A DNA stretch of 64,000 bases. Source: Haloarcula sp. CBA1127. Its GTDB lineage: Archaea > Halobacteriota > Halobacteria > Halobacteriales > Haloarculaceae. The position numbers and the translations under genes were made by a program. The notes beneath the pieces are model-generated. The model searched no databases. It was not told the origin of the DNA and saw only the letters and a list, made by a program, of their open reading frames with translations. The DNA is taken from contig NZ_BCNB01000009.1 in NCBI RefSeq assembly GCF_001485575.1, positions 1 through 64,000 on the forward strand, read 5' to 3'. Positions 1 to 64,000 of this stretch are shown here, piece by piece (the first letter of the stretch is position 1; the number at the start of each line of letters is the position of its first letter).

Positions 1-286
1 CCAATCCGCTCGTCTCGACGGTAATGGACGAAGCACGCCGGTTCATCGCCAACGAGACCGACCGCGACGAGGATATCACCGAGAAAGCGGACACGGCACT
101 CGTAGGGCTTGCTGCTCAAGTACTCGATACGGGGAAGGCAGACCACGTTGTTCTCCTTACAACCGACAACCAGCGGGACGGGCGGCCGAAACGCTCCTCC
201 CGCAACACGGCTTCAGCGACCGTATCGAATTCCGGTACGTCAGTGTCGAGTATCTCGAGACGATCACAGCCGACGAATTTCGCTAA
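1..286 (+). pseudogene. PIN-domain protein, frameshifted C-terminal part
   Basis: The reading frame from about base 24 gives a PIN-like stretch (DTGKADHVVLLTTDNQ). It loses frame near 172-180 and continues in another frame as RAAETLLPQHGFSDRIEFRYVS to a stop at 284-286. Joined, this looks like the C-terminal half of a haloarchaeal PIN-domain protein, the VapC-like ribonuclease fold. The 5' end lies outside the window. The frameshift and the decayed recombinase next door suggest a degenerating region, though a sequencing error cannot be excluded. No antitoxin partner is visible inside the window. Confidence 0.55.
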
Positions 287-308
287 CGTATCGCCGAGGT
301 GAGGGCCG

Positions 309-1364
309 GTGAGCGACGATCGGTCTTCTTCTGTCTCGAAAGCGCTCTCGACGAGAGCTTCGGGCGCTACCTCCAGGACAAGGGAAAGGCCGCGGTGGCG
401 ACGCCGGGAACTATCGACGAAACGCTGCACGCGAGTTGGAACGATTTGCGGAGTGGCCGCCGACGACCGCGGCGGCGATGACTGGACCGGGATTATTCCT
501 GACAACGTCGACCGAGATCCGACCTTCGATGATCTCGATGAACGCGTCTTCCGGGAGTATACCCAGCATCTCAGCGGAGATCGTGGCCTCAAGCAGATAC
601 TGTACAAACCTATTACCGCTATATCTCTGCGTGGTGTCGCACAGATGAGACGGAAACAGACCAACAGTACTGGACGACACGCGACCGCGAGCCATCTGTG
701 CCACTGCGACGGCCCGCGTCGACGAAGCCGGATCGGCGATGACATTGACCGTACGGCAGCCTACGCGACCAGGCGCTTGTTTTTGCTCGCCTACTCAGCA
801 GTCCGTAGCGCAGAGCTCGTTGCCGTCTCTATGATGAGGAACGGAACGGCCTGCGGTGGCGTCACGTCGACCTCGAAGCCGGCACAATGCAGGTGTTCGG
901 CAAGAACCGTACCGCGAGTCTGCTCCGATTCTTGACGATGCCGATTCGCCCACTTCGCGCTGGAAGCAACTCCGCGATCCCGATGAAGACGAAGCTGTGT
1001 TCCCAGACTCGACAACGCAGCGAAGGCACTGGACCCGACGCCGTCGATCACAACCCAGTCGGCCCGGAACATCTTGGTGGATCTGTGTGAATGATCTGAC
1101 TCCGAGTTCGAAGACCCACTGAAGCCACATGGCGCCCGCCGAGGTTTCGGGCGAGAAATCTATCGCGAGAATCATCAGTTGGCGCAAGACGTACTCCGTC
1201 ACAAATCGATCGAGACCACACACGAAGGATACACACAAGAAGCCGCGAAACGCACCCGTGAGGAAGCGAATCAAATAATTTCTGAAAATGAATTAGTGGA
1301 TGTACCGCCGTTGAAAACACGAAAGTTAGGCATTACCAACCTTCTGTCCCTTTCTATTTACTGA
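309..1364 (+). pseudogene. tyrosine recombinase/integrase remnant
   Basis: Fragments of one phage-integrase-family protein are scattered over three frames. An N-terminal SAM-like part (RYLQDKGK..., then TFDDLDERVFREYTQHLSGD) covers about 360-580. A catalytic-core part with LLAYSAVRSAELV is near 780-820, and WRHVDLEAGTMQVFGKNR follows near 860-910. The C-terminal box appears as HGARRGFGREIYRENHQLAQ followed by DVLRHKSIETTHEGYT near 1120-1240, which carries the usual R, H and Y neighbourhood. Several frameshifts make a working recombinase unlikely. It probably marks an old integration or resolution site at this edge of the element. Confidence 0.7.
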
Positions 1365-1527
1365 TGATCTTTATTATTATGAACAATCGATCAAAATCGC
1401 AACGTAATAAATATTCATTCAACGACACATATTAATTCTTAGATCTCATGGATAAAAAGGCAAATATCATGCAGATAAACATTTATATCATATACATTTC
1501 ATACTGTATAGATGATAAACTAGCTCC

Positions 1528-2764
1528 ATGACTATATCATCAGATACGACTCGTCGACAGATAATCGCGACATTGGGTGGACTGTCATTTTCTACGGGGT
1601 GCCTTAGCTTTACTGACAGTAGCGATACGTCACAGACTGCGATAGAACGTACATCACCTAATAGTAGCTCAAGTACAGCATCTGTTCAAACTACGGATAC
1701 CAAATCGCCAACTCAACGGCTCAATCAAGTACTCCTGCGGTTGAAATCACGGAACATTGGACCTACCAACAGGACGTGACCTCATTTACGACCCAACAAG
1801 ATCTCGATGAGGGATTGATTGTCTGTTCACCAGAAACGGCATTTGTCCGACTAAAGAAGAGTGATGGTAGTGTTCAATGGCGGCAATCGATCAGTGGATC
1901 CGGCTCAACTGATCAGAATATTTCCACTCGCGGCGCTGTGAGCGGGTCGCAAGTGATTGTTGGAGGGGGAACACATCTTTATGCTCTGGATATCAACACC
2001 GGAGAAGTCAACTGGGCGACCGAAATTCCAGCACAAGAACCGTTGCACAACACCACAACGGAAATCGTGACTTCAGATAATGTCGCGATTTGTGGATATA
2101 GTTATAGTCTGGAAAATGGGGAGGACTTCGCTGGTCTGGCGGGCCTCAATGTTGAATCGGGCGAAATCAAGTGGAACAAAACCCACGATGAGATTGCGTC
2201 CACGTATGATAGCTGGCTTGGAATTCAGTCGCTCTTGCCGCCGATTGGGGATCGGGTTATAGTCGCTGGCTGGAACCAGGCGTTCTGGGTTAACATCTCG
2301 ACAGGTAAGTTGGAAATACGGCTCTGGCTGACGCCCGATATGAATTTCAACTATCTGATGACACACTCTATTCAACAGATGCGGGAAAACTCTACAAGTG
2401 GACTATCGGCTCTGGCGGACTAACAGAGGAATGGATGTTTGAACCACTTGGCAGAACGACTTCGGCACCGGCAATTGGGGATGATACGGCCTATGTTCCC
2501 GCAGATGATACCGGTATCTACGCCGTCTCTGAAGGGAATCAACAATGGCGGTTCCAAGCTGATAGTACGGTCCAAACCCAACCCGCTGTGGGTGAAACCG
2601 GCGTCTGGGTTGCCGAAGACTCGCTATACTGGATTACTAAATCAAGTGGTCAAGGTGTCATGAAAGCTCTTGACCAGATTCCATACGCACTCTCCACAAC
2701 TGGAAATCGGTGCTTCCTAACTGGTACCGACGGAACCGTTTGTTTCCAGGTTCGTGACTTGTAA
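1528..2764 (+). pseudogene. PQQ-like beta-propeller lipoprotein, two frameshifts
   Basis: The product starts with a Tat/lipoprotein-type leader (TRRQIIATLGG... with a lipobox ending in STGC) and would be an extracellular anchored beta-propeller. Propeller repeats such as LYALDINTGEVNW and IYAVSEGNQQW are PQQ-repeat signatures. The frame changes near 1728 (continuing TPAVEITEHWTYQQ) and again near 2320 (continuing DDTLYSTDAGKLYKW), so three overlapping frames are needed for the full protein. It faces a paralogous gene (2765-3945) tail to tail with no gap. It is either a pseudogene or affected by sequencing errors. Confidence 0.7.
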
Positions 2765-3945
2765 TCACTGAGTTCGCTTGACTAACCGAATTGAAGAGGA
2801 GGCTGTAGGATAAACAAAATAATCCTCTTCAACCGCTGGAAGCAATGACTCTGCTACGCTAGGTGATAGGTCGTGTGTCTGTTTGAGTGTCCCATCCGCA
2901 ATAGCGAGTTCGTAGAGTGATGATTTTGCAGTGATGAGATGCCCATTGAGGGCCTCAATACGATAGCCAGTTCCAACTTCGGTTCCATTTATAGACCATT
3001 GACGACTGCCTGATGTAACATCATACGCATAAATGCCATTACCCCGAGCGGCACAATCACAAGTCCTTGGGTGACGACTGGTTGACCAACGACATTGCCA
3101 TCCCTGTCAACAGTCGCCCGCCAGCGCTCTTCTCCAGTTGCCGTGTCAAACGCTGCAGTAAGTCCGTAGCGACCGACAAACACCGAGAGAGTACGATCTG
3201 ATGAGAGTGCAACAGCAGATACCAGCGAATCGCTTGTGATGTCAGTCTTCCATTGGACAGAGCCATCTGTTGGATCTAGCCCGTAAATACGACTTTTTTC
3301 ACTTGGAATTGTATCCGTATCGCCCGCATCACTCACGATTAGCGTGCCATCCGCTAAATCCGGTTGACCACCCCACGAAGCCGTTCGTTTGTCCCATATA
3401 CGGTCGCCGGATGCGATGTCAAATGCAGTAAGCCGGGAACCCGATGAATAGTATAAGCGGCCCTGGGAGACAAGCGGCGTATTGATACCGAATCCAGTTA
3501 TTTGCTCGCTGGTGGAAAACGTTATTTCACCAGTTTCAGTGTCAATGCCGAAGACACCAGCGGGACTACTGCCGTAGATTACTCCTTCAGCATATGTGAG
3601 CCCTCTACCGACCTCATCTCCAACATCTACCGCGAACTCTTGCTGTCCAGTCTGCAGGTCAATCTTGTATAGATTGTGATCTTGACATCCAACGAAGACG
3701 TTCCCGTCACGAATCAACGGTTGGGTTGTTGGTGGGGCCGGAAACGACTGGGTCCACTCTTTAGCTGGTAGATCCGTTTGTGTCGCCGTGCCCTCTTTTG
3801 TGCCTGATTGATCCACTTTCTCTGTTTCCTGTGATTGACTGCCCATCGTGGACCGCAGACATCCACTCACACTACCTGCTAAGACTGCCGTCAGCAGTTG
3901 CCTTCGTGTAGATAGACCAGGCATGTTCGATCTAATATTTCCCAT
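2765..3945 (-). pseudogene. PQQ-like beta-propeller lipoprotein, one frameshift
   Basis: The start is at 3945 or, more likely, at the internal ATG at 3924 (MPGLSTRRQLLTAVLAG), a Tat-like leader with lipobox SVSGC. PQQ propeller repeats include LYKIDLQTGQQEF, VFGIDTETGEITF and IYGLDPTDGSVQW. Near 3045 the frame breaks after GLVIVP. The correct continuation in the next frame reads ARGNGIYAYDVTSGSRQW and runs to a stop at 2765-2767. It is a paralogue of the convergent gene 1528-2764, and both are frameshifted. The intact protein would sit outside the membrane; its ligand is unknown. Confidence 0.7.
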
Positions 3946-4149
3946 CTTTGTTGCTGCTTTAATATCAAGTGAATTCTATTATTTGAAAGTGACCCTTATA
4001 CGAGAGTCCTTAGTGTCAGATGTGTGTTCTCAAGGTCAGCAGTCTATCCGTTCTAGCCTCAGAAAGAAACCATACCTACGACTGCTGGTGGCATTCGTCG
4101 TGGTATCACTGTTCTGCCCAATGGCTAACCGATTGCTATCTTGTTGGTC

Positions 4150-4674
4150 TCAGAGAATTGGTCCAGGGCGAAGGAACAGGAATATGACCACATTTAGCGC
4201 CAACCCGAACAGTGTGGTGACACTCCCCGCTGTCAGCATAAGTGCCCCTTCCCGGGTACTGTACTGTCGTCGAACTACATAGCCACAGATGAGGGCGATT
4301 GGACCAAGCACGTATGGGGCAATAACAACAGCGAGTGTGGCAGTAAAGATTCCAGAAAAGAAAAGCAAGCCGTGGCGATTGTTCGCTTTTCCGTGTCGGA
4401 GACGGAACTGTGACAGGGCGTAGGCGGCACCCACAACCAAATTGAGTCCTGGAACGAGGGTCCCACCGATGACCGGCCACGAGAATGACCCAGCTTGTCG
4501 ACTATCAATGGCTACAAGCGGCACCAAAAGAACTGAGGCTCCCCAACAGGCCCAGAGAAGATCCCGGGTAGATCCAAGGGTAAGCAAATACCCAAGCACA
4601 AGTCCAGCGATCCAAAGCGACACAGTCACGGTAATTATTAAGGGTAATTTCCCAGCCTGACGAGTCATACTCAA
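4150..4674 (-). CDS. hypothetical multi-pass membrane protein (174 aa)
   Basis: I do not recognise this family. The protein begins MSMTRQAGKLPLI; an ATG at 4668 is an alternative start. It has about five hydrophobic segments: roughly residues 12-32, 38-55, 65-85, 103-130 and 138-165. A short charged loop RLRHGKANNRHG lies near residue 93. It looks like a small integral membrane protein with no enzymatic motif. It stands divergently from the membrane protein gene at 4764, separated by about 90 AT-rich bases that must hold both promoters. Confidence 0.6.
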   Translation of the reverse strand: MSMTRQAGKLPLIITVTVSLWIAGLVLGYLLTLGSTRDLLWACWGASVLLVPLVAIDSRQAGSFSWPVIGGTLVPGLNLVVGAAYALSQFRLRHGKANNRHGLLFFSGIFTATLAVVIAPYVLGPIALICGYVVRRQYSTREGALMLTAGSVTTLFGLALNVVIFLFLRPGPIL

Positions 4675-4763
4675 CCAATATTATTGTCGATACTAAAAAC
4701 AGACTATTCAAAAAGTACTATGAAACCAAAAGCTAAGTATCCCTGATAAAATAAGAGGCGTAT

Positions 4764-5555
4764 ATGCCTGTGAGAGGTGTGGGGGCAATACTACGCGGTG
4801 GATTTGATGCCATCTTTCGCCCGCACAAATTTGTAGAATTTCAAACAGATTCGTATGGGGCTTCCCGACTTGGTGTAATCCGACAATTAGGCTCACTATT
4901 GGGAGTCTATGTCGTGAACCTTGCCGCATACGCGATCCCGCTCACCCTCGCTGGCATTGGTATTCAGTCCTCACAGCCTGCCCCAGAAAACTACGCCAGA
5001 ATCGCTGGTTCATATAGTATTGATCCAGTGGCCAGTTGGCAGTTGCTCATGGCGTTTATTCAGAATTCCTTGTTCATCTCGATAGCAACTGCAATCACGC
5101 TAGTGACGTTCCACGCGGGTGTTCTCATCGTTCGGGATTCGCAAGGTATTGTCCAGAGCATGCACACTGTCGTGTACACGACAAGTGCATACCTCGTTGC
5201 GACGTTCTCCGCTGTCTGGTATCTGACTAACCAAGCTGGCGTCAGTGGCGCACGCCAACTCATCAGGAACCTTCAGGCCGCGTTCGTCTATGCCATTATT
5301 GACGCACTCGGTGCAGGAGTGGAGCTTCCTGGTGGGCGGCCAGACTCTCTTGGCGTTACTACTATTTCGACCGAGGGCCAGTGGATTCTGGCGATCCTAA
5401 CGCTAACGCTACTATATTACCTCTTTTCACTGTATCTCGGCGCACGAATCAACCATCGGGCAACGCGGAGTAATGCGGCGATTACCGTCCTCGCTGTCGC
5501 CCTCTCACCGGTCGTCTACGTTACTGGGTCCATCATCGCATACATTATTTCCTAA
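4764..5555 (+). CDS. polytopic membrane protein, possibly Yip1-like (263 aa)
   Basis: The N-terminal soluble stretch (about 40 residues, GAILRGGFDAIFRPHKFVEF) is followed by about five transmembrane helices. The arrangement recalls haloarchaeal Yip1-domain proteins, but I cannot confirm the family. The gene ends one base before the start of the PH-domain membrane protein at 5557, so the two are very likely co-transcribed and may work together at the membrane. Function unknown. Confidence 0.6.
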   Translation: MPVRGVGAILRGGFDAIFRPHKFVEFQTDSYGASRLGVIRQLGSLLGVYVVNLAAYAIPLTLAGIGIQSSQPAPENYARIAGSYSIDPVASWQLLMAFIQNSLFISIATAITLVTFHAGVLIVRDSQGIVQSMHTVVYTTSAYLVATFSAVWYLTNQAGVSGARQLIRNLQAAFVYAIIDALGAGVELPGGRPDSLGVTTISTEGQWILAILTLTLLYYLFSLYLGARINHRATRSNAAITVLAVALSPVVYVTGSIIAYIIS

Positions 5556-5556
5556 C

Positions 5557-6081
5557 ATGTCACAACAAGACCAACAGACATCGAATGAATCGAATCAGTC
5601 GACTACCACAGGCCAATCAGATGATCACGAAAAAGTCATTCTCGAAACCAATCCGACGACCAAGCCAACGTTGATTCGACTGGCCGTCGTCTTACTCCTC
5701 AGTCTGGGTGTGGTTGGGTACCTCCAACTCAATCCAGAGGCACTTGGATCGCCAGATATCACAAATACGGCAGCACTCGTTGTCCTGTTGCTCGGACTTG
5801 TATTGACAGTCCGGTTTCTGGTCCGAACTATTATTCTCGTTAGGACAACCTATACTGTTACGAGCAGTCGCGTTGAACAAGAGTACGAGCTCCTGTTCCG
5901 TACCCACTCAAAGGGGATCCGATTCGATAAACTCCGGAGTCACGAACTGAACCAGAACCGTATCCAGTCGACCCTGGGGTACGGGACAATCTCGATGAAC
6001 CGTGGGCTGGGTCCGCTTCGATTAGAGAACGTCGACGAGCCTGAGGCCGTCTACGAAACCATTAGAACGTGTGCCAAGTAA
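5557..6081 (+). CDS. PH-domain (DUF304/bPH2-like) membrane protein (174 aa)
   Basis: I chose the ATG at 5557 because it follows the upstream stop (5553-5555) by one base. The product has a Ser/Thr/Gln-rich N-terminus, two transmembrane helices (about residues 45-65 and 77-98) and a C-terminal beta-rich segment beginning TTYTVTSSRVEQEYELLFRT. That layout, with two helices and a YxVTxxRV motif, is typical of the bacterial PH-like DUF304/YdbT group. Molecular function is unknown. It forms a two-gene unit with 4764-5555. Confidence 0.6.
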   Translation: MSQQDQQTSNESNQSTTTGQSDDHEKVILETNPTTKPTLIRLAVVLLLSLGVVGYLQLNPEALGSPDITNTAALVVLLLGLVLTVRFLVRTIILVRTTYTVTSSRVEQEYELLFRTHSKGIRFDKLRSHELNQNRIQSTLGYGTISMNRGLGPLRLENVDEPEAVYETIRTCAK

Positions 6082-6598
6082 TCGGACTAGTCCTGTAAAT
6101 CGCCTCGGGATCAAGCTTTTCGGCGTCAGTATGCATGATTGCTCATAGCGTGGCCCATCTGATAGAGGCATGCCTGCCGGGGTAAAAGTGAAAGTGCCGG
6201 ACTATGCCGGCACCGAATGGGGATGGGGTGGGGGTGGGTACACAGACACCGAAAGGTGATTCAGGGTGGTGCCTGTGATTGGATTCGTCTCTTCTCGGCT
6301 ATCAACCTTCTGGCCTACGTGTTAATCTTCGAATGATTCGTCATCACTATCGACGGTGTTCACCAGCTAACCAACACAAACACCCATTCGACCTGTATAT
6401 TGGTTAAATTGCTACCACATCAGCGAGCAACAGCAGTGAAGACGTGTCTTCGATTTCTTCGGTCGAAATATCGTGTGTTTCGGGCCGATTGTCAGCACGT
6501 TTACCGAGGTTGAAACCGTCCACGGTGTAAATCACGCACGAACCGTCCTCAACGACCGCTACTACTCTTGCTCGGAGGCAAGAGTGAATAAGTGGGTT
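6082..6598. other. intergenic region with hairpin and palindrome
   Basis: No convincing gene lies here. There is a perfect 7-bp hairpin (GTGCCGG 6194-6200 and CCGGCAC 6207-6213), possibly a terminator for the 5557 gene although no T-run follows. Next is a purine-rich stretch of G repeats near 6220-6240, then the first copy of the TAACCAACA palindrome (6367-6407). Confidence 0.5.
6367..6407. promoter_or_regulatory. TAACCAACA interrupted palindrome, copy 1
   Basis: The left half CTAACCAA (6367-6374) and right half TTGGTTAA (6400-6407) form an interrupted palindrome of 41 bp in total. The half-site sequence and spacing match the copies at 17946, 26246, 26606 and 62682. This copy is the weakest, and the only one not directly upstream of a minus-strand start. 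It lies in the gap after the last gene of the minus block. Confidence 0.5.
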
Positions 6599-6856
6599 CT
6601 ATTCGTCGTCTTCCTCGGGCTGAATATCCCGAAGCCGGCCACCGATCTCCTGCTCGTACTCTTCCAAGAGCTTGTAGAACTCTGCAATCGTCTCCGCAGC
6701 AGTCTCACCCTTCGACTTGATGGTCACTCTGTCTTGATCGCGAGTGTCAGTGCCTCGATCCAACCGTGCTTCCATACTGCATCCAAAGTCCGTTCGTTCG
6801 ACCTTTTCGACTGAGTCTGGAGCCGTGTCTGGCTCTACATCTGGTTCACTTGACAT
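6599..6856 (-). CDS. small acidic haloarchaeal conserved protein (85 aa)
   Basis: The start was set at the ATG at 6856 (MSSEPDVEP), about 30 bases after the hairpin leader at 6886-6905. The core VERTDFGCSMEARLDRGTDTRDQD followed by an acidic helical C-terminus (AAETIAEFYKLLEEYEQEIG) recurs in small proteins of haloarchaeal plasmids and proviruses. Its function is not known. It is the last gene of the minus-strand block. The sequence shows no cysteine motif or membrane segment. Confidence 0.65.
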   Translation of the reverse strand: MSSEPDVEPDTAPDSVEKVERTDFGCSMEARLDRGTDTRDQDRVTIKSKGETAAETIAEFYKLLEEYEQEIGGRLRDIQPEEDDE

Positions 6857-6885
6857 GGGTCTTCTCGGGACGCTCTCACTGGAAC

Positions 6886-6905
6886 GCCCCGCACCCGACT
6901 GGGGC
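6886..6905 (-). promoter_or_regulatory. hairpin leader copy, GC type
   Basis: Read on the minus strand it is TTTTGTGT then stem GCCCC, a 10-base loop and stem GGGGC, about 30 bases before the ATG at 6856. It belongs to the covarying hairpin family described in the findings. Confidence 0.7.
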
Positions 6906-6919
6906 ACACAAAACAGCCG

Positions 6920-7768
6920 TCAATCGCTGCCCTCGAACGCATCCAGACTGGCCTGCTCACTTGGGACAGACGTCGCAACAGGAGATGCTTGGTCTTCCGC
7001 GCCCGTGTCTGTCCTCTGCGTTGGACTGGGCTGGTTCTCCGCCTCGACCGTATTCTCGAAGGCGTCGGTCACCCACTCGTGAAGCTCTTCGACCTCCTCG
7101 TCGTCTAGCTCGCGAACGCTCCCACCCAGCGAAGAGTACGAGGTCTGCCACGCTCGCTGGAACTCAACAGTCAGTGAGTCGCCCTGGATAACGTAGGCAC
7201 CCAGATTCAGGAAACAGCAGTTCAGCGCCGTCATTCGGGCACACAGTGGGTCCTTGTCTTGCCCGACAAACAGCGCGTCTGGCTGCTTTCGACCGGCGAC
7301 CAGTAGCGTCCGACCGCTCCCACAGGCTGGGTCACAAACCGTCTCCCGGTCCTCGCTATCGCTCTCGTCTCCGACGCCGGCGATTCCAGCCATTGTCTCG
7401 CAAACAGAGTGGGGCGTGAAGTGTTGGCCGAACGCATCGCTGGACATTCCATACGCCTCGTAGACAGCACCCAGAACGTCAGCGTCAGTGGCCGCCATCC
7501 GTTCTTGGAGCTGGCCGAACGCCTTGGCGAAGGGGTCGACCGACCGCTGTCCTTCTGGATGGGCCATATCGCCGCGCTCGCGATAGTCGTCAACGATCTC
7601 CAGATACGGGTCGTCTCGGTCCTGCAGTGCGAACAGCACGAGGTTGACCCAGTCTCGGAAGACCGTGTGCGCGCTGTGCCCGCGCTGGCGAATTTCCTCA
7701 AGCGTTGCAACAATCTCGTCGACGTCGATCTGTGGCGAGCCATGCTCTCTCAGCCACCAGAGAGGCAC
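6920..7768 (-). CDS. N-6 DNA methylase-like protein lacking NPPY
   Basis: The protein resembles the methylase subunit of type I restriction systems. It has the FTP motif (residues 117-119, QHFTPHSVCETM) and the SAM-binding motif I DPACGSG (146-152), with VGQDKDP following. The catalytic (N/D)PP(Y/F) motif expected after GDSL (about 196) is absent; the chain passes into an acidic tail instead. The C-terminus holds QASLDAFE, which resembles a PCNA-interacting peptide. The start is unclear. The in-frame GTG at 7768 lies inside the hairpin leader, while the ATG right after the hairpin (7743) is in another frame, so a one-base change near the start is possible. No specificity or restriction subunit is nearby. 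Confidence 0.65.
   Translation of the reverse strand: MPLWWLREHGSPQIDVDEIVATLEEIRQRGHSAHTVFRDWVNLVLFALQDRDDPYLEIVDDYRERGDMAHPEGQRSVDPFAKAFGQLQERMAATDADVLGAVYEAYGMSSDAFGQHFTPHSVCETMAGIAGVGDESDSEDRETVCDPACGSGRTLLVAGRKQPDALFVGQDKDPLCARMTALNCCFLNLGAYVIQGDSLTVEFQRAWQTSYSSLGGSVRELDDEEVEELHEWVTDAFENTVEAENQPSPTQRTDTGAEDQASPVATSVPSEQASLDAFEGSD
7745..7764 (-). promoter_or_regulatory. hairpin leader copy before methylase-like gene
   Basis: On the minus strand, ATTTTGTGC is followed by stem CTCTCT... pairing with AGAGAG around the loop GGTGGCTG (plus-strand arms 7745-7750 and 7759-7764). A start-like ATG at 7743 follows directly, but it is out of frame with the gene. Confidence 0.7.
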
Positions 7769-7800
7769 AAAATCTGGCCTGCCGACAGTCGTGAATCTGG

Positions 7801-8073
7801 TCAGTTGTAGAACTTATTCTCCCAGTCGCACCGGGCTTGAAGCTCTCGACGCCCACGATTGGTGATTATGTAGCCATTCGTCCGTCCGTCTTTCTTCTCT
7901 TTCTCGACGAGACCTTTGTCGATGAGTGTATCCAGATTTGGATAAAGTCGGCCGTAATGAATCTTCTTCTCGTAATATTCTTCAATTTCGTCTTTGATTG
8001 CGACACCAGCGGGTTTGGATTTCCCAGCAACTACGAACAATAAGTCTCGTTGAAATGCTGTCAGGTCGTGCAT
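7801..8073 (-). CDS. PadR-family transcriptional regulator (90 aa)
   Basis: The sequence MHDLTAFQRDLLFVVAGKSKPAGVAIKDEI with IHYGRLYPNLDTLIDKGLVEKEKK and YIITNRGRREL is the PadR winged helix-turn-helix pattern. The recognition helix sits at LYPNLDTLIDKGLV and the wing at NGYIITNRG. The ATG at 8073 gives the usual N-terminus. It is the best candidate local repressor. A CAATAT/ATATTG inverted repeat overlaps its likely promoter (8085-8109), suggesting autoregulation. The C-terminal dimerisation helix is short, as in haloarchaeal minimal PadR proteins. Confidence 0.8.
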   Translation of the reverse strand: MHDLTAFQRDLLFVVAGKSKPAGVAIKDEIEEYYEKKIHYGRLYPNLDTLIDKGLVEKEKKDGRTNGYIITNRGRRELQARCDWENKFYN

Positions 8074-8084
8074 ATTCGCGGTTA

Positions 8085-8109
8085 CAATATTACATATATG
8101 AGCATATTG
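8085..8109 (-). promoter_or_regulatory. candidate PadR operator/promoter
   Basis: CAATAT (8085-8090) and ATATTG (8104-8109) form an inverted repeat around an AT-rich TACATATATG core, 12-36 bases upstream of the PadR start. It overlaps where an archaeal TATA box for a leaderless transcript would lie. Confidence 0.4.
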
Positions 8110-8126
8110 GTATGAGAGCGCCGTTT

Positions 8127-8567
8127 TCACTCCACGTCGTACAGGTCCTCAACCCCCCGTCGGTAGTAGTCCTGGCTGGAGTCTGGAACTGGATCAGCCT
8201 CCTCCAGATGCTTCGCGATGATGCTGGTAAACTGCTTGGGCGGCTTCCAACTGTCATCAATTTCGCGGGCCTCCAACTGCCTCATGACCGCATACTCACC
8301 GTCGGCGGTAACGTACAGAACGCGGATCCCCGGCTTCTCGCTCAGCGGGCCTCTGAGTAGCTTCCCCGTTCGTGTATTGACCAGCCACTCAAGCAAGAGC
8401 CCAGCCCGACACTGGATTGCGTACAGTTGCACCTCATCTTCTTCGGGAGATTCTGTGCGACCGTTGTCGGCCCACGACTGGGGCAGCGACCGATTCTCAG
8501 TTGCATCTTTCCAGCGCCACTTCAACTTTTTCGGCCCGGTAGTCCCTCGTCGGTATCCACTACTCAT
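8127..8567 (-). CDS. hypothetical protein (146 aa)
   Basis: I do not recognise this protein. It has a basic N-terminus (GYRRGTTGPKKLKWRWKDA), a middle beta-rich segment (VQLYAIQCRAGLLLEWLVNT) and a C-terminal helical part. No cysteine pairs or membrane helices are present. The ATG at 8567 is fixed by the hairpin leader at 8575-8594. It is part of the minus-strand block, upstream of the PadR gene. Confidence 0.6.
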   Translation of the reverse strand: MSSGYRRGTTGPKKLKWRWKDATENRSLPQSWADNGRTESPEEDEVQLYAIQCRAGLLLEWLVNTRTGKLLRGPLSEKPGIRVLYVTADGEYAVMRQLEAREIDDSWKPPKQFTSIIAKHLEEADPVPDSSQDYYRRGVEDLYDVE

Positions 8568-8574
8568 TGTTGGA

Positions 8575-8594
8575 TTCTCTCAGCCACTAGAGAA
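8575..8594 (-). promoter_or_regulatory. hairpin leader copy, TTCTCT/AGAGAA stem
   Basis: On the minus strand, ATTTTGTG then TTCTCT, loop AGTGGCTG and AGAGAA. Compared with the TCCTCT/AGAGGA copies, both stem arms change together. It ends 8 bases before the ATG at 8567. Confidence 0.75.
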
Positions 8595-8673
8595 ACACAA
8601 AATCCGCTCTGTATCGCCTCTATAGCAACTTTCTTGCTGTTTGAGGATATATGTGTTAGTACGAGGACTCATC

Positions 8674-9042
8674 ATGAAAACAGCCGAGTCCCCAACCGCG
8701 ACTAGCGAGTGTTCGCCCCCAGATCAGTGGATATCCCGCCAGCCCAGCGGCACCCGTGATCTTGACTTCCAGCAGATCCGACAGCGTCGGTCAGCAACGT
8801 GGAACGCCGCCCTCGATGCCAGTGTCGACGTAACGAAGGGCGGTCGCCCGGACCTGTTTCTCGTCTCCGTCGACGGCGACTGTCCTGTGAACTGCTCGCT
8901 GGCCGAGCATCCTAACGGGACCCACGCCGGCTGGTGTAGCTGCGAAGTCTTCCAGGCGACGACTGTCTGCCCGCATCTCTGTGTTCTCCGCCAGCACGCT
9001 GCCCTCGGTGATCTCGACCTACCGATGCGGGACCAGACCTGA
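8674..9042 (+). CDS. SWIM zinc-finger-like protein (122 aa)
   Basis: The C-terminal half has CSLAEHPNGTHAGWCSCEVF followed by TTVCPHLC, which fits a SWIM-type CxC...CxH zinc-binding motif (residues about 83-108). SWIM domains bind DNA or proteins. The N-terminal half is unstructured-looking. It is one of the few plus-strand genes in the block and has an AT-rich promoter-like sequence (GATATATG, about 8647). Another protein with two SWIM-like motifs is encoded at 10470-11156. No other domain is visible. Confidence 0.65.
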   Translation: MKTAESPTATSECSPPDQWISRQPSGTRDLDFQQIRQRRSATWNAALDASVDVTKGGRPDLFLVSVDGDCPVNCSLAEHPNGTHAGWCSCEVFQATTVCPHLCVLRQHAALGDLDLPMRDQT

Positions 9043-9050
9043 AGCACAGC

Positions 9051-9437
9051 TCAGTCGTCGCTCATCGAAACGTCGGCCAGCGGTCGGACATCAACGCGCC
9101 CAGTCCGATCGTGGTCAAGACACTGGCACAGTCGTTTCCGAACCGTCGCTTGCGAACACGGCTCGACGCCAACCCCTAACCGTGGGTCGTCTCGAATCTG
9201 GACATACGCGGCGTCGACGTCCAATGGCGTGTGCTCAACCCGGCACCAGATTGTCTTCGCTCCGGCTTGGTCTAGCTCGGTCACGTACCGAGCAGCCACG
9301 GCTTCATGCCGAAGTTCGACAAGGACTCGTTCGACAAACGATGCGACCTTCGTTGGCGACCGTAGCGCTGGGACCGACGCAAAAACACTCGAAGAGTCGT
9401 GCTGTGCCGCCGATTCGGGAGTATCTATAACTGACAT
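9051..9437 (-). CDS. hypothetical protein (128 aa)
   Basis: I do not recognise this family. A helical N-terminal region (PTKVASFVERVLVELRHEAVAARYVTE) is followed by a mixed segment with VDAAYVQIRDDPRL and a C-terminal ATVRKRLCQCLDHDRTGRVD that could form a small winged helix. It begins with MSVIDTPES at 9437, downstream of a hairpin leader (9468-9487). It converges with the SWIM gene at 8674-9042, with 8 bases between them. Confidence 0.55.
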   Translation of the reverse strand: MSVIDTPESAAQHDSSSVFASVPALRSPTKVASFVERVLVELRHEAVAARYVTELDQAGAKTIWCRVEHTPLDVDAAYVQIRDDPRLGVGVEPCSQATVRKRLCQCLDHDRTGRVDVRPLADVSMSDD

Positions 9438-9467
9438 ATGTCTCTCTCAGGACGTGCTTGCTGGCTC

Positions 9468-9487
9468 GCCCTGCACCCCGCCGGGGC
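9468..9487 (-). promoter_or_regulatory. hairpin leader copy, GC type
   Basis: On the minus strand, GTTTTGCGT is followed by GCCCC, a GGCGGGGTGC loop and AGGGC. The start ATG is about 30 bases further on at 9437. Confidence 0.65.
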
Positions 9488-9512
9488 ACGCAAAACAGGC
9501 CGTCGCGAGAAT

Positions 9513-10424
9513 TCATTCAACGATATGCTCCTCGATCTCCTGGAACCACTGCCGGGCCGTCGTAATATGCACATCCAGTGGCTCGCAGATCGTCGCCTGC
9601 GTGAGCCGGATGTCTGACTCTTTCCCGGCGAGGTACAGAGCGCCGGCTGCGATACCGTCTGGTCGCCCGTTGATCTCGGTGGACTCGGTCGCCTGCTCTG
9701 CGAGTTCGAGCGCTCGCTGGCGAATATCCGGCGCAATGTCGAATGGAAGGTCCGAACAAATCCGCGCCACCCAGTCCACCGGGAGCGATACTGGGATCGG
9801 AAGGTCAAGTTCTGTCAGGAACGTTCGGTAGCAGTTCCATATGTGGGAGTCTGAACACCGGGCAACGTCGGCTACCGTCTCCATCGTCACGAGGCCATTG
9901 CATCGGCAGGCAGCGTATACAGCGGCCGCTGCACCGCCCTCAATCGACCGTCCGATCAGGAGGTCCTTGTCTTGGGCTTCCCTGAAGAACGTGGCTGCCT
10001 GCTCTTTCACCGCATTGCTCTCAGACAGCGCACTCGCGATGCGTCGGATTTCACCAAGCCCGTGAGCAAGATTCCGGTCGCGCTTGCTGGTGAACTTCGA
10101 CCGGCCGTGGAGTCGTCGCTGACGAGCAAGCCGTCGACGCCGTCTCGGAGAGATGTCTGCACTATCGACGCTTCCGATGTTCGTCGACAGGCCTCGGTCG
10201 TGGCGAGTGACCGTCCGAGGTGCGCCCGTCCGCTGCTGTTCCTCCTGATCGTACGTCCGCCACGATGGCCTGCGGTCGATCCGGTCTTGGTCGGTCACCA
10301 GGCCACAGTCCTTGCAGTTCGTTTCTCGCCCGCTGCTATCGAGTTCGCCGCCACACTCGGGACAGCTCGGCGTAGCCGTAGACAACGCTGTCTGGACAGT
10401 TTGTGAAGACATATTTCGAGACAT
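9513..10424 (-). CDS. tfb: transcription initiation factor TFB, divergent
   Basis: The N-terminal zinc ribbon has CPECGGELDSSG...CKDCG (about residues 21-41). A B-reader-like TDQDRIDRRPSW segment follows, then two cyclin-like repeats (about residues 105-190 and 200-295). Archaeal TFB recruits RNA polymerase to TATA/TBP promoters. Haloarchaea encode several TFBs, and plasmid copies may direct particular gene sets. This one is divergent and probably serves plasmid promoters. I chose the ATG at 10424 (MSRNMSS), directly after the hairpin. The first five codons (MSRNM) are the same as those of the gene starting at 14243. Confidence 0.9.
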   Translation of the reverse strand: MSRNMSSQTVQTALSTATPSCPECGGELDSSGRETNCKDCGLVTDQDRIDRRPSWRTYDQEEQQRTGAPRTVTRHDRGLSTNIGSVDSADISPRRRRRLARQRRLHGRSKFTSKRDRNLAHGLGEIRRIASALSESNAVKEQAATFFREAQDKDLLIGRSIEGGAAAAVYAACRCNGLVTMETVADVARCSDSHIWNCYRTFLTELDLPIPVSLPVDWVARICSDLPFDIAPDIRQRALELAEQATESTEINGRPDGIAAGALYLAGKESDIRLTQATICEPLDVHITTARQWFQEIEEHIVE

Positions 10425-10443
10425 CCTCTCACCTGACCAGAGG
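10425..10443 (-). promoter_or_regulatory. hairpin leader copy before tfb
   Basis: On the minus strand, GTTTTCTGCC, then CCTCT, loop GGTCAGGTG and AGAGG, immediately followed by the ATG at 10424. Confidence 0.75.
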
Positions 10444-10469
10444 GGCAGAAAACACACTGCGGCGGCCGG

Positions 10470-11156
10470 TTAGGCGTCTGGCAGTTTTCCATCCGGGCGG
10501 GGGACTCGCTGGGCGTCGATCTCGATCTCGACCCGGCGACGGTGCTTGCATCGCTCGGCCTCATCGGGACAACTGCACGTCTCTTCGAGCACGTCGACCT
10601 CGTACCGGCTATCCGACGCCGAATGGACCTCGTAGCGACCGGGCTTTGCAAGGAAGGAAACGTCGATATCTTCCTGCTTCGCTCGTTTCGTACGTGGTTC
10701 GTCCTCGGAGGTGACGGCCAAGGGGTCCTCGTTGGGGTCTGTGACACCGCCGTCGTCGAACCGGACCTGCATGACTCCACCGTCAGCGACCGCTTTCCGT
10801 GGTTCGCCGTCGACGTGTAGTCCAAACTGGTCGTCTAGGGCGTCGTCGTCCACCCACTGCGGGATGGGCCGCTCGCCGGTCGCGAAGGCGACTCGCTTCT
10901 GGTGCTTGCACTCCTCGCCGGGGTTGAACTGTTTCCACTTGCACTCACAACTCCCTGTTCGAGTGTCGACAAGGTACTCTGAGCCAGACCCGGAGTTGAC
11001 CAAGAAGAGGTCGTCGGCGTTTCGTGCCCGACCAATCGAGTCCAACACGGTCATCACTTCGGTCAGTGCCCGAACGGTCCGGTTGTTCGGGTCAGCCTTC
11101 TCCAGTTCGCTCTCGTTGATGCTGCTGGCGTCGCTACGGGATTCTGTAGTAGCCAT
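10470..11156 (-). CDS. protein with two SWIM-like zinc fingers (228 aa)
   Basis: Two CxC...CxH units are visible: CECKWKQFNPGEECKH (about residues 72-87) and CSCPDEAERCKHRRR (about residues 197-211). The linker is acidic. SWIM fingers in archaea are usually linked to DNA or protein binding, but no catalytic domain is present here. The start at 11156 (MATTESRSD) follows the GC-type hairpin leader. It is upstream of tfb in the same direction. Function is inferred only from the fingers. Confidence 0.7.
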   Translation of the reverse strand: MATTESRSDASSINESELEKADPNNRTVRALTEVMTVLDSIGRARNADDLFLVNSGSGSEYLVDTRTGSCECKWKQFNPGEECKHQKRVAFATGERPIPQWVDDDALDDQFGLHVDGEPRKAVADGGVMQVRFDDGGVTDPNEDPLAVTSEDEPRTKRAKQEDIDVSFLAKPGRYEVHSASDSRYEVDVLEETCSCPDEAERCKHRRRVEIEIDAQRVPRPDGKLPDA

Positions 11157-11186
11157 GAATGACAGGCGGCACGCCCTCTGTGGGAC

Positions 11187-11206
11187 GCCCCTCACCCCGC
11201 TGGGGC
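11187..11206 (-). promoter_or_regulatory. hairpin leader copy, GC type
   Basis: On the minus strand, AATTTTCTGC, then GCCCC, loop AGCGGGGTGA and GGGGC. It is followed by a shared spacer (GTCCCAC then GAGGGCGTGCC) before the ATG at 11156. Confidence 0.75.
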
Positions 11207-11521
11207 GCAGAAAATTCGGGGAATAGAGTTTGTAGGAAGGTAACTCTATTCTCTGACAGGAGGTGTCAGTACTGATGAAAAACCGCTCTTTGAGTGAATT
11301 ACGACTACTTCGGCAACACCGGTTATGCTATAACCTCGCTAAAGACGTTCTATCTCCGGTTTTAGCTCAGCGAAGCAGATTTAATATGTATTAAATCAAT
11401 TCAAACAGGTGCCTCTGCTTTACTTTCACCGAACCCACGATACCCTTATGCGTGTGACCGCCCAACCCGGGAATTGGCTGCGGCGGCCTACCGCTGTTGA
11501 GAAAGACAGAAGGTGTATTCA
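11207..11521. other. intergenic region, AT-rich
   Basis: This gap lies between two divergently read units: the minus-strand gene starting at 11156 and the small plus-strand gene at 11522. The minus-strand promoter is probably near 11370-11400 (AATATGTATTAAATC). No gene was found. Confidence 0.4.
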
Positions 11522-11683
11522 ATGTCTGCTGAATTCTCTGTGCTTGGGGTTACGGCCCCGAGCGTTGCGGTGATTTGCGGAAGTGTGTTGCTATTTGCGA
11601 GCCTCTCTGGACCGGTGTTAGGCGCAATTGGCGCTATAATCATCGGTGCAGCACTCTCGGTATGGGGCTACGTGAATAACTAA
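11522..11683 (+). CDS. small hydrophobic membrane protein (53 aa)
   Basis: The ATG at 11522 opens a 53-residue frame, MSAEFSVLGVTAPSVAVICG and onward, ending WGYVNN. Almost the whole chain forms two closely spaced transmembrane helices. It is followed by a good terminator hairpin (11703-11721). A truncated second copy of its start (same MSAE codons and same upstream AAGGTGTAT) lies at 11739-11783, so the locus has been partly duplicated. Similar tiny membrane proteins occur in haloarchaeal plasmids and viruses. Its role is unknown. Confidence 0.6.
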   Translation: MSAEFSVLGVTAPSVAVICGSVLLFASLSGPVLGAIGAIIIGAALSVWGYVNN

Positions 11684-11702
11684 CCGGTCACCACACCCGG
11701 TT

Positions 11703-11721
11703 CCCGCCGCTCGGCGGGTTT
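11703..11721 (+). terminator. intrinsic terminator-like hairpin
   Basis: CCCGCCG (11703-11709), loop CT, CGGCGGG (11712-11718), then TTT and TTGTTG. It lies 20 bases after the small membrane protein gene. Confidence 0.6.
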
Positions 11722-11738
11722 GTTGCTGAAAGGTGTAT

Positions 11739-11783
11739 ATGTCTGCTGAGTCTCCGCTGACTCATTTGCGGTTATTGCTTTAA
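11739..11783 (+). pseudogene. truncated copy of the small membrane gene start
   Basis: AAGGTGTAT upstream and ATGTCTGCTGAG repeat the beginning of the 11522 gene (AAGGTGTAT, ATGTCTGCTGAA). The frame stops after 14 codons. It looks like a duplication remnant, or possibly a leader peptide. Confidence 0.4.
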
Positions 11784-12137
11784 TCAGCCGTTACGGCGGC
11801 TTATTATTCGCAATTCGCGTGTGTTGACTCCGGAACTCTCGGGGTCAACATATGTAATCAGTATCTGCAGAATCAAAGTTGTTGCCCTGAACATCCCAGA
11901 TCTTGTCTGGAGGCGCATCGACGATCTTGCCTTGGACATTCCGGATATTTCGAGTCTTGTCCGGAGGATTGTTATAAATTCCCCGGAGGTCCCGGACAAT
12001 GTCTTATGTATTCCGGGCGCTATCCCAGATCTTGTCCTGAGTGTCACGGACGCCACATACACCCTTGGATGTACATATCACCCCTGAAAACTCGCTAACG
12101 ATTTCTTACACAAACGGAGCTTGAACTCACCGCTTAG
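11784..12137. repeat. degenerate short-repeat tract
   Basis: The stretch 11880-12060 is built from imperfect units around CCCAGATCTTGTC, CCGGAGG and ATTCCGGA. One 15-bp unit, ATCCCAGATCTTGTC, occurs exactly at 11893-11907 and 12022-12036. Both strands stay open for about 90 codons, but the predicted peptides are only echoes of the repeat. No gene is called. Confidence 0.45.
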
Positions 12138-12353
12138 TCAGAGTTCTGTCGCCTGCATCTGCTCGTGGGCGTCGGGATTGACCACCGGGATGACGCCCTC
12201 AATCTCTTCCTTGCCGTACTCCTCACGAATCAGGTCGTGGATATCGTTCGCGAGAGCAACGGCCTCGTCTTGCTTGTTGGAACTCGCCTCGTTCTCAGGA
12301 AAATCTGCTGGCCCGACACCCTCCACGACGATGAACAGCTGGTCGTCACTCAT
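12138..12353 (-). CDS. small acidic protein (71 aa)
   Basis: The sequence MSDDQLFIVVEGVGPADFPE... ends DAHEQMQATEL. It combines a short beta stretch and an acidic helix (LANDIHDLIREEYGKEEIEG). I do not recognise it. The ATG at 12353 overlaps the end of the upstream gene by 8 bases, so the pair is translationally coupled; accordingly it has no hairpin leader. Confidence 0.6.
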   Translation of the reverse strand: MSDDQLFIVVEGVGPADFPENEASSNKQDEAVALANDIHDLIREEYGKEEIEGVIPVVNPDAHEQMQATEL

Positions 12354-12549
12354 TTTCGACCGCCTCGACGAGCAGCGTCGTTTCCGGCAGGTCGTCGCGA
12401 GAGGTCGACAGGAAGTCGGAGGTTTCCAGCGTTTCCTCGACCAACTCGACCAGTTCCTCCGAGACATCGCCAAAGTGAACGATGGCGTCGGGATCGGGGT
12501 AGTTGTCATACTGCTGTGCAGCCGTCTTGTCCGTCTTGTTCTTACTCAT
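12346..12549 (-). CDS. small protein, N-terminal paralogue of 12783-13148 (67 aa)
   Basis: It begins MSKNKTDKTAAQQYDNYPDP and continues with an acidic helical part (VSEELVELVEETLETSD). The first about 20 residues and the hairpin leader are near copies of those of the gene at 12783-13148 (MSKNKTDETAVQQCDALDID). After that the proteins diverge, so a tandem duplication followed by replacement is likely. Function unknown. Confidence 0.6.
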   Translation of the reverse strand: MSKNKTDKTAAQQYDNYPDPDAIVHFGDVSEELVELVEETLETSDFLSTSRDDLPETTLLVEAVENE

Positions 12550-12579
12550 GATCGGTCAGCAGAGCGCCCTCAGTGGGAC

Positions 12580-12599
12580 GCCCCTCACCCCGCTGGGGC
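12580..12599 (-). promoter_or_regulatory. hairpin leader copy, GC type
   Basis: On the minus strand, ATTTTCTGT, GCCCC, loop AGCGGGGTGA, GGGGC, then GTCCCACTGAGGGCGC and the ATG at 12549. Confidence 0.75.
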
Positions 12600-12611
12600 A
12601 CAGAAAATACA

Positions 12612-12782
12612 CGGCGGCTCGTTCCCTGCCATCCGATTCATCGCGATGAGCCTCACCTACCTCCTGAAGTGGGACCGCCGGACCGGCCTGCCGGTCCAAG
12701 GTGGAGCGTGTCCCCCGAGCGCTTGCGCTCGGGAACCGTGAGCGTGAGAGAAAGCGAAAGAGTGGCTGGTACGGCTCCTCGA
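12612..12782 (-). pseudogene. remnant of duplicated 13206-type gene end
   Basis: The stretch 12635-12660 (minus-strand reading AHRDESDGRERAA) resembles the C-terminus of the gene at 13206-13436 (RRDESDSEKQAVA), placed in the same position relative to the next hairpin leader. The rest of the interval is unassigned. It supports a tandem duplication of this segment. Confidence 0.4.
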
Positions 12783-13148
12783 TTATTCCGCGATTACGTT
12801 CCCGTTCTCGTCGATGGCATACCTGAGTGGGTACACGTTGCCGTCGATATGCGTGGCCTTCTTCGACAGTGTCTCGTTCAGCCACGCTTCACGGTCGGCG
12901 TCGGTTTGGATGTCCTCGTTCGGGGAGTGGACGCTGAACAGGTCCATGCTCACCCAGCGATTGACCGTCAGCTCACCGGACGGGGAATACACCTTCACGC
13001 GCTCCTTTTCAGCGTCAACACCGACGACGGCGAGTGCAGACGTGCCCTCGGTCGTTTTCAGTCCATCACCGATATCCACGGCATCAGGGTCGATATCGAG
13101 GGCGTCGCACTGCTGTACAGCCGTCTCGTCTGTCTTGTTCTTACTCAT
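12783..13148 (-). CDS. hypothetical protein (121 aa)
   Basis: The start MSKNKTDETAVQQ (13148) is shared with the neighbouring 12346 gene. The body is a beta-rich domain (ALAVVGVDAEKERVKVYSPS, then VNRWVSMDLFSV) with a C-terminal VYPLRYAIDENGNVIAE. I do not recognise the family. No cysteine or membrane motif is present. It follows a GC-type hairpin leader with one stem mismatch. Confidence 0.6.
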   Translation of the reverse strand: MSKNKTDETAVQQCDALDIDPDAVDIGDGLKTTEGTSALAVVGVDAEKERVKVYSPSGELTVNRWVSMDLFSVHSPNEDIQTDADREAWLNETLSKKATHIDGNVYPLRYAIDENGNVIAE

Positions 13149-13178
13149 AATCGGTATGCGGCACGTCCTCCGTGGGAC

Positions 13179-13198
13179 GCGCCTCACCCCGCTGGGGC
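13179..13198 (-). promoter_or_regulatory. hairpin leader copy, GC type with mismatch
   Basis: On the minus strand, AATTTCTGT, GCCCC, loop AGCGGGGTGA, GGCGC. One stem pair is lost compared with the copy at 12580. The ATG is at 13148. Confidence 0.6.
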
Positions 13199-13205
13199 AC
13201 AGAAA

Positions 13206-13436
13206 TTATGCGACGGCTTGCTTCTCGGAATCCGATTCATCGCGACGGATCTCGCGTGCTCGCTCTCGGAGGCGAGACTGGACTGGTGTCCGGTTCTGGT
13301 GCTGGTTTTCGTAGGCGAGATACTGCTGGACGGTCTCCATTGAGTGCATACAGTTGATGCCAGCGACGATTGGCTGGAGATGATCGGCGTCCAACAACCG
13401 CTCTGGAGGGAGTTCATCGAGAATTGGGTCGCTCAT
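13206..13436 (-). CDS. hypothetical helical protein (76 aa)
   Basis: The sequence MSDPILDELPPERLLDADHL then ETVQQYLAYENQHQNRTPVQ is mostly helical and ends in a basic, RNA/DNA-binding-like helix (SRLRERAREIRRDE). The ATG overlaps the stop of the upstream gene (ATGA at 13433-13436). It is the last gene of a four-gene coupled unit that starts at 14243. I do not recognise the family. Confidence 0.6.
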   Translation of the reverse strand: MSDPILDELPPERLLDADHLQPIVAGINCMHSMETVQQYLAYENQHQNRTPVQSRLRERAREIRRDESDSEKQAVA

Positions 13437-13639
13437 GTATCTTCCTCCCGGAAGTCATCGAGTGTCGTTCTACGTCTGTACCGACAGTTGGGGTAGTCAG
13501 CTAGAAGCGTCTTGTCGACGGCCTCCCAGAAGCCGATTTTGTGTGGCGCAACCGACTGCCAGAACCGGGCACGTGCCAGTGCTGCCCCAACTCGTTGGCG
13601 TTCCTCACGACGCCACTGCTCGCGCTCGATCATCGCCAT
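13433..13639 (-). CDS. hypothetical basic protein (68 aa)
   Basis: The sequence MAMIEREQWRREERQRVGAA, followed by RFWQSVAPHKIGFWEAVDKT, is a short basic helical protein. The start is at 13639 or the second ATG at 13633. It overlaps the upstream gene by about 10 bases and the downstream gene by 4, within the 14243-13206 coupled unit. Function unknown. Confidence 0.55.
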   Translation of the reverse strand: MAMIEREQWRREERQRVGAALARARFWQSVAPHKIGFWEAVDKTLLADYPNCRYRRRTTLDDFREEDT

Positions 13640-13944
13640 GTGGATGCTCCCTCCGGTCGATCCGCCATGTATGAGCTGGCAAGGTCCAGCCCGGCGTCGA
13701 GTGACCGTCGCGTCCCGACCAGTTTGGTCGCCCGTTCGAGCGTCCAGCCAGCACCGCTTCGTTTCAGCAGGACGGTCGCTCCAGTGTCGGGAATGTGCCA
13801 CCCGATCGTGTCGTTGCCAGCGGCGAGAAATTCCCACTCACCCACAGCGGCCTCCTGTGCCGCCCTCTGCGTGTCAATCAGCACATCCGAGCGTGGGCCA
13901 CCAGCGCCGAAATCGCCCAACGTGGCCGTTCCTGCTGCGTTCAT
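13630..13944 (-). CDS. hypothetical protein (104 aa)
   Basis: The chain has a beta-hairpin-like core (VGEWEFLAAGNDTIGWHIPD, then ATVLLKRSGAGWTLERATKL) and a C-terminal SLDAGLDLASSYMADRP. I do not recognise it. Its ATG overlaps the upstream TGA (ATGA at 13941-13944). It is a middle gene of the coupled unit. Confidence 0.6.
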   Translation of the reverse strand: MNAAGTATLGDFGAGGPRSDVLIDTQRAAQEAAVGEWEFLAAGNDTIGWHIPDTGATVLLKRSGAGWTLERATKLVGTRRSLDAGLDLASSYMADRPEGASTWR

Positions 13945-14243
13945 GCAGCGACCTCCCGGCGGCCCCAGCCAGCGAGTTCGGCTTCGATGGCGCTGATGAT
14001 GGTCGTGATCTGTTCCTCTAGCGTGTCTGCCTGTTCGTCGTCGACGTCCAGAAGCGAACGAAGTTCGAGTACGTCCGGGAGGTCGATACTGTCTGAGCGC
14101 CGGGCCACCGTACGGAGGACAACTGCCTGAACATCGGCGCTGCCGGACTGCGCTCGAACGGTTGTCGTGATGGACTCGACGAACTTTGGGATGGTTCGCT
14201 GCGACAGGTCTTCCGAACGACGGCAGGACATATTTCGAGACAT
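13941..14243 (-). CDS. hypothetical protein, first gene of coupled unit (100 aa)
   Basis: It begins MSRNMSCRRSEDLSQRTIPK and is predicted to be helical throughout (FVESITTTVRAQSGSADVQA, then LEEQITTIISAIEAEL). Its first five codons (MSRNM) and its hairpin leader are nearly identical to those of tfb at 10424, although the proteins are otherwise unrelated. This suggests copying of a leader cassette. Function unknown. Confidence 0.6.
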   Translation of the reverse strand: MSRNMSCRRSEDLSQRTIPKFVESITTTVRAQSGSADVQAVVLRTVARRSDSIDLPDVLELRSLLDVDDEQADTLEEQITTIISAIEAELAGWGRREVAA

Positions 14244-14261
14244 CCTCTCACCCGCCAGAGG
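14244..14261 (-). promoter_or_regulatory. hairpin leader copy before 14243 unit
   Basis: On the minus strand, ATTTTGTGT, TCCTCT, loop GGCGGGTG, AGAGG, then directly the ATG at 14243. The first A of the ATG can extend the stem. Confidence 0.75.
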
Positions 14262-14447
14262 AACACAAAATGGGGGTTGCTACCGCTGTGACTGGAGTTT
14301 TATGCTTACTGTGCTGGCTGAGATACCTGCTCAATAAAACTGCAAGTTGCCCGGCTTTTAGACATATATTTTGGCAGATTCAAGTCATTAGCTGGCGGCT
14401 CGTGGCGAGATACAGTAAAAATACGGCTGCATCCATACGTGAGCACT

Positions 14448-15257
14448 TTATAAACTTCCCTGAAGTAGATGGTTCAGGTTATCCAACTCTTCTTTGGCTC
14501 CTTCGTGAGTTACATTCGACTGTTCATTCAGTAGGTCAGGCAGGTCCTCGGCTATTTGAGCAAGGTCCTGCCGGGAAGCGTTTCCTACTGCATCGTTGCC
14601 GCTGGTCTGCGCCTCATCACAGTGTGGCTTGTGTCCATTACGGGCCGCCCGGGACTCGAAAGTCTGCCCGCAGCTGCTACAGGTAAAGTTCGCTGTATCG
14701 CTCTCACTCGGGTCTCTTTCTTCATCGTCCAGAAAGGTTGTGAGCGATTGGCGTACCTGTTTCAATTGGTCGCGCAGGTTGTCACGCTCCAATTTTATCT
14801 CTTTCTTCTCCTCTCGAAGTTTCTCCACAAGGCTCACTAACTCTGACTTGTCCATTTCGTCCAAGTCGTTTTCCCACACAGCAGGCAACTCGTACTCTGG
14901 TGGAAGCCAAATCGGGTCGTCGCCTTCTTCGCCGAGGTCAAGGTCGGCTAACCGGTGCTCTGGAATCTTACGAACATCGCCCCGTGGTTCGTTGAAGTGA
15001 TCTTTGTATTTGGGCAGTGTTCCGGGAAGGTCACGGCACTTTTTCTTGTACTCTTCTTTCTTTTCGTAAAAGTGGTTGTAGTGCCGAGCAAGGGGAGACT
15101 GGTCCTCATCATCTTTTGTCGCCTCAGATTGTTCCAATGCTGGTCCGACGTATCTCACACCGTCAACGTAGAGCCAATATGCTTCGTACGAGTCAATCCT
15201 GCCACCGAAAATTGAGTCGTCATCGCTGTCCCCATCGTCTGGTAGCTCAATATCCAT
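14448..15257 (-). CDS. coiled-coil protein with C2H2 finger (269 aa)
   Basis: An acidic N-terminal domain (MDIELPDDGDSDDDSIFGG...) is followed by a coiled coil (about residues 132-180, ELVSLVEKLREEKKEIKLER). Then comes a classical C2H2-type finger, CSSCGQTF...HKPHC (about residues 193-213), and a helical tail. Such single fingers are common in haloarchaeal regulators and plasmid proteins. It has no hairpin leader. Instead, an ACAGTAGT/ACTACTGT inverted repeat (15291-15320) lies upstream. Role unknown; nucleic-acid binding is plausible. Confidence 0.6.
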   Translation of the reverse strand: MDIELPDDGDSDDDSIFGGRIDSYEAYWLYVDGVRYVGPALEQSEATKDDEDQSPLARHYNHFYEKKEEYKKKCRDLPGTLPKYKDHFNEPRGDVRKIPEHRLADLDLGEEGDDPIWLPPEYELPAVWENDLDEMDKSELVSLVEKLREEKKEIKLERDNLRDQLKQVRQSLTTFLDDEERDPSESDTANFTCSSCGQTFESRAARNGHKPHCDEAQTSGNDAVGNASRQDLAQIAEDLPDLLNEQSNVTHEGAKEELDNLNHLLQGSL

Positions 15258-15290
15258 GATTGGCTCCTCTATAATTGTCTGAATAATGCA

Positions 15291-15320
15291 ACAGTAGTAC
15301 GATTAGTAACAGACTACTGT
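15291..15320 (-). promoter_or_regulatory. inverted repeat upstream of 15257 gene
   Basis: ACAGTAGT (15291-15298) and ACTACTGT (15313-15320) are perfect 8-bp arms with a 14-bp spacer, 34-63 bases before the ATG. They are well placed for an operator at the promoter. Confidence 0.45.
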
Positions 15321-15390
15321 GATAAGTGTATGTCCTGTACTGCTCATTAGCAGATAAACAGACTCACCGATTTCGTGGAACTACCGCCGG

Positions 15391-15918
15391 CTACCCAATC
15401 CACCCGTCGATCTCAACCTGTGTACTGTCTGCCGGAGCATCGTCTGCTGTCTTCCCAACTGCGTCAAACGGTGGTTCAACGAGACGCGGCACTCCGTCAT
15501 CGTATGCCCGGTCAGGGCGTTTCACACAGTCGACCGGCAGGATAGGACTGCATTCACTGCAAGAGTGCGTTGCTCCGTCGAAGCCGTTGATACTCACCGA
15601 CCAGGAGATAACGCTCGCGAGTCGATACGTCTCCGCTGCTGGACGACGAGTACTGGCAGACTGGCAGCCAACAGCGCCACAGACATCGCAAGTAAGGAGA
15701 TAGTCTTGATCTGCCTCGTAGAAGAGCGAAGCGGCCTGCTCGACGTTGTCGCGGTCTTGAAGCGCACACTCCCGGCAAATCGTGAATCGGAACACGCCGT
15801 CTTCTCGGTCGACCTCGTCAGGCCACCGGACATACGTGTACGCCTCGCCGGAGATATCAGCCCTCTCTCCGCAGAACCGACAGCACTCAGCCGTTGCCTC
15901 GGGCTGGACGTCGGTCAC
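15391..15918 (-). CDS. cysteine-rich zinc-binding protein (175 aa)
   Basis: Several CxxC pairs appear: CCRFCGE, then TICREC, then LLTCDVCGAVGC, then HSCSEC, enough for two or three zinc sites. There is no known enzymatic motif. I favour a GTG start at 15918, giving MTDVQPEATAECCRF, because it overlaps the upstream stop as GTGA; an in-frame ATG at 15981 is the alternative. It is coupled to the Mom-like gene upstream, so the two may act together. Confidence 0.6.
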   Translation of the reverse strand: MTDVQPEATAECCRFCGERADISGEAYTYVRWPDEVDREDGVFRFTICRECALQDRDNVEQAASLFYEADQDYLLTCDVCGAVGCQSASTRRPAAETYRLASVISWSVSINGFDGATHSCSECSPILPVDCVKRPDRAYDDGVPRLVEPPFDAVGKTADDAPADSTQVEIDGWIG

Positions 15919-16682
15919 TGAGACCACCGTGCAAGTGTTGACTGCTCGCGAGCAGTATCCACGGGACAGAGAAACCGCCACTTGTAGCGCTCACGAATCG
16001 GCTTGTTCTCGCGGTTGCTTGCCTGCCCTGGTTCACGGTAGCCCGTACAGGTCCAGCCCTTGTCCTGCAGCGCTCGAACCATCGCGCCGTCGTAGTCCGA
16101 GCGCACCCACGTCAACAAGAAGCGAGTGTTACGGTCGTCAGCCTGCAAGAATCGCTCCTGTGAGCGGGCTAGCGCCGCCGACGCGAGGTTTGGCATCCGA
16201 ACGCCCATGCAGATACGCGCGGCCTCGACGAGCGAGTCCCCAGAAATCACCTCACTGTCAACGACTGGTGTGTCCGTCGACGGAAGCACCCGCCGGGCGG
16301 TCGCTCGAATCTCTGCTGGAAGACTGTCGATCTCGACGGGCTCGGGACAGAGCTGGCCGTCGACGCCGTACCGGATTCGCTTCTTCGATATGAGCGGGTA
16401 GCGGTACGTGATAGCCCCGACTAGCGAGTCCTGAAAGTACAGCCCATGATGAGCGAGATTGACCGACGGCAGTGACCCCATGTAGGAGTGGTGCGCCTCG
16501 TACACGGCGGCCGCTGTTTCTCTGTCGATTGGCTCCACGCCGACATGATCGGCAAATCGAATCCCGAGAGGTGCCGTGAACGGGTCGCCGTTGGCGTGAA
16601 TCGGACAGGAACACTCCCCTGTGTCCGCTGGCGGGCGATGCTGGAACGACTGTGTTCGCGTCGATGCTGAGTGTGTGGACAT
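15915..16682 (-). CDS. Mom-like GNAT-fold protein, candidate base-modification enzyme (255 aa)
   Basis: The segment HHSYMGSLPSVNLAHHGLYF, then LVGAITYRYPL, then RICMGVRMPNLASAALARSQ and the C-terminal GAMVRALQDKGWTCTG...ERYKWRF resembles the Mom family. In phage Mu, Mom adds a carbamoylmethyl group to adenine and shields DNA from restriction. Family fit is judged by eye from the HHxxMGxxPS opening and the N/C-terminal acyltransferase-like layout, so it is tentative. The N-terminal region holds CSCPIH. Together with ArdC (24564-25523) it would give antirestriction. Start at 16682 is fixed by the hairpin leader. Confidence 0.5.
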   Translation of the reverse strand: MSTHSASTRTQSFQHRPPADTGECSCPIHANGDPFTAPLGIRFADHVGVEPIDRETAAAVYEAHHSYMGSLPSVNLAHHGLYFQDSLVGAITYRYPLISKKRIRYGVDGQLCPEPVEIDSLPAEIRATARRVLPSTDTPVVDSEVISGDSLVEAARICMGVRMPNLASAALARSQERFLQADDRNTRFLLTWVRSDYDGAMVRALQDKGWTCTGYREPGQASNRENKPIRERYKWRFLCPVDTAREQSTLARWSQ

Positions 16683-16701
16683 CCTCTCACCCGCCAGAGG
16701 A
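16682..16701 (-). promoter_or_regulatory. hairpin leader copy before Mom-like gene
   Basis: On the minus strand, ATTTTCTGT, TCCTCT, loop GGCGGGTG, AGAGGA, with the last A being the first base of the ATG. Confidence 0.75.
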
Positions 16702-16720
16702 ACAGAAAATCGCTATCGAG

Positions 16721-17185
16721 TTACCACGGGGTGATGACAATGCCTGCGTCGGGACCTTCGATATACACTGGTTCGCACCCTCGGTAGAAGATCGTGAACC
16801 GCTCAGGCTGATACGCAGGATGCTTCGCAAGCGTTGCGATTGCACGGCTCACGTCGGCTGGCGGGAACTGTGGCTCGCCCGACCGGAGTGCAAGGCGGCC
16901 AGACTGGAGTGGCCCCCACGACTGGAACTGGTAGTCAGCTGGGGGTGTGAACGTTTCTCGGGCTGTTGCCACAAGACACTCAGCACCGTCGACAACCTGT
17001 GCGGCTATCGGATACCGGGCAGACTCCGGACGCACGGTGATAGCCCCATCGAGCGCGGGGACCACTTCATCTTGCCAAACAAACGGCGAGGGAGACTTGA
17101 CGACTGGAATTGGTTGCTCGTCGACGGGCAATTCGCTGCTGTTCGTGGCTGATCCATCACGGGCTTTGGAGGTGGGTTCTGTCAT
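16721..17185 (-). CDS. hypothetical protein, paralogue of 17221-17901 (154 aa)
   Basis: The C-terminal about 110 residues (VVDGAECLVATARETFTPPA, WGPLQSGRLALRSGEPQF, FTIFYRGCEPVYIEGPDAGI) match those of the next upstream gene closely, while the N-termini differ. The start at 17185 (MTEPTSK) follows the hairpin. No known domain is recognised. Two diverged tandem copies suggest the family is under diversifying use, for example recognising different partners. Confidence 0.6.
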   Translation of the reverse strand: MTEPTSKARDGSATNSSELPVDEQPIPVVKSPSPFVWQDEVVPALDGAITVRPESARYPIAAQVVDGAECLVATARETFTPPADYQFQSWGPLQSGRLALRSGEPQFPPADVSRAIATLAKHPAYQPERFTIFYRGCEPVYIEGPDAGIVITPW

Positions 17186-17204
17186 CCTCTCAGCCACCAG
17201 AGGA
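17185..17204 (-). promoter_or_regulatory. hairpin leader copy
   Basis: On the minus strand, ATTTTCTGT, TCCTCT, loop GGTGGCTG, AGAGGA, running into the ATG at 17185. Confidence 0.75.
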
Positions 17205-17220
17205 ACAGAAAATCGCCGTC

Positions 17221-17901
17221 TCAGTCGAGGCCGGGGAGTCGTTCAGCAATGATGATGCCGCCCCTTGGTCCCTCCAAGTACAGTGCTGTGTGCCCCCGGA
17301 AGTAGATGGTGTAGCGGTCTGGAACGTACTGGTGGCCGGGTGAAAGCGTCGCGATGGCCTTCGACAAGATCCGCGCCGAGAACAGTGGGTCGCCGTGGTG
17401 GTTCGACAGGCGGCCAGATTGGAGTGGGTCCCAGCTGTCGAACTCGTGGTCCGCTGGTGGCGTCAGTGTTGTCCGGGCCGTTGCGATCAGGTAGTCAGCC
17501 CCGTCGACAACTTTGGCGGCGGTGTTCGTTACATCTGGAATGAATTCCACATTCCCTCCAAAGTCGGTCATCGGCTCGTTGTCCCAACGCAATGCTTCTG
17601 GATGGCCGGCGACCGGCACCGGCGGGCCTCGGAAGCCCTCGCTTCGGATGTGGGATTTTGCTTTGCTCTCGCAACCGAATGTCTCCCCACAGGTGCACTC
17701 GAACGATTCGTCGTTGCGATAGTAGCCGTCAGTATCCTGTGAGCGGACGATTTCACCGTCGTCGTCCATGTAGATGGTGTCGACATACCCCCACGAGTAT
17801 GACGCCTCGATCTCGTGTTCTTGATCTGGCTTGCTGAAGTCGAACCCGGCTTGCTGGTCTGGCTGTCTGTCCTGCGTCTGAGTCGGATCAGTTGCAGTCA
17901 T
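17221..17901 (-). CDS. hypothetical protein with CxC...C finger and shared C-terminal domain (226 aa)
   Basis: The N-terminal half has FECTCGETFGCESKAKSHI, a possible zinc finger (C, C, C, H). The C-terminal half is the paralogous domain shared with 16721-17185 (VVDGADYLIATARTTLTPPA, DPLQSGRLSNHHGDPLF, YTIYFRGHTALYLEGPRGGI). The gene is the first after the TAACCAACA palindrome at 17946, which lies 45-85 bases upstream of its ATG, so this is likely the start of the 17901-16721 (and perhaps longer) transcript. Function unknown. Confidence 0.6.
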   Translation of the reverse strand: MTATDPTQTQDRQPDQQAGFDFSKPDQEHEIEASYSWGYVDTIYMDDDGEIVRSQDTDGYYRNDESFECTCGETFGCESKAKSHIRSEGFRGPPVPVAGHPEALRWDNEPMTDFGGNVEFIPDVTNTAAKVVDGADYLIATARTTLTPPADHEFDSWDPLQSGRLSNHHGDPLFSARILSKAIATLSPGHQYVPDRYTIYFRGHTALYLEGPRGGIIIAERLPGLD

Positions 17902-17920
17902 CCTCTCACCCGACAGAGGA
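17901..17920 (-). promoter_or_regulatory. hairpin leader copy
   Basis: On the minus strand, ATTTTCTGT, TCCTCT, loop GTCGGGTG, AGAGGA, running into the ATG at 17901. Confidence 0.75.
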
Positions 17921-17945
17921 ACAGAAAATCGACCGATATAGCGTA

Positions 17946-17986
17946 TTAACCAACAGAAGCGATGATACTAACTGGCTGTTGGTTAA
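17946..17986. promoter_or_regulatory. TAACCAACA interrupted palindrome, copy 2
   Basis: TTAACCAACAG (17946-17956) and CTGTTGGTTAA (17976-17986) are perfect 11-bp arms with a 19-bp AT-rich spacer. It is upstream of the 17901 gene and behind the end of orc1/cdc6. It is probably an operator overlapping the promoter. Confidence 0.65.
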
Positions 17987-18084
17987 GTGTTGTGAATACG
18001 GCCTCTTTGTTCATCCAACTGGCTGAAACAACCGGTCAGTGAGCGTGCTTATTGAGGATACCCAAGAGGTTCAGCCACAGTCGC

Positions 18085-19314
18085 TCACGGTGCTGTCTCT
18101 CTATAGATTTGCTTGATAATCTCCGGGGGTTTATTGAGCGTGTGCTCGTTAAATTGTCCTTTGCTCCCTTGGTGTTGGTTCCGTGACTCGGTGATTTCAA
18201 GAAATGACAGTTCCTCCAAAAGTTGTCTCACACGCTCATGGGTGACTGGATCGACAGCGTGCTCATTGCAGAGTTTTTTGTATGCATCTAATACCTGCGA
18301 GGTCCGGAACCACCCTTCATCAGAATTACTAATTGTAAGCGCTGCGAGTGCTCCGATAACATGCTGGGAATGGGCTGGCAAGCCCGTAATAAGGTCGCGA
18401 AGCCGTTCAGCTTCAGCCATCTCGCGTACTTTTGGAACATCTTCTTCTGAGATAGTATCATAACCGTTTCGTATGGCGTATTTGCCGAGTGAAAACAACA
18501 GTTCAATACCCTTTCGGGCGTCGCCATGTTCTTTCGCAGCGAGAGCTGCCACCCGGGGGATGACTCCCTCCTCAATCACCCCTTCGTGGAAGGCGTCTGA
18601 TCGGTTCCTAAGAATCTCCCGTAATTGGTTGGCATCGTATGGGTCAAACACGTACTCTCGATGGCCGAACGAACTTTTTGTCCGCTCGTTCATCTGATTC
18701 CGGTAGTCAATCTTGTTCGAGATTGCCACGATACTAATGGGTATATCTATTGAACCATTTTCTCGAGCCCGAGAAAGAATCATCAGTGGGGAATCATCGC
18801 GAAGTCTGTCGACTTCGTCGAGCGTAATGGCAACACCATCGTAGTGCTGGTTAAGGATCGACCATAGCCGCTCATAGTATTCATCAGTCGAAATACCGCG
18901 GGACGGGAATTTGACGCCGCTTTCAGGAGGGTTGATGCGACGGCCAATATTGCGCGGGACTCGGGCAGGACCGTCAGTTTGTGAACAGTTTATATAGGCA
19001 GTTCCAACACTGACACCACGACGGTCAGCCTCTGCTTCGACTCTGCCCATTACATGTTTAGCGACAAGCGACTTTCCTGTTCCCGTTTTTCCGAAGATCA
19101 GCACCGAACTGGCCGGTTCACCAACAACAAGAGCCCCAATCTCGTGAGCTACCTGTTCAATTTGTTCGTCACGGCCTATAATGCGGTCGGCGTCAGGGAC
19201 GTGATCCGTGTCGACGAGGTCTCGGTTCTTGAAAATCTCGTTCCGATGCTCCACGACAGGAGCGTCGAAAAGGGGGTCGCCCCCTTGGTCCCCTGCATCT
19301 GGCATATCTCGCAT
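18085..19314 (-). CDS. orc: Orc1/Cdc6-family replication initiator (409 aa)
   Basis: This is an AAA+ initiator that binds origin repeats and recruits the MCM helicase. Walker A is GKTGTGKS (about residues 75-82), Walker B is ITLDEVDRL (about 167-175), and the sensor region VAISNKIDYR follows. The C-terminal winged helix covers about residues 310-400 (VRQLLEELSFLEI). Length is normal for the family. Its start lies next to the iteron cluster at 19340-19895, the usual arrangement for a haloarchaeal plasmid origin. It has no hairpin leader, unlike its neighbours. Confidence 0.92.
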   Translation of the reverse strand: MRDMPDAGDQGGDPLFDAPVVEHRNEIFKNRDLVDTDHVPDADRIIGRDEQIEQVAHEIGALVVGEPASSVLIFGKTGTGKSLVAKHVMGRVEAEADRRGVSVGTAYINCSQTDGPARVPRNIGRRINPPESGVKFPSRGISTDEYYERLWSILNQHYDGVAITLDEVDRLRDDSPLMILSRARENGSIDIPISIVAISNKIDYRNQMNERTKSSFGHREYVFDPYDANQLREILRNRSDAFHEGVIEEGVIPRVAALAAKEHGDARKGIELLFSLGKYAIRNGYDTISEEDVPKVREMAEAERLRDLITGLPAHSQHVIGALAALTISNSDEGWFRTSQVLDAYKKLCNEHAVDPVTHERVRQLLEELSFLEITESRNQHQGSKGQFNEHTLNKPPEIIKQIYRETAP

Positions 19315-19339
19315 ATCTTATTGATGGCACAAAAACCTA

Positions 19340-19895
19340 TGGACCTAGTTTGGAGTGAAGATGGTAGTTTTAGCTCCTCATCACTAATTCTATTGGATAT
19401 TCAATTGACTCCAAATCTATCGGAACACACTGGATTTGGAGTGTACTGGGTGGTTGTATCATATGCCATCAAAATGCAGTCAAAAGGTCCTCAGATTCTG
19501 CTGTTGATGAGACATCTCTGTGGAAGATTGGATAAGAGTCGATACTGGGTGTCCATATCTGAAGTCTATTCTAGGAGTTGGGTAAGAAGCGGTCAACACA
19601 CACACCGGATTTGGAGTCCAGAAACGCGAGAGGCTGGGGACAAGCTCTCGAAGTATGTTTACGGATGTGGCTGGACTCCAAATCTGGTGTCTCCTTCTAG
19701 TCTAGTCTAACTAGAATTTGAAAGGAAAGGAAAGATGAGACAGCACAGTAAGTACAGCTTCCGTAAGCGCGGGACTCAAGCACACTCATATTGAGATATC
19801 TCGACTCCAAATCTGGTGTGTGTGTAAAATCCCCCATTAGGGGTCTGCTCGTGATTTCCTCCCAGGTATAGACTCCAAACTTGGTGTGTCTGCCG
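19340..19895. other. replication origin with iterons
   Basis: A repeat with core ACTCCAAATCTGGTGTGT occurs in both orientations: about 19408-19418 (partial), 19424-19442 (inverted), 19597-19620 (inverted), 19673-19692, 19803-19824 and 19871-19892. A weaker half is at 19345-19358. Such clusters beside orc1/cdc6 act as initiator-binding sites around an AT-rich unwinding region, here probably 19320-19420. The inverted pair at 19408-19442 faces the initiator gene. No protein-coding gene is called in this stretch. Confidence 0.75.
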
Positions 19896-19982
19896 CTAAA
19901 CTTGACGTTTAATTCTTGGGCTGTATTGACCGAAAGCTCTGTCACAATCTCGTGAATAAGACAGCCGTATTCGCAACGACCG

Positions 19983-20645
19983 TTAAGACGATGACCACCG
20001 TTTCAGGTCGCTCTGGACGTTGGTCTGTCCACGGAACGACAGCCAGTCAGCCATTGGAACGCTCACCGCTTCGCCCTCGCGAGCCACGTAATTATTCAGA
20101 TATCGGTGGTCATCGTCGCTGTAGCTGCCGTCCTTGTTTGGCTCGCTGTCGGGCGAGACGTAGATGATGCTAAACGCCGGCAAGCCAAACGCTCGAGTTT
20201 GCGAGATTTGTAGCACCATCGCGTCACCGGGCCCGTGGCAGTCAATGAGGTCCCCACGATGCAGTTGCTCCCCGAGCGGCGTTCGAGTGGCTTCCGACCG
20301 GGAAAGTCGCTGTCCGTCGCGATGGGAGTTCCACGGCTCAAGGAGATCTAGCTCTTGATCTGGGCAGATCCGTGCTGTGGAATCGTCGATCAGCTCCACG
20401 ACGTACGGGTTTTGCTGGCCGAAGTGGTACTTGTAATCCGGAGACCGCCGGGCTCGCTCGATGTGGGTCTCTACTGCTTCGGCTGCCATCTCCCGGGTTG
20501 GGAACAGTCCTTGCCAAGAACAGTGGTTGTCCGAACAAACAGCCAGAAAGCCAGTCTCTGTCATCCGGATCACCTCTCGGTCCAGTGGCGCGTCGACGTG
20601 GATATCCGCATCTCGGTCGATATCGCAGGTTTGCGTGCTATCCAT
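19983..20645 (-). CDS. hypothetical protein (220 aa)
   Basis: I set the start at the ATG at 20645 (MDSTQTCDIDRDADIHV), which overlaps the end of the upstream gene by 8 bases. The N-terminal part has a short CSDNHCSWQGLF segment, possibly one half of a zinc knuckle. The rest is mixed alpha/beta (AMVLQISQTRAFGLPAFSII). Family not recognised. It is translationally coupled to 20638-21483 and lies next to the origin. Confidence 0.6.
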   Translation of the reverse strand: MDSTQTCDIDRDADIHVDAPLDREVIRMTETGFLAVCSDNHCSWQGLFPTREMAAEAVETHIERARRSPDYKYHFGQQNPYVVELIDDSTARICPDQELDLLEPWNSHRDGQRLSRSEATRTPLGEQLHRGDLIDCHGPGDAMVLQISQTRAFGLPAFSIIYVSPDSEPNKDGSYSDDDHRYLNNYVAREGEAVSVPMADWLSFRGQTNVQSDLKRWSSS

Positions 20646-21483
20646 CCTGTTCTCCCTCCCCGCCGTCGGTCGCGAGACTTGTTTGTCTCGTGGCAAGGAA
20701 CCGCTCAGGGACGTTCTCGAATGCATCCAGCCCTGCCTGCTCAGTCCCCTCGACGTCGACGCCACTGTGGCCTGTTTGCCACGTAGCAGAGTCGCGCTCG
20801 AAGCCGCCGTCAAAGGCCGAGAGTTCTGATCGTCGGGCTGGAGCCGCTGCTGCCGAGAGTTCTTCGACGCGGTCTGAAAGCCAGCCCATCTGGTCGAACA
20901 TCCCGTCGAAGTCCCGCTCCTGGAAGGGGAAGCGAACTGTCGCTTTCGGGGGAAGAGCAGTGTAGGTCTCTCGCCCAGTCCGAATCGCAGTTGGTCGGCC
21001 GTCGAAGATGTCGCGCTCACGCAGCGCGTCGACGTAGTCGCTGCCGGCCAGAACGACCAACTCCCGGCAGGGGGACTCCTGCTGATCGGCAGCGTATGGC
21101 CGCCGGAGCCAATCGCCCAGCGATGAGTGGACACGGAGCGCCCACTGATCTAGTCGGCTCTCAACTCGGTCCCCTGACGGAAGCCGGTAATGTGGCTCTC
21201 CCTCGATGGGTTCGCCGCGCAGGTCCTCAATGGTCGTATCGTACGGGGCGACCGTCTGCCGGGGCATCAAGATCCCGTGTTCTGCAGAGAGAACCGCCCA
21301 AGTGTTCGCTCGTCGGTCAGCAGTTCGAGCCCACTGGACAGCTGCCTCGGCATACGATCGTTTGACCGAGAAGTACGAGGATGTATAGAGATCGCGAGCT
21401 GCAACTGGCTGGTCGGTTTTCGCGTCGCCGCATCCGATGAGTACGAAGCGGCCACGAGTCCGCTCAGTCTGTGTGGTCGTCAT
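20638..21483 (-). CDS. DUF6884-like protein with PIP-like tail (281 aa)
   Basis: The N-terminal domain (FVLIGCGDAKTDQPVAARDL, YTSSYFSVKRSYAEA, AVLSAEHGILMP) matches the DUF6884-type fold, whose role is unknown. The C-terminal 90 residues are disordered-looking and hold EQAGLDAFEN and RQTSLATD. The first is close to the PCNA-interacting box QxxLxxF found at the end of clamp-binding proteins. The same QxxLDAFE appears in the methylase-like protein at 6920, and a plasmid PCNA gene is present. The start at 21483 is set by the hairpin leader. Confidence 0.6.
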   Translation of the reverse strand: MTTTQTERTRGRFVLIGCGDAKTDQPVAARDLYTSSYFSVKRSYAEAAVQWARTADRRANTWAVLSAEHGILMPRQTVAPYDTTIEDLRGEPIEGEPHYRLPSGDRVESRLDQWALRVHSSLGDWLRRPYAADQQESPCRELVVLAGSDYVDALRERDIFDGRPTAIRTGRETYTALPPKATVRFPFQERDFDGMFDQMGWLSDRVEELSAAAAPARRSELSAFDGGFERDSATWQTGHSGVDVEGTEQAGLDAFENVPERFLATRQTSLATDGGEGEQDG

Positions 21484-21489
21484 CTGTAT

Positions 21490-21510
21490 CTCCCTCAACC
21501 AGAAAGGGAG
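21490..21510 (-). promoter_or_regulatory. hairpin leader copy, CTCCCT/AGGGAG stem
   Basis: On the minus strand, GTTTTGTGA, CTCCCT, loop TTCTGGTTG, AGGGAG, then the ATG at 21483. The stem bases differ from the TCCTCT type but pairing is kept. Confidence 0.75.
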
Positions 21511-21530
21511 TCACAAAACTACAGTCAGAG

Positions 21531-21782
21531 TCAGTAGTTGTGGCCGTCTGGCAACGCTTCGGACAGGTGTTTCTCTGGATGGTGAACAGGTGCGTCAACT
21601 GACTCAGGTATAATTTTGCTTGGATCCAAAATTGCACGGTAGTTCTTCCGGTCTGGTGTCGCGTCGCGTCCGCATCCCGAACACTCTATCGTACCGTCGT
21701 TTCCGTAGTCTCGTGCCTTCGTGCAACCGCAATTCGGACAACTGTACTGTGGTGCCGTCTCCTGTGACGGTTTCGCGCTCAT
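21531..21782 (-). CDS. zinc-ribbon protein (83 aa)
   Basis: Two CxxC pairs, CPNCGCTKARDYG then CSGCGRDATP, form a classical zinc ribbon at residues about 15-39. A short proline-rich tail follows. Such small ribbons usually serve as nucleic-acid- or protein-binding adapters. The start is fixed at 21782 by the hairpin leader. Partner unknown. Confidence 0.7.
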   Translation of the reverse strand: MSAKPSQETAPQYSCPNCGCTKARDYGNDGTIECSGCGRDATPDRKNYRAILDPSKIIPESVDAPVHHPEKHLSEALPDGHNY

Positions 21783-21789
21783 AACTGGA

Positions 21790-21811
21790 ACTCCCTCACC
21801 CCACCAGGAGT
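21790..21811 (-). promoter_or_regulatory. hairpin leader copy, ACTCC/GGAGT stem
   Basis: On the minus strand, GTTTTGTG, ACTCC, a loop with TGGTGGGGTGA, then GGAGT and the ATG at 21782. Confidence 0.7.
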
Positions 21812-21842
21812 CACAAAACTCTCTGAGACGACACGTTCGGCT

Positions 21843-22784
21843 CTAGCCGTGAACTTCACTGGGAGTGAGTCCTGCCCGGTACTCTACTCTGTCTCGCTCG
21901 TGTTGGCTCCGGTACGCGAGCGTCTGTCCGTTCTCATACTCGACGACAATCGCATCCTCAAGACCATTTACAGTTGCTCTCGAACCGTCAGCAGCCCAGA
22001 CGGGGTCCATCGGTTCCGCTGTTAGCGCGCTCCGGTCTGTCTCCACGGTCGGCCACACACCCCGCGATTTCCAGTATGACCGGATGTGCCGCAAGCTCTG
22101 TTGAACCGTCTCCCGTATCGAGAGGTGGTCCGCACTCGCGTAGCCGTGTGGCGAAAAATACTCGCCGTGAAGCGCCGCCAGATGAATCCCGTTCCAGTCG
22201 ACGCCAACGATATCGGCTGGCTCCTCCCCAGTCACACGCGGCTGTGTTAGCTCCTCGATCACCGGATACTGCTTTGTCGGACTTGCCCCCAGCAGATGCA
22301 CGCGCCGCCCTCGCCAGTCCACAATATCCGTGTACTCGTCGGCGGTCTGGTCGGAGTAGCCCATCGGGTAGCCCAAGATCATATCCTCGTCGATCACGTC
22401 GATTGTGTCGCGGCACTTCGGGACGATGATAACCTCTGTCCCCGGAAACTTCCGTTTCAGCTCCCGTGCGGCTTGGTTATACCGTCGCGCTTCCTGCCGG
22501 TCGTATGCGTCGCCAAGCATCCCGACCGATGGCTCGTACTGCTCGAAGCGCTCAATGTACCGGTCCAAATCTGGATTCCGAAAGTCGTTGTCTAGAATCT
22601 CAATCGGGACGTCGACGTTCCGCAGTTTGGATTGATACGAGTAGTCCTCGCGAACGCCGACGGCGAATCCAAGCCGGTAAGCATCGATTACGAAGGGCTC
22701 GCGATGGAGGAACCCGATGTACTCAGCCTGCTGTGCATCGCCGACAGCCGCCGCTGACCAAGAGTGTCGCGCCTCAGAAGACAT
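21843..22784 (-). CDS. DUF6610-like protein (313 aa)
   Basis: Segments such as PSVGMLGDAYDRQEARRYNQ, VIIVPKCRDTIDVIDEDMIL, GRRVHLLGASPTKQYPVIEE and DIVGVDWNGIHLAALHGEYF fit the haloarchaeal DUF6610 family. That family has a TIM-barrel-like look, reminiscent of tRNA-guanine transglycosylase relatives. No catalytic role is known. The ATG at 22784 lies after a hairpin leader whose stem (GCGCC/GGCGC) differs completely from other copies. It is divergent from the HNH/membrane gene at 22885. Confidence 0.65.
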   Translation of the reverse strand: MSSEARHSWSAAAVGDAQQAEYIGFLHREPFVIDAYRLGFAVGVREDYSYQSKLRNVDVPIEILDNDFRNPDLDRYIERFEQYEPSVGMLGDAYDRQEARRYNQAARELKRKFPGTEVIIVPKCRDTIDVIDEDMILGYPMGYSDQTADEYTDIVDWRGRRVHLLGASPTKQYPVIEELTQPRVTGEEPADIVGVDWNGIHLAALHGEYFSPHGYASADHLSIRETVQQSLRHIRSYWKSRGVWPTVETDRSALTAEPMDPVWAADGSRATVNGLEDAIVVEYENGQTLAYRSQHERDRVEYRAGLTPSEVHG

Positions 22785-22810
22785 GGAAAACACCGAGCGC
22801 ACCGACCGGC

Positions 22811-22829
22811 GCGCCCAGCTGGCAGGCGC
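22811..22829 (-). promoter_or_regulatory. hairpin leader copy, GCGCC/GGCGC stem
   Basis: On the minus strand, GTTTTGTGCC, GCGCC, loop TGCCAGCTG, GGCGC. The box, spacing and loop length are kept while both arms differ from other copies. The ATG is about 27 bases downstream. Confidence 0.65.
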
Positions 22830-22848
22830 GGCACAAAACGACCCCGCT

Positions 22849-22857
22849 CCTTAAATA
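22849..22857 (+). promoter_or_regulatory. TATA-like promoter box
   Basis: TCCTTAAATAC lies 28-36 bases before the ATG at 22885, the spacing expected for a leaderless haloarchaeal transcript. Confidence 0.5.
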
Positions 22858-22884
22858 CGGAGACGAGCGGAAGTGTCTATCAGA

Positions 22885-23772
22885 ATGAAGGAAGGTATCG
22901 AATCGCAGTACGACGACCCTGACAGCTACCGGGGCGAGTACCCACCAGACTGGGCGTACCGGATCGTCTTCCGGAAGCAGTTGGACAACAACACTTGCAC
23001 CAACTGCGGGACGCGGTTCCCTGCGGAGGATTTGGAAGTTGTGCGACGAATCCCCGCCGAGAGCGGCGGGACAAACGAGACCACGAACCTCCTGACAGTG
23101 TGCTCGTTCTGCGAAGAAGATATCACACAGACGGGACGCCTGAACCTGCCAGAGTCAGCGAACCAAGAGCCAGCAAGCAGTCCCGAAACGGACTCCCACA
23201 GAGTGCTTGCGTTGCAGAGCGAAGTCCCGATCACCGAGGAAGTCGAGGGCGAAACGGAGGGCAACGGGCAGTCTCGCAATGCCTCTCGTTCGGAGTCTAG
23301 CCACATCCAGACACAGTCGAGAAGTCCTCTTGCAGTCAAGACGACGGCCGAGGAAAGCGGCGAGCAGTCCGTCCAGGACGACACTGCCGGCGGGCGTGTT
23401 GAATGGAGACGGCTATTCGTCGCATCCATAGGGGGAACAGCGATGTTTCTGATATATCTCTGTGCGATTGCTGTCGCCACTTCCTTGCCCCCGCTTGTGA
23501 GTGATGTAGCGTTCTATGGCCTCCCGCTGGCCGGGCTCGTGACTGGTGTCCGATGGCGGCTGTCGACAGCTGTTGCATCCGTTTACATGATTTTGATGTA
23601 CGCTGGAATCTGGCAGTTCTTCTCGGCGGAGCCGTTCATCTCGGTACTGGCGTGGATTCCCGTGGTTGCGCCACTGGCTGGGGTTGCCTACGGAGTCGTA
23701 GCCGAGCGTACTGAGCTCTCGCTGCGGAACCTTCCCTCAGATCCGCGATTGATGGTCCAGCGCTTCCGTTGA
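22885..23772 (+). CDS. HNH-like zinc domain plus three membrane helices (295 aa)
   Basis: The N-terminal part (TCTNCGTRF, then VVRRIPAESGGTNETTNLLT, then VCSFCEED) has the two CxxC pairs and the loop of an HNH-type zinc fold, but the catalytic HH/N pattern is incomplete. A long acidic linker leads to about four C-terminal transmembrane helices (residues 178-270). A membrane-anchored HNH-like protein is unusual. It may sense or tether DNA rather than cut it. The ATG at 22885 fits the TATA box better than the upstream GTG at 22873. It overlaps the convergent gene 23737-24489 at its 3' end by 36 bases. Confidence 0.6.
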   Translation: MKEGIESQYDDPDSYRGEYPPDWAYRIVFRKQLDNNTCTNCGTRFPAEDLEVVRRIPAESGGTNETTNLLTVCSFCEEDITQTGRLNLPESANQEPASSPETDSHRVLALQSEVPITEEVEGETEGNGQSRNASRSESSHIQTQSRSPLAVKTTAEESGEQSVQDDTAGGRVEWRRLFVASIGGTAMFLIYLCAIAVATSLPPLVSDVAFYGLPLAGLVTGVRWRLSTAVASVYMILMYAGIWQFFSAEPFISVLAWIPVVAPLAGVAYGVVAERTELSLRNLPSDPRLMVQRFR

Positions 23773-24489
23773 CGAAATATACGCCAACAACTGGTCCACG
23801 ACCGAGGGGTCGAACGAGTCAGAAACGTGTCGCACGTTCCACAGCCCAGACTGATACACCTCAGACTTCGGGGAGTGGTATCCAAGCCAATCGAGGTCCG
23901 ATGGTCCTGCGGATCGACGATGATGCGACACCATCGCGATGGTATTTGACTCAATCTCGGCTCTGTCACACTCTGGGCCGGGCTTGCCCGGAACGTCAAC
24001 CCAGAGAAACGGCAGATCCCGGATGTACTCCGACACGCGCTGTTCAAGTTCGTGTTCCTGCTCGCGAACAGCAGTCGTCTCGGCGTCGGGATTCGGTTCG
24101 CCCCAGTGAGGATACTCGTCGTGCCAGCCGTGCTTCTCGATTAGCGCCCGTCCGACGTGCAAGCGAAAAATCGAACCACGATGGTTGCCACCGCCGGCGT
24201 ACTTCCCGCGAACGTTCCCACGATGTTGCCTGAGCCGGTTCCAGAGCGTGTTCGACGAACCGGTACTGACGCCGACGGTGCCGATCCGTGAGAGTCGCCA
24301 GTCGACCGCTGTCGTTGCCCGAAGGTCGCTTGCTGGCGAGAAGAAAAAGTACACTCCTCGGTCGGGCCACTCCAACCGACCATTGACATCTCCGAGGTAG
24401 TACGGCCCTCCGATCTGGTCACGCAACTCTGCTAAGACACTCAAGAACTGTCCGACAGGACTGCCACCTGACGCTGCTGTGGAACGCAT
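23737..24489 (-). CDS. GIY-YIG-like protein (250 aa)
   Basis: The region GVYFFF...SRIGTVGVST, SNTLWNRLRQHRGN and GGNHRGSIFRLHVGRAL resembles the GIY-YIG nuclease fold, with GVY and IGTVG in place of GIY and YIG and the Arg-containing helix RLRQHRG. A catalytic Glu is not obvious, so activity is uncertain. The C-terminal part (about residues 150-250) is unassigned. The start at 24489 is set by the hairpin leader. Confidence 0.5.
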   Translation of the reverse strand: MRSTAASGGSPVGQFLSVLAELRDQIGGPYYLGDVNGRLEWPDRGVYFFFSPASDLRATTAVDWRLSRIGTVGVSTGSSNTLWNRLRQHRGNVRGKYAGGGNHRGSIFRLHVGRALIEKHGWHDEYPHWGEPNPDAETTAVREQEHELEQRVSEYIRDLPFLWVDVPGKPGPECDRAEIESNTIAMVSHHRRSAGPSDLDWLGYHSPKSEVYQSGLWNVRHVSDSFDPSVVDQLLAYISSTEALDHQSRI

Positions 24490-24494
24490 ATTCG

Positions 24495-24517
24495 ACTCCC
24501 TCGGCCACCAGGGGAGT
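24495..24517 (-). promoter_or_regulatory. hairpin leader copy, ACTCCC/GGGAGT stem
   Basis: On the minus strand, TTTTGTG, ACTCCC, loop CTGGTGGCCGA, GGGAGT, a few bases before the ATG at 24489. Confidence 0.75.
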
Positions 24518-24563
24518 CACAAAACACTCCTCTCAAGCACGTCTGGAAAGACACCGCTCCGTC

Positions 24564-25523
24564 TCAGCTGGCACCTTCGACGGCGTCGATCAGCCTCGCA
24601 GCCGTCTTCGAGATACGGTCCAACCGGTCCCGCAGCGTCTCTGGTGCGTCACCGTCCCACGCCGCCAAGTAGAACGCCGAGTTGTCGGGGTCCAGCCCGA
24701 AGTGACGACTGACCACGTAGGCGACTGCCTCGGCTTCGACCTCGCGTTTCGACCGCTCCGCCTCATCCTCGACATTGAAGTGAAGCTCTGCATGGGCGAA
24801 CTCGTGGATGAGTGTACTCGCGAGGGCGGCCCGATTCTCCCGGTCGACCGCTTCAACCATCGGATTCGTGGTCATGACGTTCCGACGCTCGCAAACGCCC
24901 CGTGCAGACCCATGCTCCCACTCTTCGGGAGTGACGATTCTTGCGTCGACACCGATCTCGTCGGTCGCGTCCAACAGGTCCTCGACAAGTCCATCCGGGT
25001 CGCCGTGAGCTTCTGTCTCCAGTTCGGGAAGCGGCTCGCCCTCAGTCTGGGAGATATCGAACACCGACGTTGGCCGGAACCCGACCAGTCCCCGCCGCCA
25101 CTGCTCGGGCTCTGTCTCGTCGTACTCGCAATCAGTGTTCTCGTGATACGACGGCGAGTTCCCGCATTCGGGGCACTTCTTCGTGATGATCGGAGCCCAG
25201 ATCCAGATCGCGTCCTCGCCTTGCTGGACGTAGCGGTCGAACTCGTCTTGCCACGTATTGTAGCCGGCGACTTGGGTTGCTTCGGGACACTGGAGCTTGA
25301 TGAGTAGCGTGTTCCGGGCCGAGTAATCGTGGAACTTGCTCTGCACATCGAGCCACTGCTGGAACTGCTCACTGGTCTGCGCTTCGTTCGTGAGGTCGGC
25401 GAGGTCTTCGACCCACGCATCGAGTTGGTCGCGCATCTCCTCGTCCCGGGAGTCCGAATCGTCGAAGGTGCAAGTGGTCTGCTGGCTGGACTGCTCTGGG
25501 GTGTCTGACTGTATCGTTGACAT
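24564..25523 (-). CDS. ardC: ArdC-like antirestriction protein (319 aa)
   Basis: The N-terminal domain (YSARNTLLIKLQCPEATQVA, GYNTWQDEFDRYVQQGEDAI) is the ArdC ssDNA-binding fold. An inserted zinc motif CPECGNSPSYHENTDC follows, and the C-terminal metallopeptidase domain has HEFAH (residue about 243). ArdC proteins help plasmids and phages evade restriction on entry into a new host. This fits a mobile element that also encodes a conjugation system. The start at 25523 follows the GC-type leader. It is the clearest antirestriction gene of the window. Confidence 0.8.
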   Translation of the reverse strand: MSTIQSDTPEQSSQQTTCTFDDSDSRDEEMRDQLDAWVEDLADLTNEAQTSEQFQQWLDVQSKFHDYSARNTLLIKLQCPEATQVAGYNTWQDEFDRYVQQGEDAIWIWAPIITKKCPECGNSPSYHENTDCEYDETEPEQWRRGLVGFRPTSVFDISQTEGEPLPELETEAHGDPDGLVEDLLDATDEIGVDARIVTPEEWEHGSARGVCERRNVMTTNPMVEAVDRENRAALASTLIHEFAHAELHFNVEDEAERSKREVEAEAVAYVVSRHFGLDPDNSAFYLAAWDGDAPETLRDRLDRISKTAARLIDAVEGAS

Positions 25524-25555
25524 CGGTCTATCTTCGGGACGCACTCTCGGGCACG

Positions 25556-25576
25556 CCCCCGCACCTCCACTGGGGG
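25556..25576 (-). promoter_or_regulatory. hairpin leader copy, CCCCC/GGGGG stem
   Basis: On the minus strand, ATTTTGTGA, CCCCC, loop AGTGGAGGTGC, GGGGG, then a spacer with CGTGCCCGAGAGTGCGTCCC and the ATG at 25523. Confidence 0.7.
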
Positions 25577-25620
25577 TCACAAAATCGACTTGCTGACTGA
25601 GCGAGAGCGAGGTGAGCTGG

Positions 25621-26169
25621 CTACCTGTACCGCTCTGGCGGGTAGAAGACGACGTGGATAGCCGAGCCAAGGTTGTACCATGACTTTGCGAGAATCGAGA
25701 CCTCTAGTCCCCACTCGGCGGCAAACTCGAAGACGTCGAACCAGAGATTGTGGGGCGGCTCTGTGGAATCCAATCGCTCGATATTCCCCGGATAGACGTG
25801 CATCGAGTACAACGCCGGCTCGCCATCGTCAAGCCAGAGCGTCGAGTGGTCGTCTGCTGGCGGGCTGTGAGGCGGCCCCTTCGGGTCGCTGTCGGCGTCA
25901 AGCGGCGAGTGCGGGCACTCATCGTCGCCCGTGATGAGACGGCGTATGCAGGCTGTCTCGGCAGTCTCATCGAGGTCGAAGGCTTGGGCAAACGCATCGC
26001 GCTGGTACTCGCCCATGATCGCGCCGAGTGCTTTCCAAATGTCCGCCCACGTTGGGTCCTCTGGCTCGTGATCCAGATAGTCGTGGACGGCCTCGCGGAG
26101 CTGCCGGTACTCGTCCCACGCAGGGACAGGCTCGTTCGGGCCGGGTGTCGGCCAGTCAGTGCGGTCCAT
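25621..26169 (-). CDS. hypothetical protein (182 aa)
   Basis: I set the start at 26169 (MDRTDWPTPGP). It has an N-terminal helical region (YRQLREAVHDYLDHE) and a mixed C-terminal half (STLWLDDGEPALYSMHVYPG, WYNLGSAIHVVFYPPERY). Not recognised. It lacks the hairpin leader. Instead, the TAACCAACA palindrome at 26246-26287 is 77-118 bases upstream, so it may start the transcript that continues into ardC. Confidence 0.55.
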   Translation of the reverse strand: MDRTDWPTPGPNEPVPAWDEYRQLREAVHDYLDHEPEDPTWADIWKALGAIMGEYQRDAFAQAFDLDETAETACIRRLITGDDECPHSPLDADSDPKGPPHSPPADDHSTLWLDDGEPALYSMHVYPGNIERLDSTEPPHNLWFDVFEFAAEWGLEVSILAKSWYNLGSAIHVVFYPPERYR

Positions 26170-26245
26170 ACGCTTGGGAAAATTCCGATAGGGTATCAAC
26201 TCTCGGGACGCGCCCATACGCCGCGTCAGAGAAGAGGTCCTGACG

Positions 26246-26287
26246 CTAACCAACACCGAGTGGAATGTGGGGTACTGTGTTGGTTAG
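26246..26287. promoter_or_regulatory. TAACCAACA interrupted palindrome, copy 3
   Basis: CTAACCAACAC (26246-26256) and GTGTTGGTTAG (26277-26287) are perfect 11-bp arms with a 20-bp spacer. It lies upstream of the 26169 gene. Confidence 0.65.
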
Positions 26288-26299
26288 TCTGCGAGTTGG

Positions 26300-26563
26300 C
26301 TACTCCTCGCCTCTAGCCTCCCAGCCTTTGTGGAAGTACACCAGCGCCACGTCGGAGTCAAAACACTGGCCGGAGGGAACGTGCTGTAAGACTTCGTGTT
26401 CTGGGATCGGCTCAACCACGCCCTCATCAAGCAGACTGGTGACCACCTCGCGGCCCCGTGGCTCGTCGATCTCGACAGTATCGGGACGCCGTCGGTCGCG
26501 GTCCTGTGCGATCTGTTCGCGCTCGAAGCGCTCGTAGTCTGGAACTGTTTCGGTCGGGTCCAT
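26300..26563 (-). CDS. small hypothetical protein (87 aa)
   Basis: The sequence starts MDPTETVPDYERFEREQIAQ and continues with SLLDEGVVEPIPEHEVLQHV and a compact C-terminus (VALVYFHKGWEAR). I do not recognise it. The gene sits between two palindromes (26246 and 26606) and has both a palindrome and a hairpin leader upstream, the clearest example of the combined control region. Confidence 0.6.
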   Translation of the reverse strand: MDPTETVPDYERFEREQIAQDRDRRRPDTVEIDEPRGREVVTSLLDEGVVEPIPEHEVLQHVPSGQCFDSDVALVYFHKGWEARGEE

Positions 26564-26571
26564 GAAGGAAA

Positions 26572-26590
26572 TCCCTCACTCGACCGGGGA
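26572..26590 (-). promoter_or_regulatory. hairpin leader copy, TCCC/GGGA stem
   Basis: On the minus strand, ATTTTGCG, then TCCC, loop CGGTCGAGTGA, GGGA and the ATG at 26563. Confidence 0.6.
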
Positions 26591-26605
26591 GACGCAAAAT
26601 TAGCG

Positions 26606-26646
26606 CTAACCAACAGTCGAGAAGTATGGCGGTCGCTGTTGGTTAA
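26606..26646. promoter_or_regulatory. TAACCAACA interrupted palindrome, copy 4
   Basis: TAACCAACAG (26607-26616) and CTGTTGGTTA (26636-26645) are perfect arms with a 19-bp spacer. It is 43-83 bases upstream of the ATG at 26563. Confidence 0.65.
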
Positions 26647-26683
26647 GACACACCACCGTTTCCGCAAAACGCTCGAAACTGAG

Positions 26684-27556
26684 TCAGTTCGGGAGTTTCG
26701 GCGCGATCACGAACTGCATCGCTCCATCGGCATCGGGGAACTCCGATTTCAGCACGAGTGGCACCCCGTCTCCGATATGTAGAACCCGATTCGTGCCGTC
26801 TGGCAGGCCAGTATTTGCCGATTTGACCAGCGACGAGTCAAGTTTCACTGCGACATCCGCGGGCTCGAAGGCGATGAGATCGGTGTCGTCCCACCGGTAG
26901 GTCATGCTGTCAGTGTCGCCGTCTGCGGCAAACCGCACTTCTCCGGCATCGGCGTCAACAGAGAGGTCAAACCGGTCGGCAAGCATATCGGCTGCGTCGA
27001 GACCGAGCGAGATGTCGTCTGGATTCAGGTGGACAGTCGCCGGGATGTTGATATCCGGCATCTCGACAGGGTAGCGGAGCGATTCAACCGCATCAAGGTC
27101 GATAGTGCGCGTTATCCCATCGATGTTGATTTCCAGTGTGCTATTCGCTGCATCAAGTACGAACTGTGCAAGGTCGCCTGCATCGCCGATTGAGAGTGCA
27201 TCGCGAACTCGTCCGACATCCACTCCTAGTGTCCCTCTCCCTGCATCGAAGGAGTTGAACGAACTCCCAGAAACACGCAAGTTGACCATCGCGTGTCCCT
27301 GCAGGTCAGCCGCCCGGATGGCGATTCCCGACTCTGTAATTCCTATCCGTGTCTTGTCTGCGACCGTGCCAGCCGCCGCGAAAATCCGCTCAAACAACTG
27401 GACCTCGCCGCTGATCCGAAGATGCTGCGGGGCATCGAGCGACAGGAGGTCCGCAGTGTCGAGTTCTGCGTCACTGTCTGTCGCCGTCTCTGGCACGCTC
27501 GTTTCGGCGTCGGTGGTTGCTGCTTCGGTACTACTGGTCGCTGTGGACTGTGACAT
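26684..27556 (-). CDS. pcn: DNA polymerase sliding clamp PCNA (290 aa)
   Basis: The two-lobed clamp pattern is clear. There is LFERIFAAAGTVADKTRIG with ESGIAIRAADLQGHAMVNLR, then the second lobe VHLNPDDISLGLDAADMLAD with VRFAADGDTDSMTYRW, and the terminal QFVIAPKLPN typical of PCNA C-termini. It is about 45 residues longer than standard PCNA because of a Ser/Thr/Asp-rich N-terminal extension. PCNA tethers polymerases and other enzymes to DNA. A plasmid-encoded clamp suggests its own replisome or clamp-dependent partners such as the PIP-tailed proteins at 6920 and 20638. Confidence 0.85.
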   Translation of the reverse strand: MSQSTATSSTEAATTDAETSVPETATDSDAELDTADLLSLDAPQHLRISGEVQLFERIFAAAGTVADKTRIGITESGIAIRAADLQGHAMVNLRVSGSSFNSFDAGRGTLGVDVGRVRDALSIGDAGDLAQFVLDAANSTLEINIDGITRTIDLDAVESLRYPVEMPDINIPATVHLNPDDISLGLDAADMLADRFDLSVDADAGEVRFAADGDTDSMTYRWDDTDLIAFEPADVAVKLDSSLVKSANTGLPDGTNRVLHIGDGVPLVLKSEFPDADGAMQFVIAPKLPN

Positions 27557-27564
27557 TTCGATTT

Positions 27565-27583
27565 CCCTCCACTTGCCGGAGGG
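27565..27583 (-). promoter_or_regulatory. hairpin leader copy before pcn
   Basis: On the minus strand, ATTTTGTGTG, CCCTCC, loop GGCAAGT, GGAGGG, then the ATG at 27556. The stem and loop differ from the TCCTCT copies. Confidence 0.7.
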
Positions 27584-27612
27584 CACACAAAATATGCCGT
27601 TGGCGGCGTCGG

Positions 27613-28650
27613 TCAGGGGACGACTGCCGCGAGTCGATGGGTATGGTAGTCGACCGTCCATCGCGAGTAGTTCCGTGTGATCCGGTACTCGCGAACGACT
27701 GCAACGTCTTCCAGCGACTCTTCGGGTTGTTCCCAGGTAAACTCGTAGCCAGCGATCACGTCTCCCTCGTCGAGATATCCAACCGGATGATCCGGCCCGT
27801 CCCACTCAACCGAGATTGGATCGCCACCACTGGGGGGCTGGACTCCATGGCCTATCCCCGCCTGAATGACGGATGGATCGGACGTTAACCCGTGCAACTG
27901 TGCTAAGTCACTAGCCTTGATCGTGAACTTGTCCTCCTCGCCGACGAACGAGTGCTGGGTTTGCCCACGTACTGTTGCATACTCTACGCCCTCGATATCG
28001 ACACCGAGAGCGTCGGACAGCAGGTGGGCAAACTCAGCAGCCCCCGTGCGGACTGTTTGGTTCTGCTCCTCGATCTGGAGGGTCGTCTCTGGCGTCCGAA
28101 GCTTCCTGGTGTATGGATTCTCCGGCCGCTCAACGGGCATACAGCTGGACAGGAGCGTCCCTTCTGGCCCCGTCAGAATCCACGGCTGCTGCCCGCACGG
28201 GATGGCGGTATATTGCGACGCAGTGTATCGGCCACCGCCAGTGAGGACTCGCAATGCCTTTTCGAGTGCTTGGGCGTCAATGCCGTACCCGTAGCTGTCA
28301 GCGAGTCCGTCGATGAATGTGACTCGGGTGTCAATGGAGTCAAACTCGCCGTACGTGTTTGGAATTTGCAGGAGGTCGCCAGTTGCGTACTGCTCAACAT
28401 ATGCCCCGACATCCCCATCGACGACCCACCGCGTTTGCTGTTTGGTTGCTCGACCAGCCGACGTGTTGATCGACGACACTGGCCGCTGCGTTGTCAGCCC
28501 CCAGTCCTCGTCCGGGGCGGCCCAACTGCTGTCGTCGCGGTCAGGAGCGCGACACGTCGTCGCACATCGGGCGATGCTTGCGGCATCTGGATCGAGGTCG
28601 TTGTCGGCGCTGTCTCCGTCTCCGAACGTACCGAGTGAAAGGTCAGTCAT
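27613..28650 (-). CDS. hypothetical protein (345 aa)
   Basis: The sequence starts MTDLSLGTFGDGDSADNDLD and includes an early CATTC segment, a helical middle (AEFAHLLSDALGVDIEGVEY) and a C-terminal beta-rich part (EYRITRNYSRWTVDYHTHRL). I do not recognise a domain. It is directly upstream of the PCNA gene in the same direction, which suggests, but does not show, a replication-linked role. It is the first gene of the minus block from the right side. Confidence 0.6.
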   Translation of the reverse strand: MTDLSLGTFGDGDSADNDLDPDAASIARCATTCRAPDRDDSSWAAPDEDWGLTTQRPVSSINTSAGRATKQQTRWVVDGDVGAYVEQYATGDLLQIPNTYGEFDSIDTRVTFIDGLADSYGYGIDAQALEKALRVLTGGGRYTASQYTAIPCGQQPWILTGPEGTLLSSCMPVERPENPYTRKLRTPETTLQIEEQNQTVRTGAAEFAHLLSDALGVDIEGVEYATVRGQTQHSFVGEEDKFTIKASDLAQLHGLTSDPSVIQAGIGHGVQPPSGGDPISVEWDGPDHPVGYLDEGDVIAGYEFTWEQPEESLEDVAVVREYRITRNYSRWTVDYHTHRLAAVVP

Positions 28651-28669
28651 CCTCTCACCCGACAGAGGA
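28650..28669 (-). promoter_or_regulatory. hairpin leader copy
   Basis: On the minus strand, AATTTTGTGT, TCCTCT, loop GTCGGGTG, AGAGGA, running into the ATG at 28650. It is the rightmost copy in the block. Confidence 0.75.
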
Positions 28670-28679
28670 ACACAAAATT

Positions 28680-29150
28680 TTGGACTGGCTCACGGTCAAT
28701 ACAGAGAGGAATTCGGCTGTCTCGCTGTGTTCTGTAGGAGCCTACCCAGAAGGAGTGTTTCAGAGTCAGAAACACTCTGTGGGGCTTGATTATCCACTGG
28801 CCAGTATGTGCAGGTAGCCGCCGGTCGGAGGCGGTCCCCGAAAAGTATCCGACACGCTTGCCCCATCACTCCCCAACTGACCCCCAGTGTTGGCGAGCGC
28901 CAAGTTCCCTCTGTCATACCCTCCTCACGCGCTCTATTCCCCATCTTCCACTCTTATCGATTCATTGGGCTTCCAGAGCCTACCACGTTCTCGCTATGAG
29001 TTATACTCAAATCAGTCCCATACGTACGGAGATATTGAAGCCCGACAGACTTCCTGCGGCGTCAACTCATTCATAAGCTGACCGCTTTTTGAATTCTTCC
29101 ACTCCGTGATTAGAATCCACAGGGGACACGGTGAAACGAGACAGACCGAC
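28680..29150. other. intergenic region with one hairpin
   Basis: No gene is called. A 9-bp inverted repeat, GAGTGTTTC (28753-28761) and GAAACACTC (28769-28777), may be a terminator or mobile-element remnant. The rest is featureless and separates the plasmid block from the defence island. Confidence 0.4.
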
Positions 29151-30503
29151 CTACTCAGCCGAGAAAGCCTCAATGGCATATTCCTCAGCCAACTCCACGA
29201 CATCATAGACGTGAATCCCCGATTTGAACCATAGCACGCGGTCGTCCATCCCGTCGAAATCCGCAGACGAACAGTCTAATCGCTTAGACACAGCGACAAT
29301 GAGATTATCTCGGTTTGCCTCGCGTATCTTCGCCAACTTCTCAGCAAGGTACTCTGGTGTCCAGAAGCCAACAATCTCGAATATAACTCGCCGGCCGTCT
29401 GGATGTTCGATGGCGAAGTCTGGGAGCATAACCTCCGCACCTAAATCCAGCACGTCATCCTCTCGTATGAGTTCCCAATCCGTGTTCGCGCGCTCCCACT
29501 TCTTGGCAAGTGTCCGTTCCACATCAGAGTCGAAGTCGCTCTGCGCAGCGTAGTGTGAAGACAGGTCGTCAGTGTCATCAAGCGCAAATGAAAGCGTTTG
29601 AGTCGTCGATCCACCCCCATCATCCAGAATGTCGGCCTCCATCTCCCACCGATCACATAACGGCAGTGCTGGCAGAAAGTTCGCCATCCGTATCCCATAC
29701 TTCCGCGATTTCGAAAAGAGGGACGCCGCCCCATCTAGCGTAGCTTTGTATCCGTCTGCTGCATCGGTACTCCCCACGCGATTGCCGTTGCTGTCGATTG
29801 GATAGATACGGTGCATCAACCCGAACAACTTCACGTAACTGAATACCGTCGCAAACGAGTCCCAGACTCGCACCCGCATCTCGGTCGCATCGTAGAGGAC
29901 AGCCTGTGCTAACGCGAGATTATAGCGAGTGAGAAGCCAGTCAGGCGTAATTGTATCCGCTGCATATGATTCCTCACTATCACCCGTCAGTTGAGTCGTG
30001 GTTGAGGACTCCGCCGCATCTTGGCATTCATCGGAAGCACGGTGTCCAAACCGAACAAGTCGTTTGTGTTCCTCCAAGTCGGCGTACATTCCCTGGTGGC
30101 ACTCTTCGAGTGTGATACCCAGCACATCAGCAACGGAACTGTACACTTCTAACTTCTGCGTATCCTCACCGAGCGTGGGCTGGCGAACAATCGGATACGA
30201 CTCATTTGCCTTCTCGAACAATCGCTGACGAATCTCATGTGGCTCAACTGGAGCAACCGTCTCGAACTCACACTCATCTTTCAGCAGTTTCGCCAGTCCT
30301 TGGACGACTTTGTAGTCCGTATCTGCGATGGTGAGTTGGTCAATAGTGTCCTCCAGATCACCTTTCGGTTCACCGAGATGGGCCTCAAAAATCTGAATGA
30401 GTTCCTCGGCTGTCTCCCGATACTGCTGCTCGCTGGCGTCAATGAACAGCGGCGTGATAGTGTCCTCGTGTGTCCGTGAGCGTGCAAGATTAGCTGTCAG
30501 CAT
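29151..30503 (-). CDS. Bax1-like nuclease (DUF790), partner of XPB (450 aa)
   Basis: The C-terminal domain has the PD-(D/E)xK arrangement: LPDFAIEHPDGRRVIFEIVG followed by EYLAEKLAKIREA. The N-terminal and middle parts (about residues 20-260) match the DUF790/Bax1 layout, including LLTRYNLALAQAVLYDATEM. Bax1 forms a helicase-nuclease complex with archaeal XPB that opens and cuts DNA. The ATG at 30503 overlaps the XPB stop by 14 bases, so the two are coupled and nearly certainly form one complex. Confidence 0.75.
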   Translation of the reverse strand: MLTANLARSRTHEDTITPLFIDASEQQYRETAEELIQIFEAHLGEPKGDLEDTIDQLTIADTDYKVVQGLAKLLKDECEFETVAPVEPHEIRQRLFEKANESYPIVRQPTLGEDTQKLEVYSSVADVLGITLEECHQGMYADLEEHKRLVRFGHRASDECQDAAESSTTTQLTGDSEESYAADTITPDWLLTRYNLALAQAVLYDATEMRVRVWDSFATVFSYVKLFGLMHRIYPIDSNGNRVGSTDAADGYKATLDGAASLFSKSRKYGIRMANFLPALPLCDRWEMEADILDDGGGSTTQTLSFALDDTDDLSSHYAAQSDFDSDVERTLAKKWERANTDWELIREDDVLDLGAEVMLPDFAIEHPDGRRVIFEIVGFWTPEYLAEKLAKIREANRDNLIVAVSKRLDCSSADFDGMDDRVLWFKSGIHVYDVVELAEEYAIEAFSAE

Positions 30504-31899
30504 TCGCTGCCACCCCCTGTCGTCGCTGCTCAGAGACATATGTTTCCACCGTGTCTTCAGCAATAATCTCGTAGAGACGGGCGGGTTGCCTGTCGTCTGT
30601 CGGTCGGAGAATCCGACCTAGCCGTTGCGCATACTGCCGTTTTGAGGCACTTCCAGAGAGAATAATCCCGACATTTGCAGAGGGGACATCAATCCCTTCG
30701 TCCAGTACCTGTGACGTAGCCAACATCGAGTACTCACCCGTTCGAAACCGCTCCAATATCTCTGTACGTTCGTCAGTCTCAGTTTGATGGGTGATGCAGG
30801 GCACGACGAACTCTTGGGAGATCTCGTACGCGAACTCGTTATTGGCGGTGAAAATAATGGTTCGGTCGTTGTAGTGTCGCTTCAGCAGATTGTCGAGCGT
30901 ATCCAGTTTCTTTGCAGCAGTACGGGCGATGTTTTCCGCCCGTTGCTTGGCAATAAGCGCCCGTCGTCCCTGCGGGTCATACGACGTGCGTTTGAGGAAC
31001 TCCTGATATCCGTTCTCCTTCCAGAGCTCGAAATCGTGGCTATCCACGTAGTCACGGTATATCTGGTACTCCTCGTCGTACGTTGTCCGTTCCTCGTCTG
31101 TGAGTTCGACTTGGAGATGAATGGTCTCGTATTCGCTGAGATACTCTCCAGCAAGTTCATCAACCGCCTCGCGATAGACAACCGTTCCAAGCAAGTCCTC
31201 TAATTCTTCGTGTGCTCCATCGGCACGCTCGTACGTAGCTGTGAGTCCAAGTCGATACGGTGCAATCGTCATCTCAGGGATCTGCTGATATGTCGGCGCT
31301 GGTAGGTGGTGTACCTCGTCTACAACGAGAAGCCCGAACTGATCCCCATACTCGTTGATATAGCGGTAGGCAGAGTCGTAGGTCGTCACCGTGATGTCCG
31401 CTATATTATGGCTACCACCACCGAGAACGCCCACGCTGTCTGGAAGCTGGTCACCGAAAGCGTTGGTGAGAGTCGCGTGCCACTGGTTCATCAGGTCGAT
31501 GGTTGGCACAACCACGAGCGTACTCACGCCTGCGTCTGCAATGGCTTGGACAGCGAGGAACGTTTTCCCACTCCCTGTCGGAAGGATAACACTCCCCTGT
31601 CGGCCATTGTCCTGCCACGCCGAGAGAGCGTCTTGCTGGTACTCCCGTGGTTCGATAGCGACAGACGGTGTGAGATAGAAGTCTGAGTAGGCACGAGCGT
31701 CGTCCTCTATCTCATCAACAGTCGCTGTGGATTCTTCGAGGGTCGCTTGTCCATCGGACTCGGTTGCCCACTTTCGGATAGGACGATAGTGCTGTGCCTG
31801 CGCCCGATACTCGCCGACGCGATCATCCCATTCGGCATACGGCACAGCGTCAGGAGCGTCTTCAAGCAAAAGCGTGCCATCATCGAATGAGAGACGCAT
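30490..31899 (-). CDS. XPB-like SF2 DNA helicase (469 aa)
   Basis: Helicase motifs appear in order: Walker A LPTGSGKTFL (about residues 106-115), DEVHH (about 194), LTATYERADG (the archaeal XPB RED-like region) and the C-terminal motifs with LATSQVLDEGIDVPSANVGI and QRLGRILRPTDD. An N-terminal damage-recognition-like domain precedes them. Archaeal XPB unwinds DNA with Bax1 in repair. Here the pair lies beside a defence operon on a mobile element, so a role against foreign DNA is possible. It starts at 31899, MRLSFDDGTL. Confidence 0.85.
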   Translation of the reverse strand: MRLSFDDGTLLLEDAPDAVPYAEWDDRVGEYRAQAQHYRPIRKWATESDGQATLEESTATVDEIEDDARAYSDFYLTPSVAIEPREYQQDALSAWQDNGRQGSVILPTGSGKTFLAVQAIADAGVSTLVVVPTIDLMNQWHATLTNAFGDQLPDSVGVLGGGSHNIADITVTTYDSAYRYINEYGDQFGLLVVDEVHHLPAPTYQQIPEMTIAPYRLGLTATYERADGAHEELEDLLGTVVYREAVDELAGEYLSEYETIHLQVELTDEERTTYDEEYQIYRDYVDSHDFELWKENGYQEFLKRTSYDPQGRRALIAKQRAENIARTAAKKLDTLDNLLKRHYNDRTIIFTANNEFAYEISQEFVVPCITHQTETDERTEILERFRTGEYSMLATSQVLDEGIDVPSANVGIILSGSASKRQYAQRLGRILRPTDDRQPARLYEIIAEDTVETYVSEQRRQGVAANADS

Positions 31900-31962
31900 T
31901 CAATTCTCTCTATGTAGGTGGGATACTTGTCCTTGCTGGAGTAACACACCAACAGAAGGGTA

Positions 31963-32322
31963 CTACATTGAGAGGTCGTCAGCGATTGAGCGAAGGTCGC
32001 TCTTTGTCGGCTGTCGCCCAATGTCGACGGAGTAGTCGCCGACCCAGAACCGAAACTGCTGGTGGTCAACATCGAAGTGGAGTCCACAGGAGACATCTGG
32101 CTCTGCTTGCTTGTACTCGGACTTGCTCACGTTCTCGCCCTCTTGAAGCGTTTCAAGAAGGTACTCGGCGGCGTGTGGGCGTTGCTTCATCGCCAAGATA
32201 TGATCGGTTGCCACGTGTTTCAGCACTTCTCCACCTGTGTCGTATCTGTCGCCAACCAGATAGAATTCTCCGCTGAACTCGTAGGATTCAACGTGGATGC
32301 TGAGAGCATATGTCTCGGCCAT
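31963..32322 (-). CDS. hypothetical protein (119 aa)
   Basis: The sequence starts MAETYALSIHVESYEFSGEF and includes a beta-rich core with DVSCGLHFDVDHQQFRFWVG. It has no known motif. It lies upstream of the XPB gene in the same direction with about 60 bases between, and is divergent from 32384-33244. A role with XPB-Bax1 is only positional. Confidence 0.55.
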   Translation of the reverse strand: MAETYALSIHVESYEFSGEFYLVGDRYDTGGEVLKHVATDHILAMKQRPHAAEYLLETLQEGENVSKSEYKQAEPDVSCGLHFDVDHQQFRFWVGDYSVDIGRQPTKSDLRSIADDLSM

Positions 32323-32383
32323 ACGTGATTGTCGTCATTCTGTGACACAAACATTACGCCCCCAGTTGGTGTTAGGACAAGTA

Positions 32384-33244
32384 ATGACAACAGACCGCCG
32401 CCCTGACAAAATTGAACTGGATGGGCTTGATCAACAGTTAGCGAGCGCTGACGACGGAGATGTGACCGCCCTCACACGGGCAGTCGCAACGTACGAAACG
32501 CGGTTATCGACCGCACATGAGGACGGAGAATCCGACCGCTACCGTAGTATCTCAAGAGCCTATCGTGAACGACTCATCACCGTGCTTGACGACGCAATAC
32601 AGACCGAAGGGTGGGAGATCCTCGAAGAGTTTCTCAACGCATACCATCCAGAGACAACCGATGGGTTCCCACACGTGACGACAATCCTCCAGAACGTCAC
32701 TGGTCGCTACCTCATCCGTACCCGACTGTCGGATGGTGTCGATGCTATTCCAGCTCCCGCTCTGGCGTTCTTCAGTTCGATTCTCGACCAAATTGAGGGA
32801 GATGGATACGATTTCATTAGAGAGGCACTCCATCCGTACGGCTGGGGAATCGGGCATCCTGACCACTCGGTTGCGGACAACATTCATCAGCACGCCTCAA
32901 CAGGTCTTCCACTCGTGAATGCGATGCTCGAACACGCGTTCTACGCCGACCAGCATTCAGCGATAGAACTGCTGGAGCAACTGATCAATGACGAAGCAGT
33001 TCGACAGACGCTCCCATATCGGTCTGGCAAGATCTCGGGACCACGGTACCTGTTAGATGCTCCCGCCGGTGCGGTCAGCGAATTTAGCCCGACAATTCCA
33101 CGGTACTGGGAGTGGCAGGAGGACCTTGACTACGAGTTTGTGTTAGACGCGGATGTCGAGAAACGGATTCGAGATATCGTGACTGAGGAAGGGATTGACG
33201 GCGACTTGCCCACCGACTGGACGATTGCTGACCTAACCCTGTGA
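32384..33244 (+). CDS. hypothetical protein (286 aa)
   Basis: The start at 32384 (MTTDRRPDKIELDG) was chosen over an upstream in-frame codon because it follows a short promoter-like gap. The chain is mostly helical and acidic, with segments such as RLITVLDDAIQTEGWEILEE and HASTGLPLVNAMLEHAFYAD. It has no recognised domain. It is a lone plus-strand gene inside the island, divergent from the 32322 gene. Function unknown. Confidence 0.55.
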   Translation: MTTDRRPDKIELDGLDQQLASADDGDVTALTRAVATYETRLSTAHEDGESDRYRSISRAYRERLITVLDDAIQTEGWEILEEFLNAYHPETTDGFPHVTTILQNVTGRYLIRTRLSDGVDAIPAPALAFFSSILDQIEGDGYDFIREALHPYGWGIGHPDHSVADNIHQHASTGLPLVNAMLEHAFYADQHSAIELLEQLINDEAVRQTLPYRSGKISGPRYLLDAPAGAVSEFSPTIPRYWEWQEDLDYEFVLDADVEKRIRDIVTEEGIDGDLPTDWTIADLTL

Positions 33245-33322
33245 TGTGCCCTACCGCTGAATCTGAAGCTTAGGGAGTGAGTCGACAATATTTAATTGTT
33301 CGAGTGTTCGCTTTCCGAATGT

Positions 33323-33490
33323 ATGACTGATCTGATAGTCAAATCTGGCGTACGGGAGACAGTTGACGACCACCCAATCTCGGCAGACTTCTACGAAGCT
33401 CTCGACGAGAAGGTTGAAGCACTACTTGAGGACGCCGCTCGCCGAGCCGAAGCGAATGAGCGACAGACAGTGATGCCACAGGACTTGTAG
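33323..33490 (+). CDS. histone-fold-like protein, DUF1931 type (55 aa)
   Basis: The sequence MTDLIVKSGVRETVDDHPIS, then FYEALDEKVEALLEDAARRA and ERQTVMPQDL, matches the short haloarchaeal DUF1931 histone-like proteins, which end with the TVxPxDL of a histone fold. Length is normal for that group. These proteins may bind DNA, but their role is poorly known. The ATG at 33323 gives the standard start. Confidence 0.7.
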   Translation: MTDLIVKSGVRETVDDHPISADFYEALDEKVEALLEDAARRAEANERQTVMPQDL

Positions 33491-33815
33491 GCGTATCTCT
33501 ACGGAGACACTGAGATTCTTCATCTCCGGCCGGTTACGATTCCATTGCTGCTCTCTGTGCAGGCATGAATCTTTAGCCAATCGTGTGTTTATAACAAACT
33601 CCGAGGCCCATTGAATCGTTGCGGTCTTGTGATGCTATCACAATGCAGATTAGATGCCAATTTTGAGTATACTTTCTGCGGCGGCGGTTCTGTATATGAA
33701 CGGGTGCGGTTTATACGGTACCGTAGAAAGCACTAGCTTTGTGCTGCAAAATTCTGAATATGTACGTAGATCTAATCCATATCCAATTTTATTATCCTAA
33801 CTGGATTCACAACGA
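33491..33815. other. intergenic region, AT-rich
   Basis: No gene is called between the histone-like gene and the 3' end of the helicase gene. It contains T-rich stretches and one small open frame that is not convincing. Confidence 0.4.
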
Positions 33816-36800
33816 CTACGATGACGAATTTGTTGATTTGTTTCGGTTTTCGAGAAATCGATTACACCAAGATGGTAGATCATCCATCGGTCCACTCTCA
33901 GTAACGGTACCATCGTTGGTGATCCGAGTGAACACACCATCTCGTCCCCAGCCACACACCAGTGGTTTTAATCCTTGACCTGGTCGGGTTGCGATTTGTT
34001 GGTCAAACCGCACTGGTTCTTTACTCACGTCCTGTAGTACTGTGAGAAGTTGCCCGAGAAGTGGGTGCCCCGGCGCAAGATGCTGAACAGATGGGTATTC
34101 ATCAGCACACTCCGCCGAGAAAGTCACCGCTACGTCGTCAACAGCAGGCGCAATAGCCTGTGCAATCGTCTGTTCCCCATCCCCGACGGGAACCTCAATC
34201 AGTGCATCACCTACTGAGAGGCGATATGTACTGTCCGCAAAGTCAAAGTCCCCGTCATCGTACTCGAAATTAATCTCGTGAACCGGGGTGAATTTAATAC
34301 CGGCCTCGGAAAGCGCATCGTTATCGACTAACACTGACTGAAGACCCGGTGTCTCGAACGGTGGATCGTACTCGTATCCGTCTTCCCCGACCTCAACGAG
34401 GTCTGGGTGGCAGTAGGATTGCCACGCATCGAGTTTCGCTTCATCAATGACATCCTGTGCTACGAGATCGTCAACGTCCTCAAGAGACTCGCCAACATCA
34501 ACGCGGTCGTCCTGCTTCTGGTTTTCAATTTCCTCTGATAACTGTTTATCTGCTTTTTCAACAGTCTCTCGACTCTCATCAGAATCGGCGTTTAGCGTAG
34601 CGTCTCGAATCTGTTGGCTGACGCCCGAGAGAATGGGTTGCATTTCTCCCACGACGTTTTCGAAGAGGCCGATTCGGTCGTCAAGACGGTCGTAAATGTC
34701 TGTCTCGACAGTATCTTCATAACTGTAGTTGAGAATCGTGACCTCGTCATACCGTTGTCCGATACGGTCGATTCGGCCGATACGCTGTTCGACCCGCATC
34801 GGATTCCATGGAAGGTCGTAGTTGATGAGTGCGCCACATTCCTGTAAATTCAGGCCCTCGCTGGCTGAGTCAGTACAAACAAGAATATCGACCTGCCCAT
34901 CATCGTTAGCGAATTCTCGCTTGACACGCTCTTTACCGACAGTCGTCCAGCCCTCACTGTCAAGGTCATACATCTCGCCACCGCGGCCAGAATATGTCGC
35001 GACCGTCGCACCATGAATGGATGTCAGGCTGTTTCGAATGAAGTCCATCGTATCGGCGTACTGTGTGAAGATAATGACCCGATTGTGTCCCTCACGGTCC
35101 AGTTTTCCAAGGTCGCTGATGAGTTGACTGACCTTCGGATCTTCGTCGATATGCTTGAGGTCATTCACGAACGACTCCAGTTCCTCGATTTCCTGCTCAA
35201 GCAGATTGATTCCTTGGTCAGTGACACTCGGAACAATCTCGGCGAGGTCGGCGTCTTCGAGGTCACCACTGATTTCATCAATCGTATCGAGGTCATCCAG
35301 TTCGTACTCAGAGAGGGTTTCCAAGAGGGTCTGGCTGGAGTTACCTTGGGAGTCATTACGATTGGCAGCACGCTGTTTGCCCTTCAGCACGGTCCGCTGA
35401 GCGCGAAGCGTTTCGAGACGACTTTGCAGGCTCTGTGAAATCGCGTAGACACTGCTCGTAAGGCGCTGTCGGTAGGTCGTCATCACGAAGCCGATAGCCC
35501 TCGTCTCAGCCTCGTCGGACTGCTGAGCGAGCTTGTAGAACTTCCGAGTGTACTCGTCAATGCGGTCGTAGACATCTCGAGTTTCGTCTGTTAGTTCGAT
35601 CTTCCGCTGCTTCGGGTTTCGATCCGGGACTGTCTCATCCAGCAATCCGACTTTTTCGTACTTGCGCAAAGTGTCGCGCGTATTCCGATGAATGAGCGCA
35701 TCGACAGGCGTGGATTCTGCAAGGACGTCTCGGACGACTCGCCAACCAGCTTCTGAGAGATCGTCAAGGGCACTGAGTTGATCATTCCGCGAGTAAGTTA
35801 GCCACTCTTCCTCAGCCTTCCAGTCTGGGTAGAGAAGGTACTTGAGCTTCTCGTCCTCATTGGCTTCGAACGGGTCGACGTTGTACTCCCGAACTGCAGT
35901 TTCGAAACGCTCGACATACCCGTCGTACTGGTCGCCGTGGTCTGAAGCGAGATGGCACGCTTCGAGCACGCGCTGTTTGGCGATTCCGCGTGCGTGCTGC
36001 TCATCGGCGACATCAAGTTTCTCCGCGGCAGCGTCGAAGACCCTATCGGAGAGTGCTCGCTCATTTGGTAGCCGATCCTGATACCGCTGTTCGTCTAACG
36101 TGGCTTGTGCCGACCATGCTCCTCCTGATGACGCTGCATCGCTTTCGAATTGTTCTTTCAATGCCTGGTTGAGAGCCTGGCGGGTCTCAAAGAACTCGAC
36201 GAACCGGTCTTTCTTGTCCCAATCGCCGGGGAGGTCAAGCAATGTCATCAGGTCGTAGAGCTCGCCAGCGTGCAGCTGCATCGGCGTCGCCGTCAACAAG
36301 TAGTACGTCTGGGTGTGTTCACGAAGCCGCTCAAGGAGTGTATAGAACTTGCTACCGGAGCGGGCGTTGTGTGCTTCATCGATGATGACTGCGTCCCAGA
36401 CACCCTCTCGGCTGGATGTATCCCGCCCGCGTGCACTCGCTGGAACGTCTTCGCGAGTACGTACGTCGCCTTCGTCGCGCGGGGCAACCTGATTCCAACG
36501 GTCGTCAAGCCTGGCAGTATGCCACGACATGATGACGATCGATGGAGCGTCAGTTTGGTTGTCGGACTGCTGATCATAGAGGAATCGCCAAATCGGACTC
36601 GCGACCCACGCTTTCGAATGTTCGTCAGCATCAAGATCGAGGCTGCTAGCCGAGGGTGGAGCGTGTTCACGGCCGAACGCATCATGGAAGGCGTACTGGT
36701 TCCCGCTTCCCCGATCGAAACGGTAAGCGTTGATATTGAACTTCTCCCAAAGCTCCTCTTGCCACTGAATCGTCAGGCTTGCGGGAACAAGGAGGAGACC

Positions 36801-37751
36801 GGTTTCCAGATCATCTGTCAGCCCAAGCCGAGAGAGCGTCAGTCCAGCCTCGATTGTCTTCCCGAGCCCGACCTCGTCGCACAGGAGGAAACTATTCGGG
36901 TATGTGTTGACAAGTGTGTCTGAGACGACGCGCTGGTGGGGCCAGGGTGTGATCGTACTACCCTCTTCAGCGAGGGCCAATCCGCCAGGAGCGAGCGAGC
37001 CGTCTGCGATGATGTTCGCTTTGTCGCGCTCGGTTGGTGGCGCTTCGCCGCGTGCAATCTGGATAGCAGAATCTATCTCAGTATCCGAATCGGGAGCCTT
37101 CCAGTCGATAATCTCCTCTTCGATAGCCCTGGGAAGATTGTAAACTTCGACGTAAGGATGATTGTTGTCCCAGAGACGGTCGAACGTGTCGACATCGCCC
37201 TTGACGTATTCGCGCTGTCCATCACGCCACTCACGGTGGACCTTGAACCGCTCATAATTGCGCTCCCAGCCGCCTGCAGTTTCGTTGACGCTGCCCTCGA
37301 ACGACAGCAAGTTCTCCTGATCGTCGTGAAAGATGCCGACTTTCGGATGGAAAATACCCCAGTTTCCTTGCCGAGGCACAGCGACCTTGATTGTGAGTCG
37401 GTCTTCTCGAAGAAGTTGAGCGAGGAGTTGGAGTTGGGCGTCAAGCCGCTCATCGTCGAGTTCATCGAGACCCTCGCTGAGTTCGTCCGAGAGAGCTTCC
37501 AAAACGGGGCGGTCGGTCTCGTACAGTTCCGCACCGACGATAAGTCGCATCTCTCCATCGTTTTCTACGAGTGCATGGACGCCGCGGGCCGCAACGGCGA
37601 GGGCACTGCTCGAGAAGTAGCCTGCCACACGGTCGTACCGAACGCTTCGTTCGAGGGCAGGGACGTAGAATTCATCAACAAGATGAGACCCGCTTGTTGA
37701 GGGCTGGCTCTCGTAAATAGAGTCCCAAGAATATGTCTGAAGGTCAGCCAT
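33816..37751 (-). CDS. helA: PLD-SNF2 fusion helicase, HelA type (1311 aa)
   Basis: The N-terminal phospholipase-D-like nuclease domain has HPK (residues 135-137) and GSVNET (153-158). A long SNF2-type helicase follows: Walker A DEVGLGKT (about 292-299), DEAH (458-461), and the C-terminal lobe with IIFTQYADTMDF, LNLQECGALINYD and EQRIGRIDRIGQ. This is the architecture of the helicase found with DUF1156, DUF499 and DUF3780 in anti-phage gene sets, and it resembles DrmD/DrmC parts of DISARM. It is the last gene of the operon beginning at 45764. Confidence 0.85.
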   Translation of the reverse strand: MADLQTYSWDSIYESQPSTSGSHLVDEFYVPALERSVRYDRVAGYFSSSALAVAARGVHALVENDGEMRLIVGAELYETDRPVLEALSDELSEGLDELDDERLDAQLQLLAQLLREDRLTIKVAVPRQGNWGIFHPKVGIFHDDQENLLSFEGSVNETAGGWERNYERFKVHREWRDGQREYVKGDVDTFDRLWDNNHPYVEVYNLPRAIEEEIIDWKAPDSDTEIDSAIQIARGEAPPTERDKANIIADGSLAPGGLALAEEGSTITPWPHQRVVSDTLVNTYPNSFLLCDEVGLGKTIEAGLTLSRLGLTDDLETGLLLVPASLTIQWQEELWEKFNINAYRFDRGSGNQYAFHDAFGREHAPPSASSLDLDADEHSKAWVASPIWRFLYDQQSDNQTDAPSIVIMSWHTARLDDRWNQVAPRDEGDVRTREDVPASARGRDTSSREGVWDAVIIDEAHNARSGSKFYTLLERLREHTQTYYLLTATPMQLHAGELYDLMTLLDLPGDWDKKDRFVEFFETRQALNQALKEQFESDAASSGGAWSAQATLDEQRYQDRLPNERALSDRVFDAAAEKLDVADEQHARGIAKQRVLEACHLASDHGDQYDGYVERFETAVREYNVDPFEANEDEKLKYLLYPDWKAEEEWLTYSRNDQLSALDDLSEAGWRVVRDVLAESTPVDALIHRNTRDTLRKYEKVGLLDETVPDRNPKQRKIELTDETRDVYDRIDEYTRKFYKLAQQSDEAETRAIGFVMTTYRQRLTSSVYAISQSLQSRLETLRAQRTVLKGKQRAANRNDSQGNSSQTLLETLSEYELDDLDTIDEISGDLEDADLAEIVPSVTDQGINLLEQEIEELESFVNDLKHIDEDPKVSQLISDLGKLDREGHNRVIIFTQYADTMDFIRNSLTSIHGATVATYSGRGGEMYDLDSEGWTTVGKERVKREFANDDGQVDILVCTDSASEGLNLQECGALINYDLPWNPMRVEQRIGRIDRIGQRYDEVTILNYSYEDTVETDIYDRLDDRIGLFENVVGEMQPILSGVSQQIRDATLNADSDESRETVEKADKQLSEEIENQKQDDRVDVGESLEDVDDLVAQDVIDEAKLDAWQSYCHPDLVEVGEDGYEYDPPFETPGLQSVLVDNDALSEAGIKFTPVHEINFEYDDGDFDFADSTYRLSVGDALIEVPVGDGEQTIAQAIAPAVDDVAVTFSAECADEYPSVQHLAPGHPLLGQLLTVLQDVSKEPVRFDQQIATRPGQGLKPLVCGWGRDGVFTRITNDGTVTESGPMDDLPSWCNRFLENRNKSTNSSS

Positions 37752-37804
37752 CAGTGAGCTTACTTGATTATCTCATTCTGAGGCTACTTAATCACTCCAG
37801 TCGG

Positions 37805-38755
37805 TCAGCTGTCGTCCATATCTGGAACAAGGGTTAGATCGTCCAAATCTGCGAGAACATCGGCGACGAGTCGGTCGGCGAGGTTCAGCCCCAATCCTAC
37901 CGCTATCTGGACTGCTTCGACGTAGGTCCCGAACGTGTCCAAGGTAACCGTTCTCCCTCGTGCTGTCATCGAGTGGGAGAGTTCATTCCGCGCATCCCGC
38001 AGTGTGTCGTCCAGAACGTCCAGTTCGATATTCTCTGGAGCGAGGCCCTCATCTCGAAGCCATCCTATAACCTCATCAAGCCGGGTGTCATCCAGTTCTG
38101 AGTCGACTCCTGTCGCGAGTTCTTTCACTGTGACTGCCCCCACCTCTTCGACCATCGCTGCGCTGGTCAGAACAGCAACCAGTAGCGGCGGGTGGGCGAT
38201 GTAACTGAACATCTCTGACCCGTACTCTTGGAGGTAACGAGATTCGTCATCCTGGAGATGGGCCGCTAGCTCATCTGCTTGCCAGAGACTTTCACTAATC
38301 CACTGGATCCACATCGATGTCTGAAGCGAGAACTCAATTCGGTCCCGTAGCTCTCGTGAATGTCGAAGCCAGCGACGTGACAAGAGTTCGTAGTCGGTTT
38401 CATTCCCGAACGTCGCCCGTTTTCGGCACGCATCTATCGACGTGGTGAACTCCTCAAAGGTCGACTCAAAGTTTCTGAGAAGATCCGCGACCTGCCCGAT
38501 TCCCCAGCTGAGCCGAACAGGTAGCGCATCCAAGACTTGCCCATCAGATGAACGACGGCGTTCGAGGTCGGTCTCGTACACCGACACGGCTGAATTATGC
38601 ACCTGAAGGCAATACTGGAACCGCTGCCAACAGAGTTCGATAATCGCGGCATGCCACTGACCGTCAGGAAGAGGAACACGAAGCTTCGTCGGCGACCCAT
38701 CACCCTGCTCCCCGAGAGTGAGGTGAACCGCAGTGAGGTCGCCGAACGCTCGCAT
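37805..38755 (-). CDS. unknown protein of the defence operon (316 aa)
   Basis: The protein is all-helical looking, with segments YCLQVHNSAVSVYETDLERR, DACRKRATFGNETDYELLSR and LDEVIGWLRDEGLAPENIEL. I do not recognise a known domain. It sits between the DUF1156 methyltransferase (5-base gap) and the helicase (53-base gap) on the same strand. It may be an accessory or target-recognition subunit. It is the least understood member of the operon. Confidence 0.6.
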   Translation of the reverse strand: MRAFGDLTAVHLTLGEQGDGSPTKLRVPLPDGQWHAAIIELCWQRFQYCLQVHNSAVSVYETDLERRRSSDGQVLDALPVRLSWGIGQVADLLRNFESTFEEFTTSIDACRKRATFGNETDYELLSRRWLRHSRELRDRIEFSLQTSMWIQWISESLWQADELAAHLQDDESRYLQEYGSEMFSYIAHPPLLVAVLTSAAMVEEVGAVTVKELATGVDSELDDTRLDEVIGWLRDEGLAPENIELDVLDDTLRDARNELSHSMTARGRTVTLDTFGTYVEAVQIAVGLGLNLADRLVADVLADLDDLTLVPDMDDS

Positions 38756-38760
38756 TCGGC

Positions 38761-41604
38761 TTAGTGCTCCCCGAGCGTGCTCTGCGTCGTCTCGTTGCCG
38801 TCTTCTGCGAAGACGTTGGGGTTGAAGTCAAGGTCCAACGCGTCGCTCGTCCGGCCGACGGCAAGGTCCCGAGCAAATTCCCAGTCCTCGTGGTTGTGCG
38901 GAAGCACCTGGAGCAAGGCTTTCAGCGTCGCCTTGAACTGGCTGTCCGAGTCGAAGTTGCGTTCTCGAAGCCACTCGATGGTCTCGGTCTCGCCACGCTT
39001 GGCGTAGACGTGCATCGCGGCGTGGACGGCGTCCAGCGAACGCGGGAACGAGAGGTCGTCAGGGTCAACCGGCAGACGACTGGACCGGTCTTCGGGCTTT
39101 TCGTTGATGTTCTGCACGCGGCCGTCGTGTCCGCGGAGGCTGATGTCGCCGCGGCTCTTGCGCCAAGTCTTCGTCGACCGCTTGATTTCGTCGATGTCGA
39201 CGCCGATTCCGAGGCCGAGTTGGCGACCGTCGTCATAAGAGAATGTCTCGGCTTCGTGGACGAGCCAACAGAGGATATACCACTCTGTAACATCGTCTAG
39301 AATGTCGACATCCATCCCTTCCAGATATTCGTCGACGAGGATTTGGGTCACAGCCTCCCGTGCGGTTTCAAGGGCTTTCCGCGGAGGGACCTCCTCGTCC
39401 TGATCGTCGACAACAGGATAGGCGTCGGCGAAGACCCGAAGCGTCGGGCCGAACGCAGAGATGATGACGTCGGTCTTAGTCAGAGAGATACCAGATTCAA
39501 GGAGGTCACGAGCCGCTTCTTTCGCGGCATTTCGTGTGTCCGCCTCGACGTCGCTCCAGAGTGTAGGGATTGCGTTCTCAGTATCGCGTTCTTCGTGAGG
39601 CTTACGGCCTGTTAGTAAGAGAGTTGAGTCTGCAGATGCACTACTCCTCATGTTTGCCCTTTGTGGCATCTCGCTCGTAATTGGATGAGTAGAAGTGATG
39701 ACGAAACCTGAGTTGATGAGCGACTTAGCCAAAGTATCCCATGCATCGGTCTCTTTGTGAGTGAACATAACTGTCATTACGCCACCCGATGACAGCTGGT
39801 TGTAAATATTTGAGAATATCTCGCTCATCTTATTCTCATAGAATTCATTGGCAAGTTCCTTCTTTGAATTGGAACTACTGGAGACGCTATCAAATCTCTC
39901 CGGGTTAGCTACCGCCTCGTTCTCTTTATCGGTTAAACCATCTGAGAACAGTTCTGGGTGTACGTCACCAAGGTACTTCTTTAGCCATCCATAGAAGACA
40001 TCAGCGAGTTCAGAATACATGATGCTGCTATAGTAAGGGGGGTCAACGACCGCTGCTTGGATTTCGCGGCCGGTCGTCAAGTCGGCGGCATCTTCGTTGG
40101 TAATAGTCGCCGGCTGGCTACCCTCTGGAAGATACGAGACGAGTTCCTCATATGAATCACGGACTTTCTCGTATAGAGAGTTGAAATCCATCGTACCAAG
40201 CAACGGATTATTATCGCAAAATACCCTAGTGAATACTAGAATATTCCCCTTGAATACTGGGTTTGGGTAGCCTTTACTTGTGTCCCAGTCTGCAAGTCGC
40301 GCATTTCGGTCAATAAATTTGCTACACGCAAGAGAAAGAACTGAAAGAATCGCCTCTGCCTCATTTTCTTCATGTTCTCGTAATATCTCGGGCTTATAGT
40401 GGTTAAACGCCTGAAGGTATTCGTAGTGCGAAATTAATTGCCGAGGTGAAAATAGGTCTCTAAGTTCTGTAACGCCATAGGGGACTGCTCGGTCAGCGTA
40501 CCCCTCGAATCGCTCAACAGAGAGGATTGTGGAGAGTTCATAATCATTCTCTACGCGCTCTTTCGCTAACTCAAGTGCTTCTCGATCCGTCTGGTTCGGT
40601 GCTCGGAAGCCAGATTTACCATTGCTATCAATGTATCTAACGCAGTAAATCTCGTACTCAAAGTCGTTATTTTTGAACTTCTCTCTGATTGTATCCCCCT
40701 CCGTAACGACGTTACAGTGAGGGCAATCAGCTTCACCACCCCTATCAACAAACCCATCGTTAGGTTCGAAATCATCGAGATCGGGATGATTAAGATCGGT
40801 ATAGCAGCGATACGAAACAGTCCGGTCATCCTCTATTTTTGGCTTGACAACTGCGCTCCCAGATTTTATTGTCCATTTTGGAATCAGAGGAATGTCACCG
40901 CCACACTGTGGACACTCTACACGATATGACGTGACATATATGTCTGGGCTCTGGCCAGACTCTGATTCTGGATAGAGTTCCTCGAGATTATTGCGCGCTC
41001 GGTCATGAATTTTGTCGGCCCAATAATCAAGATCAGAACCAAGAGAACCGGCGGTAGGTGCATACTGAAGAAGGACCTTAAGAATCAGTGACGGTACCGG
41101 ATTTAGCTCGTTTGCGCTTGTTGGGAGTTCATAACGAATGGATTCGAATGGAATCACTCCACCGCCAGCTGTCGGATCAAGGATAGCTGGCAGTTCGCCA
41201 TCCCATTGATTACGAAGGAGTGAGTGGAGTTCTTTTGTCTCAGACGGGCTAGGAGACTGCGTGAAAGGACGGGGATACCCATAGTGTTCCCCAAGCGTTC
41301 CATTCCGCTCTGATTCAGTTGCCTTCTTCCTCTCAACATACTCAGATAGTCCGCTATCCAGTTCTTTTGGCCCGATCTGCATCCATTGCAGTAATTCGTC
41401 TGAGGAAACATCTTGAGGTAGAACCGATGCAAGAATCGCCAGTCTTGAAGCAGGAGTAGGTCGCCGCGCGAACCACGGATGAAGATAGCGGTGTGGCGGC
41501 ATATGCTTTGGATTCCCTTCCTTCAAGTTCTCAATACCAACTGCCTTCAGCGGAAGCTGTCCTTCGATAGCGAGCGGTTTCAGATCGTCGTTGTGTTCAC
41601 TCAT
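38761..41604 (-). CDS. DUF1156 DNA adenine methyltransferase with zinc ribbon (947 aa)
   Basis: The SAM-binding motif I appears as ILDPTAGGGVIPFESI (about residues 141-156). The catalytic motif DPPYYSS is near residue 526. A zinc ribbon CPQCGGDIPL...CPHC lies near residues 235-300. The opening HMPPHRYLHPWFARRPTPAS is the DUF1156 signature. Proteins of this COG1743 type modify adenine in host DNA in defence sets, so the helicase attacks unmodified DNA. Its ATG overlaps the upstream stop (ATGA). Confidence 0.85.
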   Translation of the reverse strand: MSEHNDDLKPLAIEGQLPLKAVGIENLKEGNPKHMPPHRYLHPWFARRPTPASRLAILASVLPQDVSSDELLQWMQIGPKELDSGLSEYVERKKATESERNGTLGEHYGYPRPFTQSPSPSETKELHSLLRNQWDGELPAILDPTAGGGVIPFESIRYELPTSANELNPVPSLILKVLLQYAPTAGSLGSDLDYWADKIHDRARNNLEELYPESESGQSPDIYVTSYRVECPQCGGDIPLIPKWTIKSGSAVVKPKIEDDRTVSYRCYTDLNHPDLDDFEPNDGFVDRGGEADCPHCNVVTEGDTIREKFKNNDFEYEIYCVRYIDSNGKSGFRAPNQTDREALELAKERVENDYELSTILSVERFEGYADRAVPYGVTELRDLFSPRQLISHYEYLQAFNHYKPEILREHEENEAEAILSVLSLACSKFIDRNARLADWDTSKGYPNPVFKGNILVFTRVFCDNNPLLGTMDFNSLYEKVRDSYEELVSYLPEGSQPATITNEDAADLTTGREIQAAVVDPPYYSSIMYSELADVFYGWLKKYLGDVHPELFSDGLTDKENEAVANPERFDSVSSSSNSKKELANEFYENKMSEIFSNIYNQLSSGGVMTVMFTHKETDAWDTLAKSLINSGFVITSTHPITSEMPQRANMRSSASADSTLLLTGRKPHEERDTENAIPTLWSDVEADTRNAAKEAARDLLESGISLTKTDVIISAFGPTLRVFADAYPVVDDQDEEVPPRKALETAREAVTQILVDEYLEGMDVDILDDVTEWYILCWLVHEAETFSYDDGRQLGLGIGVDIDEIKRSTKTWRKSRGDISLRGHDGRVQNINEKPEDRSSRLPVDPDDLSFPRSLDAVHAAMHVYAKRGETETIEWLRERNFDSDSQFKATLKALLQVLPHNHEDWEFARDLAVGRTSDALDLDFNPNVFAEDGNETTQSTLGEH

Positions 41605-42221
41605 AGGTGGTCAGTCAGCAAGGTCCGCAGTGCTTTTTCGCCGTTCGGGCTGGACGGGGCGCGACACTTTGCATGCCAGTAGTAACACTCCTCGTCGCCC
41701 ATGCTGGCGATTCCGCGACAGAGGGCACGCATCCTGTCGACACGCTGGAGCGGTTTGATGCCGCGGAACGCGAGTGCCAGACGCACGCCAACAGTTTCTG
41801 GGAGGAAAAGGTCACCAGTGCCGCTGGAGGTGACGATTGTGGCATCAAGTTCCGCGCCGTCGACGGTTTCCTTGATGAGCGGAGAGAGGGCGCGGAAGCG
41901 ACCACCGTCGAGACGGGCAATTTTCACGGCCGCCCATCCGTCCCAGTCCCAGCCCGTCGCTTCCTTGGCCGACGAATCATCGAAGACCTCCTCGAAGGAC
42001 TCGACGGTGAGCGAACGCCCGTGGCGTTCGAGCCGATTGCGACGGCTGGCCGCTTGTTCTTCGGGGAGCAGTTCGTACAGCGTGACCTCGCCGCCGTTCG
42101 ACCCTTCGCGGCGCGTCATCGCGAACGTCGGCCGTCCGCCGTAGACACTACTCCCGAAGGAGGACGCTGGCGCGTCCTCGGTCGCCGTGCTGGCTTGCGT
42201 TGAGTCGAGTCCCGTCGTCAT
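41601..42221 (-). CDS. DUF3780-like defence protein (206 aa)
   Basis: The region GWDWDGWAAVKIARLDGGRF, then VRLALAFRGIKPLQRVDRMR and MGDEECYYWHAKC, fits the DUF3780 protein that accompanies DUF1156 and DUF499 in anti-phage gene sets. No catalytic motif is seen; it may be a structural or regulatory subunit. It overlaps both neighbours by 4 bases (ATGA), so expression is coupled. Confidence 0.65.
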   Translation of the reverse strand: MTTGLDSTQASTATEDAPASSFGSSVYGGRPTFAMTRREGSNGGEVTLYELLPEEQAASRRNRLERHGRSLTVESFEEVFDDSSAKEATGWDWDGWAAVKIARLDGGRFRALSPLIKETVDGAELDATIVTSSGTGDLFLPETVGVRLALAFRGIKPLQRVDRMRALCRGIASMGDEECYYWHAKCRAPSSPNGEKALRTLLTDHL

Positions 42222-45200
42222 TGTGTTGCCTCAGAGGGAACTTCGGTCGGTCCTCTGGCTTGAACTTTCACGTCGATATTGGTCTGGCCGAGGCCCGCCT
42301 GTAGTTCTGCGAGCACGTCGTCCTCGGCGTCGGTTATCGGTTCGGGCTCGTCGAGGTCTACACGGAACTTCAGCGTGACGTTGAACGACTCGCCGAACGG
42401 ATCGGGCTGGTTCGTCACGCGCGAGAAGTCGTCGAGACTTCCCTGATAGCTCGCGCTGTAGCTCGATCCCGTCGACGTCTTCACGTCGTAACTCATCCGA
42501 ACCGAGACCGCGTCCGACCGGTCAGTGAAGGCATCCCGCTGAGCGATGAACGAGCCCTTCGAGAGCCGATCCTCGCCCACCACTTCGACCGTGACCTGCG
42601 AGACGCCTGGTGAGCCACCTGAGGCCGCTTTCGAGAGCGCATGGGTTCGCACCTCGTTGAACGCCCGCGACGCCGCCATCTGGCTTGTCGCCGTGTCCCA
42701 GCCCGAGGGCTGAGCGCAGTCGGGGCAGATTCCCTGAGCGTTCAGTTCGCTCTCGTCGTATTTCTCGCCGCAGCTCTGACAACGAGTCTTTTCTGGGGTC
42801 TTCTTATGTTTCTCACAATACGCTGGGCCGTCATCTGAGGCTTCGACCTTCGTCGTACAGCCGTCCTCGGCGCACTCGACTTCGGACGCTTCTGGCGGCC
42901 GAATCGAGTCGTGGTGTACGTCGAGGAGGGCTTCGATACCCGTGTAGATGACGTAGTCGTTCCCGATCTTCACGTCGGTATCCTGAATCGATGTGCGAAC
43001 ATCGGGCGAGTCAGCGAACGGTGTGCGCTTCCGCCAGTTCTCGGGGTGATCGTCGGCGTCGCCGTCCCAGTACGCGATCTGAGTCTCGGCGTCCCAGTAG
43101 GTGTAGCCGCTCTCGTCGACCATCTTCGCGACGGTCTTGCGAAGCGGCTTCGTGCTCAGAAGGTACGGGAGCCCTGGCTTCTTGCCGAACTGCTCGACGA
43201 GTTGCTGCGTCGTCATCGAGTCCTGGGTCCGCTGCCAAAGTTTCTGCTTGAAGAACGCGACACCCTTCGCGTCGGCATCAGCCCGAATCAGGCGATCGTC
43301 GAGGGTTTCCTCGACTGCATTGACGAGCGAGGTTCCGCCGTTCGCCTCGGTCGCGTTGATCGTAATGTGTGTGAGTCCATCGCGGTCGACGTAGTAGAGA
43401 TGACGATAGACCCCACGAACGAGTTCACCGAGCAGACCGTACTTTTCCTTCCGCCGCTGTTTGAGGTCCTCGATCTGATCCCCAGAAAGGTCTGCCGTCT
43501 GCTGAGAGCCATCGAGGAGCGCTTCGATGGCTTCCAAGTGCCGGGCTTCGTCGATGGCACTTCTCACACGCTCGTCGTCTGGAGCGAGGAACAGGACGTA
43601 GTTCTTGTAGACCCGACTCTGGACGTCGCCGCCCTGCTTCGAGGCAGACTTCTGGTACAGCGACTGGACCTTTTCAGGGACGGACTCCGGGTTCGACTCG
43701 TCTTCGAGTAGTTGCTTGGTGACCGGCGCCGTATCCATGTGCATCACGGCAAGCTGGGGCGTCGATGCCTTGTCCGGGAGGTCGGCCGGCGACTCGGGGT
43801 AAGGAACTGGCTCGAACGCACCAGTCCCGGTTTCACTCTCCAGTCGGGCCTCGAATCGTGAGCGCGCCTGCGCGTCTGGTGTATTGTCGACCCGCTGGTC
43901 GATGATCCTGATGAGGTTCGGATCAGATTTGAATCGAACCCGCTCCTCGTCGTAGAGGTAGTAGCACGCGACGCTCATGTCAGATCCCGCCAGCGCATCA
44001 AGGGCCGAGTCGTAGTTATCAAAACGAACGTCCGGGTGACCCAGCGTCTCGTTCATTTCAGCCCGGGTAAGCCCGGTTGCTTGTTCTCCGTAGGCTAGGC
44101 TATGCCATAGAACGGCGGTAGTCAGATGTGAGCCGAGTTCAGGGATGCCTTTTTCTGTCCACTTGCGATCCTCAAGTTGGGCATGGGCCGTCCCGTCATC
44201 GTTGTAGATATCTGCCGAGACAGCCGAACTGAGATCAACAAACTCGAACAACGACTCATGGAGAGTTGAACTGATACTCCCGCTTGGAGCATCGTCAGCT
44301 GGCGTGAGGTCGTACAACCGTACCCAATGGCGCTCGTAATGATCTGGGCGATTATTCCAGCGGTAGTAGACAGCGCGGGCAAGAAGCTTCAGTGCTCCAC
44401 GAGTTCGTTGGAACTTCGGAATCGTGTCGATTTTCTCAGTAAGCGTATCGATAACCGTCGGATGGAACGGATACTCTCGTTCGAGCCGGTCAACGTAACT
44501 CGCGTCCGTCGCTTCTTGGGGGAACTGCCGCTCACTGTTGGAGTACAACTGGAAGTACGACTGGGACACCTCGGCTGCGGCTTCATCGTCGATGTCCTCG
44601 AAGAGACGATGCTGAAGGACCTTCCCAACTTCACTCTCGTCGGTTGGCGTGACCGTTTTGTGCTGGCGACGCCCAATCTGATTGAGTTCGTCGATTAGCT
44701 TACGCACGTCCTCGGCTTCCTCCTCAAAGGCTGTGTCCGCAATCGAGTAGACGATAGTAACATCATCGGACTCAGACGCGGTCTCCAAAAGCGATAGAAC
44801 AAAGCTGAGTGTCTGGCTGGCCAGCGTTGCACCGCCGACCTCAACGGCAGACGCGCTTTCTAAATAGGCAGCAATCTCATCGATGAGGACTAGCGCCGGG
44901 CCGTCGCCGATGTCGAAGAGATCCTTGAGCTTGTTTTGTCCAGGTGCGGTTCGGTTCTGGTCGTACTCCTTCAACTCTTCGTAGCCTTCAGCGCCGTATA
45001 GCTGGTAGGCAATCTCTCCCCACATCGTCTTGCTATTCGGGGCATTGGGGTCGCGTCGATCACTGCGTGCATTCCGGGCGTCGACATGGCCTCCGACAAA
45101 CACAGCTGAGTCGACGGAGAGGCCTTCTTCGACGGCTTCATCATAAGCTTCTGCACTGCTCTCGTCGTCTGGAAGAAGGTGGTCACTGAGGTTGCTGATG

Positions 45201-45544
45201 TCGTCAGCGTGTTCTGCTAAATGGTAAGACGCGATGAGGTCGTGGGTTTTCCCGCCGCCGAAGCGCGTGTCGAGGCAAAGGATGCTGCTTGTATAATCTG
45301 TCTCTTGATTTGTTCCACTTGCAAGGAATCGTCCTGTGAGATTACTCAATAACGTCTTCAAACCCTCAGTGGGGTAGGTCATCTCAAAGAACAGAGAGGC
45401 CTCGCGGTAATTCGGTGCAGCTTTGTTGGGATCGTGGGCAACAGTAGCTAAACTCGCAGCGAACTGGTCCTCTTGTAGTGAGCCATCAAGGACGTCGTTA
45501 CGCGGCTGGCAGGTTTCAAATAACGGCGGAAACTCACTGCTCAT
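42218..45544 (-). CDS. DUF499 AAA+ ATPase (1108 aa)
   Basis: Walker A is LDTRFGGGKTHD (GGGKT at about 96-100) and Walker B is ALVLIDEIAAYL (about 212-223). Late in the chain there are two zinc motifs, CAEDGCTTK...YCEKH and CQSCGEKYD...CPDC (about residues 875-940). It matches COG1483/DUF499 ATPases linked to defence methyltransferases. ATP hydrolysis may drive complex assembly or movement on DNA. The ATG at 45544 overlaps the upstream regulator by 11 bases. Confidence 0.85.
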   Translation of the reverse strand: MSSEFPPLFETCQPRNDVLDGSLQEDQFAASLATVAHDPNKAAPNYREASLFFEMTYPTEGLKTLLSNLTGRFLASGTNQETDYTSSILCLDTRFGGGKTHDLIASYHLAEHADDISNLSDHLLPDDESSAEAYDEAVEEGLSVDSAVFVGGHVDARNARSDRRDPNAPNSKTMWGEIAYQLYGAEGYEELKEYDQNRTAPGQNKLKDLFDIGDGPALVLIDEIAAYLESASAVEVGGATLASQTLSFVLSLLETASESDDVTIVYSIADTAFEEEAEDVRKLIDELNQIGRRQHKTVTPTDESEVGKVLQHRLFEDIDDEAAAEVSQSYFQLYSNSERQFPQEATDASYVDRLEREYPFHPTVIDTLTEKIDTIPKFQRTRGALKLLARAVYYRWNNRPDHYERHWVRLYDLTPADDAPSGSISSTLHESLFEFVDLSSAVSADIYNDDGTAHAQLEDRKWTEKGIPELGSHLTTAVLWHSLAYGEQATGLTRAEMNETLGHPDVRFDNYDSALDALAGSDMSVACYYLYDEERVRFKSDPNLIRIIDQRVDNTPDAQARSRFEARLESETGTGAFEPVPYPESPADLPDKASTPQLAVMHMDTAPVTKQLLEDESNPESVPEKVQSLYQKSASKQGGDVQSRVYKNYVLFLAPDDERVRSAIDEARHLEAIEALLDGSQQTADLSGDQIEDLKQRRKEKYGLLGELVRGVYRHLYYVDRDGLTHITINATEANGGTSLVNAVEETLDDRLIRADADAKGVAFFKQKLWQRTQDSMTTQQLVEQFGKKPGLPYLLSTKPLRKTVAKMVDESGYTYWDAETQIAYWDGDADDHPENWRKRTPFADSPDVRTSIQDTDVKIGNDYVIYTGIEALLDVHHDSIRPPEASEVECAEDGCTTKVEASDDGPAYCEKHKKTPEKTRCQSCGEKYDESELNAQGICPDCAQPSGWDTATSQMAASRAFNEVRTHALSKAASGGSPGVSQVTVEVVGEDRLSKGSFIAQRDAFTDRSDAVSVRMSYDVKTSTGSSYSASYQGSLDDFSRVTNQPDPFGESFNVTLKFRVDLDEPEPITDAEDDVLAELQAGLGQTNIDVKVQARGPTEVPSEATQ

Positions 45545-45764
45545 CTGAACCCTCCAAGCTAGAGGAACCCACTTCCGGCTTGGATACTATCACGAATTTG
45601 TCTTTTGAGCTATTCTCAATGAGGGCTTTTGCGATATCTTTTGATTCAGCAATATCGACTTTTATTCGGTCACCAACCTCAGCGTCGAACTTATTCAGGT
45701 CCGGTCCCGATAAATTTACCCGGCCAGAATTTCCGGTATTCTGTCCTATTGTCTTCTGAGTCAT
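45534..45764 (-). CDS. AbrB-like small regulator, first gene of defence operon (76 aa)
   Basis: The core GQNTGNSGRVNLSGPDLNKF, followed by VGDRIKVDIAESKDIAKALI, resembles the swapped-hairpin AbrB DNA-binding fold of haloarchaeal regulators. It overlaps the DUF499 gene by 11 bases and starts the operon after a TATA-like box (45793-45800). It may repress or activate the defence operon. The C-terminal tail is disordered-looking. Confidence 0.6.
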   Translation of the reverse strand: MTQKTIGQNTGNSGRVNLSGPDLNKFDAEVGDRIKVDIAESKDIAKALIENSSKDKFVIVSKPEVGSSSLEGSDEQ

Positions 45765-45792
45765 CTGGTTAGTTATCCTGTTTAAGTGGAAT

Positions 45793-45800
45793 GTTATAAC
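45793..45800 (-). promoter_or_regulatory. TATA-like box of defence operon
   Basis: On the minus strand, GTTATAAC is centred about 32 bases before the ATG at 45764, fitting a short-leader haloarchaeal promoter. Confidence 0.5.
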
Positions 45801-46008
45801 CTTTACTTAGTCTAAACCAGTTTTGGTCAGTCTACAGAGAGGACAGCAGATTTGGGGGATTTTAGTGCAAAATGGTCGTGATTATCGCGCTAATGCTCCT
45901 GGTTCCGCCAGTTTACTGAAGAGCGTGTCCGGTTGATAGACTTAATTACTGGGAGCTGGTAACTTCGGTTTGCAAATTATCAAGTTCTAAGCGGATTTTT
46001 ATGCGAAT

Positions 46009-46542
46009 ATGTCGGACGACGATTCCCATTCTGCTGTTGAGCTTGTCGAAGAGGCCGCCGACCACCTGCAGACCAGCTCTGAGCACGAGCGCCGAGCTAA
46101 AGAACTGAGTTATCAGGCTGAGGAAGAGCTGGAAGCTACACTCGCGGAAGAGTTGCCAGATTCAGTAAAGGTCAATGTTGATGCAGAAGCAGACAGGGAA
46201 GGTGCGCGGTTGGTAGTTAGCCTGTATGACGATGCAACAATGGAGACCGTCAGTGACGTTGTCGGCGATGATGTCGGTGTCGGTTCGCCCCATCCACAGC
46301 AGTTCATTATTGGAGACGATATCGTTGGAGAAGAGTCATCTCAGCGTGAGCGGATTCAGAACGTTAAGGGGATAATTGCAGATATAGAGGATCGATTCGA
46401 TGCAGGAGCACCGGTCCAGCAGGTGATTCGAGATGCCAGAAGGATTGGAATGGATAAGTCGGAAGCCAAACACGAGATTGACAAGCTCAAGCAGAAGGGA
46501 GAGGTGTATGAGCCACGCACCGACTACCTTCGAACGACTTGA
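46009..46542 (+). CDS. protein with MCM-type C-terminal winged helix (177 aa)
   Basis: The C-terminal 60 residues (GIIADIEDRFDAGAPVQQVI, then IGMDKSEAKHEIDKLKQKGE and VYEPRTDYLRTT) look like the C-terminal winged helix of haloarchaeal MCM helicase. The N-terminal 110 residues are acidic and helical and carry no AAA+ core. It could bind DNA or compete with MCM at origins or forks. It is divergent from the defence operon. Confidence 0.6.
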   Translation: MSDDDSHSAVELVEEAADHLQTSSEHERRAKELSYQAEEELEATLAEELPDSVKVNVDAEADREGARLVVSLYDDATMETVSDVVGDDVGVGSPHPQQFIIGDDIVGEESSQRERIQNVKGIIADIEDRFDAGAPVQQVIRDARRIGMDKSEAKHEIDKLKQKGEVYEPRTDYLRTT

Positions 46543-46677
46543 GGTACTTTGACGAGCTATCTGACGGTGTTGTCAGAAGCTTTCATCTCCCGGTAGCCGT
46601 CGAACGGCATAGCTGAAGCTAACAGCCGGCACAATGGCGTGCCCGCGGGCGTGCTGAGAGCGGTTCAGTGTGGGGAG

Positions 46678-47808
46678 TCAGTCAGCGACAGTCCCTCCAT
46701 CAGTCAGTGCCGACGGCTGCTGGCCGCCACCATAGGAGCCCAGCGTCGTCTCGCCGCTGTCAGCAAGCTTCGAGTCGCCGTCGGCGTTCGCGAAGTGTCG
46801 AATCGTCCGAGCCATGTCCGGATGGTCGATTTCGAGTTCGGTCAGATTCAGGCGCAGCACCTGTTGTCTGTCTGGTTTGCCGGTCCCGATTCCGAAGTGC
46901 TCAGCAGCTGCTTGCATCACTTCATGCATCGTTGGTCTCGAAATCTCGTCGTCGAACACCTCCTGACGTAGTTCTCGCTCAGGGAGCGTCACGTCCTTTG
47001 AGGACGTCGCCAGTGCCCGACGTCCAACGGTGTAGATGAGACGGCGCTTCATCTCGTCAGTATCCAGTAGGTCAACCGAGCGGCGGCACTCAGCGGGCGT
47101 TTCGTCGGGGGCGATCTCCTCGGCCTGATCGCGAGAGATCCACAGCTCCTCGTTGTTCGGGTGGCGTTCGTAGTCGAGGCGGTCGATCACGAGGTCACGG
47201 TACTTCTCCAGCGTTGGGTCAGATGCTTTCGGTCCCTCGGCGGCGATGTTGTGGATGCTCTCGTTCAGGACCGCATCGGTGAACGACTCGCCGACATCGT
47301 GGCAGATGGCGATGGTCTTGCGCTGGACGCTGCTGAGACTATCGTCAGAGTCGTTGTTGAGTTCGCCCAGCATAGATTCGGCGTCGTCGACGACGCGGTC
47401 GAGTTTGTCTTCCACGCGGCGAGATCGCCCGCCATCGCGATACACGTTCAGTGCGCGTGCGAGGGCGACGCCGTAGTTGTAGTCCGTGTGTTCGTCGACG
47501 TATGCACAAAACTCCTCTTTGAGTATCGTCCCGACGCGGATGCCGATGCGGGTCGGTTCCTGGGACGCCAGATCAGATTTTATTTTTTCGCTGGCGTGGT
47601 CCGGAGAGCGGCCGGCGGCTGAGACGAGTCGGTCAACGAGCGTTTCAACGCGAGCGTAGCCGTCCGCGTCGATGTATTGCTTCATCGCGAGTTCGGCTTC
47701 ACGGCCCAGATAGCCATCAGCAACCCCGAATTGGGATTCAACGTGGCGACGGAACTGGTCCCACTCATCTACGGGAACCATCCAGTCTAGTTTCGAGGTG
47801 TCCCGCAT
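46678..47808 (-). CDS. plasmid-associated protein, possible DNA-binding (376 aa)
   Basis: The start at 47808 (MRDTSKLDWMVPVDEWDQFR) removes a GC-rich leader. The N-terminal domain (HVESQFGVADGYLGREAELA, MKQYIDADGYARVETLVDRL) occurs in several haloarchaeal plasmid proteins and could be a helical DNA-binding unit. The C-terminal about 200 residues are helical with RRLIYTVGRRALATSS. A role in plasmid maintenance is plausible from context. Its leader (47840-48022) is packed with hairpins. Confidence 0.6.
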   Translation of the reverse strand: MRDTSKLDWMVPVDEWDQFRRHVESQFGVADGYLGREAELAMKQYIDADGYARVETLVDRLVSAAGRSPDHASEKIKSDLASQEPTRIGIRVGTILKEEFCAYVDEHTDYNYGVALARALNVYRDGGRSRRVEDKLDRVVDDAESMLGELNNDSDDSLSSVQRKTIAICHDVGESFTDAVLNESIHNIAAEGPKASDPTLEKYRDLVIDRLDYERHPNNEELWISRDQAEEIAPDETPAECRRSVDLLDTDEMKRRLIYTVGRRALATSSKDVTLPERELRQEVFDDEISRPTMHEVMQAAAEHFGIGTGKPDRQQVLRLNLTELEIDHPDMARTIRHFANADGDSKLADSGETTLGSYGGGQQPSALTDGGTVAD

Positions 47809-47839
47809 CAGGACTCCACCTCCCGAAGGGCGGACCCGC

Positions 47840-48022
47840 ACCCACACACCATCTTGGTGTGTGCGGGGGGGTTCACACCCACACCACACACACCTTCTTG
47901 GTGTGTGGGTGGGGTGGGGGTGCGCACCCCCACCCCGCCTGCGGTTGCGTCTTGCGACGGACCGCAGTGCGGGTAGACGGCCTGACGGCCGCCTTCGGGG
48001 GTCCAGGGGACCCCCGGGGGAC
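47840..48022 (-). promoter_or_regulatory. highly structured leader with several hairpins
   Basis: Within 180 bases there are CACACACC/GGTGTGTG hairpins at 47843-47863 and near 47883-47910 with similar loops (ATCTT and TTCTT). A perfect 26-bp palindrome GGGGTGGGGGTGC/GCACCCCCACCCC lies at 47911-47936. GGGGGTCC/GGACCCCC (47997-48004 and 48008-48015) follows. The repeated loop sequences suggest a binding site or a copy-control leader for the 47808 gene. Confidence 0.55.
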
Positions 48023-48658
48023 ACTCCATTCTGCCGCGCAGCAAAAAAATAAAATTCTGCGTGCGGCGGTCGTTCGTGAACGGTTCTGACTGTATGCCTC
48101 TCTGGCTACGCTCTCGTTCGTGGTGCTTCATATCCATCCTGGTTAGTGAGCACCCTCCGCCTCTCGACGGCGGCAGATATGGCTGGGGATACCTGTTGCT
48201 GGTGGGTAACGCTTAAGCCATTCTGCCGAGAAGGAACCGGTACAGACACGAGGTCGTTCCCAGCGATTCCCGCGCCAACGGGTTCGAGCTGGGAACGCCG
48301 GTCCGTTCTCAGGCAAGTTGCTTTCTCGTAGTGTCTTCTCTGTCCTGCGACTTGCACATCCGGTGACTTAAAACCGCTAGGAGCGTCAGACATCCGTTGA
48401 CCCCATCCGGTTGAGGGATGCCTGTGTCCGTTGCGGCTGTCAGCGGTGCAGGTCTTGTCTTAAACATAAATTTCTAGACTAGACGTATATACCTTATCAT
48501 GTCAGCAAAGTGGTACTACTTTCGATTTACTTACCAACTATATAGTCTATATTGTCTAGATTTGTACTGCATAAGATAAGTGATAAGACACCGAATATGA
48601 GGTCTGATTTCACCCTCGGTGCTACATTAAAAATCAAGCAACAGAACGGGTCCGTAGT

Positions 48659-48689
48659 ATCCTCTATAATACTAAGTATTATAGAGGAT
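48659..48689. repeat. 31-bp near-perfect palindrome
   Basis: ATCCTCTATAATACT (48659-48673), one central base and AGTATTATAGAGGAT (48675-48689) give perfect 15-bp arms. It lies about 165 bases upstream of the conjugation operon start. Possible roles are an operator for the operon or a replication/transfer site. Confidence 0.7.
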
Positions 48690-48768
48690 CAAGGTTAAGT
48701 TGATAGACAAGATTTTAGTTAATCCCACTGTCATAATTTGCTGGCGTATTCAAGACAGAATTCAACAA

Positions 48769-48777
48769 TAGTATAAG
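48769..48777 (+). promoter_or_regulatory. TATA-like box of conjugation operon
   Basis: AATAGTATAAG lies about 80 bases before the ATG at 48855, allowing a leader of about 50 bases. Confidence 0.4.
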
Positions 48778-48854
48778 AAAACCAACATAGAATCCGTAGC
48801 GGATTACCGGTGGGGAATCGGTGGACAAGCAAGACCGCAAAAACAGAGACATCC

Positions 48855-49310
48855 ATGTCAACTCAAACCAACGCATCGAACGCATCGACCACACAACCAA
48901 CACTCTACACGCACGCAAAGCGGCGATTCGCTGACGCGTGGCTCACGCCCGGCGTGCGACAGACAACGCAGTTACTGCTGGTCCTCACGCTGTTTGCTGG
49001 CTCGGCGATGGGCCAGACCGACGTCGGGAACATCTACTGTGACACTGCTGTCGAGGATGGCGTCAACGTCGTCTTTGGCGCGCTGGCTGGTCTTGGCCTG
49101 CCAGCAACGATGGTGTTCGTCGGTCGCAGTGGCCTGTCGTATATGCGGGCTTCTGGCAACCCGAACCAGCAAAACGAGGCTCGCCGGGACCTCATCCTCT
49201 CGCTGGTCGGCCTCGGCGTCGTCGTGCTGGCAATCGTGGCTCCAGAACTCATCACGAAGTTCGGGGACAACGTCGGCTTCGGCTTCTCGGACTGCGTGAC
49301 CCCATTCTAA
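48855..49310 (+). CDS. pilin-like membrane protein, VirB2/TrbC-like (151 aa)
   Basis: After a Ser/Thr/Asn-rich N-terminus comes a signal-like helix (TQLLLVLTLFAGSAMGQTD, residues about 37-53), then two membrane helices (NVVFGALAGLGLPATMVFVG and LILSLVGLGVVVLAIVAPEL). This is the size and layout of type IV secretion pilins (VirB2/TrbC). It is the first gene of the conjugation operon, 7 bases before the next. The similarity is structural, not by sequence. Two cysteines (in IYCDTA and FSDCV) may form a disulphide. Confidence 0.6.
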   Translation: MSTQTNASNASTTQPTLYTHAKRRFADAWLTPGVRQTTQLLLVLTLFAGSAMGQTDVGNIYCDTAVEDGVNVVFGALAGLGLPATMVFVGRSGLSYMRASGNPNQQNEARRDLILSLVGLGVVVLAIVAPELITKFGDNVGFGFSDCVTPF

Positions 49311-49317
49311 GCACACG

Positions 49318-51387
49318 ATGGGACTCCGCTCACTGCTGATGATCGCGGCCCTTTGCTCGCTGCTCTCGACAGCCGCAGCTGCGGGGCCGGCATCCGCTGG
49401 TGGCAACCCAGCTCAGATTGAGCGGGGGACGGCACAATCCCTCACTGACGCGAGTCACGGTGGCACGGGGGTACTCCAACAAAACGCCACCGCACCGAAT
49501 GGCTCCAGCGGCGAGGGAACGGAAGCAAACGACACTGACAACAACGAATCCAGCGTCCAAGACCCAGTAGGCAACGGGACAACAGCCAACGGAACCGAAG
49601 GCAACGAGTCCATCGACCGGGGACCAGCGGCGAACCAGACAGATGTGAACAGGTCCGTCGAACTCGGAGCAAGGCAGAACCTCAGCGCGAAAGTCTCGTG
49701 CTACGAGAACGCCTCGGACCCGCCGGCCAATGCCTCTGTCGGGGACAACGCGACAGCAGGCGTTGTGCCCCCGAACCGGTCCTACAACCACAACCACACG
49801 TTCTTCCGTGCGCTGTGGTCCGGCGACCCTGACCATCCGAATCTCACACGGGCTGACCGGGCCGAGGCTGAGAACGGCACGCTGGCCGTCCTCCCCTCTT
49901 GCACGGGAGATATGGTGTCTCGCGAGCCATCGAACACAACGCTGTGGAACCGGCCCGAACACGACTCGTTCCGGACTGGCATCGAGAACGCCTCGTATCC
50001 AGTGAACGTCACGGACACTCGCTCTGGACTCTGGATTCGTGACGCCTACGTCGCGTTCTTCAGCGTAGAGCCGTCGACGGTCGTCCATCAAGAGGGAAGC
50101 ACGGAACGGCTGGTCCGTCCGAACGGAACCGTGCGTGCCATCCACGACTATCGGGTGTACATCTCGGAGTTCTTCGAGGATGACTTCCGCGTCCTGAACA
50201 CGTCGACGAACACGACGCTGTACGCCAACGGCACTGCGATGGACAACAGCACTGCCGCCCAGCCCACGCTCAACTACACCGGGATCAACGGGACCACGGA
50301 ACTCCAGTTGGTCACCACGATCTCGACGAATATCTCGGAGATTGGCGATGACGAGATTGACGAGTACGAACTGACGGTCACAGACTCACGGACGGTCCGG
50401 GTGGAAAATCTCTCCGAGCGGGAGATGGTCGTCGAACCCGGCGTCGTCCCCAACGGCAGAGGGGCCACGACCGACGACTATCGCATCGGGACTGTGATCC
50501 CCGGCAGCTGGCAGAGCGTCCAGTTCGATGGCGGATACGAAGTCCAGAGCAAGTGGCGGTTCTATACTCGCTCACCGCCTGGGTGGGAAAACTGGTCGGA
50601 GAACACGACGACGCCAGTACGACCGCTCGAAACCCACGCTGTCCGAACGACGGAAGGCCCGGCAGTCACGGTCAACCGCGTCCAAAACGAGAGTGCCGAC
50701 GGCTGGCGGTTCGTCCCATCGCTCGAAGCGACGTATCCGGTGAATGCGACTGCAAACACGACGGGGAACACGACCGCTACCGCGATCAACAGGACGACGC
50801 TCCCGCCGGAGATTCGGATCAACCGTTCGGAGACGTTCACGACGGCAGATCGGTTCACGATTCGGAGTGCGGAACAACTCCGGACGGAGAACTTCGAGAT
50901 CAACGGACTCGTCCGCGGGAACAGTATCGAACAGCCAGCGGACTCGACGAACCCGACGCCAATCCGGGAAGTCAACATCACCTCCGAGGTCGTCAACTCG
51001 ACTGACAACTCGACGGACCTGCTGGTCCGGGTCGAACCGACGGCTGGCTTCCCGATTGCGGCAGGGAACGTTACCGTCGCAACGGGGCAGTCCCGGGTCA
51101 AACAGTCACTGTCTGGTGATGATGAGATTACGGTCACCGTCGACCAGGGCGAAGTCTCCTCAGCGATAGTCACGTATCGCCCGGCTCAGATCTGGTGGGA
51201 GCAAGGGCGTGCTGTCCCAGTGCGAGACACCCAAGAGCGGGTCGCGTATGAACTCGATCTCCCGGACCTTGCGGAGTTCATCGACCTCGCTGTGGTGACG
51301 CTCCTGACGGTGTTGCCGGCTGTGCTGGCGCTGTATGGCTACGACGTCTGGACGAGAGGCAAATTTGTTGGTTGGTATAATCCATGA
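49318..51387 (+). CDS. large secreted, membrane-anchored surface protein (689 aa)
   Basis: A signal peptide (MGLRSLLMIAALCSLLSTAA) is followed by an Asn/Thr-rich extracellular part with many NxS/T sites (for example NATAPNGSS, NTTLYANG), then a C-terminal membrane helix (LAVVTLLTVLPAVLALYGYD). It is probably glycosylated and exposed on the cell surface. In a conjugation operon it may act in mating contact. No domain is recognised. It ends in an ATGA overlap with the next gene. Confidence 0.7.
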   Translation: MGLRSLLMIAALCSLLSTAAAAGPASAGGNPAQIERGTAQSLTDASHGGTGVLQQNATAPNGSSGEGTEANDTDNNESSVQDPVGNGTTANGTEGNESIDRGPAANQTDVNRSVELGARQNLSAKVSCYENASDPPANASVGDNATAGVVPPNRSYNHNHTFFRALWSGDPDHPNLTRADRAEAENGTLAVLPSCTGDMVSREPSNTTLWNRPEHDSFRTGIENASYPVNVTDTRSGLWIRDAYVAFFSVEPSTVVHQEGSTERLVRPNGTVRAIHDYRVYISEFFEDDFRVLNTSTNTTLYANGTAMDNSTAAQPTLNYTGINGTTELQLVTTISTNISEIGDDEIDEYELTVTDSRTVRVENLSEREMVVEPGVVPNGRGATTDDYRIGTVIPGSWQSVQFDGGYEVQSKWRFYTRSPPGWENWSENTTTPVRPLETHAVRTTEGPAVTVNRVQNESADGWRFVPSLEATYPVNATANTTGNTTATAINRTTLPPEIRINRSETFTTADRFTIRSAEQLRTENFEINGLVRGNSIEQPADSTNPTPIREVNITSEVVNSTDNSTDLLVRVEPTAGFPIAAGNVTVATGQSRVKQSLSGDDEITVTVDQGEVSSAIVTYRPAQIWWEQGRAVPVRDTQERVAYELDLPDLAEFIDLAVVTLLTVLPAVLALYGYDVWTRGKFVGWYNP

Positions 51388-52214
51388 CAAAGCAAGATAT
51401 ACCACGAAACAGCAGTATCGACCGCAGAACAGTGCTTGGACTCCTTAGCGGGAGTCTTGCCGCGCTTGCAGGATGCAGTGGCGGGCTGTCTGATAGTAGT
51501 GACGGAGACGGTAGAAGCGCCGACCCGCCAGACGAGCAGTCCGACTACATCGAAGAGACGTCGATTGAGATTGTCAAGAACGGCCGCCAATTGGCTCTGG
51601 AAGTGGCTGTGACTGATGAGATCGAGCCCTCATCGGTCAGCATCATCACAGAGTCCGGTCGAGAGTTCGTCAGCGACTATTTCAGCCCCGGTGAAACCCG
51701 GACACGCCTTTCGCTAACAGAGGGAGAGGACTCGAATGAACCGCTGCCTCGGGGCCAGCACACGCTCTATCTCCGTGGTGACGACGTCGAAACTAAACTC
51801 CCACTCGAACTTGGCACCACGTTTGAACTTGAGGAAGTCGTCCCCGGGTCCGAATATGAAGAGGTTGGTGACGACAGCTTGGGAGTGGTTCTTCGGAATG
51901 TGGGACAGCGAACTGGCGCAGCGGTTCGGACGATTGTCAATGGGGAAAACAGAGACAGCGATCCGTTCGCTCCGATAAAGCCTGACGAAACCGGTATTGT
52001 CGAATTCAAATTCCTGCTTAATGATCGAGTTGCCAATTGTGCAAAAGTTGAAGAGACAACTGAGAGGGCTGAAAAATTAACTGTGGAATTCCTTTGGAGT
52101 AATCCAGTTATACTCACTCAAACGATCAGCTACGATAACTCAAAAGGATGTAAAAAGTCGCTAGCTGGTACTCCTGAAGAAATTACCGAGAAATCAACGG
52201 AGACGGAGACATAG
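51384..52214 (+). CDS. Tat lipoprotein (276 aa)
   Basis: The N-terminus has DRRTVLGLLSGSLAALAGCS, with twin arginines and a lipobox (LAGC), the usual haloarchaeal lipoprotein signal. The mature part is beta-rich, with a repeated pattern such as SIEIVKNGRQLALEVAVTDE. It probably sits outside the membrane as part of the transfer apparatus. It has 2 bases between its stop and the next start. Confidence 0.65.
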   Translation: MTKQDIPRNSSIDRRTVLGLLSGSLAALAGCSGGLSDSSDGDGRSADPPDEQSDYIEETSIEIVKNGRQLALEVAVTDEIEPSSVSIITESGREFVSDYFSPGETRTRLSLTEGEDSNEPLPRGQHTLYLRGDDVETKLPLELGTTFELEEVVPGSEYEEVGDDSLGVVLRNVGQRTGAAVRTIVNGENRDSDPFAPIKPDETGIVEFKFLLNDRVANCAKVEETTERAEKLTVEFLWSNPVILTQTISYDNSKGCKKSLAGTPEEITEKSTETET

Positions 52215-52216
52215 CA

Positions 52217-53869
52217 ATGCAGTCTGGCATTGGTGATGAAATCCTTGAAGAGATTGTCGAGAGGGTGATTGGAGAACTCTCGTCGGCAATTACAGCCGGT
52301 ATGAGTGGTTTCCTTGATGAACTCAGAACGGATGTCGTCGATTACTTCGAGGGGTTCTTTGAGTGGCTTATTGACCCGATGGTAGGCACACCTTCTCCGG
52401 AAGGGCCGAATTCAGCAGCCCCCGTCGACATTGCATTTGAGTCTGCGACTAACGCTCCGTGGGACGCGTTAATCTCGAATATATACTTCGATGCAATCGT
52501 TGGGTTAGCGCTCGGTATCCAGTTTTCTGTTCTGGCGATGATCGGGCTTAGATACGGGTCGATGAACCCAGTCATTCGGAAGAAGCTTCTACGCCGACTC
52601 GGAGTCGCCTTCCTTTCGCTGTTCTTCTGGCTTCCAGTAGCCTCACTCGGAACCCAGTTCTTCGACGCTATCGGTCGTCAGCTCTACGCTTCTGGACACA
52701 CGGAGGCAGAGGCGGTTGCACTAATCAGTTCAGCCCAGCAGATTGCGGATCTCAGCCTTGGGATCTTCGTCGTTCTGATGATCGTTGGACTGTACGTTTA
52801 CCTCAAGGCGGCGTTCATCTTTATCACCAGATGGCTGCTGGTCTTCCTGCTGACCCTGTCGATGCCGCTGGTTGCGACGTTCTGGGCAGTGGAAGTCTGG
52901 CCGCTGAACCGCTTCTCGGGACTGGCGAAACAGGTCGCCGGCGCGTACCCCGGAGTCCTCGCTGCGGGTATCCCGCCTGCAATCCTGATACGCATGAGCT
53001 TTGAAGCGACAAACTGGGGACTGGCTTCTGAGCTGTCCCTGTTTATCAGCCTCGTGACGCTGTACTTGGCGGCAAAGTCTCAGAAGGTCCTCATCCAGCG
53101 GAGTAGCCGCGTGGCAATCCAAGTCAGCGAACAGGCCCTTGCTGGTGGGAAAAAGCCACTCAAGATCGGTGCGGCGGCTGGTGGTGCAGCGGCGACAGCC
53201 GGCGCTGGCGCGGTCGGTGGCCCCGGCGCAGCAATGGCGACGGGTGGCACGATTCGAGCTGCCTCAAGCGCTGCAAAAGGGCGTGTCGGCAGTGCTGCTA
53301 CGGGTGCCCAAATGGTCCACCGCCAGATGGCTGCTAACCCCGCCGGCATGAAGAGCGGTTCCAGCAGCGGCCTCACCGGCTCCGGAGGTGGCGGCAACAG
53401 TGGTTCCGGCGGCGGTGGCTCAGGCGGTGCAGGCGGTTCCGCTCCGCCCTCTGGTGGCGGCAGTGGCAGCAGCGGGTCTGGTGGCTCACCACCCTCTGGC
53501 GGCGGGAGCGGGTCCGGTGGAAGTCCCCTCAACAGCAGGTTCACCAACGGTGGTTCGTCCGGCTCGTCTGGCTCGTCCGGCGACTCTGAGAGCGACGACA
53601 CCCCGGTTAGCGAACGCCAGACGAAGATGGAGCAACAAACCAAGATGGAGCGCCAGACGCAGATCAACTCCGGCGATACCAGAGTGTTCGAGTCTGAGGT
53701 TGACCCGCCGTTCTCCGACGACGACTTCGACGAGAACGATACTGAGACCACTGACTCCGATGAGTCGGAGTCGTATGACTCGCTGCAGGACGTGTTTGCG
53801 ACTGATGACGATGTATTAGGGCCGGATGTGTACCGCGACGGCCTGCCGCATAAGGAGGATGACGACTAA
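52217..53869 (+). CDS. TrbL/VirB6-like polytopic membrane protein (550 aa)
   Basis: About six to eight hydrophobic helices span residues about 90-310, with a long Gly/Ser-rich tail (residues about 310-460, then acidic to the end). This is typical of TrbL/VirB6 channel-platform proteins of type IV secretion systems. The assignment is from topology and operon position; sequence similarity is not visible by eye. It overlaps the VirB4-like start by one base (TAATG). Confidence 0.6.
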   Translation: MQSGIGDEILEEIVERVIGELSSAITAGMSGFLDELRTDVVDYFEGFFEWLIDPMVGTPSPEGPNSAAPVDIAFESATNAPWDALISNIYFDAIVGLALGIQFSVLAMIGLRYGSMNPVIRKKLLRRLGVAFLSLFFWLPVASLGTQFFDAIGRQLYASGHTEAEAVALISSAQQIADLSLGIFVVLMIVGLYVYLKAAFIFITRWLLVFLLTLSMPLVATFWAVEVWPLNRFSGLAKQVAGAYPGVLAAGIPPAILIRMSFEATNWGLASELSLFISLVTLYLAAKSQKVLIQRSSRVAIQVSEQALAGGKKPLKIGAAAGGAAATAGAGAVGGPGAAMATGGTIRAASSAAKGRVGSAATGAQMVHRQMAANPAGMKSGSSSGLTGSGGGGNSGSGGGGSGGAGGSAPPSGGGSGSSGSGGSPPSGGGSGSGGSPLNSRFTNGGSSGSSGSSGDSESDDTPVSERQTKMEQQTKMERQTQINSGDTRVFESEVDPPFSDDDFDENDTETTDSDESESYDSLQDVFATDDDVLGPDVYRDGLPHKEDDD

Positions 53870-56800
53870 TGGCCGACTCAGAAGAAGAGTACAACACGAA
53901 CATCATCCACGAATCGCTCGGTGATTCGACCAACTTCTGGGGCGACTACACGCTGGGGGAACTCATCCTGTTCCTCATCCCGCCGTTTGGCTTCCTCGTC
54001 GCGATGGGAATGCCATTCGTGCCGGCGGCGCTGTTCTTCCCCACGTTGGCTCTCACAGCGGTCGTGGAAGTCTTCCTCTACATCCTGCACAAAGTCCGGC
54101 CAGATCACTATCGCCTGACTGAGTGGCTGCGGGTCAAACTGTTCTGGCTCGTCAAAAAGCGTCAGTACACTCACGGCCAGGGCAATCAGGACACTCGGCA
54201 GGTCACCCGACTAGAGCGGGTTATGCCCCACGGCATTGAGCGCGTCGACGGAGCGTACGTCGGTGCGGTCGAGGTCGAGCCCGCCAATATGTCGCTGCAA
54301 GATGACGAGAAATGGGACAAAGCCGTCAAGTCGCTCACACGCTTGTCCGAGTCACTGACTGGCCGGGCGAAACTCCACGTCACGACAGCCGAAGTCGACA
54401 ACGAGTCCCACATACAGGCACACGTCGACCGACTCGACGACCCCGACGCGGAGAGCCATTCGATCTTCCGGGGCGTCCTCATGGAGTTCGTCAACCGCTA
54501 CACCGACGACAGCGGCAACGTTGAAACTGAGACCGAACTCCAGCGCAAGTACTACATCGTCGTTTGGGTGACTGACGACGACATTCACGACCTCCAGATG
54601 AACAGCGACTCCATCGCGGATTACCTGACCGGGATACCGGTTATTGGGCGGCTGTTCACTCGGTTCGACAGTGACACGCTCACTGACGCCGAGCGAGAGG
54701 AATTCAAGGCCAAGAAGCTCCACGACCGGCTCGAAACCGTCGACAGAGCAGTCAACAATATGTTCCGGTGTCGCAGTCGGTCGGTCAGCCCGCATGAGCT
54801 GGCGCACTTGACCGAGGACTACTGGGCTTGTGAAACGCGGTCCGAGCGGGAGTACGAAGAGGCGGCCTCCGTCTCTCCGGTGACGTACTCGGCACGGGAA
54901 CTCATCAAGCACGGCGAGGGTGCCGCAGCCCACGACGCTGCGGAGGGCATGGACACCGACGACGTCGGTGGGACCGACTACGAGGTCGACGAGACCGACT
55001 TCGTCTCCCAGTTGCATAGACCGGGAGAGAACCATCGGTCACTGGTCGCGCCGACGGATATCGAATGGGAAGCCGACCACGCTCTCATCGACCAAGAGAC
55101 GCACGCACGTTGCTTCTGGATCGAGACGTATCCCGAGCATCCGACGAGTGGAATGCTAGAGCAACTACTGCTGGATACGGACCTTGCCGTCGACGTCTCA
55201 ATCCACATCGACCCATACGACGCTGATACAGCAGTGTCGGTCATGAAAGAGTGGATCTCCTCGCTGAAGATGCTGCAAAACGACAAAGGAGAGTTGGAAG
55301 CGGAGGATATCGAACAGGAGGTCAACCAGGCAAAGTACATCCGGCAGATGGTCCGGCGGAACCACACGTCGCTGTTCCGTGTCGGGGCGTTCATCCGGCT
55401 GACTGCGGAGACCGAAGAAGACCTCCGGAAGCAAACGAACCGGCTCGAAACGCTGCTGCGAGACTCGCCCTCTAACTGCGGGGTCAAGCGAACGACCCGC
55501 CGGCAGGAAGCAGGACTGGTGACTGTCTCGCCGATCGGGGCCAACGAACTCGGGCAGAACCGACTCTCCTCAATGACCGGGGAAGCGCTCGGATCGCTGT
55601 TCCCGTTCTCGTCGAACTACCTCCGAATGGAGGACGGCATCGAGTACGGACTGCACGGACACAACGATTCCTCGCTGTTGATCGACCCGTGGGAACTGGA
55701 AACCGGCCACTCAGAGCTGGTCACTGGGATGCCCGGCGGCGGGAAGACGCACGGCACGCAGGCTCGGGCGATGCGGATGCTGAAAAAGCGGTCGGACGTC
55801 AAGCAGATCTACATCGACCCGGTCGGGGATATGCACGGCAGCGCGAAGATGTTGGATGCAAAGACAATCACGATCAGCGGCGAGACGCCGCTGAACCCGT
55901 GTGAGATGCATCCGACGCCGCCGCATGTCCTCGAACAGTCCCCGGATATGCAGCCCGTCTCAGCGAAGAAAGACGAAGTGTACGGAGTGATCGAGAACTT
56001 CCTCCAATCTCGCGATGTCGATCTGGAGATGCACAGCGGCCTCATCACGTTCCTGATCGACAAGATATTCACTGAATCGGATATCGACCCAGCGGACCCA
56101 TCGACACATACGCCGGAGAACTCGCCGGACCTGAGCGACTTCCTCGAAGTCGTTGACCGCCTCCAGGAAGAACCGGGAATGTTCCCCGGAGCGACAACGG
56201 AGTCCTCCCAGCAGAAAATCCAGCAGTACGCAAACGAACTCTCGATTGCACTGCATCCGTTCCGCCCGGGGAGTACGTTCGGCAACCTCTCGAAAGAGTC
56301 GGACCTGCGGCTGATCGACGACAGCAGCAAGGCCGTCTATCTGGATCTCCAGCAGGTCGAAGGCTCTGGTAGTGGCCTCGGTAAGCAGTCGTTCATCATG
56401 CAGCTGCTGCTGAGCACGCTGTACCAGCAGGCCAAGAATATGCAGCAAAAGGTCGAGATCATCATCGACGAAGCTCACTACCTGTTCAACGACGACGCAA
56501 ATCTGGAGTCACTGAACCAGATTGCTCGCCACCAGCGCCACGCCGGACTGCGACTGGTGATGCTGTCCCAGACGCTCTCGGAGTTCGAGGACAAGGGCGC
56601 AGCCGAGGAAATCGCGGGAATGTGCCCGATCAAGGTGCATCACCGCGAGCCAGAGCTAGGCGACGAGACAGCAACAAGCGCTGGACTGACGGATGAACAG
56701 CAGTCCTACATCCAGCACGCCGAAGCCGGCAAGGAGTCACTGGGTGACGGACAGGGCTACTCACAAGCGCTGGTTCGCGTCGACGAACATGGCGATTACC

Positions 56801-57135
56801 CGCTGACGATCAAGACGTCGTGGGAAGAGAAGCAGATCATTGACCTCGACGCTGACGCAGAAGATGCGCTCGACGTTGTTGCTCACGAGGCTGACTCCCG
56901 CGCTGCTGATTTCGAAGAGTTCGTACGCTCGAAGGCAGTCGAGCAAGAGCTAGCGACTCGTGGATTGTCCCCGGAGAAGGCTGAACACGTCCTTAACGGA
57001 CTCAGCGAAGACGAGTTGGTGGACGTGGTGTCTGTAGCACTTGACCAGACACAGCCAGAAGCAGTTGTCGCTGACGGTGGTATCGAGGCAGAGACTGATA
57101 CGGAGTTTGACACTACGGAGAATTCAAATGAGTGA
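53869..57135 (+). CDS. virB4: VirB4-type ATPase with VirB3-like N-terminus (1088 aa)
   Basis: The N-terminal part has two membrane helices (ELILFLIPPFGFLVAMGMPF and FVPAALFFPTLALTAVVEVF), resembling VirB3. The C-terminal ATPase has Walker A MPGGGKTHG (about residues 617-625) and Walker B EIIIDEAHYLF (about 863-873), plus ARHQRHAGLRLVMLSQTLSE as motif 3. VirB4 is the conserved motor of all conjugation systems. Fusion of VirB3 and VirB4 is known in other systems. The end overlaps the next gene by 8 bases. Confidence 0.85.
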   Translation: MADSEEEYNTNIIHESLGDSTNFWGDYTLGELILFLIPPFGFLVAMGMPFVPAALFFPTLALTAVVEVFLYILHKVRPDHYRLTEWLRVKLFWLVKKRQYTHGQGNQDTRQVTRLERVMPHGIERVDGAYVGAVEVEPANMSLQDDEKWDKAVKSLTRLSESLTGRAKLHVTTAEVDNESHIQAHVDRLDDPDAESHSIFRGVLMEFVNRYTDDSGNVETETELQRKYYIVVWVTDDDIHDLQMNSDSIADYLTGIPVIGRLFTRFDSDTLTDAEREEFKAKKLHDRLETVDRAVNNMFRCRSRSVSPHELAHLTEDYWACETRSEREYEEAASVSPVTYSARELIKHGEGAAAHDAAEGMDTDDVGGTDYEVDETDFVSQLHRPGENHRSLVAPTDIEWEADHALIDQETHARCFWIETYPEHPTSGMLEQLLLDTDLAVDVSIHIDPYDADTAVSVMKEWISSLKMLQNDKGELEAEDIEQEVNQAKYIRQMVRRNHTSLFRVGAFIRLTAETEEDLRKQTNRLETLLRDSPSNCGVKRTTRRQEAGLVTVSPIGANELGQNRLSSMTGEALGSLFPFSSNYLRMEDGIEYGLHGHNDSSLLIDPWELETGHSELVTGMPGGGKTHGTQARAMRMLKKRSDVKQIYIDPVGDMHGSAKMLDAKTITISGETPLNPCEMHPTPPHVLEQSPDMQPVSAKKDEVYGVIENFLQSRDVDLEMHSGLITFLIDKIFTESDIDPADPSTHTPENSPDLSDFLEVVDRLQEEPGMFPGATTESSQQKIQQYANELSIALHPFRPGSTFGNLSKESDLRLIDDSSKAVYLDLQQVEGSGSGLGKQSFIMQLLLSTLYQQAKNMQQKVEIIIDEAHYLFNDDANLESLNQIARHQRHAGLRLVMLSQTLSEFEDKGAAEEIAGMCPIKVHHREPELGDETATSAGLTDEQQSYIQHAEAGKESLGDGQGYSQALVRVDEHGDYPLTIKTSWEEKQIIDLDADAEDALDVVAHEADSRAADFEEFVRSKAVEQELATRGLSPEKAEHVLNGLSEDELVDVVSVALDQTQPEAVVADGGIEAETDTEFDTTENSNE

Positions 57136-57505
57136 CAAAGTTACAATTCGGCTGAGTACAGAGCAGCGAAAAGAGATCGTGAAGCAGGCTAACAAAACGG
57201 GAGAAGGGGTTTCAGAGTACATTCTGAAAGCTACGGAACAGCGTATATCTCGTGAACTACAGGAACAGCGTGCGGGGGAATTAAATCTTGGATCGGAACT
57301 GGACTACATCGCTGATGCCGTCGTCGAAGACGTTGAGGAAGCAACAAACGTTGACACGGAGCAGGAACTGTTCTACTCGGTCGCTCTGTGGGATTTAATA
57401 GCCTCTGAGTTCCCGGCAGACAAGCGCGCTACTGCGATGGAGGAAGCGACAGATAAACTAGAGGAAGAGGTTGAAACCATCCGAAACAAGGAGGGTCAGG
57501 AATGA
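57128..57505 (+). CDS. ribbon-helix-helix-like relaxosome protein (125 aa)
   Basis: The N-terminus MSDKVTIRLSTEQRKEIVKQ then ANKTGEGVSEYILKATEQRI fits the ribbon-helix-helix fold. A helical acidic domain follows, with LFYSVALWDLIASEFPADKR. RHH proteins next to a relaxase often bind oriT and help recruit the relaxase. It overlaps the VirB4 gene by 8 bases and the next gene by 4. The second gene (57502) is a related paralogue. Confidence 0.6.
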   Translation: MSDKVTIRLSTEQRKEIVKQANKTGEGVSEYILKATEQRISRELQEQRAGELNLGSELDYIADAVVEDVEEATNVDTEQELFYSVALWDLIASEFPADKRATAMEEATDKLEEEVETIRNKEGQE

Positions 57506-57975
57506 CTGAGCGACGCACTCTACTCCAGATTTACACGACCGAAGAGAACAAAAAATTGTTTGACCAGTTGGCTGACGCCGCGGGGACATCCACCTCCGAA
57601 TATGGACACGAGGTTATCGAGGACTACGTTGAATGGGAGACTGGAGAGAGTCAGTATCAGCGGTACAGCACTAACACAAAAATCGAAGCTCTGCTGGAGG
57701 AGGCAAAACGCGAAGTGACAGAGCTGTTAGAAGAATTTGAGTCTGGAACAATGGAGGAGGTAAAAACCGTCCAAAAAGTCCGGACGGCATACACCATCGC
57801 GATCTGGAAACTGATTCAAGATGACTATTCAGCTGAACAGCGACGGCTTGCGCTGAAATTTGCCGGCGAGCATGTTGGGAGAGATCCAGACATAGAATCG
57901 CAAACACCAGACGAGGAAAGCAACCCTGAGTCAGATGCCTCGGCCGCTGCTGAATCGGCAGGTGAGAGTGCATGA
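57502..57975 (+). CDS. second RHH-like paralogue (157 aa)
   Basis: It has a similar layout to 57128-57505: an N-terminal segment (LLQIYTTEENKKLFDQLADA, then TSTSEYGHEVIEDYVEW), a helical core that shares VRTAYTIAIWKLIQDDYSAE with the paralogue's YSVALWDLIASEFPADK, and an acidic tail. Two related proteins could form a heterodimer at oriT. It is coupled by ATGA overlaps to both neighbours. Confidence 0.6.
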   Translation: MTERRTLLQIYTTEENKKLFDQLADAAGTSTSEYGHEVIEDYVEWETGESQYQRYSTNTKIEALLEEAKREVTELLEEFESGTMEEVKTVQKVRTAYTIAIWKLIQDDYSAEQRRLALKFAGEHVGRDPDIESQTPDEESNPESDASAAAESAGESA

Positions 57976-58727
57976 TGCTGAAAACAGATTATCAGGAGGG
58001 TGGTGCAGGGAACCTCGTCGATTACATTCAGCGTGATCGCGAACAGGACGCCGGCGCGACGGTCGACCTCCGAAACCCCGCCGGGCGAGAACTGTCTGAC
58101 TCAGAGGTGAATCGGTTTGTCGACAAGAGCCGTGAGTTCGGATTCCAGCGGCACATGATCGTCTCGCCAGACCCCACGGGACAATATTCGCCAGAAGAAG
58201 TCCGTGCCAACACTCGGGACTTCATGAACAGTGAGTTTACACAGCAGCCGACAACCGACTGCGTGTATGGTGTTCACCGAGACACAGAGTTTCCCCATGC
58301 ACATATCGCGGCGACTGGCGAGCGTGCGGAATTAGAAATGGGTCGGGAAGATATCCAGCAGATGCGCGAACAAGCAGCGACCGCGTTTGAAGAACCCGCT
58401 CGAACACGCGACCCAACGGCTGCCGCTCGCGATGCTCCGGAGGACATTGGCCGGGTCGTGGATGAAGAAGCTCGGGAGCAGTACCACGAGGCAGAACTAT
58501 CGCTGAACCCCGAAGCAGAAAAAGCGCTCAAACGGGCGACTGAGAAGAGTCAACAGAAAGATGTCGGACAGCCTACGGCTGAGAAAGCGAGCGATGAGCG
58601 CCAAACTGAGCCACTCTCAGAACGTGCTGCGGAGAGAGCCGAAGAACAGGCGGCAACTGAACGCGAACCCGAAGTTGATCTTGAACGCGAGCAGGAACCC
58701 GAACGCGAAGTTGGGTGGTGGCAGTGA
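57972..58727 (+). CDS. HUH relaxase (251 aa)
   Basis: The relaxase motif III is clear: VYGVHRDTEFPHAHIAATG, with H102, H109 and H111 forming the H(x6)HxH metal-binding set. Candidate catalytic tyrosines are Y7 and Y18 in the opening segment KTDYQEGGAGNLVDYIQRD. A motif QRHMIVSPDPTG (about 59-70) matches the central beta strand. The C-terminal half is a long acidic coiled region that could bind partners. Relaxases nick oriT to start transfer. It lies between the RHH genes and the coupling protein, the usual place. Confidence 0.75.
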   Translation: MMLKTDYQEGGAGNLVDYIQRDREQDAGATVDLRNPAGRELSDSEVNRFVDKSREFGFQRHMIVSPDPTGQYSPEEVRANTRDFMNSEFTQQPTTDCVYGVHRDTEFPHAHIAATGERAELEMGREDIQQMREQAATAFEEPARTRDPTAAARDAPEDIGRVVDEEAREQYHEAELSLNPEAEKALKRATEKSQQKDVGQPTAEKASDERQTEPLSERAAERAEEQAATEREPEVDLEREQEPEREVGWWQ

Positions 58728-60940
58728 GTTCTAGTTCCTCTGCACCACCAGGACAACGCTCCGGCGAAGTCCCGAATAGCCTCAAGTACGACAACGTCGT
58801 CGGGTTCGTCTGGGCCGGGTTCATGCTGTTGTTCCCGCCAATGATCGTCGACAGCGACAAGGTTCTCCCAAAGCGGTTCTGGGCGTGGCGCTACATTTAC
58901 CTCGGCTTTGGACTGATCAGCGCGGCGTTCTTCTACGACGTGCTTGTCCAAACTCCCAGCGCAGCGCTGTTGTTCCCGTTCGCACATGTCCTGGCTGCTA
59001 TCTCAGTCGGGACACTGTTCGCTGACTTCACTGTGCCCGGCCTGTCGCTGCCGATGCTCTCGTACTCGACCACGGTGATCCTGTATGCCATCTCAATTGG
59101 CGTTGTGTTCTCCGGGGAACTACTCCGCCGGACCTCGCCGGAAATGCTCGCGATGAACCAGTGGGACCACGACGACGGGGAGTCCGTCGTCCCGCTCGAA
59201 GAAGTCTCTCACGAACACGAAGAGACCGAGATGCCGTTCACGCTCGATCAGGATGTCTCTACAGCCGTCGTAGGGGAAACTGGGAGCGGGAAGACGTCGA
59301 TGATGAAGCTGCTGGCCTACCAGTTCCCGTACTACAGTAACACGGCAGTCATCGCTCACGACACCGGCGAGGACTTTCAAGCATTCTACGAGGAGTTGGG
59401 CTTCGACGTTCAGCGCATCCGCCACGAAGATAGCGACGTAGTCTGGAATCTGTTCAAGGACGCCGATTCAGAGTCGGACTTCCGCGAGGTCGCCGGCGCG
59501 ATCTTCGGCGAAGCCGACGGCCACGACCCATTCCATCGGCCCGCCAAACAGACCTTCGCGGAGATGCTGATGTATCTGCATCTCAGCGCACAAAAGAACA
59601 ACCGCCGTCACGCGCTCTGTCACGCCGATATCGTCTCACTCCTCAACGAGGGCCACATCGCGCTCAAGAAGGCACTGGACGAGTTCGACCGGCTGGATTC
59701 GGGTCATATCGACCCTGACAAGGGCAAAGGCGCACAGAACGTCTACCAGACGATCAAGGAGAACGTCGATCCCGTCTTCACTGGCGACTTCGGAGACTAC
59801 GGGGAGTTCTCCCTGCAAGAGTACATCGAGAACCCGGAAGGCCGAGTCCTCATCATTGACTCGAACCCGACGGAACTGGAAACGCTCGGGCCGATGTACC
59901 AGCTGCTCGTAGACTGGTCAATCCGCTATGCGATGAACGCCTCGAATCCGACGGTCCACATCCTCGACGAGATTGATGCGCTGCCGGCGCTCACTCAGGT
60001 AACGAACCTGACGGCACGAGGCCGGAAACACAAGGCTCGGGCACTAGTCGGCGTCCAGACAATCGGCCAACTCAAGGACACGTACAGTACAATCTCTGGG
60101 ATTGTCGGCAACTGTCCACAGGGAGTTTACTTCGGGCCGGGTGACAGCGAGTCGACGGACTTCATCCTCGACGAACTCGGCGAGAGCCGCCAGTACGACC
60201 GGTCGGAGATGGTGTCGATGAGTCACCAGGGGCGCGGTGAAAATCCACGAACGCAGGCTCGGGACACGTACAAGGAGAAGGACAAAACGCCGGTCACGTC
60301 CGGCCTGCTCCGAGACTTCCAGCCCGGTGAGTGCGTTGCCGTCTCGCGAACGACGTGGGTCCACGGGCAGTCTTATGAACTGGCTGACGTTCGCGATAGC
60401 CTCCCGGCGCAGGGCGCAGAGTCGCCGGACAGTTCGGAGCCGGAACCCACTGACGATGACACCGACATCGAGAGCGACAGTTGGTTCTCGTTCACCCGGG
60501 CTCGGCTCGACGATGTGCTCTATGGGTCACTTGGTGAGACCGAAGATGATGAGTCCAGAGACAGTGGCCCGGATCGTGACCCCGAAGTCGAGCCAACCGC
60601 CGACGCGACAGACGGGTTGGGCGACGACGAGTCGACCGACCCACTCGACCAGACAACAGCAAACACTGCCGTCACGTCTCCGGACACAGACCACCCAGAC
60701 CTATCAGATTCAGAAGATGAGTATGACGGTGGCGATCACGACCAGCAGTCCGACGACAACACTGGAGGACTCTTCTCTGAGCCGGACCCAGATCCCAGCT
60801 TAGGGGGGACGGAATCTGCCCAGCAGGAAGGTGGTGAATCACCCACTGAATCAGGTGCAGAGGGAGACTCGAACAAGACTGAAGAGCGGGACGAAACTGA
60901 GTCAAAAGAGGAAGAGCGCGACGTATCTGAGTTCATGTAA
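58724..60940 (+). CDS. VirD4/TraD-type coupling protein (738 aa)
   Basis: Four N-terminal membrane helices (residues about 20-130) precede the ATPase with Walker A VVGETGSGKTSM (about 182-193), Walker B VHILDEIDAL (about 409-418) and the segment ARGRKHKARALVGVQTIGQL. The acidic tail is long and unstructured-looking. Coupling proteins deliver the relaxase-DNA complex to the channel. I chose the GTG at 58724 (GTGA overlap with the relaxase stop) over the GTG at 58715. Confidence 0.85.
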   Translation: MSSSSSAPPGQRSGEVPNSLKYDNVVGFVWAGFMLLFPPMIVDSDKVLPKRFWAWRYIYLGFGLISAAFFYDVLVQTPSAALLFPFAHVLAAISVGTLFADFTVPGLSLPMLSYSTTVILYAISIGVVFSGELLRRTSPEMLAMNQWDHDDGESVVPLEEVSHEHEETEMPFTLDQDVSTAVVGETGSGKTSMMKLLAYQFPYYSNTAVIAHDTGEDFQAFYEELGFDVQRIRHEDSDVVWNLFKDADSESDFREVAGAIFGEADGHDPFHRPAKQTFAEMLMYLHLSAQKNNRRHALCHADIVSLLNEGHIALKKALDEFDRLDSGHIDPDKGKGAQNVYQTIKENVDPVFTGDFGDYGEFSLQEYIENPEGRVLIIDSNPTELETLGPMYQLLVDWSIRYAMNASNPTVHILDEIDALPALTQVTNLTARGRKHKARALVGVQTIGQLKDTYSTISGIVGNCPQGVYFGPGDSESTDFILDELGESRQYDRSEMVSMSHQGRGENPRTQARDTYKEKDKTPVTSGLLRDFQPGECVAVSRTTWVHGQSYELADVRDSLPAQGAESPDSSEPEPTDDDTDIESDSWFSFTRARLDDVLYGSLGETEDDESRDSGPDRDPEVEPTADATDGLGDDESTDPLDQTTANTAVTSPDTDHPDLSDSEDEYDGGDHDQQSDDNTGGLFSEPDPDPSLGGTESAQQEGGESPTESGAEGDSNKTEERDETESKEEERDVSEFM

Positions 60941-61739
60941 TCCGCCGTTGTGAACTCGTTCCCCTGTATAGAATATCTAATGCTTTTGTGCTGTTCTGTG
61001 ACTGTAATTCTCTCTACGCCGCTGGTAAGAGTGGATTGCAAGAACGTCTATCCCCCATTTTATCAAATTTCTACACTTACCTTTATTGCTACCATTATAT
61101 CGTTGAAATCGCAAGACGGCGGCGGTTTTCGCCCGGTTTGAATCACCGGCAGTGAATCACCACCCCCGACTGACACAAACCTAAATCGCAAGACGGCGGT
61201 CGAATTATTCACCGAAAACCGCCGATGTAAGACACTCTTTATCTTGTCCTTTGGAGATTCAGTCGTGAGGCAGGCGCTGGAAACAGCGATGCATAAGAAA
61301 TAGAATATAACCGCCGGTAACGAGTGACGGAACTCAGATAGAGTAAAACCCGCCCACTCAGCCTCCGGCTATAACTATTGGGGAACAGATATATCTCGAC
61401 TCACTCTCCAGAGTCCGACCGGGACTGCACACGGCAGGCCAGTCCCACCGAGCATCATACGATTACACTGTGCCACGCACGTCGCCGGCCGCCGACGTCC
61501 AGGGCCACGCCGATCACGACCACACTCGAACTGAGCCAGTGCTGGCAGACCCACGCTCGACCCTCGCTTGCTTCGGCCCCTCGTGGCGCACAATCCGACA
61601 GTCACCGGCCGGCGACCACACCACTTTGTCCGGAGCTTTGTATCCGAATCCCAACAAGTACAACACGCCTTGTTTTCGCATCTTTTTGATATCGTAATTT
61701 AGTATGGTATTCAGCCGGGGAACCGTCCGATTCCCGCCG
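60941..61739. other. non-coding region with 17-bp direct repeats, candidate oriT
   Basis: No gene is called. AAATCGCAAGACGGCGG occurs at 61106-61122 and 61193-61209, each followed by GGTTTTC- or CGAAAACCGCCG-type sequences that allow local inverted pairing. The position just after the relaxase and coupling protein genes makes this a candidate origin of transfer. Confidence 0.4.
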
Positions 61740-61945
61740 GGGATCGCGCCCGCCACTGCAGGCACGATTGGACCGGCGTGAGGCGCGCGACCGCGCCGAG
61801 CGCAGCGCTCCGTCGTCCGAGTGAGCACCAGCGAACGAGGACACGACAGACGAGCATCGCGAGTCTGTCAGTGGCGTCGCGCGCTGGGACGCTCCACCAG
61901 CCATCTACTAAGCCCAGCCATTGCTGGCAGACCCACGCTCGCGAC
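61740..61945. repeat. 206-bp repeat, left copy
   Basis: The segment starting GGGATCGCGCCCGCCACTGC is repeated at 62808-63012 with roughly 80% identity by eye. It is rich in GCGC/CGAGCG blocks and non-coding in both copies. The two copies flank the gene pair 62056-62582. Confidence 0.55.
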
Positions 61946-62055
61946 ACGTCAGGGGGTAGACTCACTTCGCTATTGATCGTCGATGATCGGTGCCGGTCTA
62001 GTCCCTGCACAAGCGATTTAACCGATGCCGATAAAGAGCGATTGAAGCGATTTTC

Positions 62056-62427
62056 ATGTCAAAGACACATCCATCTCCAGAGCGGCGGCTACCTAACGAG
62101 CGAATCGTTCCGTCAATGACTACTATCGGCCCGGTCGTTGACGAAGTCGTCGAAATCGCACAGCACAATCTTAAGCGTCCGATCTCGGTCAAGATCTGGA
62201 CTTGGGAAGACGGGACATTCAAAGTTCGTGCCAAGCACTGGTATCCAGCTGGGACCACGACCCGGTACGGCCACCGGTCGGTAATCCAGTACCACAGCGA
62301 CCGTGAAGTCGTCAAAGGATACCTGCTGGAAAAAGACACAGAAACAGATGAAGAATCACTCCTCCTAGAAATGAAACTCGACGAAATCAGTGATCCAGTC
62401 CCACGAAAAAATGAGAAGGGCGACTAA
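62056..62427 (+). CDS. hypothetical protein (123 aa)
   Basis: The sequence starts MSKTHPSPERRLPNERIVPS. The middle part, VDEVVEIAQHNLKRPISVKI, then WTWEDGTFKVRAKHWYPAGT and VIQYHSDREVVKGYLLE, is a small beta-rich domain. I do not recognise it. It faces 62430-62582 tail to tail with 2 bases between, and both lie between two copies of a repeat. Confidence 0.6.
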   Translation: MSKTHPSPERRLPNERIVPSMTTIGPVVDEVVEIAQHNLKRPISVKIWTWEDGTFKVRAKHWYPAGTTTRYGHRSVIQYHSDREVVKGYLLEKDTETDEESLLLEMKLDEISDPVPRKNEKGD

Positions 62428-62429
62428 CC

Positions 62430-62582
62430 CTATTTGTCCATTACGAACCGGTAGCACTTCTCACACAGCCGGTCGAACGATTCCTCACGCTCGCTATCAT
62501 AGAACGACCCCAAGCGCATTCGCTCGTCATCGAGGAAGGTATTGAACACCTTCTCGCACCGCGGACATTGGACGTTTCCCAC
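62430..62582 (-). CDS. small zinc-finger protein (50 aa)
   Basis: CPRCEKVF and CEKCYRFV give two CxxC pairs, residues 6-9 and about 40-43, a minimal zinc ribbon. The GTG at 62582 is chosen because a strong ribosome-binding site (GGAGGTGA, 62588-62595) ends 5 bases upstream. This is the one gene outside the minus block that has both the hairpin leader and the TAACCAACA palindrome, which links it to the same control network. Confidence 0.65.
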   Translation of the reverse strand: MGNVQCPRCEKVFNTFLDDERMRLGSFYDSEREESFDRLCEKCYRFVMDK

Positions 62583-62610
62583 ATTTCTCACCTCCTGGGA
62601 CCCCTTCTCG

Positions 62611-62631
62611 GGCCGCCACCTGCCTGCGGCC
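62611..62631 (-). promoter_or_regulatory. hairpin leader copy, GGCCGC/GCGGCC stem
   Basis: On the minus strand, ATTTTGTGC, GGCCGC, loop AGGCAGGTG, GCGGCC, then the ribosome-binding site and GTG. It has a different stem from all other copies but the same box and loop length. Confidence 0.7.
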
Positions 62632-62681
62632 GCACAAAATCCACGCCGGCGAGCAGCGGTATCCAAGCGCTCCCCCGACGC

Positions 62682-62724
62682 TTAACCAACATACCCGCGA
62701 TCTCACCCGCCCAATGTTGGTTAA
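62682..62724. promoter_or_regulatory. TAACCAACA interrupted palindrome, copy 5
   Basis: TTAACCAACAT (62682-62692) and ATGTTGGTTAA (62714-62724) are perfect 11-bp arms with a 21-bp spacer, just upstream of the hairpin leader at 62611. Confidence 0.65.
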
Positions 62725-62807
62725 CACCGCTGCGCCACTCTCGCCGACGCCGGATCTCGACGAACCAGCCACGAATGCGGTTCCCGTCCACCTCCCGGCG
62801 GCAGGCC

Positions 62808-63012
62808 GGGATCGCGCCCGCCACTGCAGGCACGATGGACCGCCGCGAGGCGCGCGATAGCGCCGAGCGGAGCGTTCCGTCGTCCTCGTGAGCGACAGCG
62901 AACGAGGGCTCGACAGACGACCAGCGGGAGTCTGTCGGTGGCGTCGCGCGCTGTTGCGACCCACCAGCCACCCAGCCTCAGTTCCTCCCGGGCCGGCTGG
63001 CCCACGCTCACG
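62808..63012. repeat. 206-bp repeat, right copy
   Basis: It is the counterpart of 61740-61945, in the same orientation. Nearby bases are also GC-rich and non-coding. It may be a recombination target or an old duplication. Confidence 0.55.
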
Positions 63013-63182
63013 CACACACCAAGACATCGGCTCTCTCACAGCCCCCACCAGACTGACCCACGTTGACGCGCTGGTGCGGTGGCGTGCCAGTCCGTGCGCG
63101 CGGTTGTCTCGCCGCCGCCCGGTGTGCCGGAGGCGGCGGCGAGGCCGCGTGCGCGAGCACCTGTCGCACCGCCCGAGGAAGC

Positions 63183-63218
63183 CCCCCGCTTGATGGGGGA
63201 CGCCCTCGCTACCGGGCG
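63183..63218 (-). terminator. tandem hairpins after 63219 gene
   Basis: Two hairpins lie right after the stop of the minus-strand gene: CGCCC/GGGCG (63201-63205 and 63214-63218) and CCCCC/GGGGG (63183-63187 and 63195-63199). No T-run follows, so the terminator assignment is tentative. Confidence 0.4.
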
Positions 63219-64000
63219 TTAGTCTGCGGAGTGGACGATACCGCGATGAGTGGCGGCCCCATGCTCAGTGTCGAACAGGTCCGAACACTCGGGTTCAGGA
63301 CAGCGGGCCTTGCCGAGCGTCACGGCGACCGCGCGGTCAGAATCCCGCTCGTTGGCCCACTGATGGGTGTCTGACTCGGCCTCCCACGACGCCGCCGTTC
63401 GACTATCGCCCGAGGAGCCGAACATACTACTCCCGTGTCCGGTGGGCGCGGGACCGTCGCCGCGCTCGATGACACACATGAGCGTGTCGCTCGTGACGGC
63501 CACCGTCTTGATACCGTTGTAGTCGTCGGGCTTGCCCCCGGAAATCCGAACTCTGTCGCCCTCGTGAAGCGTGCGCACCATCTCGCCGCCGTGCATGGAC
63601 TTGCCCCAGACCGTGACCTTCGCGCTCGTGCCGTCGTCGTCCTCGATGTAGAGGACTTGGTACTGATTGCGGGCGTCTGGCTCCGCGATGATGTGGGTCA
63701 CTTCGCCCTCGACCGTACACTCGTAGCCGTAGGGACTCACCTCGTCGATAGGCGTGGGGACTTGCAGGTCGTTCTGGGCCTCGTCCAAGACAGTAAAGGA
63801 AGCCTCATACAGGCTGTTACAGTCGCCCATCTGCCCGGACACAAGGGCCGCAAGTCGGCGGCTTGCCGCCGCCTGCGACAGACTGGTCTTGTCTGCCAGC
63901 GTCGCGGCTTGCTGGTTGACTCGCGCCAGCGTGTCGCGGTCCATCCACTGTCGGGGGTCAGCCGGGGAGCGGAACCCGTCAGCCCGTCCGGTTTCGGCGT
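63219..64000 (-). CDS. OB-fold/C2H2-finger protein, 5' end outside window
   Basis: The central domain (GYECTVEGEVTHIIAEPDAR, then YQVLYIEDDDGTSAKVTVWG and VRISGGKPDDYNGIKTVAVT) fits an RPA-type OB-fold, which binds ssDNA. The C-terminal finger CPEPECSDLFDTEHGAATHR is a C2H2-like motif. The frame stays open past the ATG at 63944 to the window edge (reading back as FRSPADPRQW), so the true start is probably beyond 64000. A ssDNA-binding protein fits a replicating, conjugative element. Confidence 0.7.
   Translation of the reverse strand, partial: AETGRADGFRSPADPRQWMDRDTLARVNQQAATLADKTSLSQAAASRRLAALVSGQMGDCNSLYEASFTVLDEAQNDLQVPTPIDEVSPYGYECTVEGEVTHIIAEPDARNQYQVLYIEDDDGTSAKVTVWGKSMHGGEMVRTLHEGDRVRISGGKPDDYNGIKTVAVTSDTLMCVIERGDGPAPTGHGSSMFGSSGDSRTAASWEAESDTHQWANERDSDRAVAVTLGKARCPEPECSDLFDTEHGAATHRGIVHSAD

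Follow-up and report, generated by a model that had tools for sequence, protein, structure and literature searches.

A split palindrome of haloarchaeal plasmids and viruses and a small protein family as its candidate binder

KorB of plasmid RK2, an autoregulated, plasmid-encoded member of the ParB family, acts at conserved palindromes (OB) which are scattered over the plasmid, some of them far from promoters. The parS sites of ParB and the matS sites of MatP are also invariant palindromes, present in several copies per replicon and independent of promoters. The sites described here share these features. As in the KorB/OB system, a perfectly conserved, scattered palindrome is accompanied by a plasmid-encoded, putatively autoregulated DNA-binding protein (here named c0), but c0 is not ParB-like, and its sites shun promoters and are common to co-resident plasmids. 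Unlike parS and matS, they have half-sites with two helical turns of spacer between them and are accompanied by an unrelated protein family, and in this genome they are restricted to extrachromosomal DNA.

The analyzed stretch of 64,000 nucleotides (the window) is part of contig C9 (116842 bases) of a genome of 4.36 Mb in nine contigs, and the best plasmid matches of its replicon are Haloarcula plasmids. Direct reading of the window sequence confirmed the five interrupted palindromes reported in the initial annotation (Table 1). Their common form is TAACCAACA-N21..23-TGTTGGTTA, and an arm mismatch occurs only in the 6367 copy. With the 9-bp half-site as anchor, the spacers are 21, 21, 22, 21 and 23 bp. 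The weakest copy, at 6367–6407, likewise has a 21-bp spacer, with one mismatch in its right arm (TATTGGTTA). The half-site starts are separated by 30–32 bp, i.e. by about three helical turns, as had been proposed. The window contains 19 half-site matches (at most one mismatch) versus 6.2 expected, a number reached in none of 100 shuffles.

Table 1. Positions of the five palindromes and of two genes considered in connection with them
Feature	Position in window	Form	Context
Site 1	6367..6407	spacer 21, one arm mismatch (TATTGGTTA), outer bases C/T	convergent gap
Site 2	17946..17986	spacer 21, T..T	99 bp past orc1 stop, 45 bp before start at 17901
Site 3	26246..26287	spacer 22, C..C	13 bp past 87-aa gene stop, 77 bp before start at 26169
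Site 4	26606..26646	spacer 21, C/T	38 bp past 290-aa gene stop, 43 bp before 87-aa gene start
Site 5	62682..62724	spacer 23, T..T	100 bp before start of 50-aa zinc-ribbon-like ORF
Orc1/Cdc6 homologue	18085..19305	-	orc1 is the usual c0 neighbour on other replicons
PadR-like protein, RosR-homologous	7801..8073	-	candidate binder of the initial annotation, not favoured

Four of the five sites do lie upstream of a minus-strand start, at a distance of 40–100 bp. Three of these four (17946, 26246 and 26606) also follow, by 13–99 bp, the stop of the same-strand gene before them; proximity to a start is therefore not in itself evidence for an operator. The fifth site (6367) is located between convergent genes, without a confident start nearby. 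The relatives of site 2 on contigs C3 and C5 have an 11-bp spacer, and the layout of site 3 recurs in the annotated plasmid pHH126.

The window contains several other modules. Genes for type IV secretion (VirB4/TraD-like; 53869–60940) are conserved on four co-resident plasmids (C3, C4, C5 and C9), which suggests that these plasmids may undergo conjugation-like transfer, although MOB-suite scores related plasmids as non-mobilizable. An XPB-like helicase gene adjoins that of a DUF790 protein (29151–31899), and the genes for a large helicase, DUF1156 and DUF499 proteins (33816–45544), common to other haloarchaeal plasmids, form a possible defence module.

The motif recurs well above chance beyond the window: 26 paired sites were found genome-wide, versus none for a reversed-pattern control. 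All are carried by five plasmids (C3, C4, C5, C8 and C9), and they correspond to 25 distinct sites, one of them being counted twice through the redundant ends of C9. Contig starts are repeated near the contig ends (C9 at 102316, C3 at 94937, C5 at 104315), an assembly redundancy of circular plasmids. The largest contig (C6), taken as the chromosome, has eight lone half-sites and no pairs. When one mismatch per arm and spacers of 0–60 bp were allowed, no pairs were detected in replicons C1 (272 kb), C2 (386 kb) and C7 (31 kb), and all pairs but one on the eight plasmid contigs had a spacer of 20–23 or 11 bp. Permitting three mismatches at spacer 22 yielded only one additional plasmid site, with two mismatches. 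Relaxation of the search thus adds almost nothing, and the site in this genome is usually either perfect or absent.

A broader survey revealed the site in 198 of 292 sampled genomes of the class (61 of 77 genera), including 30 of the 32 sampled from the window's genus, while the reversed control gave one match in each of two genomes. These site sets were gathered with exact patterns, and degenerate sites are therefore undercounted. Most GTDB contigs with the motif are haloarchaeal; low-G+C or non-archaeal matches in the collection scans were discarded as chance. The site is also present on viral contigs, including that of Halobacterium phage ChaoS9, where a 29-kb stretch holds three perfect sites, two of them at gene ends. 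Among the sampled salt-loving archaea it is found mostly on plasmids and viruses, with a few sites on large contigs in other genomes (e.g. contig C1 of genome G290). None of the literature matches listed for the half-site string concerned haloarchaea.

Among 270 distinct sites, 252 have spacers of 20–23 bp and 11 have spacers of 9–13 bp. The two spacer clusters are separated by about one helical turn, and the AT-rich centre is accompanied by AT-rich positions near ±9, which points to double-stranded DNA bound on one helix face. An RNA or single-strand hairpin was rejected, because the bases inside the arms are complementary no more than by chance and the spacing tracks the DNA helix. Xer recombination sites (dif or pdif) consist of two arms of about 11 bp around a centre of 6–8 bp, an arrangement unlike the spacers of 20–23 or 9–13 bp seen in nearly all of the 270 sites. 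The palindromes behave, in agreement with the initial annotation, as sequence-specific protein sites whose half-sites share a helix face and which recur over the replicon. Immediately outside TAACC, 201 sites have T at both ends and 32 have C at both ends; approx. 13 are mixed.

Gene calling around the sites relied on a simple codon-based finder and was followed by clustering; being heuristic, it may have overlooked short genes. Outstanding among the clustered neighbours was c0, a family of approx. 107 aa whose genes occur on haloarchaeal plasmids and in some viruses, and for which Pfam, PHROGs and NCBIfam provided no convincing family. A search that used only protein similarity retrieved 30 c0 genes, 29 of which have a perfect site 14–17 bp ahead of the ATG. 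Of the 292 genomes, 155 encode a close c0 (E < 1e-30), and every one of them has sites; conversely, no close c0 is present in the 94 genomes devoid of sites (Fisher 3e-43). This co-occurrence is in part inherent, as every c0 comes with a site, and the p-values are inflated by genome relatedness. Seventeen genomes have sites without any c0 match. In the genome under study, an intact c0 is found only on plasmid C4 (positions 30980–31303), i.e. it is missing from the window and from four of the five site-bearing plasmids; any action of c0 on C9 would therefore have to occur in trans.

In 22 of 25 loci, an orc1/cdc6 gene is no more than three genes away from c0, against 131 of 1285 background genes, which makes c0 part of the replication module on many plasmids. 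No comparable link to parA was seen, this gene being as close in only 4 of 16 loci. A double winged-helix protein of approx. 307 aa (HVO_2833_C domain) is transcribed divergently from c0; at L050, L157 and similar loci the distance is fixed at 84 bp (10 of 10 cases). The phage gene ChaoS9_240 encodes a c0 homologue, annotated only as uncharacterized, and like plasmid c0 genes it has a perfect upstream site (2 bp away); its record names the homologues phiH1_250 and Nmag_4297, and the gene adjoins that of the tyrosine recombinase int2. Such a site is not described in the accessible part of the ChaoS9 literature. The AlphaFold2 model of c0 comprises confident N-terminal helices and a moderately confident C-terminal three-stranded antiparallel β-sheet. 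Fold searches with this model gave no significant match to solved structures, the helical N-terminal part being barely covered; integrase arm-binding domains (3rmp, 3jtz) appeared as weak listings for the sheet (E above 2, best Z 3.4 in a second look).

The C-terminal domain of c0 covaries with the outermost base of the half-site, NDNRYYYW going with T..T and D(D/G)REYYYL with C..C. At own-promoter sites, T..T accompanies the canonical domain (KEINDNRYYYWQWR) in all 60 cases, and C..C accompanies the variant domain (TKTID-REYYYLQWR) in 10 of 13, counts which were read from the same alignment that suggested the covariation. The genome-wide number of C..C sites constitutes a separate check: at least three are present in all 12 variant-c0 genomes (four of which lie outside the window's genus) versus 3 of the 280 others (Fisher 7e-19). 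C..C sites also occur in genomes G000, G029 and G051, none of which has an intact variant c0; in the first of these, the genome studied here, a broken remnant of a variant (C-type) c0 is located near position 9774 of C4, and 14 C..C sites are nevertheless kept. As the co-occurrence of c0 and sites is partly built in, this covariation is the stronger argument for c0 as the binder. Inference from these sequence data strongly supports c0 as the probable direct binder of the sites.

The position of the sites relative to genes differs between c0 and all other genes. The sites of c0 itself have a median distance of 15 bp from the start. In contrast, when the 193 non-c0 sites are compared with random positions in the same gaps, they prove to be farther from starts (rank 0.68, p 2e-11) and nearer to stops (rank 0.347, p 8.5e-10). 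They cluster at most 40 bp from stops, as exemplified by the site at 29317 of locus L411 (19 bp past the xseB stop), and in 23 of 275 site-stop pairs the arm itself supplies, with its TAA, the stop codon of the gene. Judged by the share of intergenic DNA at the same loci, convergent gaps contain 53 sites (approx. 38 expected) and divergent gaps 23 (approx. 40 expected). The stop-hugging, start-avoiding tendency was repeated with the public annotation of five records.

The best explanation, and in our view a probable one by a modest degree, is that each palindrome serves as a high-specificity docking site for the small DNA-binding protein c0. Two c0 subunits, held by half-sites three (rarely two) helical turns apart, would occupy the same DNA face and touch each other. 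The site overlapping the c0 promoter makes autorepression the natural reading there, i.e. c0 would repress its own gene. The remaining sites, also on replicons which do not encode c0, would not be promoter switches but would mark promoter-free DNA at gene ends of extrachromosomal replicons. Their most likely role is in replicon maintenance, where c0 would compact, bridge or segregate this DNA. We infer direct binding, subunit contact, autorepression and the maintenance role from the features computed here, namely site conservation, plasmid restriction in this genome, c0 linkage, covariation and promoter avoidance. The sites look more like anchoring points of extrachromosomal DNA than operators of a regulon. 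A classical centromere setting plasmid identity is disfavoured, because five co-resident plasmids have the same sites. Partition of the ParB/parS type was rejected: the ParB domain (PF02195) occurs in this genome on C8 only, and c0 is seldom near parA.

The same placement would be seen if bound c0 acted as a roadblock, the sites being protein-dependent insulators or terminators at gene ends and between modules. This is unlikely, even with the clustering near stops, the overlap of the arm with stop codons and the enrichment in convergent gaps in its favour, since a tightly bound protein that just keeps out of transcribed units would be placed equally, and the sites are few, a handful per 100 kb.

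Still less probable is a version of the one-regulon reading of the initial annotation, in which the sites would be operators of a plasmid-wide transcriptional regulon and c0 (or PadR) a global repressor or activator. It would account for the site 14–17 bp before the c0 start and for the fixed site-to-start distances of some families (84 bp in 10 of 10 cases for the double winged-helix protein, 64–82 bp for DUF6610), but away from c0 the sites keep clear of starts, lie close to stops and are scarce in divergent gaps. Enrichment at starts and in divergent gaps was found only at c0's own gene, the 193 other sites showing the opposite; the c0 site alone resembles an operator.

We give little credence to the view that the sites are crossover points at which gene cassettes are exchanged and that c0 is an accessory factor in this process. 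Homology of C9 with C5 indeed breaks off within site 2, other synteny blocks begin 13–23 bp from sites, and c0 lies beside int2 in ChaoS9. However, gene adjacency was kept at least as often at site gaps (0.26; 19 gaps) as at length-matched site-free gaps (0.22), and the spacer is unlike that of Xer sites. A recombination hot spot or attC-like cassette site was rejected in the same comparison, as the single striking cases are not accompanied by excess breakage.

Equally improbable is binding by another plasmid protein, c0 being a conserved target only. The PadR-like protein, a 146-aa protein (8127–8567) and a SWIM protein (10470–11156) represent families present on all five site-bearing plasmids, the latter two being confined to these five among the plasmid contigs of the genome, whereas c0 is found on one of the five. 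A near-universal self-site and a domain changing with the outer base were found for c0, which is the sole family put through these tests. The PadR-like protein was favoured at first for its presence on every site-bearing plasmid. It is a homologue (E 4e-22) of RosR of Halobacterium salinarum, itself PadR-like, which binds a 20-bp palindrome with the motif TCGnCGACGAGnTCGnCGAC (PMC4287449); the sites in the window are also palindromic, but differ from this motif in sequence and spacing, and a PadR/RosR-like binder was dropped because c0 explains more. Orc1, likewise suggested, does not fit either: the haloarchaeal origin boxes (ORB) contain a G-string and form inverted pairs flanking an AT-rich element beside orc1 (PMC3528665), whereas the arms in the window lack a G-string and the sites are single and dispersed, with no ORB layout. 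The binder is probably none of the candidates named earlier, two of which (the PadR-like protein and Orc1) were compared with the sites here.

The docking of c0 on promoter-free DNA may, as a tentative generalization, reflect an undescribed class-wide archaeal system, in which c0 and an invariant 18-bp split palindrome would organize or segregate extrachromosomal DNA, similar in function but unrelated to parS or matS. The upkeep and organization of the many large plasmids of haloarchaea are poorly understood, and a concrete site and a protein family can now be named. The alternation between T..T and C..C provides a built-in specificity switch that is open to experiment. The occurrence of the same site on plasmids and viruses suggests that mobile elements within one cell may share, or compete for, one protein. 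The case is also a warning that nearness to gene starts is insufficient for calling an operator.

Follow-up and report, generated by a model that had tools for sequence, protein, structure and literature searches.

A plasmid-borne Haloarcula operon as a probable DUF7680-bearing sister branch of the Type-2 BREX-related systems, with a predicted HEPN RNase

The six-gene operon found in the Haloarcula window (the whole stretch of 64,000 nucleotides analysed) is probably a restriction-modification-like antiviral operon, a plasmid-borne DUF7680 sister branch of the Type-2 BREX-related (BR) systems, with the working proposed below and an accessory HEPN RNase. The parent group, the DUF499-centred BR systems, with DUF3780 in Type-2, was published in 2026 (PMC12839542).

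Operon layout and conserved proteins

Six consecutive, tightly packed genes occupy positions 33816-45764 on the minus strand of the window. They are listed below from first to last, with E-values after the model names.

45534..45764 (-), conserved small protein, 76 aa, first operon gene; a homologue precedes DUF499 in another 28 haloarchaeal loci
42218..45544 (-), DUF499 AAA+ ATPase (HmaC/BrxC-like), 1108 aa; PF04465 4.3e-31, PADLOC HmaC 2e-87
41601..42221 (-), DUF7680 protein, 206 aa, in the position held by DUF3780 in Type-2 BR systems; PF24728 2.4e-38
38761..41604 (-), DUF1156 DNA methyltransferase, 947 aa; PF06634 1.9e-7, HmaB 2.2e-49, phrog_10183 1.3e-215
37805..38755 (-), orphan, predicted HEPN-domain RNase, 316 aa; RN-x3-H motif, structural model, Pfam matches of a distant homologue
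33816..37751 (-), HKD (PLD-type) nuclease plus SNF2 helicase, 1311 aa; SNF2 9e-15, Helicase_C 3.4e-18, PLD_Helicase 1.4e-69

Coordinates and strand were confirmed, and with them the single operon proposed in an earlier note: the 76-aa gene overlaps the DUF499 gene by 11 bp, the DUF499/206-aa and 206-aa/methyltransferase overlaps are 4 bp each, and gaps of 5 and 53 bp precede the 316-aa and helicase genes, respectively. The plasmid location also stood. The contig measures 116,842 bp and its first 14.5 kb are repeated at its end with 99.86% identity, which indicates a circle of about 102.3 kb. Since Orc1/Cdc6, ParA and TrwB/VirD4-type genes are also present, the operon-bearing contig is a Haloarcula plasmid of ~102 kb.

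Concerning the core proteins, the DUF499 protein matched PF04465 with 108 bits (cut-off 23). It presents the Walker A motif FGGGKTH, common to bacterial members, and CxxC pairs close to the C-terminus; family profiles detected no HEPN domain in it. The methyltransferase matched PF06634 (DUF1156) with 31.5 bits (cut-off 24), and its phrog_10183 match spans the whole length. It carries motif I (DPTAGGG) near residue 143, DPPYY at 521, and CxxC pairs at 231 and 294 inside the predicted target-recognition insert. The helicase shows HPKVGIF...GSVNET at 135 and DEAH at 458, and the PLDc_2 match of its N-terminus (3.8e-4) is under the Pfam cut-off. Among the helicases examined, those of DUF7680 and DUF3780 systems have the HxKxG...GSxN motif, and both HEPN-type1 helicases lack it. 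None of the NCBI anti-phage equivalogs for DUF499, DUF1156 and PLD reached its curated cut-off (210/1200, 146/1000 and 340/1100 bits, respectively), so the operon is a divergent relative of the catalogued anti-phage set. The earlier note had recognised all four proteins of that set, which holds for the DUF499 protein, the DUF1156 methyltransferase and the HKD-SNF2 helicase, but not for DUF3780, whose place is taken by DUF7680.

The first gene had been called AbrB-like, a label that was not sustained: no AbrB-type model matched the 76-aa protein even at E<10 in Pfam, NCBIfam or PDB sequences, although a protein this short may escape detection. Its homologues (63-81% identical) lie immediately upstream of DUF499 in the other loci, and most of their genes overlap the DUF499 start. 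Of the two extra genes whose conservation was in question, this one is thus kept in 29 loci, whereas the 316-aa gene appears in only five operon loci, as one of many alternative cargos.

DUF7680 and the place among BREX-related systems

The profile search ruled out a DUF3780 identity for the 206-aa protein, which PF24728 (DUF7680) matches and PF12635 (DUF3780) does not. DUF7680 is present in 64 of 391 haloarchaeal genomes, and about 65 loci with enough flanking sequence all carry DUF499, DUF7680, methyltransferase and helicase in that order; this co-occurrence and order far exceed chance. Bacterial operons also have DUF7680 at the equivalent position. The predicted structure (pLDDT 87.4) gave no known fold in the structural search, where the best Z was 5.8 over 67 residues and viral matches were lacking. 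No mention of DUF7680 was found in the literature searched.

In the helicase and methyltransferase trees, the DUF7680 systems, bacterial ones included, stand beside the DUF3780 systems as a separate clade, apart from the HEPN-fused Type-1 systems. By these sequence comparisons, the operon is a DUF7680-bearing sister variant of the already known Type-2 BR kind. It shares with Type-2 (PMC12839542) and with the NCBI anti-phage set the order DUF499, small protein, DUF1156 methyltransferase and HKD plus SNF2 helicase, as well as the helicase architecture and active-site motif. Its Type-2 features are the DUF499 AAA+ ATPase, the DUF1156 amino-methyltransferase with a target-recognition insert and the N-terminal HKD domain fused to SNF2; a standalone DUF3780 is absent, and the conserved small front gene and the HEPN cargo in the slot are additions.

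The alternative that DUF7680 is simply DUF3780 in diverged form, which would make the operon an ordinary Type-2 BR system and no separate branch, has somewhat less than an even chance. Both families hold the same position with similar length, and their profiles align collinearly from end to end with matching C-terminal motifs (EEcYYW with EERWW, KALRxLLT with RKAxRxALTE). Moreover, both may be pooled in the 2026 survey, which has 119 archaeal Type-2 taxa. However, the profile-profile score does not rise above column-shuffled controls (5/60 were higher), the DUF3780 model found no matches in the 391 haloarchaeal genomes, and the two kinds of systems are split in both trees.

The sister-variant operon also resembles other systems. 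Its helicase (HmaA 3.8e-61), methyltransferase and ATPase each match a single-protein model of the Hma system (PADLOC; PMC8565338), to which it may thus be akin; it differs in the extra DUF7680, front gene and cargo, and its helicase fits PLD_Helicase better than HmaA. Type-1 BR systems with HEPN-fused DUF499 (PMC3710099, PMC12839542) have the same DUF499/DUF1156/SNF2 core plus a HEPN RNase, the latter predicted here. In this operon, however, the HEPN protein is separate, placed between methyltransferase and helicase and unfused to DUF499, and the helicase nuclease is an N-terminal HKD domain instead of the C-terminal PD-(D/E)XK nuclease of Type-1. Regarding Type-3 BR and BREX, no PglZ was found among the operon proteins, and the only PglZ match of the genome is on another contig (C1:236394).

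The variable slot and the predicted HEPN RNase

As the earlier note had it, the 316-aa gene lies between methyltransferase and helicase. It occupies this slot in five operons from four genera. Varied cargo of 0.7-6 kb was found there in 17 of the 19 loci of the operon's own clade, and the slot is without such cargo in all 45 other haloarchaeal loci. One possible, though on balance improbable, reading is that the DUF7680-type methyltransferase junction is a dedicated exchange slot. Sensing and self-marking would then fall to one conserved core (DUF499, DUF7680, methyltransferase) driving second effectors that can replace one another (HEPN RNase, SF1 helicase, HsdR-like nuclease, PHP-ATPase, PIN toxins), with the methyltransferase specificity region exchanged independently, so that recognition and effector would both be swapped between lineages.

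It is rather unlikely, although worth some weight, that the slot does no more than tolerate insertions and that the 316-aa protein is functionally unconnected to the core. Part of the cargo is on the opposite strand or unlike defence genes, such as a TauD dioxygenase (L047) and a probable membrane protein (L055), and a distant 316-aa homologue resides apart from any BR core. Against this, the 316-aa gene is co-directional, begins 5 bp from the methyltransferase stop and keeps its place in the five operons, and several co-directional slot genes with a family match are of defence or nucleic-acid type.

The operon could also be mainly a plasmid addiction or exclusion module, made of restriction-modification plus an RNase, instead of a cell defence against viruses. 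This is quite unlikely: the operon is plasmid-borne, as are many relatives, and toxin-antitoxin pairs occur within the operons of cyanobacterial relatives, but it is also located on large chromosomal contigs (e.g., G006:C1, 2.96 Mb) and anti-phage activity has been reported for related helicases (PMC12839542). A plasmid-serving and an antiviral role of the operon are mutually compatible.

For the 316-aa orphan, a HEPN RNase is the most likely identity, with the RNase activity predicted from sequence and model. R256, N257 and H261 (R256-N257-x3-H261) are invariant among six homologues, down to 30% identity, in an alignment where only about 18% of positions are invariant. In the predicted structure (pLDDT 71.5, built from six sequences) the motif sits at the end of helix 245-264, in agreement with the Rx4-6H pattern of HEPN domains and with the published placement of that pattern where helix 3 ends (PMC3710099). 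The predicted HEPN region comprises residues ~140-305. About one third of the best 50 rows in a structural search with this model were HEPN or HEPN-like, including HEPN toxins and Csm6 HEPN, with Z values reaching 10 across whole target chains, a level that is not decisive given the helical-bundle background; plain Foldseek against PDB gave no match under E 0.1. A distant homologue had sub-threshold Pfam matches, all HEPN (HEPN_MAE_28990 0.0043, HEPN_Apea 0.016). The window protein itself matched no known family, HEPN families included, in Pfam, NCBIfam, PHROGs, PADLOC or PDB sequences.

The putative RNase is like the HEPN toxins (HepT/MntA family, Csm6 HEPN, MAE_28990, Apea) in the similar fold of its model and in the RN-x3-H at the helix end before the last long helix. 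It differs in its long N-terminal helical region, in falling outside every named family and in that no antitoxin gene was recognised adjoining it. The first ~140 residues, long helices with no assigned fold, would suit a helical protein that regulates or scaffolds the complex without catalysis, but the invariant catalytic motif and the HEPN toxins and Csm6 among the structural matches make this role distinctly unlikely.

Specificity exchange and proposed working

Across residues 51-600, the methyltransferase has 40-78% identity (mostly 40-60%) with that of two operons in which the ATPase and helicase reach 90-94%, but 82-100% with that of an operon belonging to another family. For the methyltransferase, identity is 94% with the operon of genome G030 and 70% with that of Haloarcula halophila. 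This mosaic profile is as expected of exchanged specificity and, judged by these identities, the specificity region is swapped between lineages. Five methyltransferase relatives were found in IMG/VR, only ~30% identical. At least three carry the remaining system genes; in the other two not all system genes were found, and one of these is cut by the contig end. Solo viral methyltransferases as counter-defence were ruled out on this distance and gene content. A pattern search of viral contigs confirmed no 316-aa or DUF7680 relatives.

The earlier note had proposed a defence operon with self-marking logic, and the homology of the DUF499 protein, the DUF1156 methyltransferase with its DPPY motif and the HKD plus SNF2 helicase to known or candidate defence families agrees with it. 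The methyltransferase would mark self DNA, at a sequence picked by its zinc-finger insert, by methylation of a presumed target base. The DUF499 ATPase, possibly together with DUF7680, would scan DNA and sense an unmarked site, after which the SNF2 motor and the N-terminal HKD nuclease would degrade the unmarked DNA. The 316-aa protein may act as an accessory HEPN RNase, a backup that would cut RNA and stall the cell upon failure of the DNA-level response; standalone HEPN backups have been reported from BREX/BR loci (PMC12839542). We infer from these homologies that the operon would have an antiviral effect.

The likeness to DISARM logic with a different gene set, also suggested earlier, extends to the common SNF2 helicase and goes no further, the parent group being the BR systems (PMC12839542). 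That the operon is itself a DISARM system has practically no probability: its helicase scores against DrmD models, but misses their curated cut-offs (266/610 bits) and scores higher with PLD_Helicase models, no DISARM model matched any other operon protein, and membership was ruled out on gene content, as drmA/drmB-type genes are absent from the operon.

An unannotated operon carried by about one sixth of the haloarchaeal genomes sampled is now set beside the BREX-related Type-2 family. DUF7680 gains a genomic context, and the orphan 316-aa protein gains a likely enzymatic activity, predicted from its motif and model. In these loci, furthermore, nature has exchanged effectors and specificities while the core stayed constant, a series that could be tested in cultivable haloarchaea.

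Operon and plasmid

The earlier note's proposal of one same-strand operon was borne out by the gene layout, since the six minus-strand genes at 33816-45764 overlap or nearly abut. Pfam and PADLOC assigned its products as follows.

33816-45764, minus strand: DUF499 ATPase, DUF7680, DUF1156 methyltransferase, SNF2 helicase, and a 316-aa protein without a family

The operon had been described as holding a catalogued anti-phage set of four. DUF499, DUF1156 and the SNF2 helicase (whose PLD match is sub-threshold) stand, but DUF3780 is absent, the 206-aa protein being DUF7680 (PF24728, 2.4e-38), and every match to the NCBI equivalog models of this set was far under cut-off. Regarding the 76-aa first gene, no profile supported an AbrB-like label. 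Its conservation was confirmed: in 28 other loci a homologue with 63-81% identity directly precedes DUF499, in most cases overlapping the DUF499 start, and the gene genuinely belongs to the operon in the window's clade.

The plasmid location was also upheld. The contig (C9, 116,842 bp) repeats its first 14.5 kb at its end (window 1-14510 against C9 102317-116842, 99.86% identity, indels only) and is therefore most probably a ~102.3-kb circular plasmid left untrimmed; it also carries Orc1/Cdc6, ParA and TrwB/VirD4-like genes. Other features were observed in the window and its genome.

53869-60940, plus strand: genes probably for DNA transfer or conjugation, encoding a TrwB/VirD4-type coupling ATPase and a large protein that matches AAA weakly
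29151-31899, minus strand: XPB-type helicase and DUF790 (Bax1) pair, downstream of the operon on the same strand
G000:C1:229737-236891 (another contig of this genome): PglZ gene with a further SNF2-type helicase match close by, possibly BREX or BR Type-3

DUF7680 and the BREX-related systems

DUF7680 was found in 64 of 391 haloarchaeal genomes (32 of 86 genera). About 20 kb were fetched around each place, and the order DUF499, DUF7680, methyltransferase, helicase was present in all loci with enough flank. PF12635 (DUF3780), which marks Type-2 of the DUF499-centred BREX-related (BR) systems, had no match in the 391 haloarchaeal genomes, the control genomes also being without one. DUF3780-annotated operons are present in bacterial plasmids. 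Plasmids of Rhodococcus and Nostoc carry DUF7680 between DUF499 and DUF1156, and the Aminobacter gene at this position aligns with the DUF7680 of both. In the plasmid of Nostoc sp. ATCC 53789 (L132:11650-13767), ThiF and multi-ubiquitin-domain genes are inserted between DUF7680 and DUF1156, for which ubiquitin-like defence is a tentative reading.

The DUF7680 and DUF3780 profiles can be aligned along their full length, the C-terminal motifs agreeing, but the score lies within the range of shuffled controls. The predicted DUF7680 model, a confident one (pLDDT 87.4), has four main strands and a helical C-terminal half, to be compared with the four-stranded sheet and five helices described for DUF3780 (PMC12839542); structural comparison of the model found no solved relative.

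With two HEPN-fused Type-1 systems as the root, the methyltransferase and helicase trees unite the DUF7680 systems of bacteria and haloarchaea (support 0.80 and 1.0, respectively) and place the DUF3780 systems beside them. In the DUF499 tree the bacterial and haloarchaeal DUF7680 systems do not form an exclusive group. On this sequence evidence, the operon is a sister variant of BR Type-2 systems; strict membership is not assigned because DUF3780, when searched for, was absent from it.

Variable slot and methyltransferase mosaic

Between methyltransferase and helicase, 17 of the 19 loci of the window's clade (DUF499 identity >=69%) have a slot of 0.7-6 kb, whereas 0 of 45 other haloarchaeal loci exceed 186 bp. 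The clade loci share ancestry, and therefore the slot is a clade trait rather than 19 independent events. Its cargo, some of which is non-defence genes, includes the following.

SF1 helicase, MkoA-like by PADLOC (five loci)
HsdR_N protein with MCM OB domain
Nmad3 protein and partner
PHP-AAA protein, near PADLOC Ppl
DUF3800
AAA_16 protein

An SF1 helicase of ~740 aa recurs in L038, L041, L044, L052, L063 and L109, followed in all of these loci except L063 by a small opposite-strand protein without an assigned family. At the slot, Halobacterium salinarum pHSAL2 carries a similarly sized gene with an AAA domain; the plasmid's DUF1156 methyltransferase (L109:8992-12268) is annotated in separate fragments and is possibly broken. 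Near-related cores can hold unlike cargo: DUF499 is 89% identical between the window and L052, but the window has the putative HEPN gene and L052 an SF1 helicase and others. At this junction, cyanobacterial DUF7680 operons carry toxin-antitoxin genes, VapC and HigB among them, and a canonical DUF3780 operon likewise has VapC there.

Compared with two operons whose ATPase and helicase are 94% and 90% identical to those of the window, the methyltransferase drops to 40-78% (mostly 40-60%) over residues 51-600 and returns to 86-100% past residue 600. Against an operon of another family (G030), the same residues are 82-100% identical, with ATPase and helicase lower overall. This mosaic would be expected if the target-recognition part had been exchanged between systems.

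The 316-aa protein and proposed function

Conservation of the 316-aa gene was partial: four other loci also have it in the methyltransferase-helicase slot, but homologues occur in only five other genomes and slot contents otherwise differ. One slot-located homologue, that of Halobium salinum, turned up in GTDB contigs as well. The fifth (~30% identical, L104:9380-18516) has a C5 DNA methyltransferase and an SF1 helicase-nuclease of 1421 aa in its neighbourhood, which suggests that members of the family cooperate with restriction systems of other kinds.

R256, N257 and H261 are invariant in the family alignment. The predicted model is all-helical, and the RN-x3-H motif ends helix 245-264, ahead of the long last helix, the place where Rx4-6H is found in HEPN domains (PMC3710099). 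Residues ~140-300 align with HepT/HEPN toxins and Csm6 HEPN domains with Z up to ~10, although for helical bundles a Z of this size is no proof; HepT-type chains aligned over their whole length. The sole Pfam matches of the distant homologue are two HEPN families (0.0043 and 0.016), spanning the motif. Sequence and model together indicate that the protein is likely a HEPN.

By homology and the published BR model (PMC12839542), the methyltransferase would mark self DNA, the DUF499 complex would sense unmarked DNA and the HKD-SNF2 protein would be the effector. DUF7680 could take the role proposed for DUF3780, as reader or assembly subunit, and the predicted HEPN protein may be a backup RNase, a function proposed for HEPN domains in other BR loci (PMC12839542). 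The operon very probably works like a Type-2 BR system. Its less common features are the cargo slot, the apparent specificity swap and an orphan 316-aa protein that is likely a HEPN.
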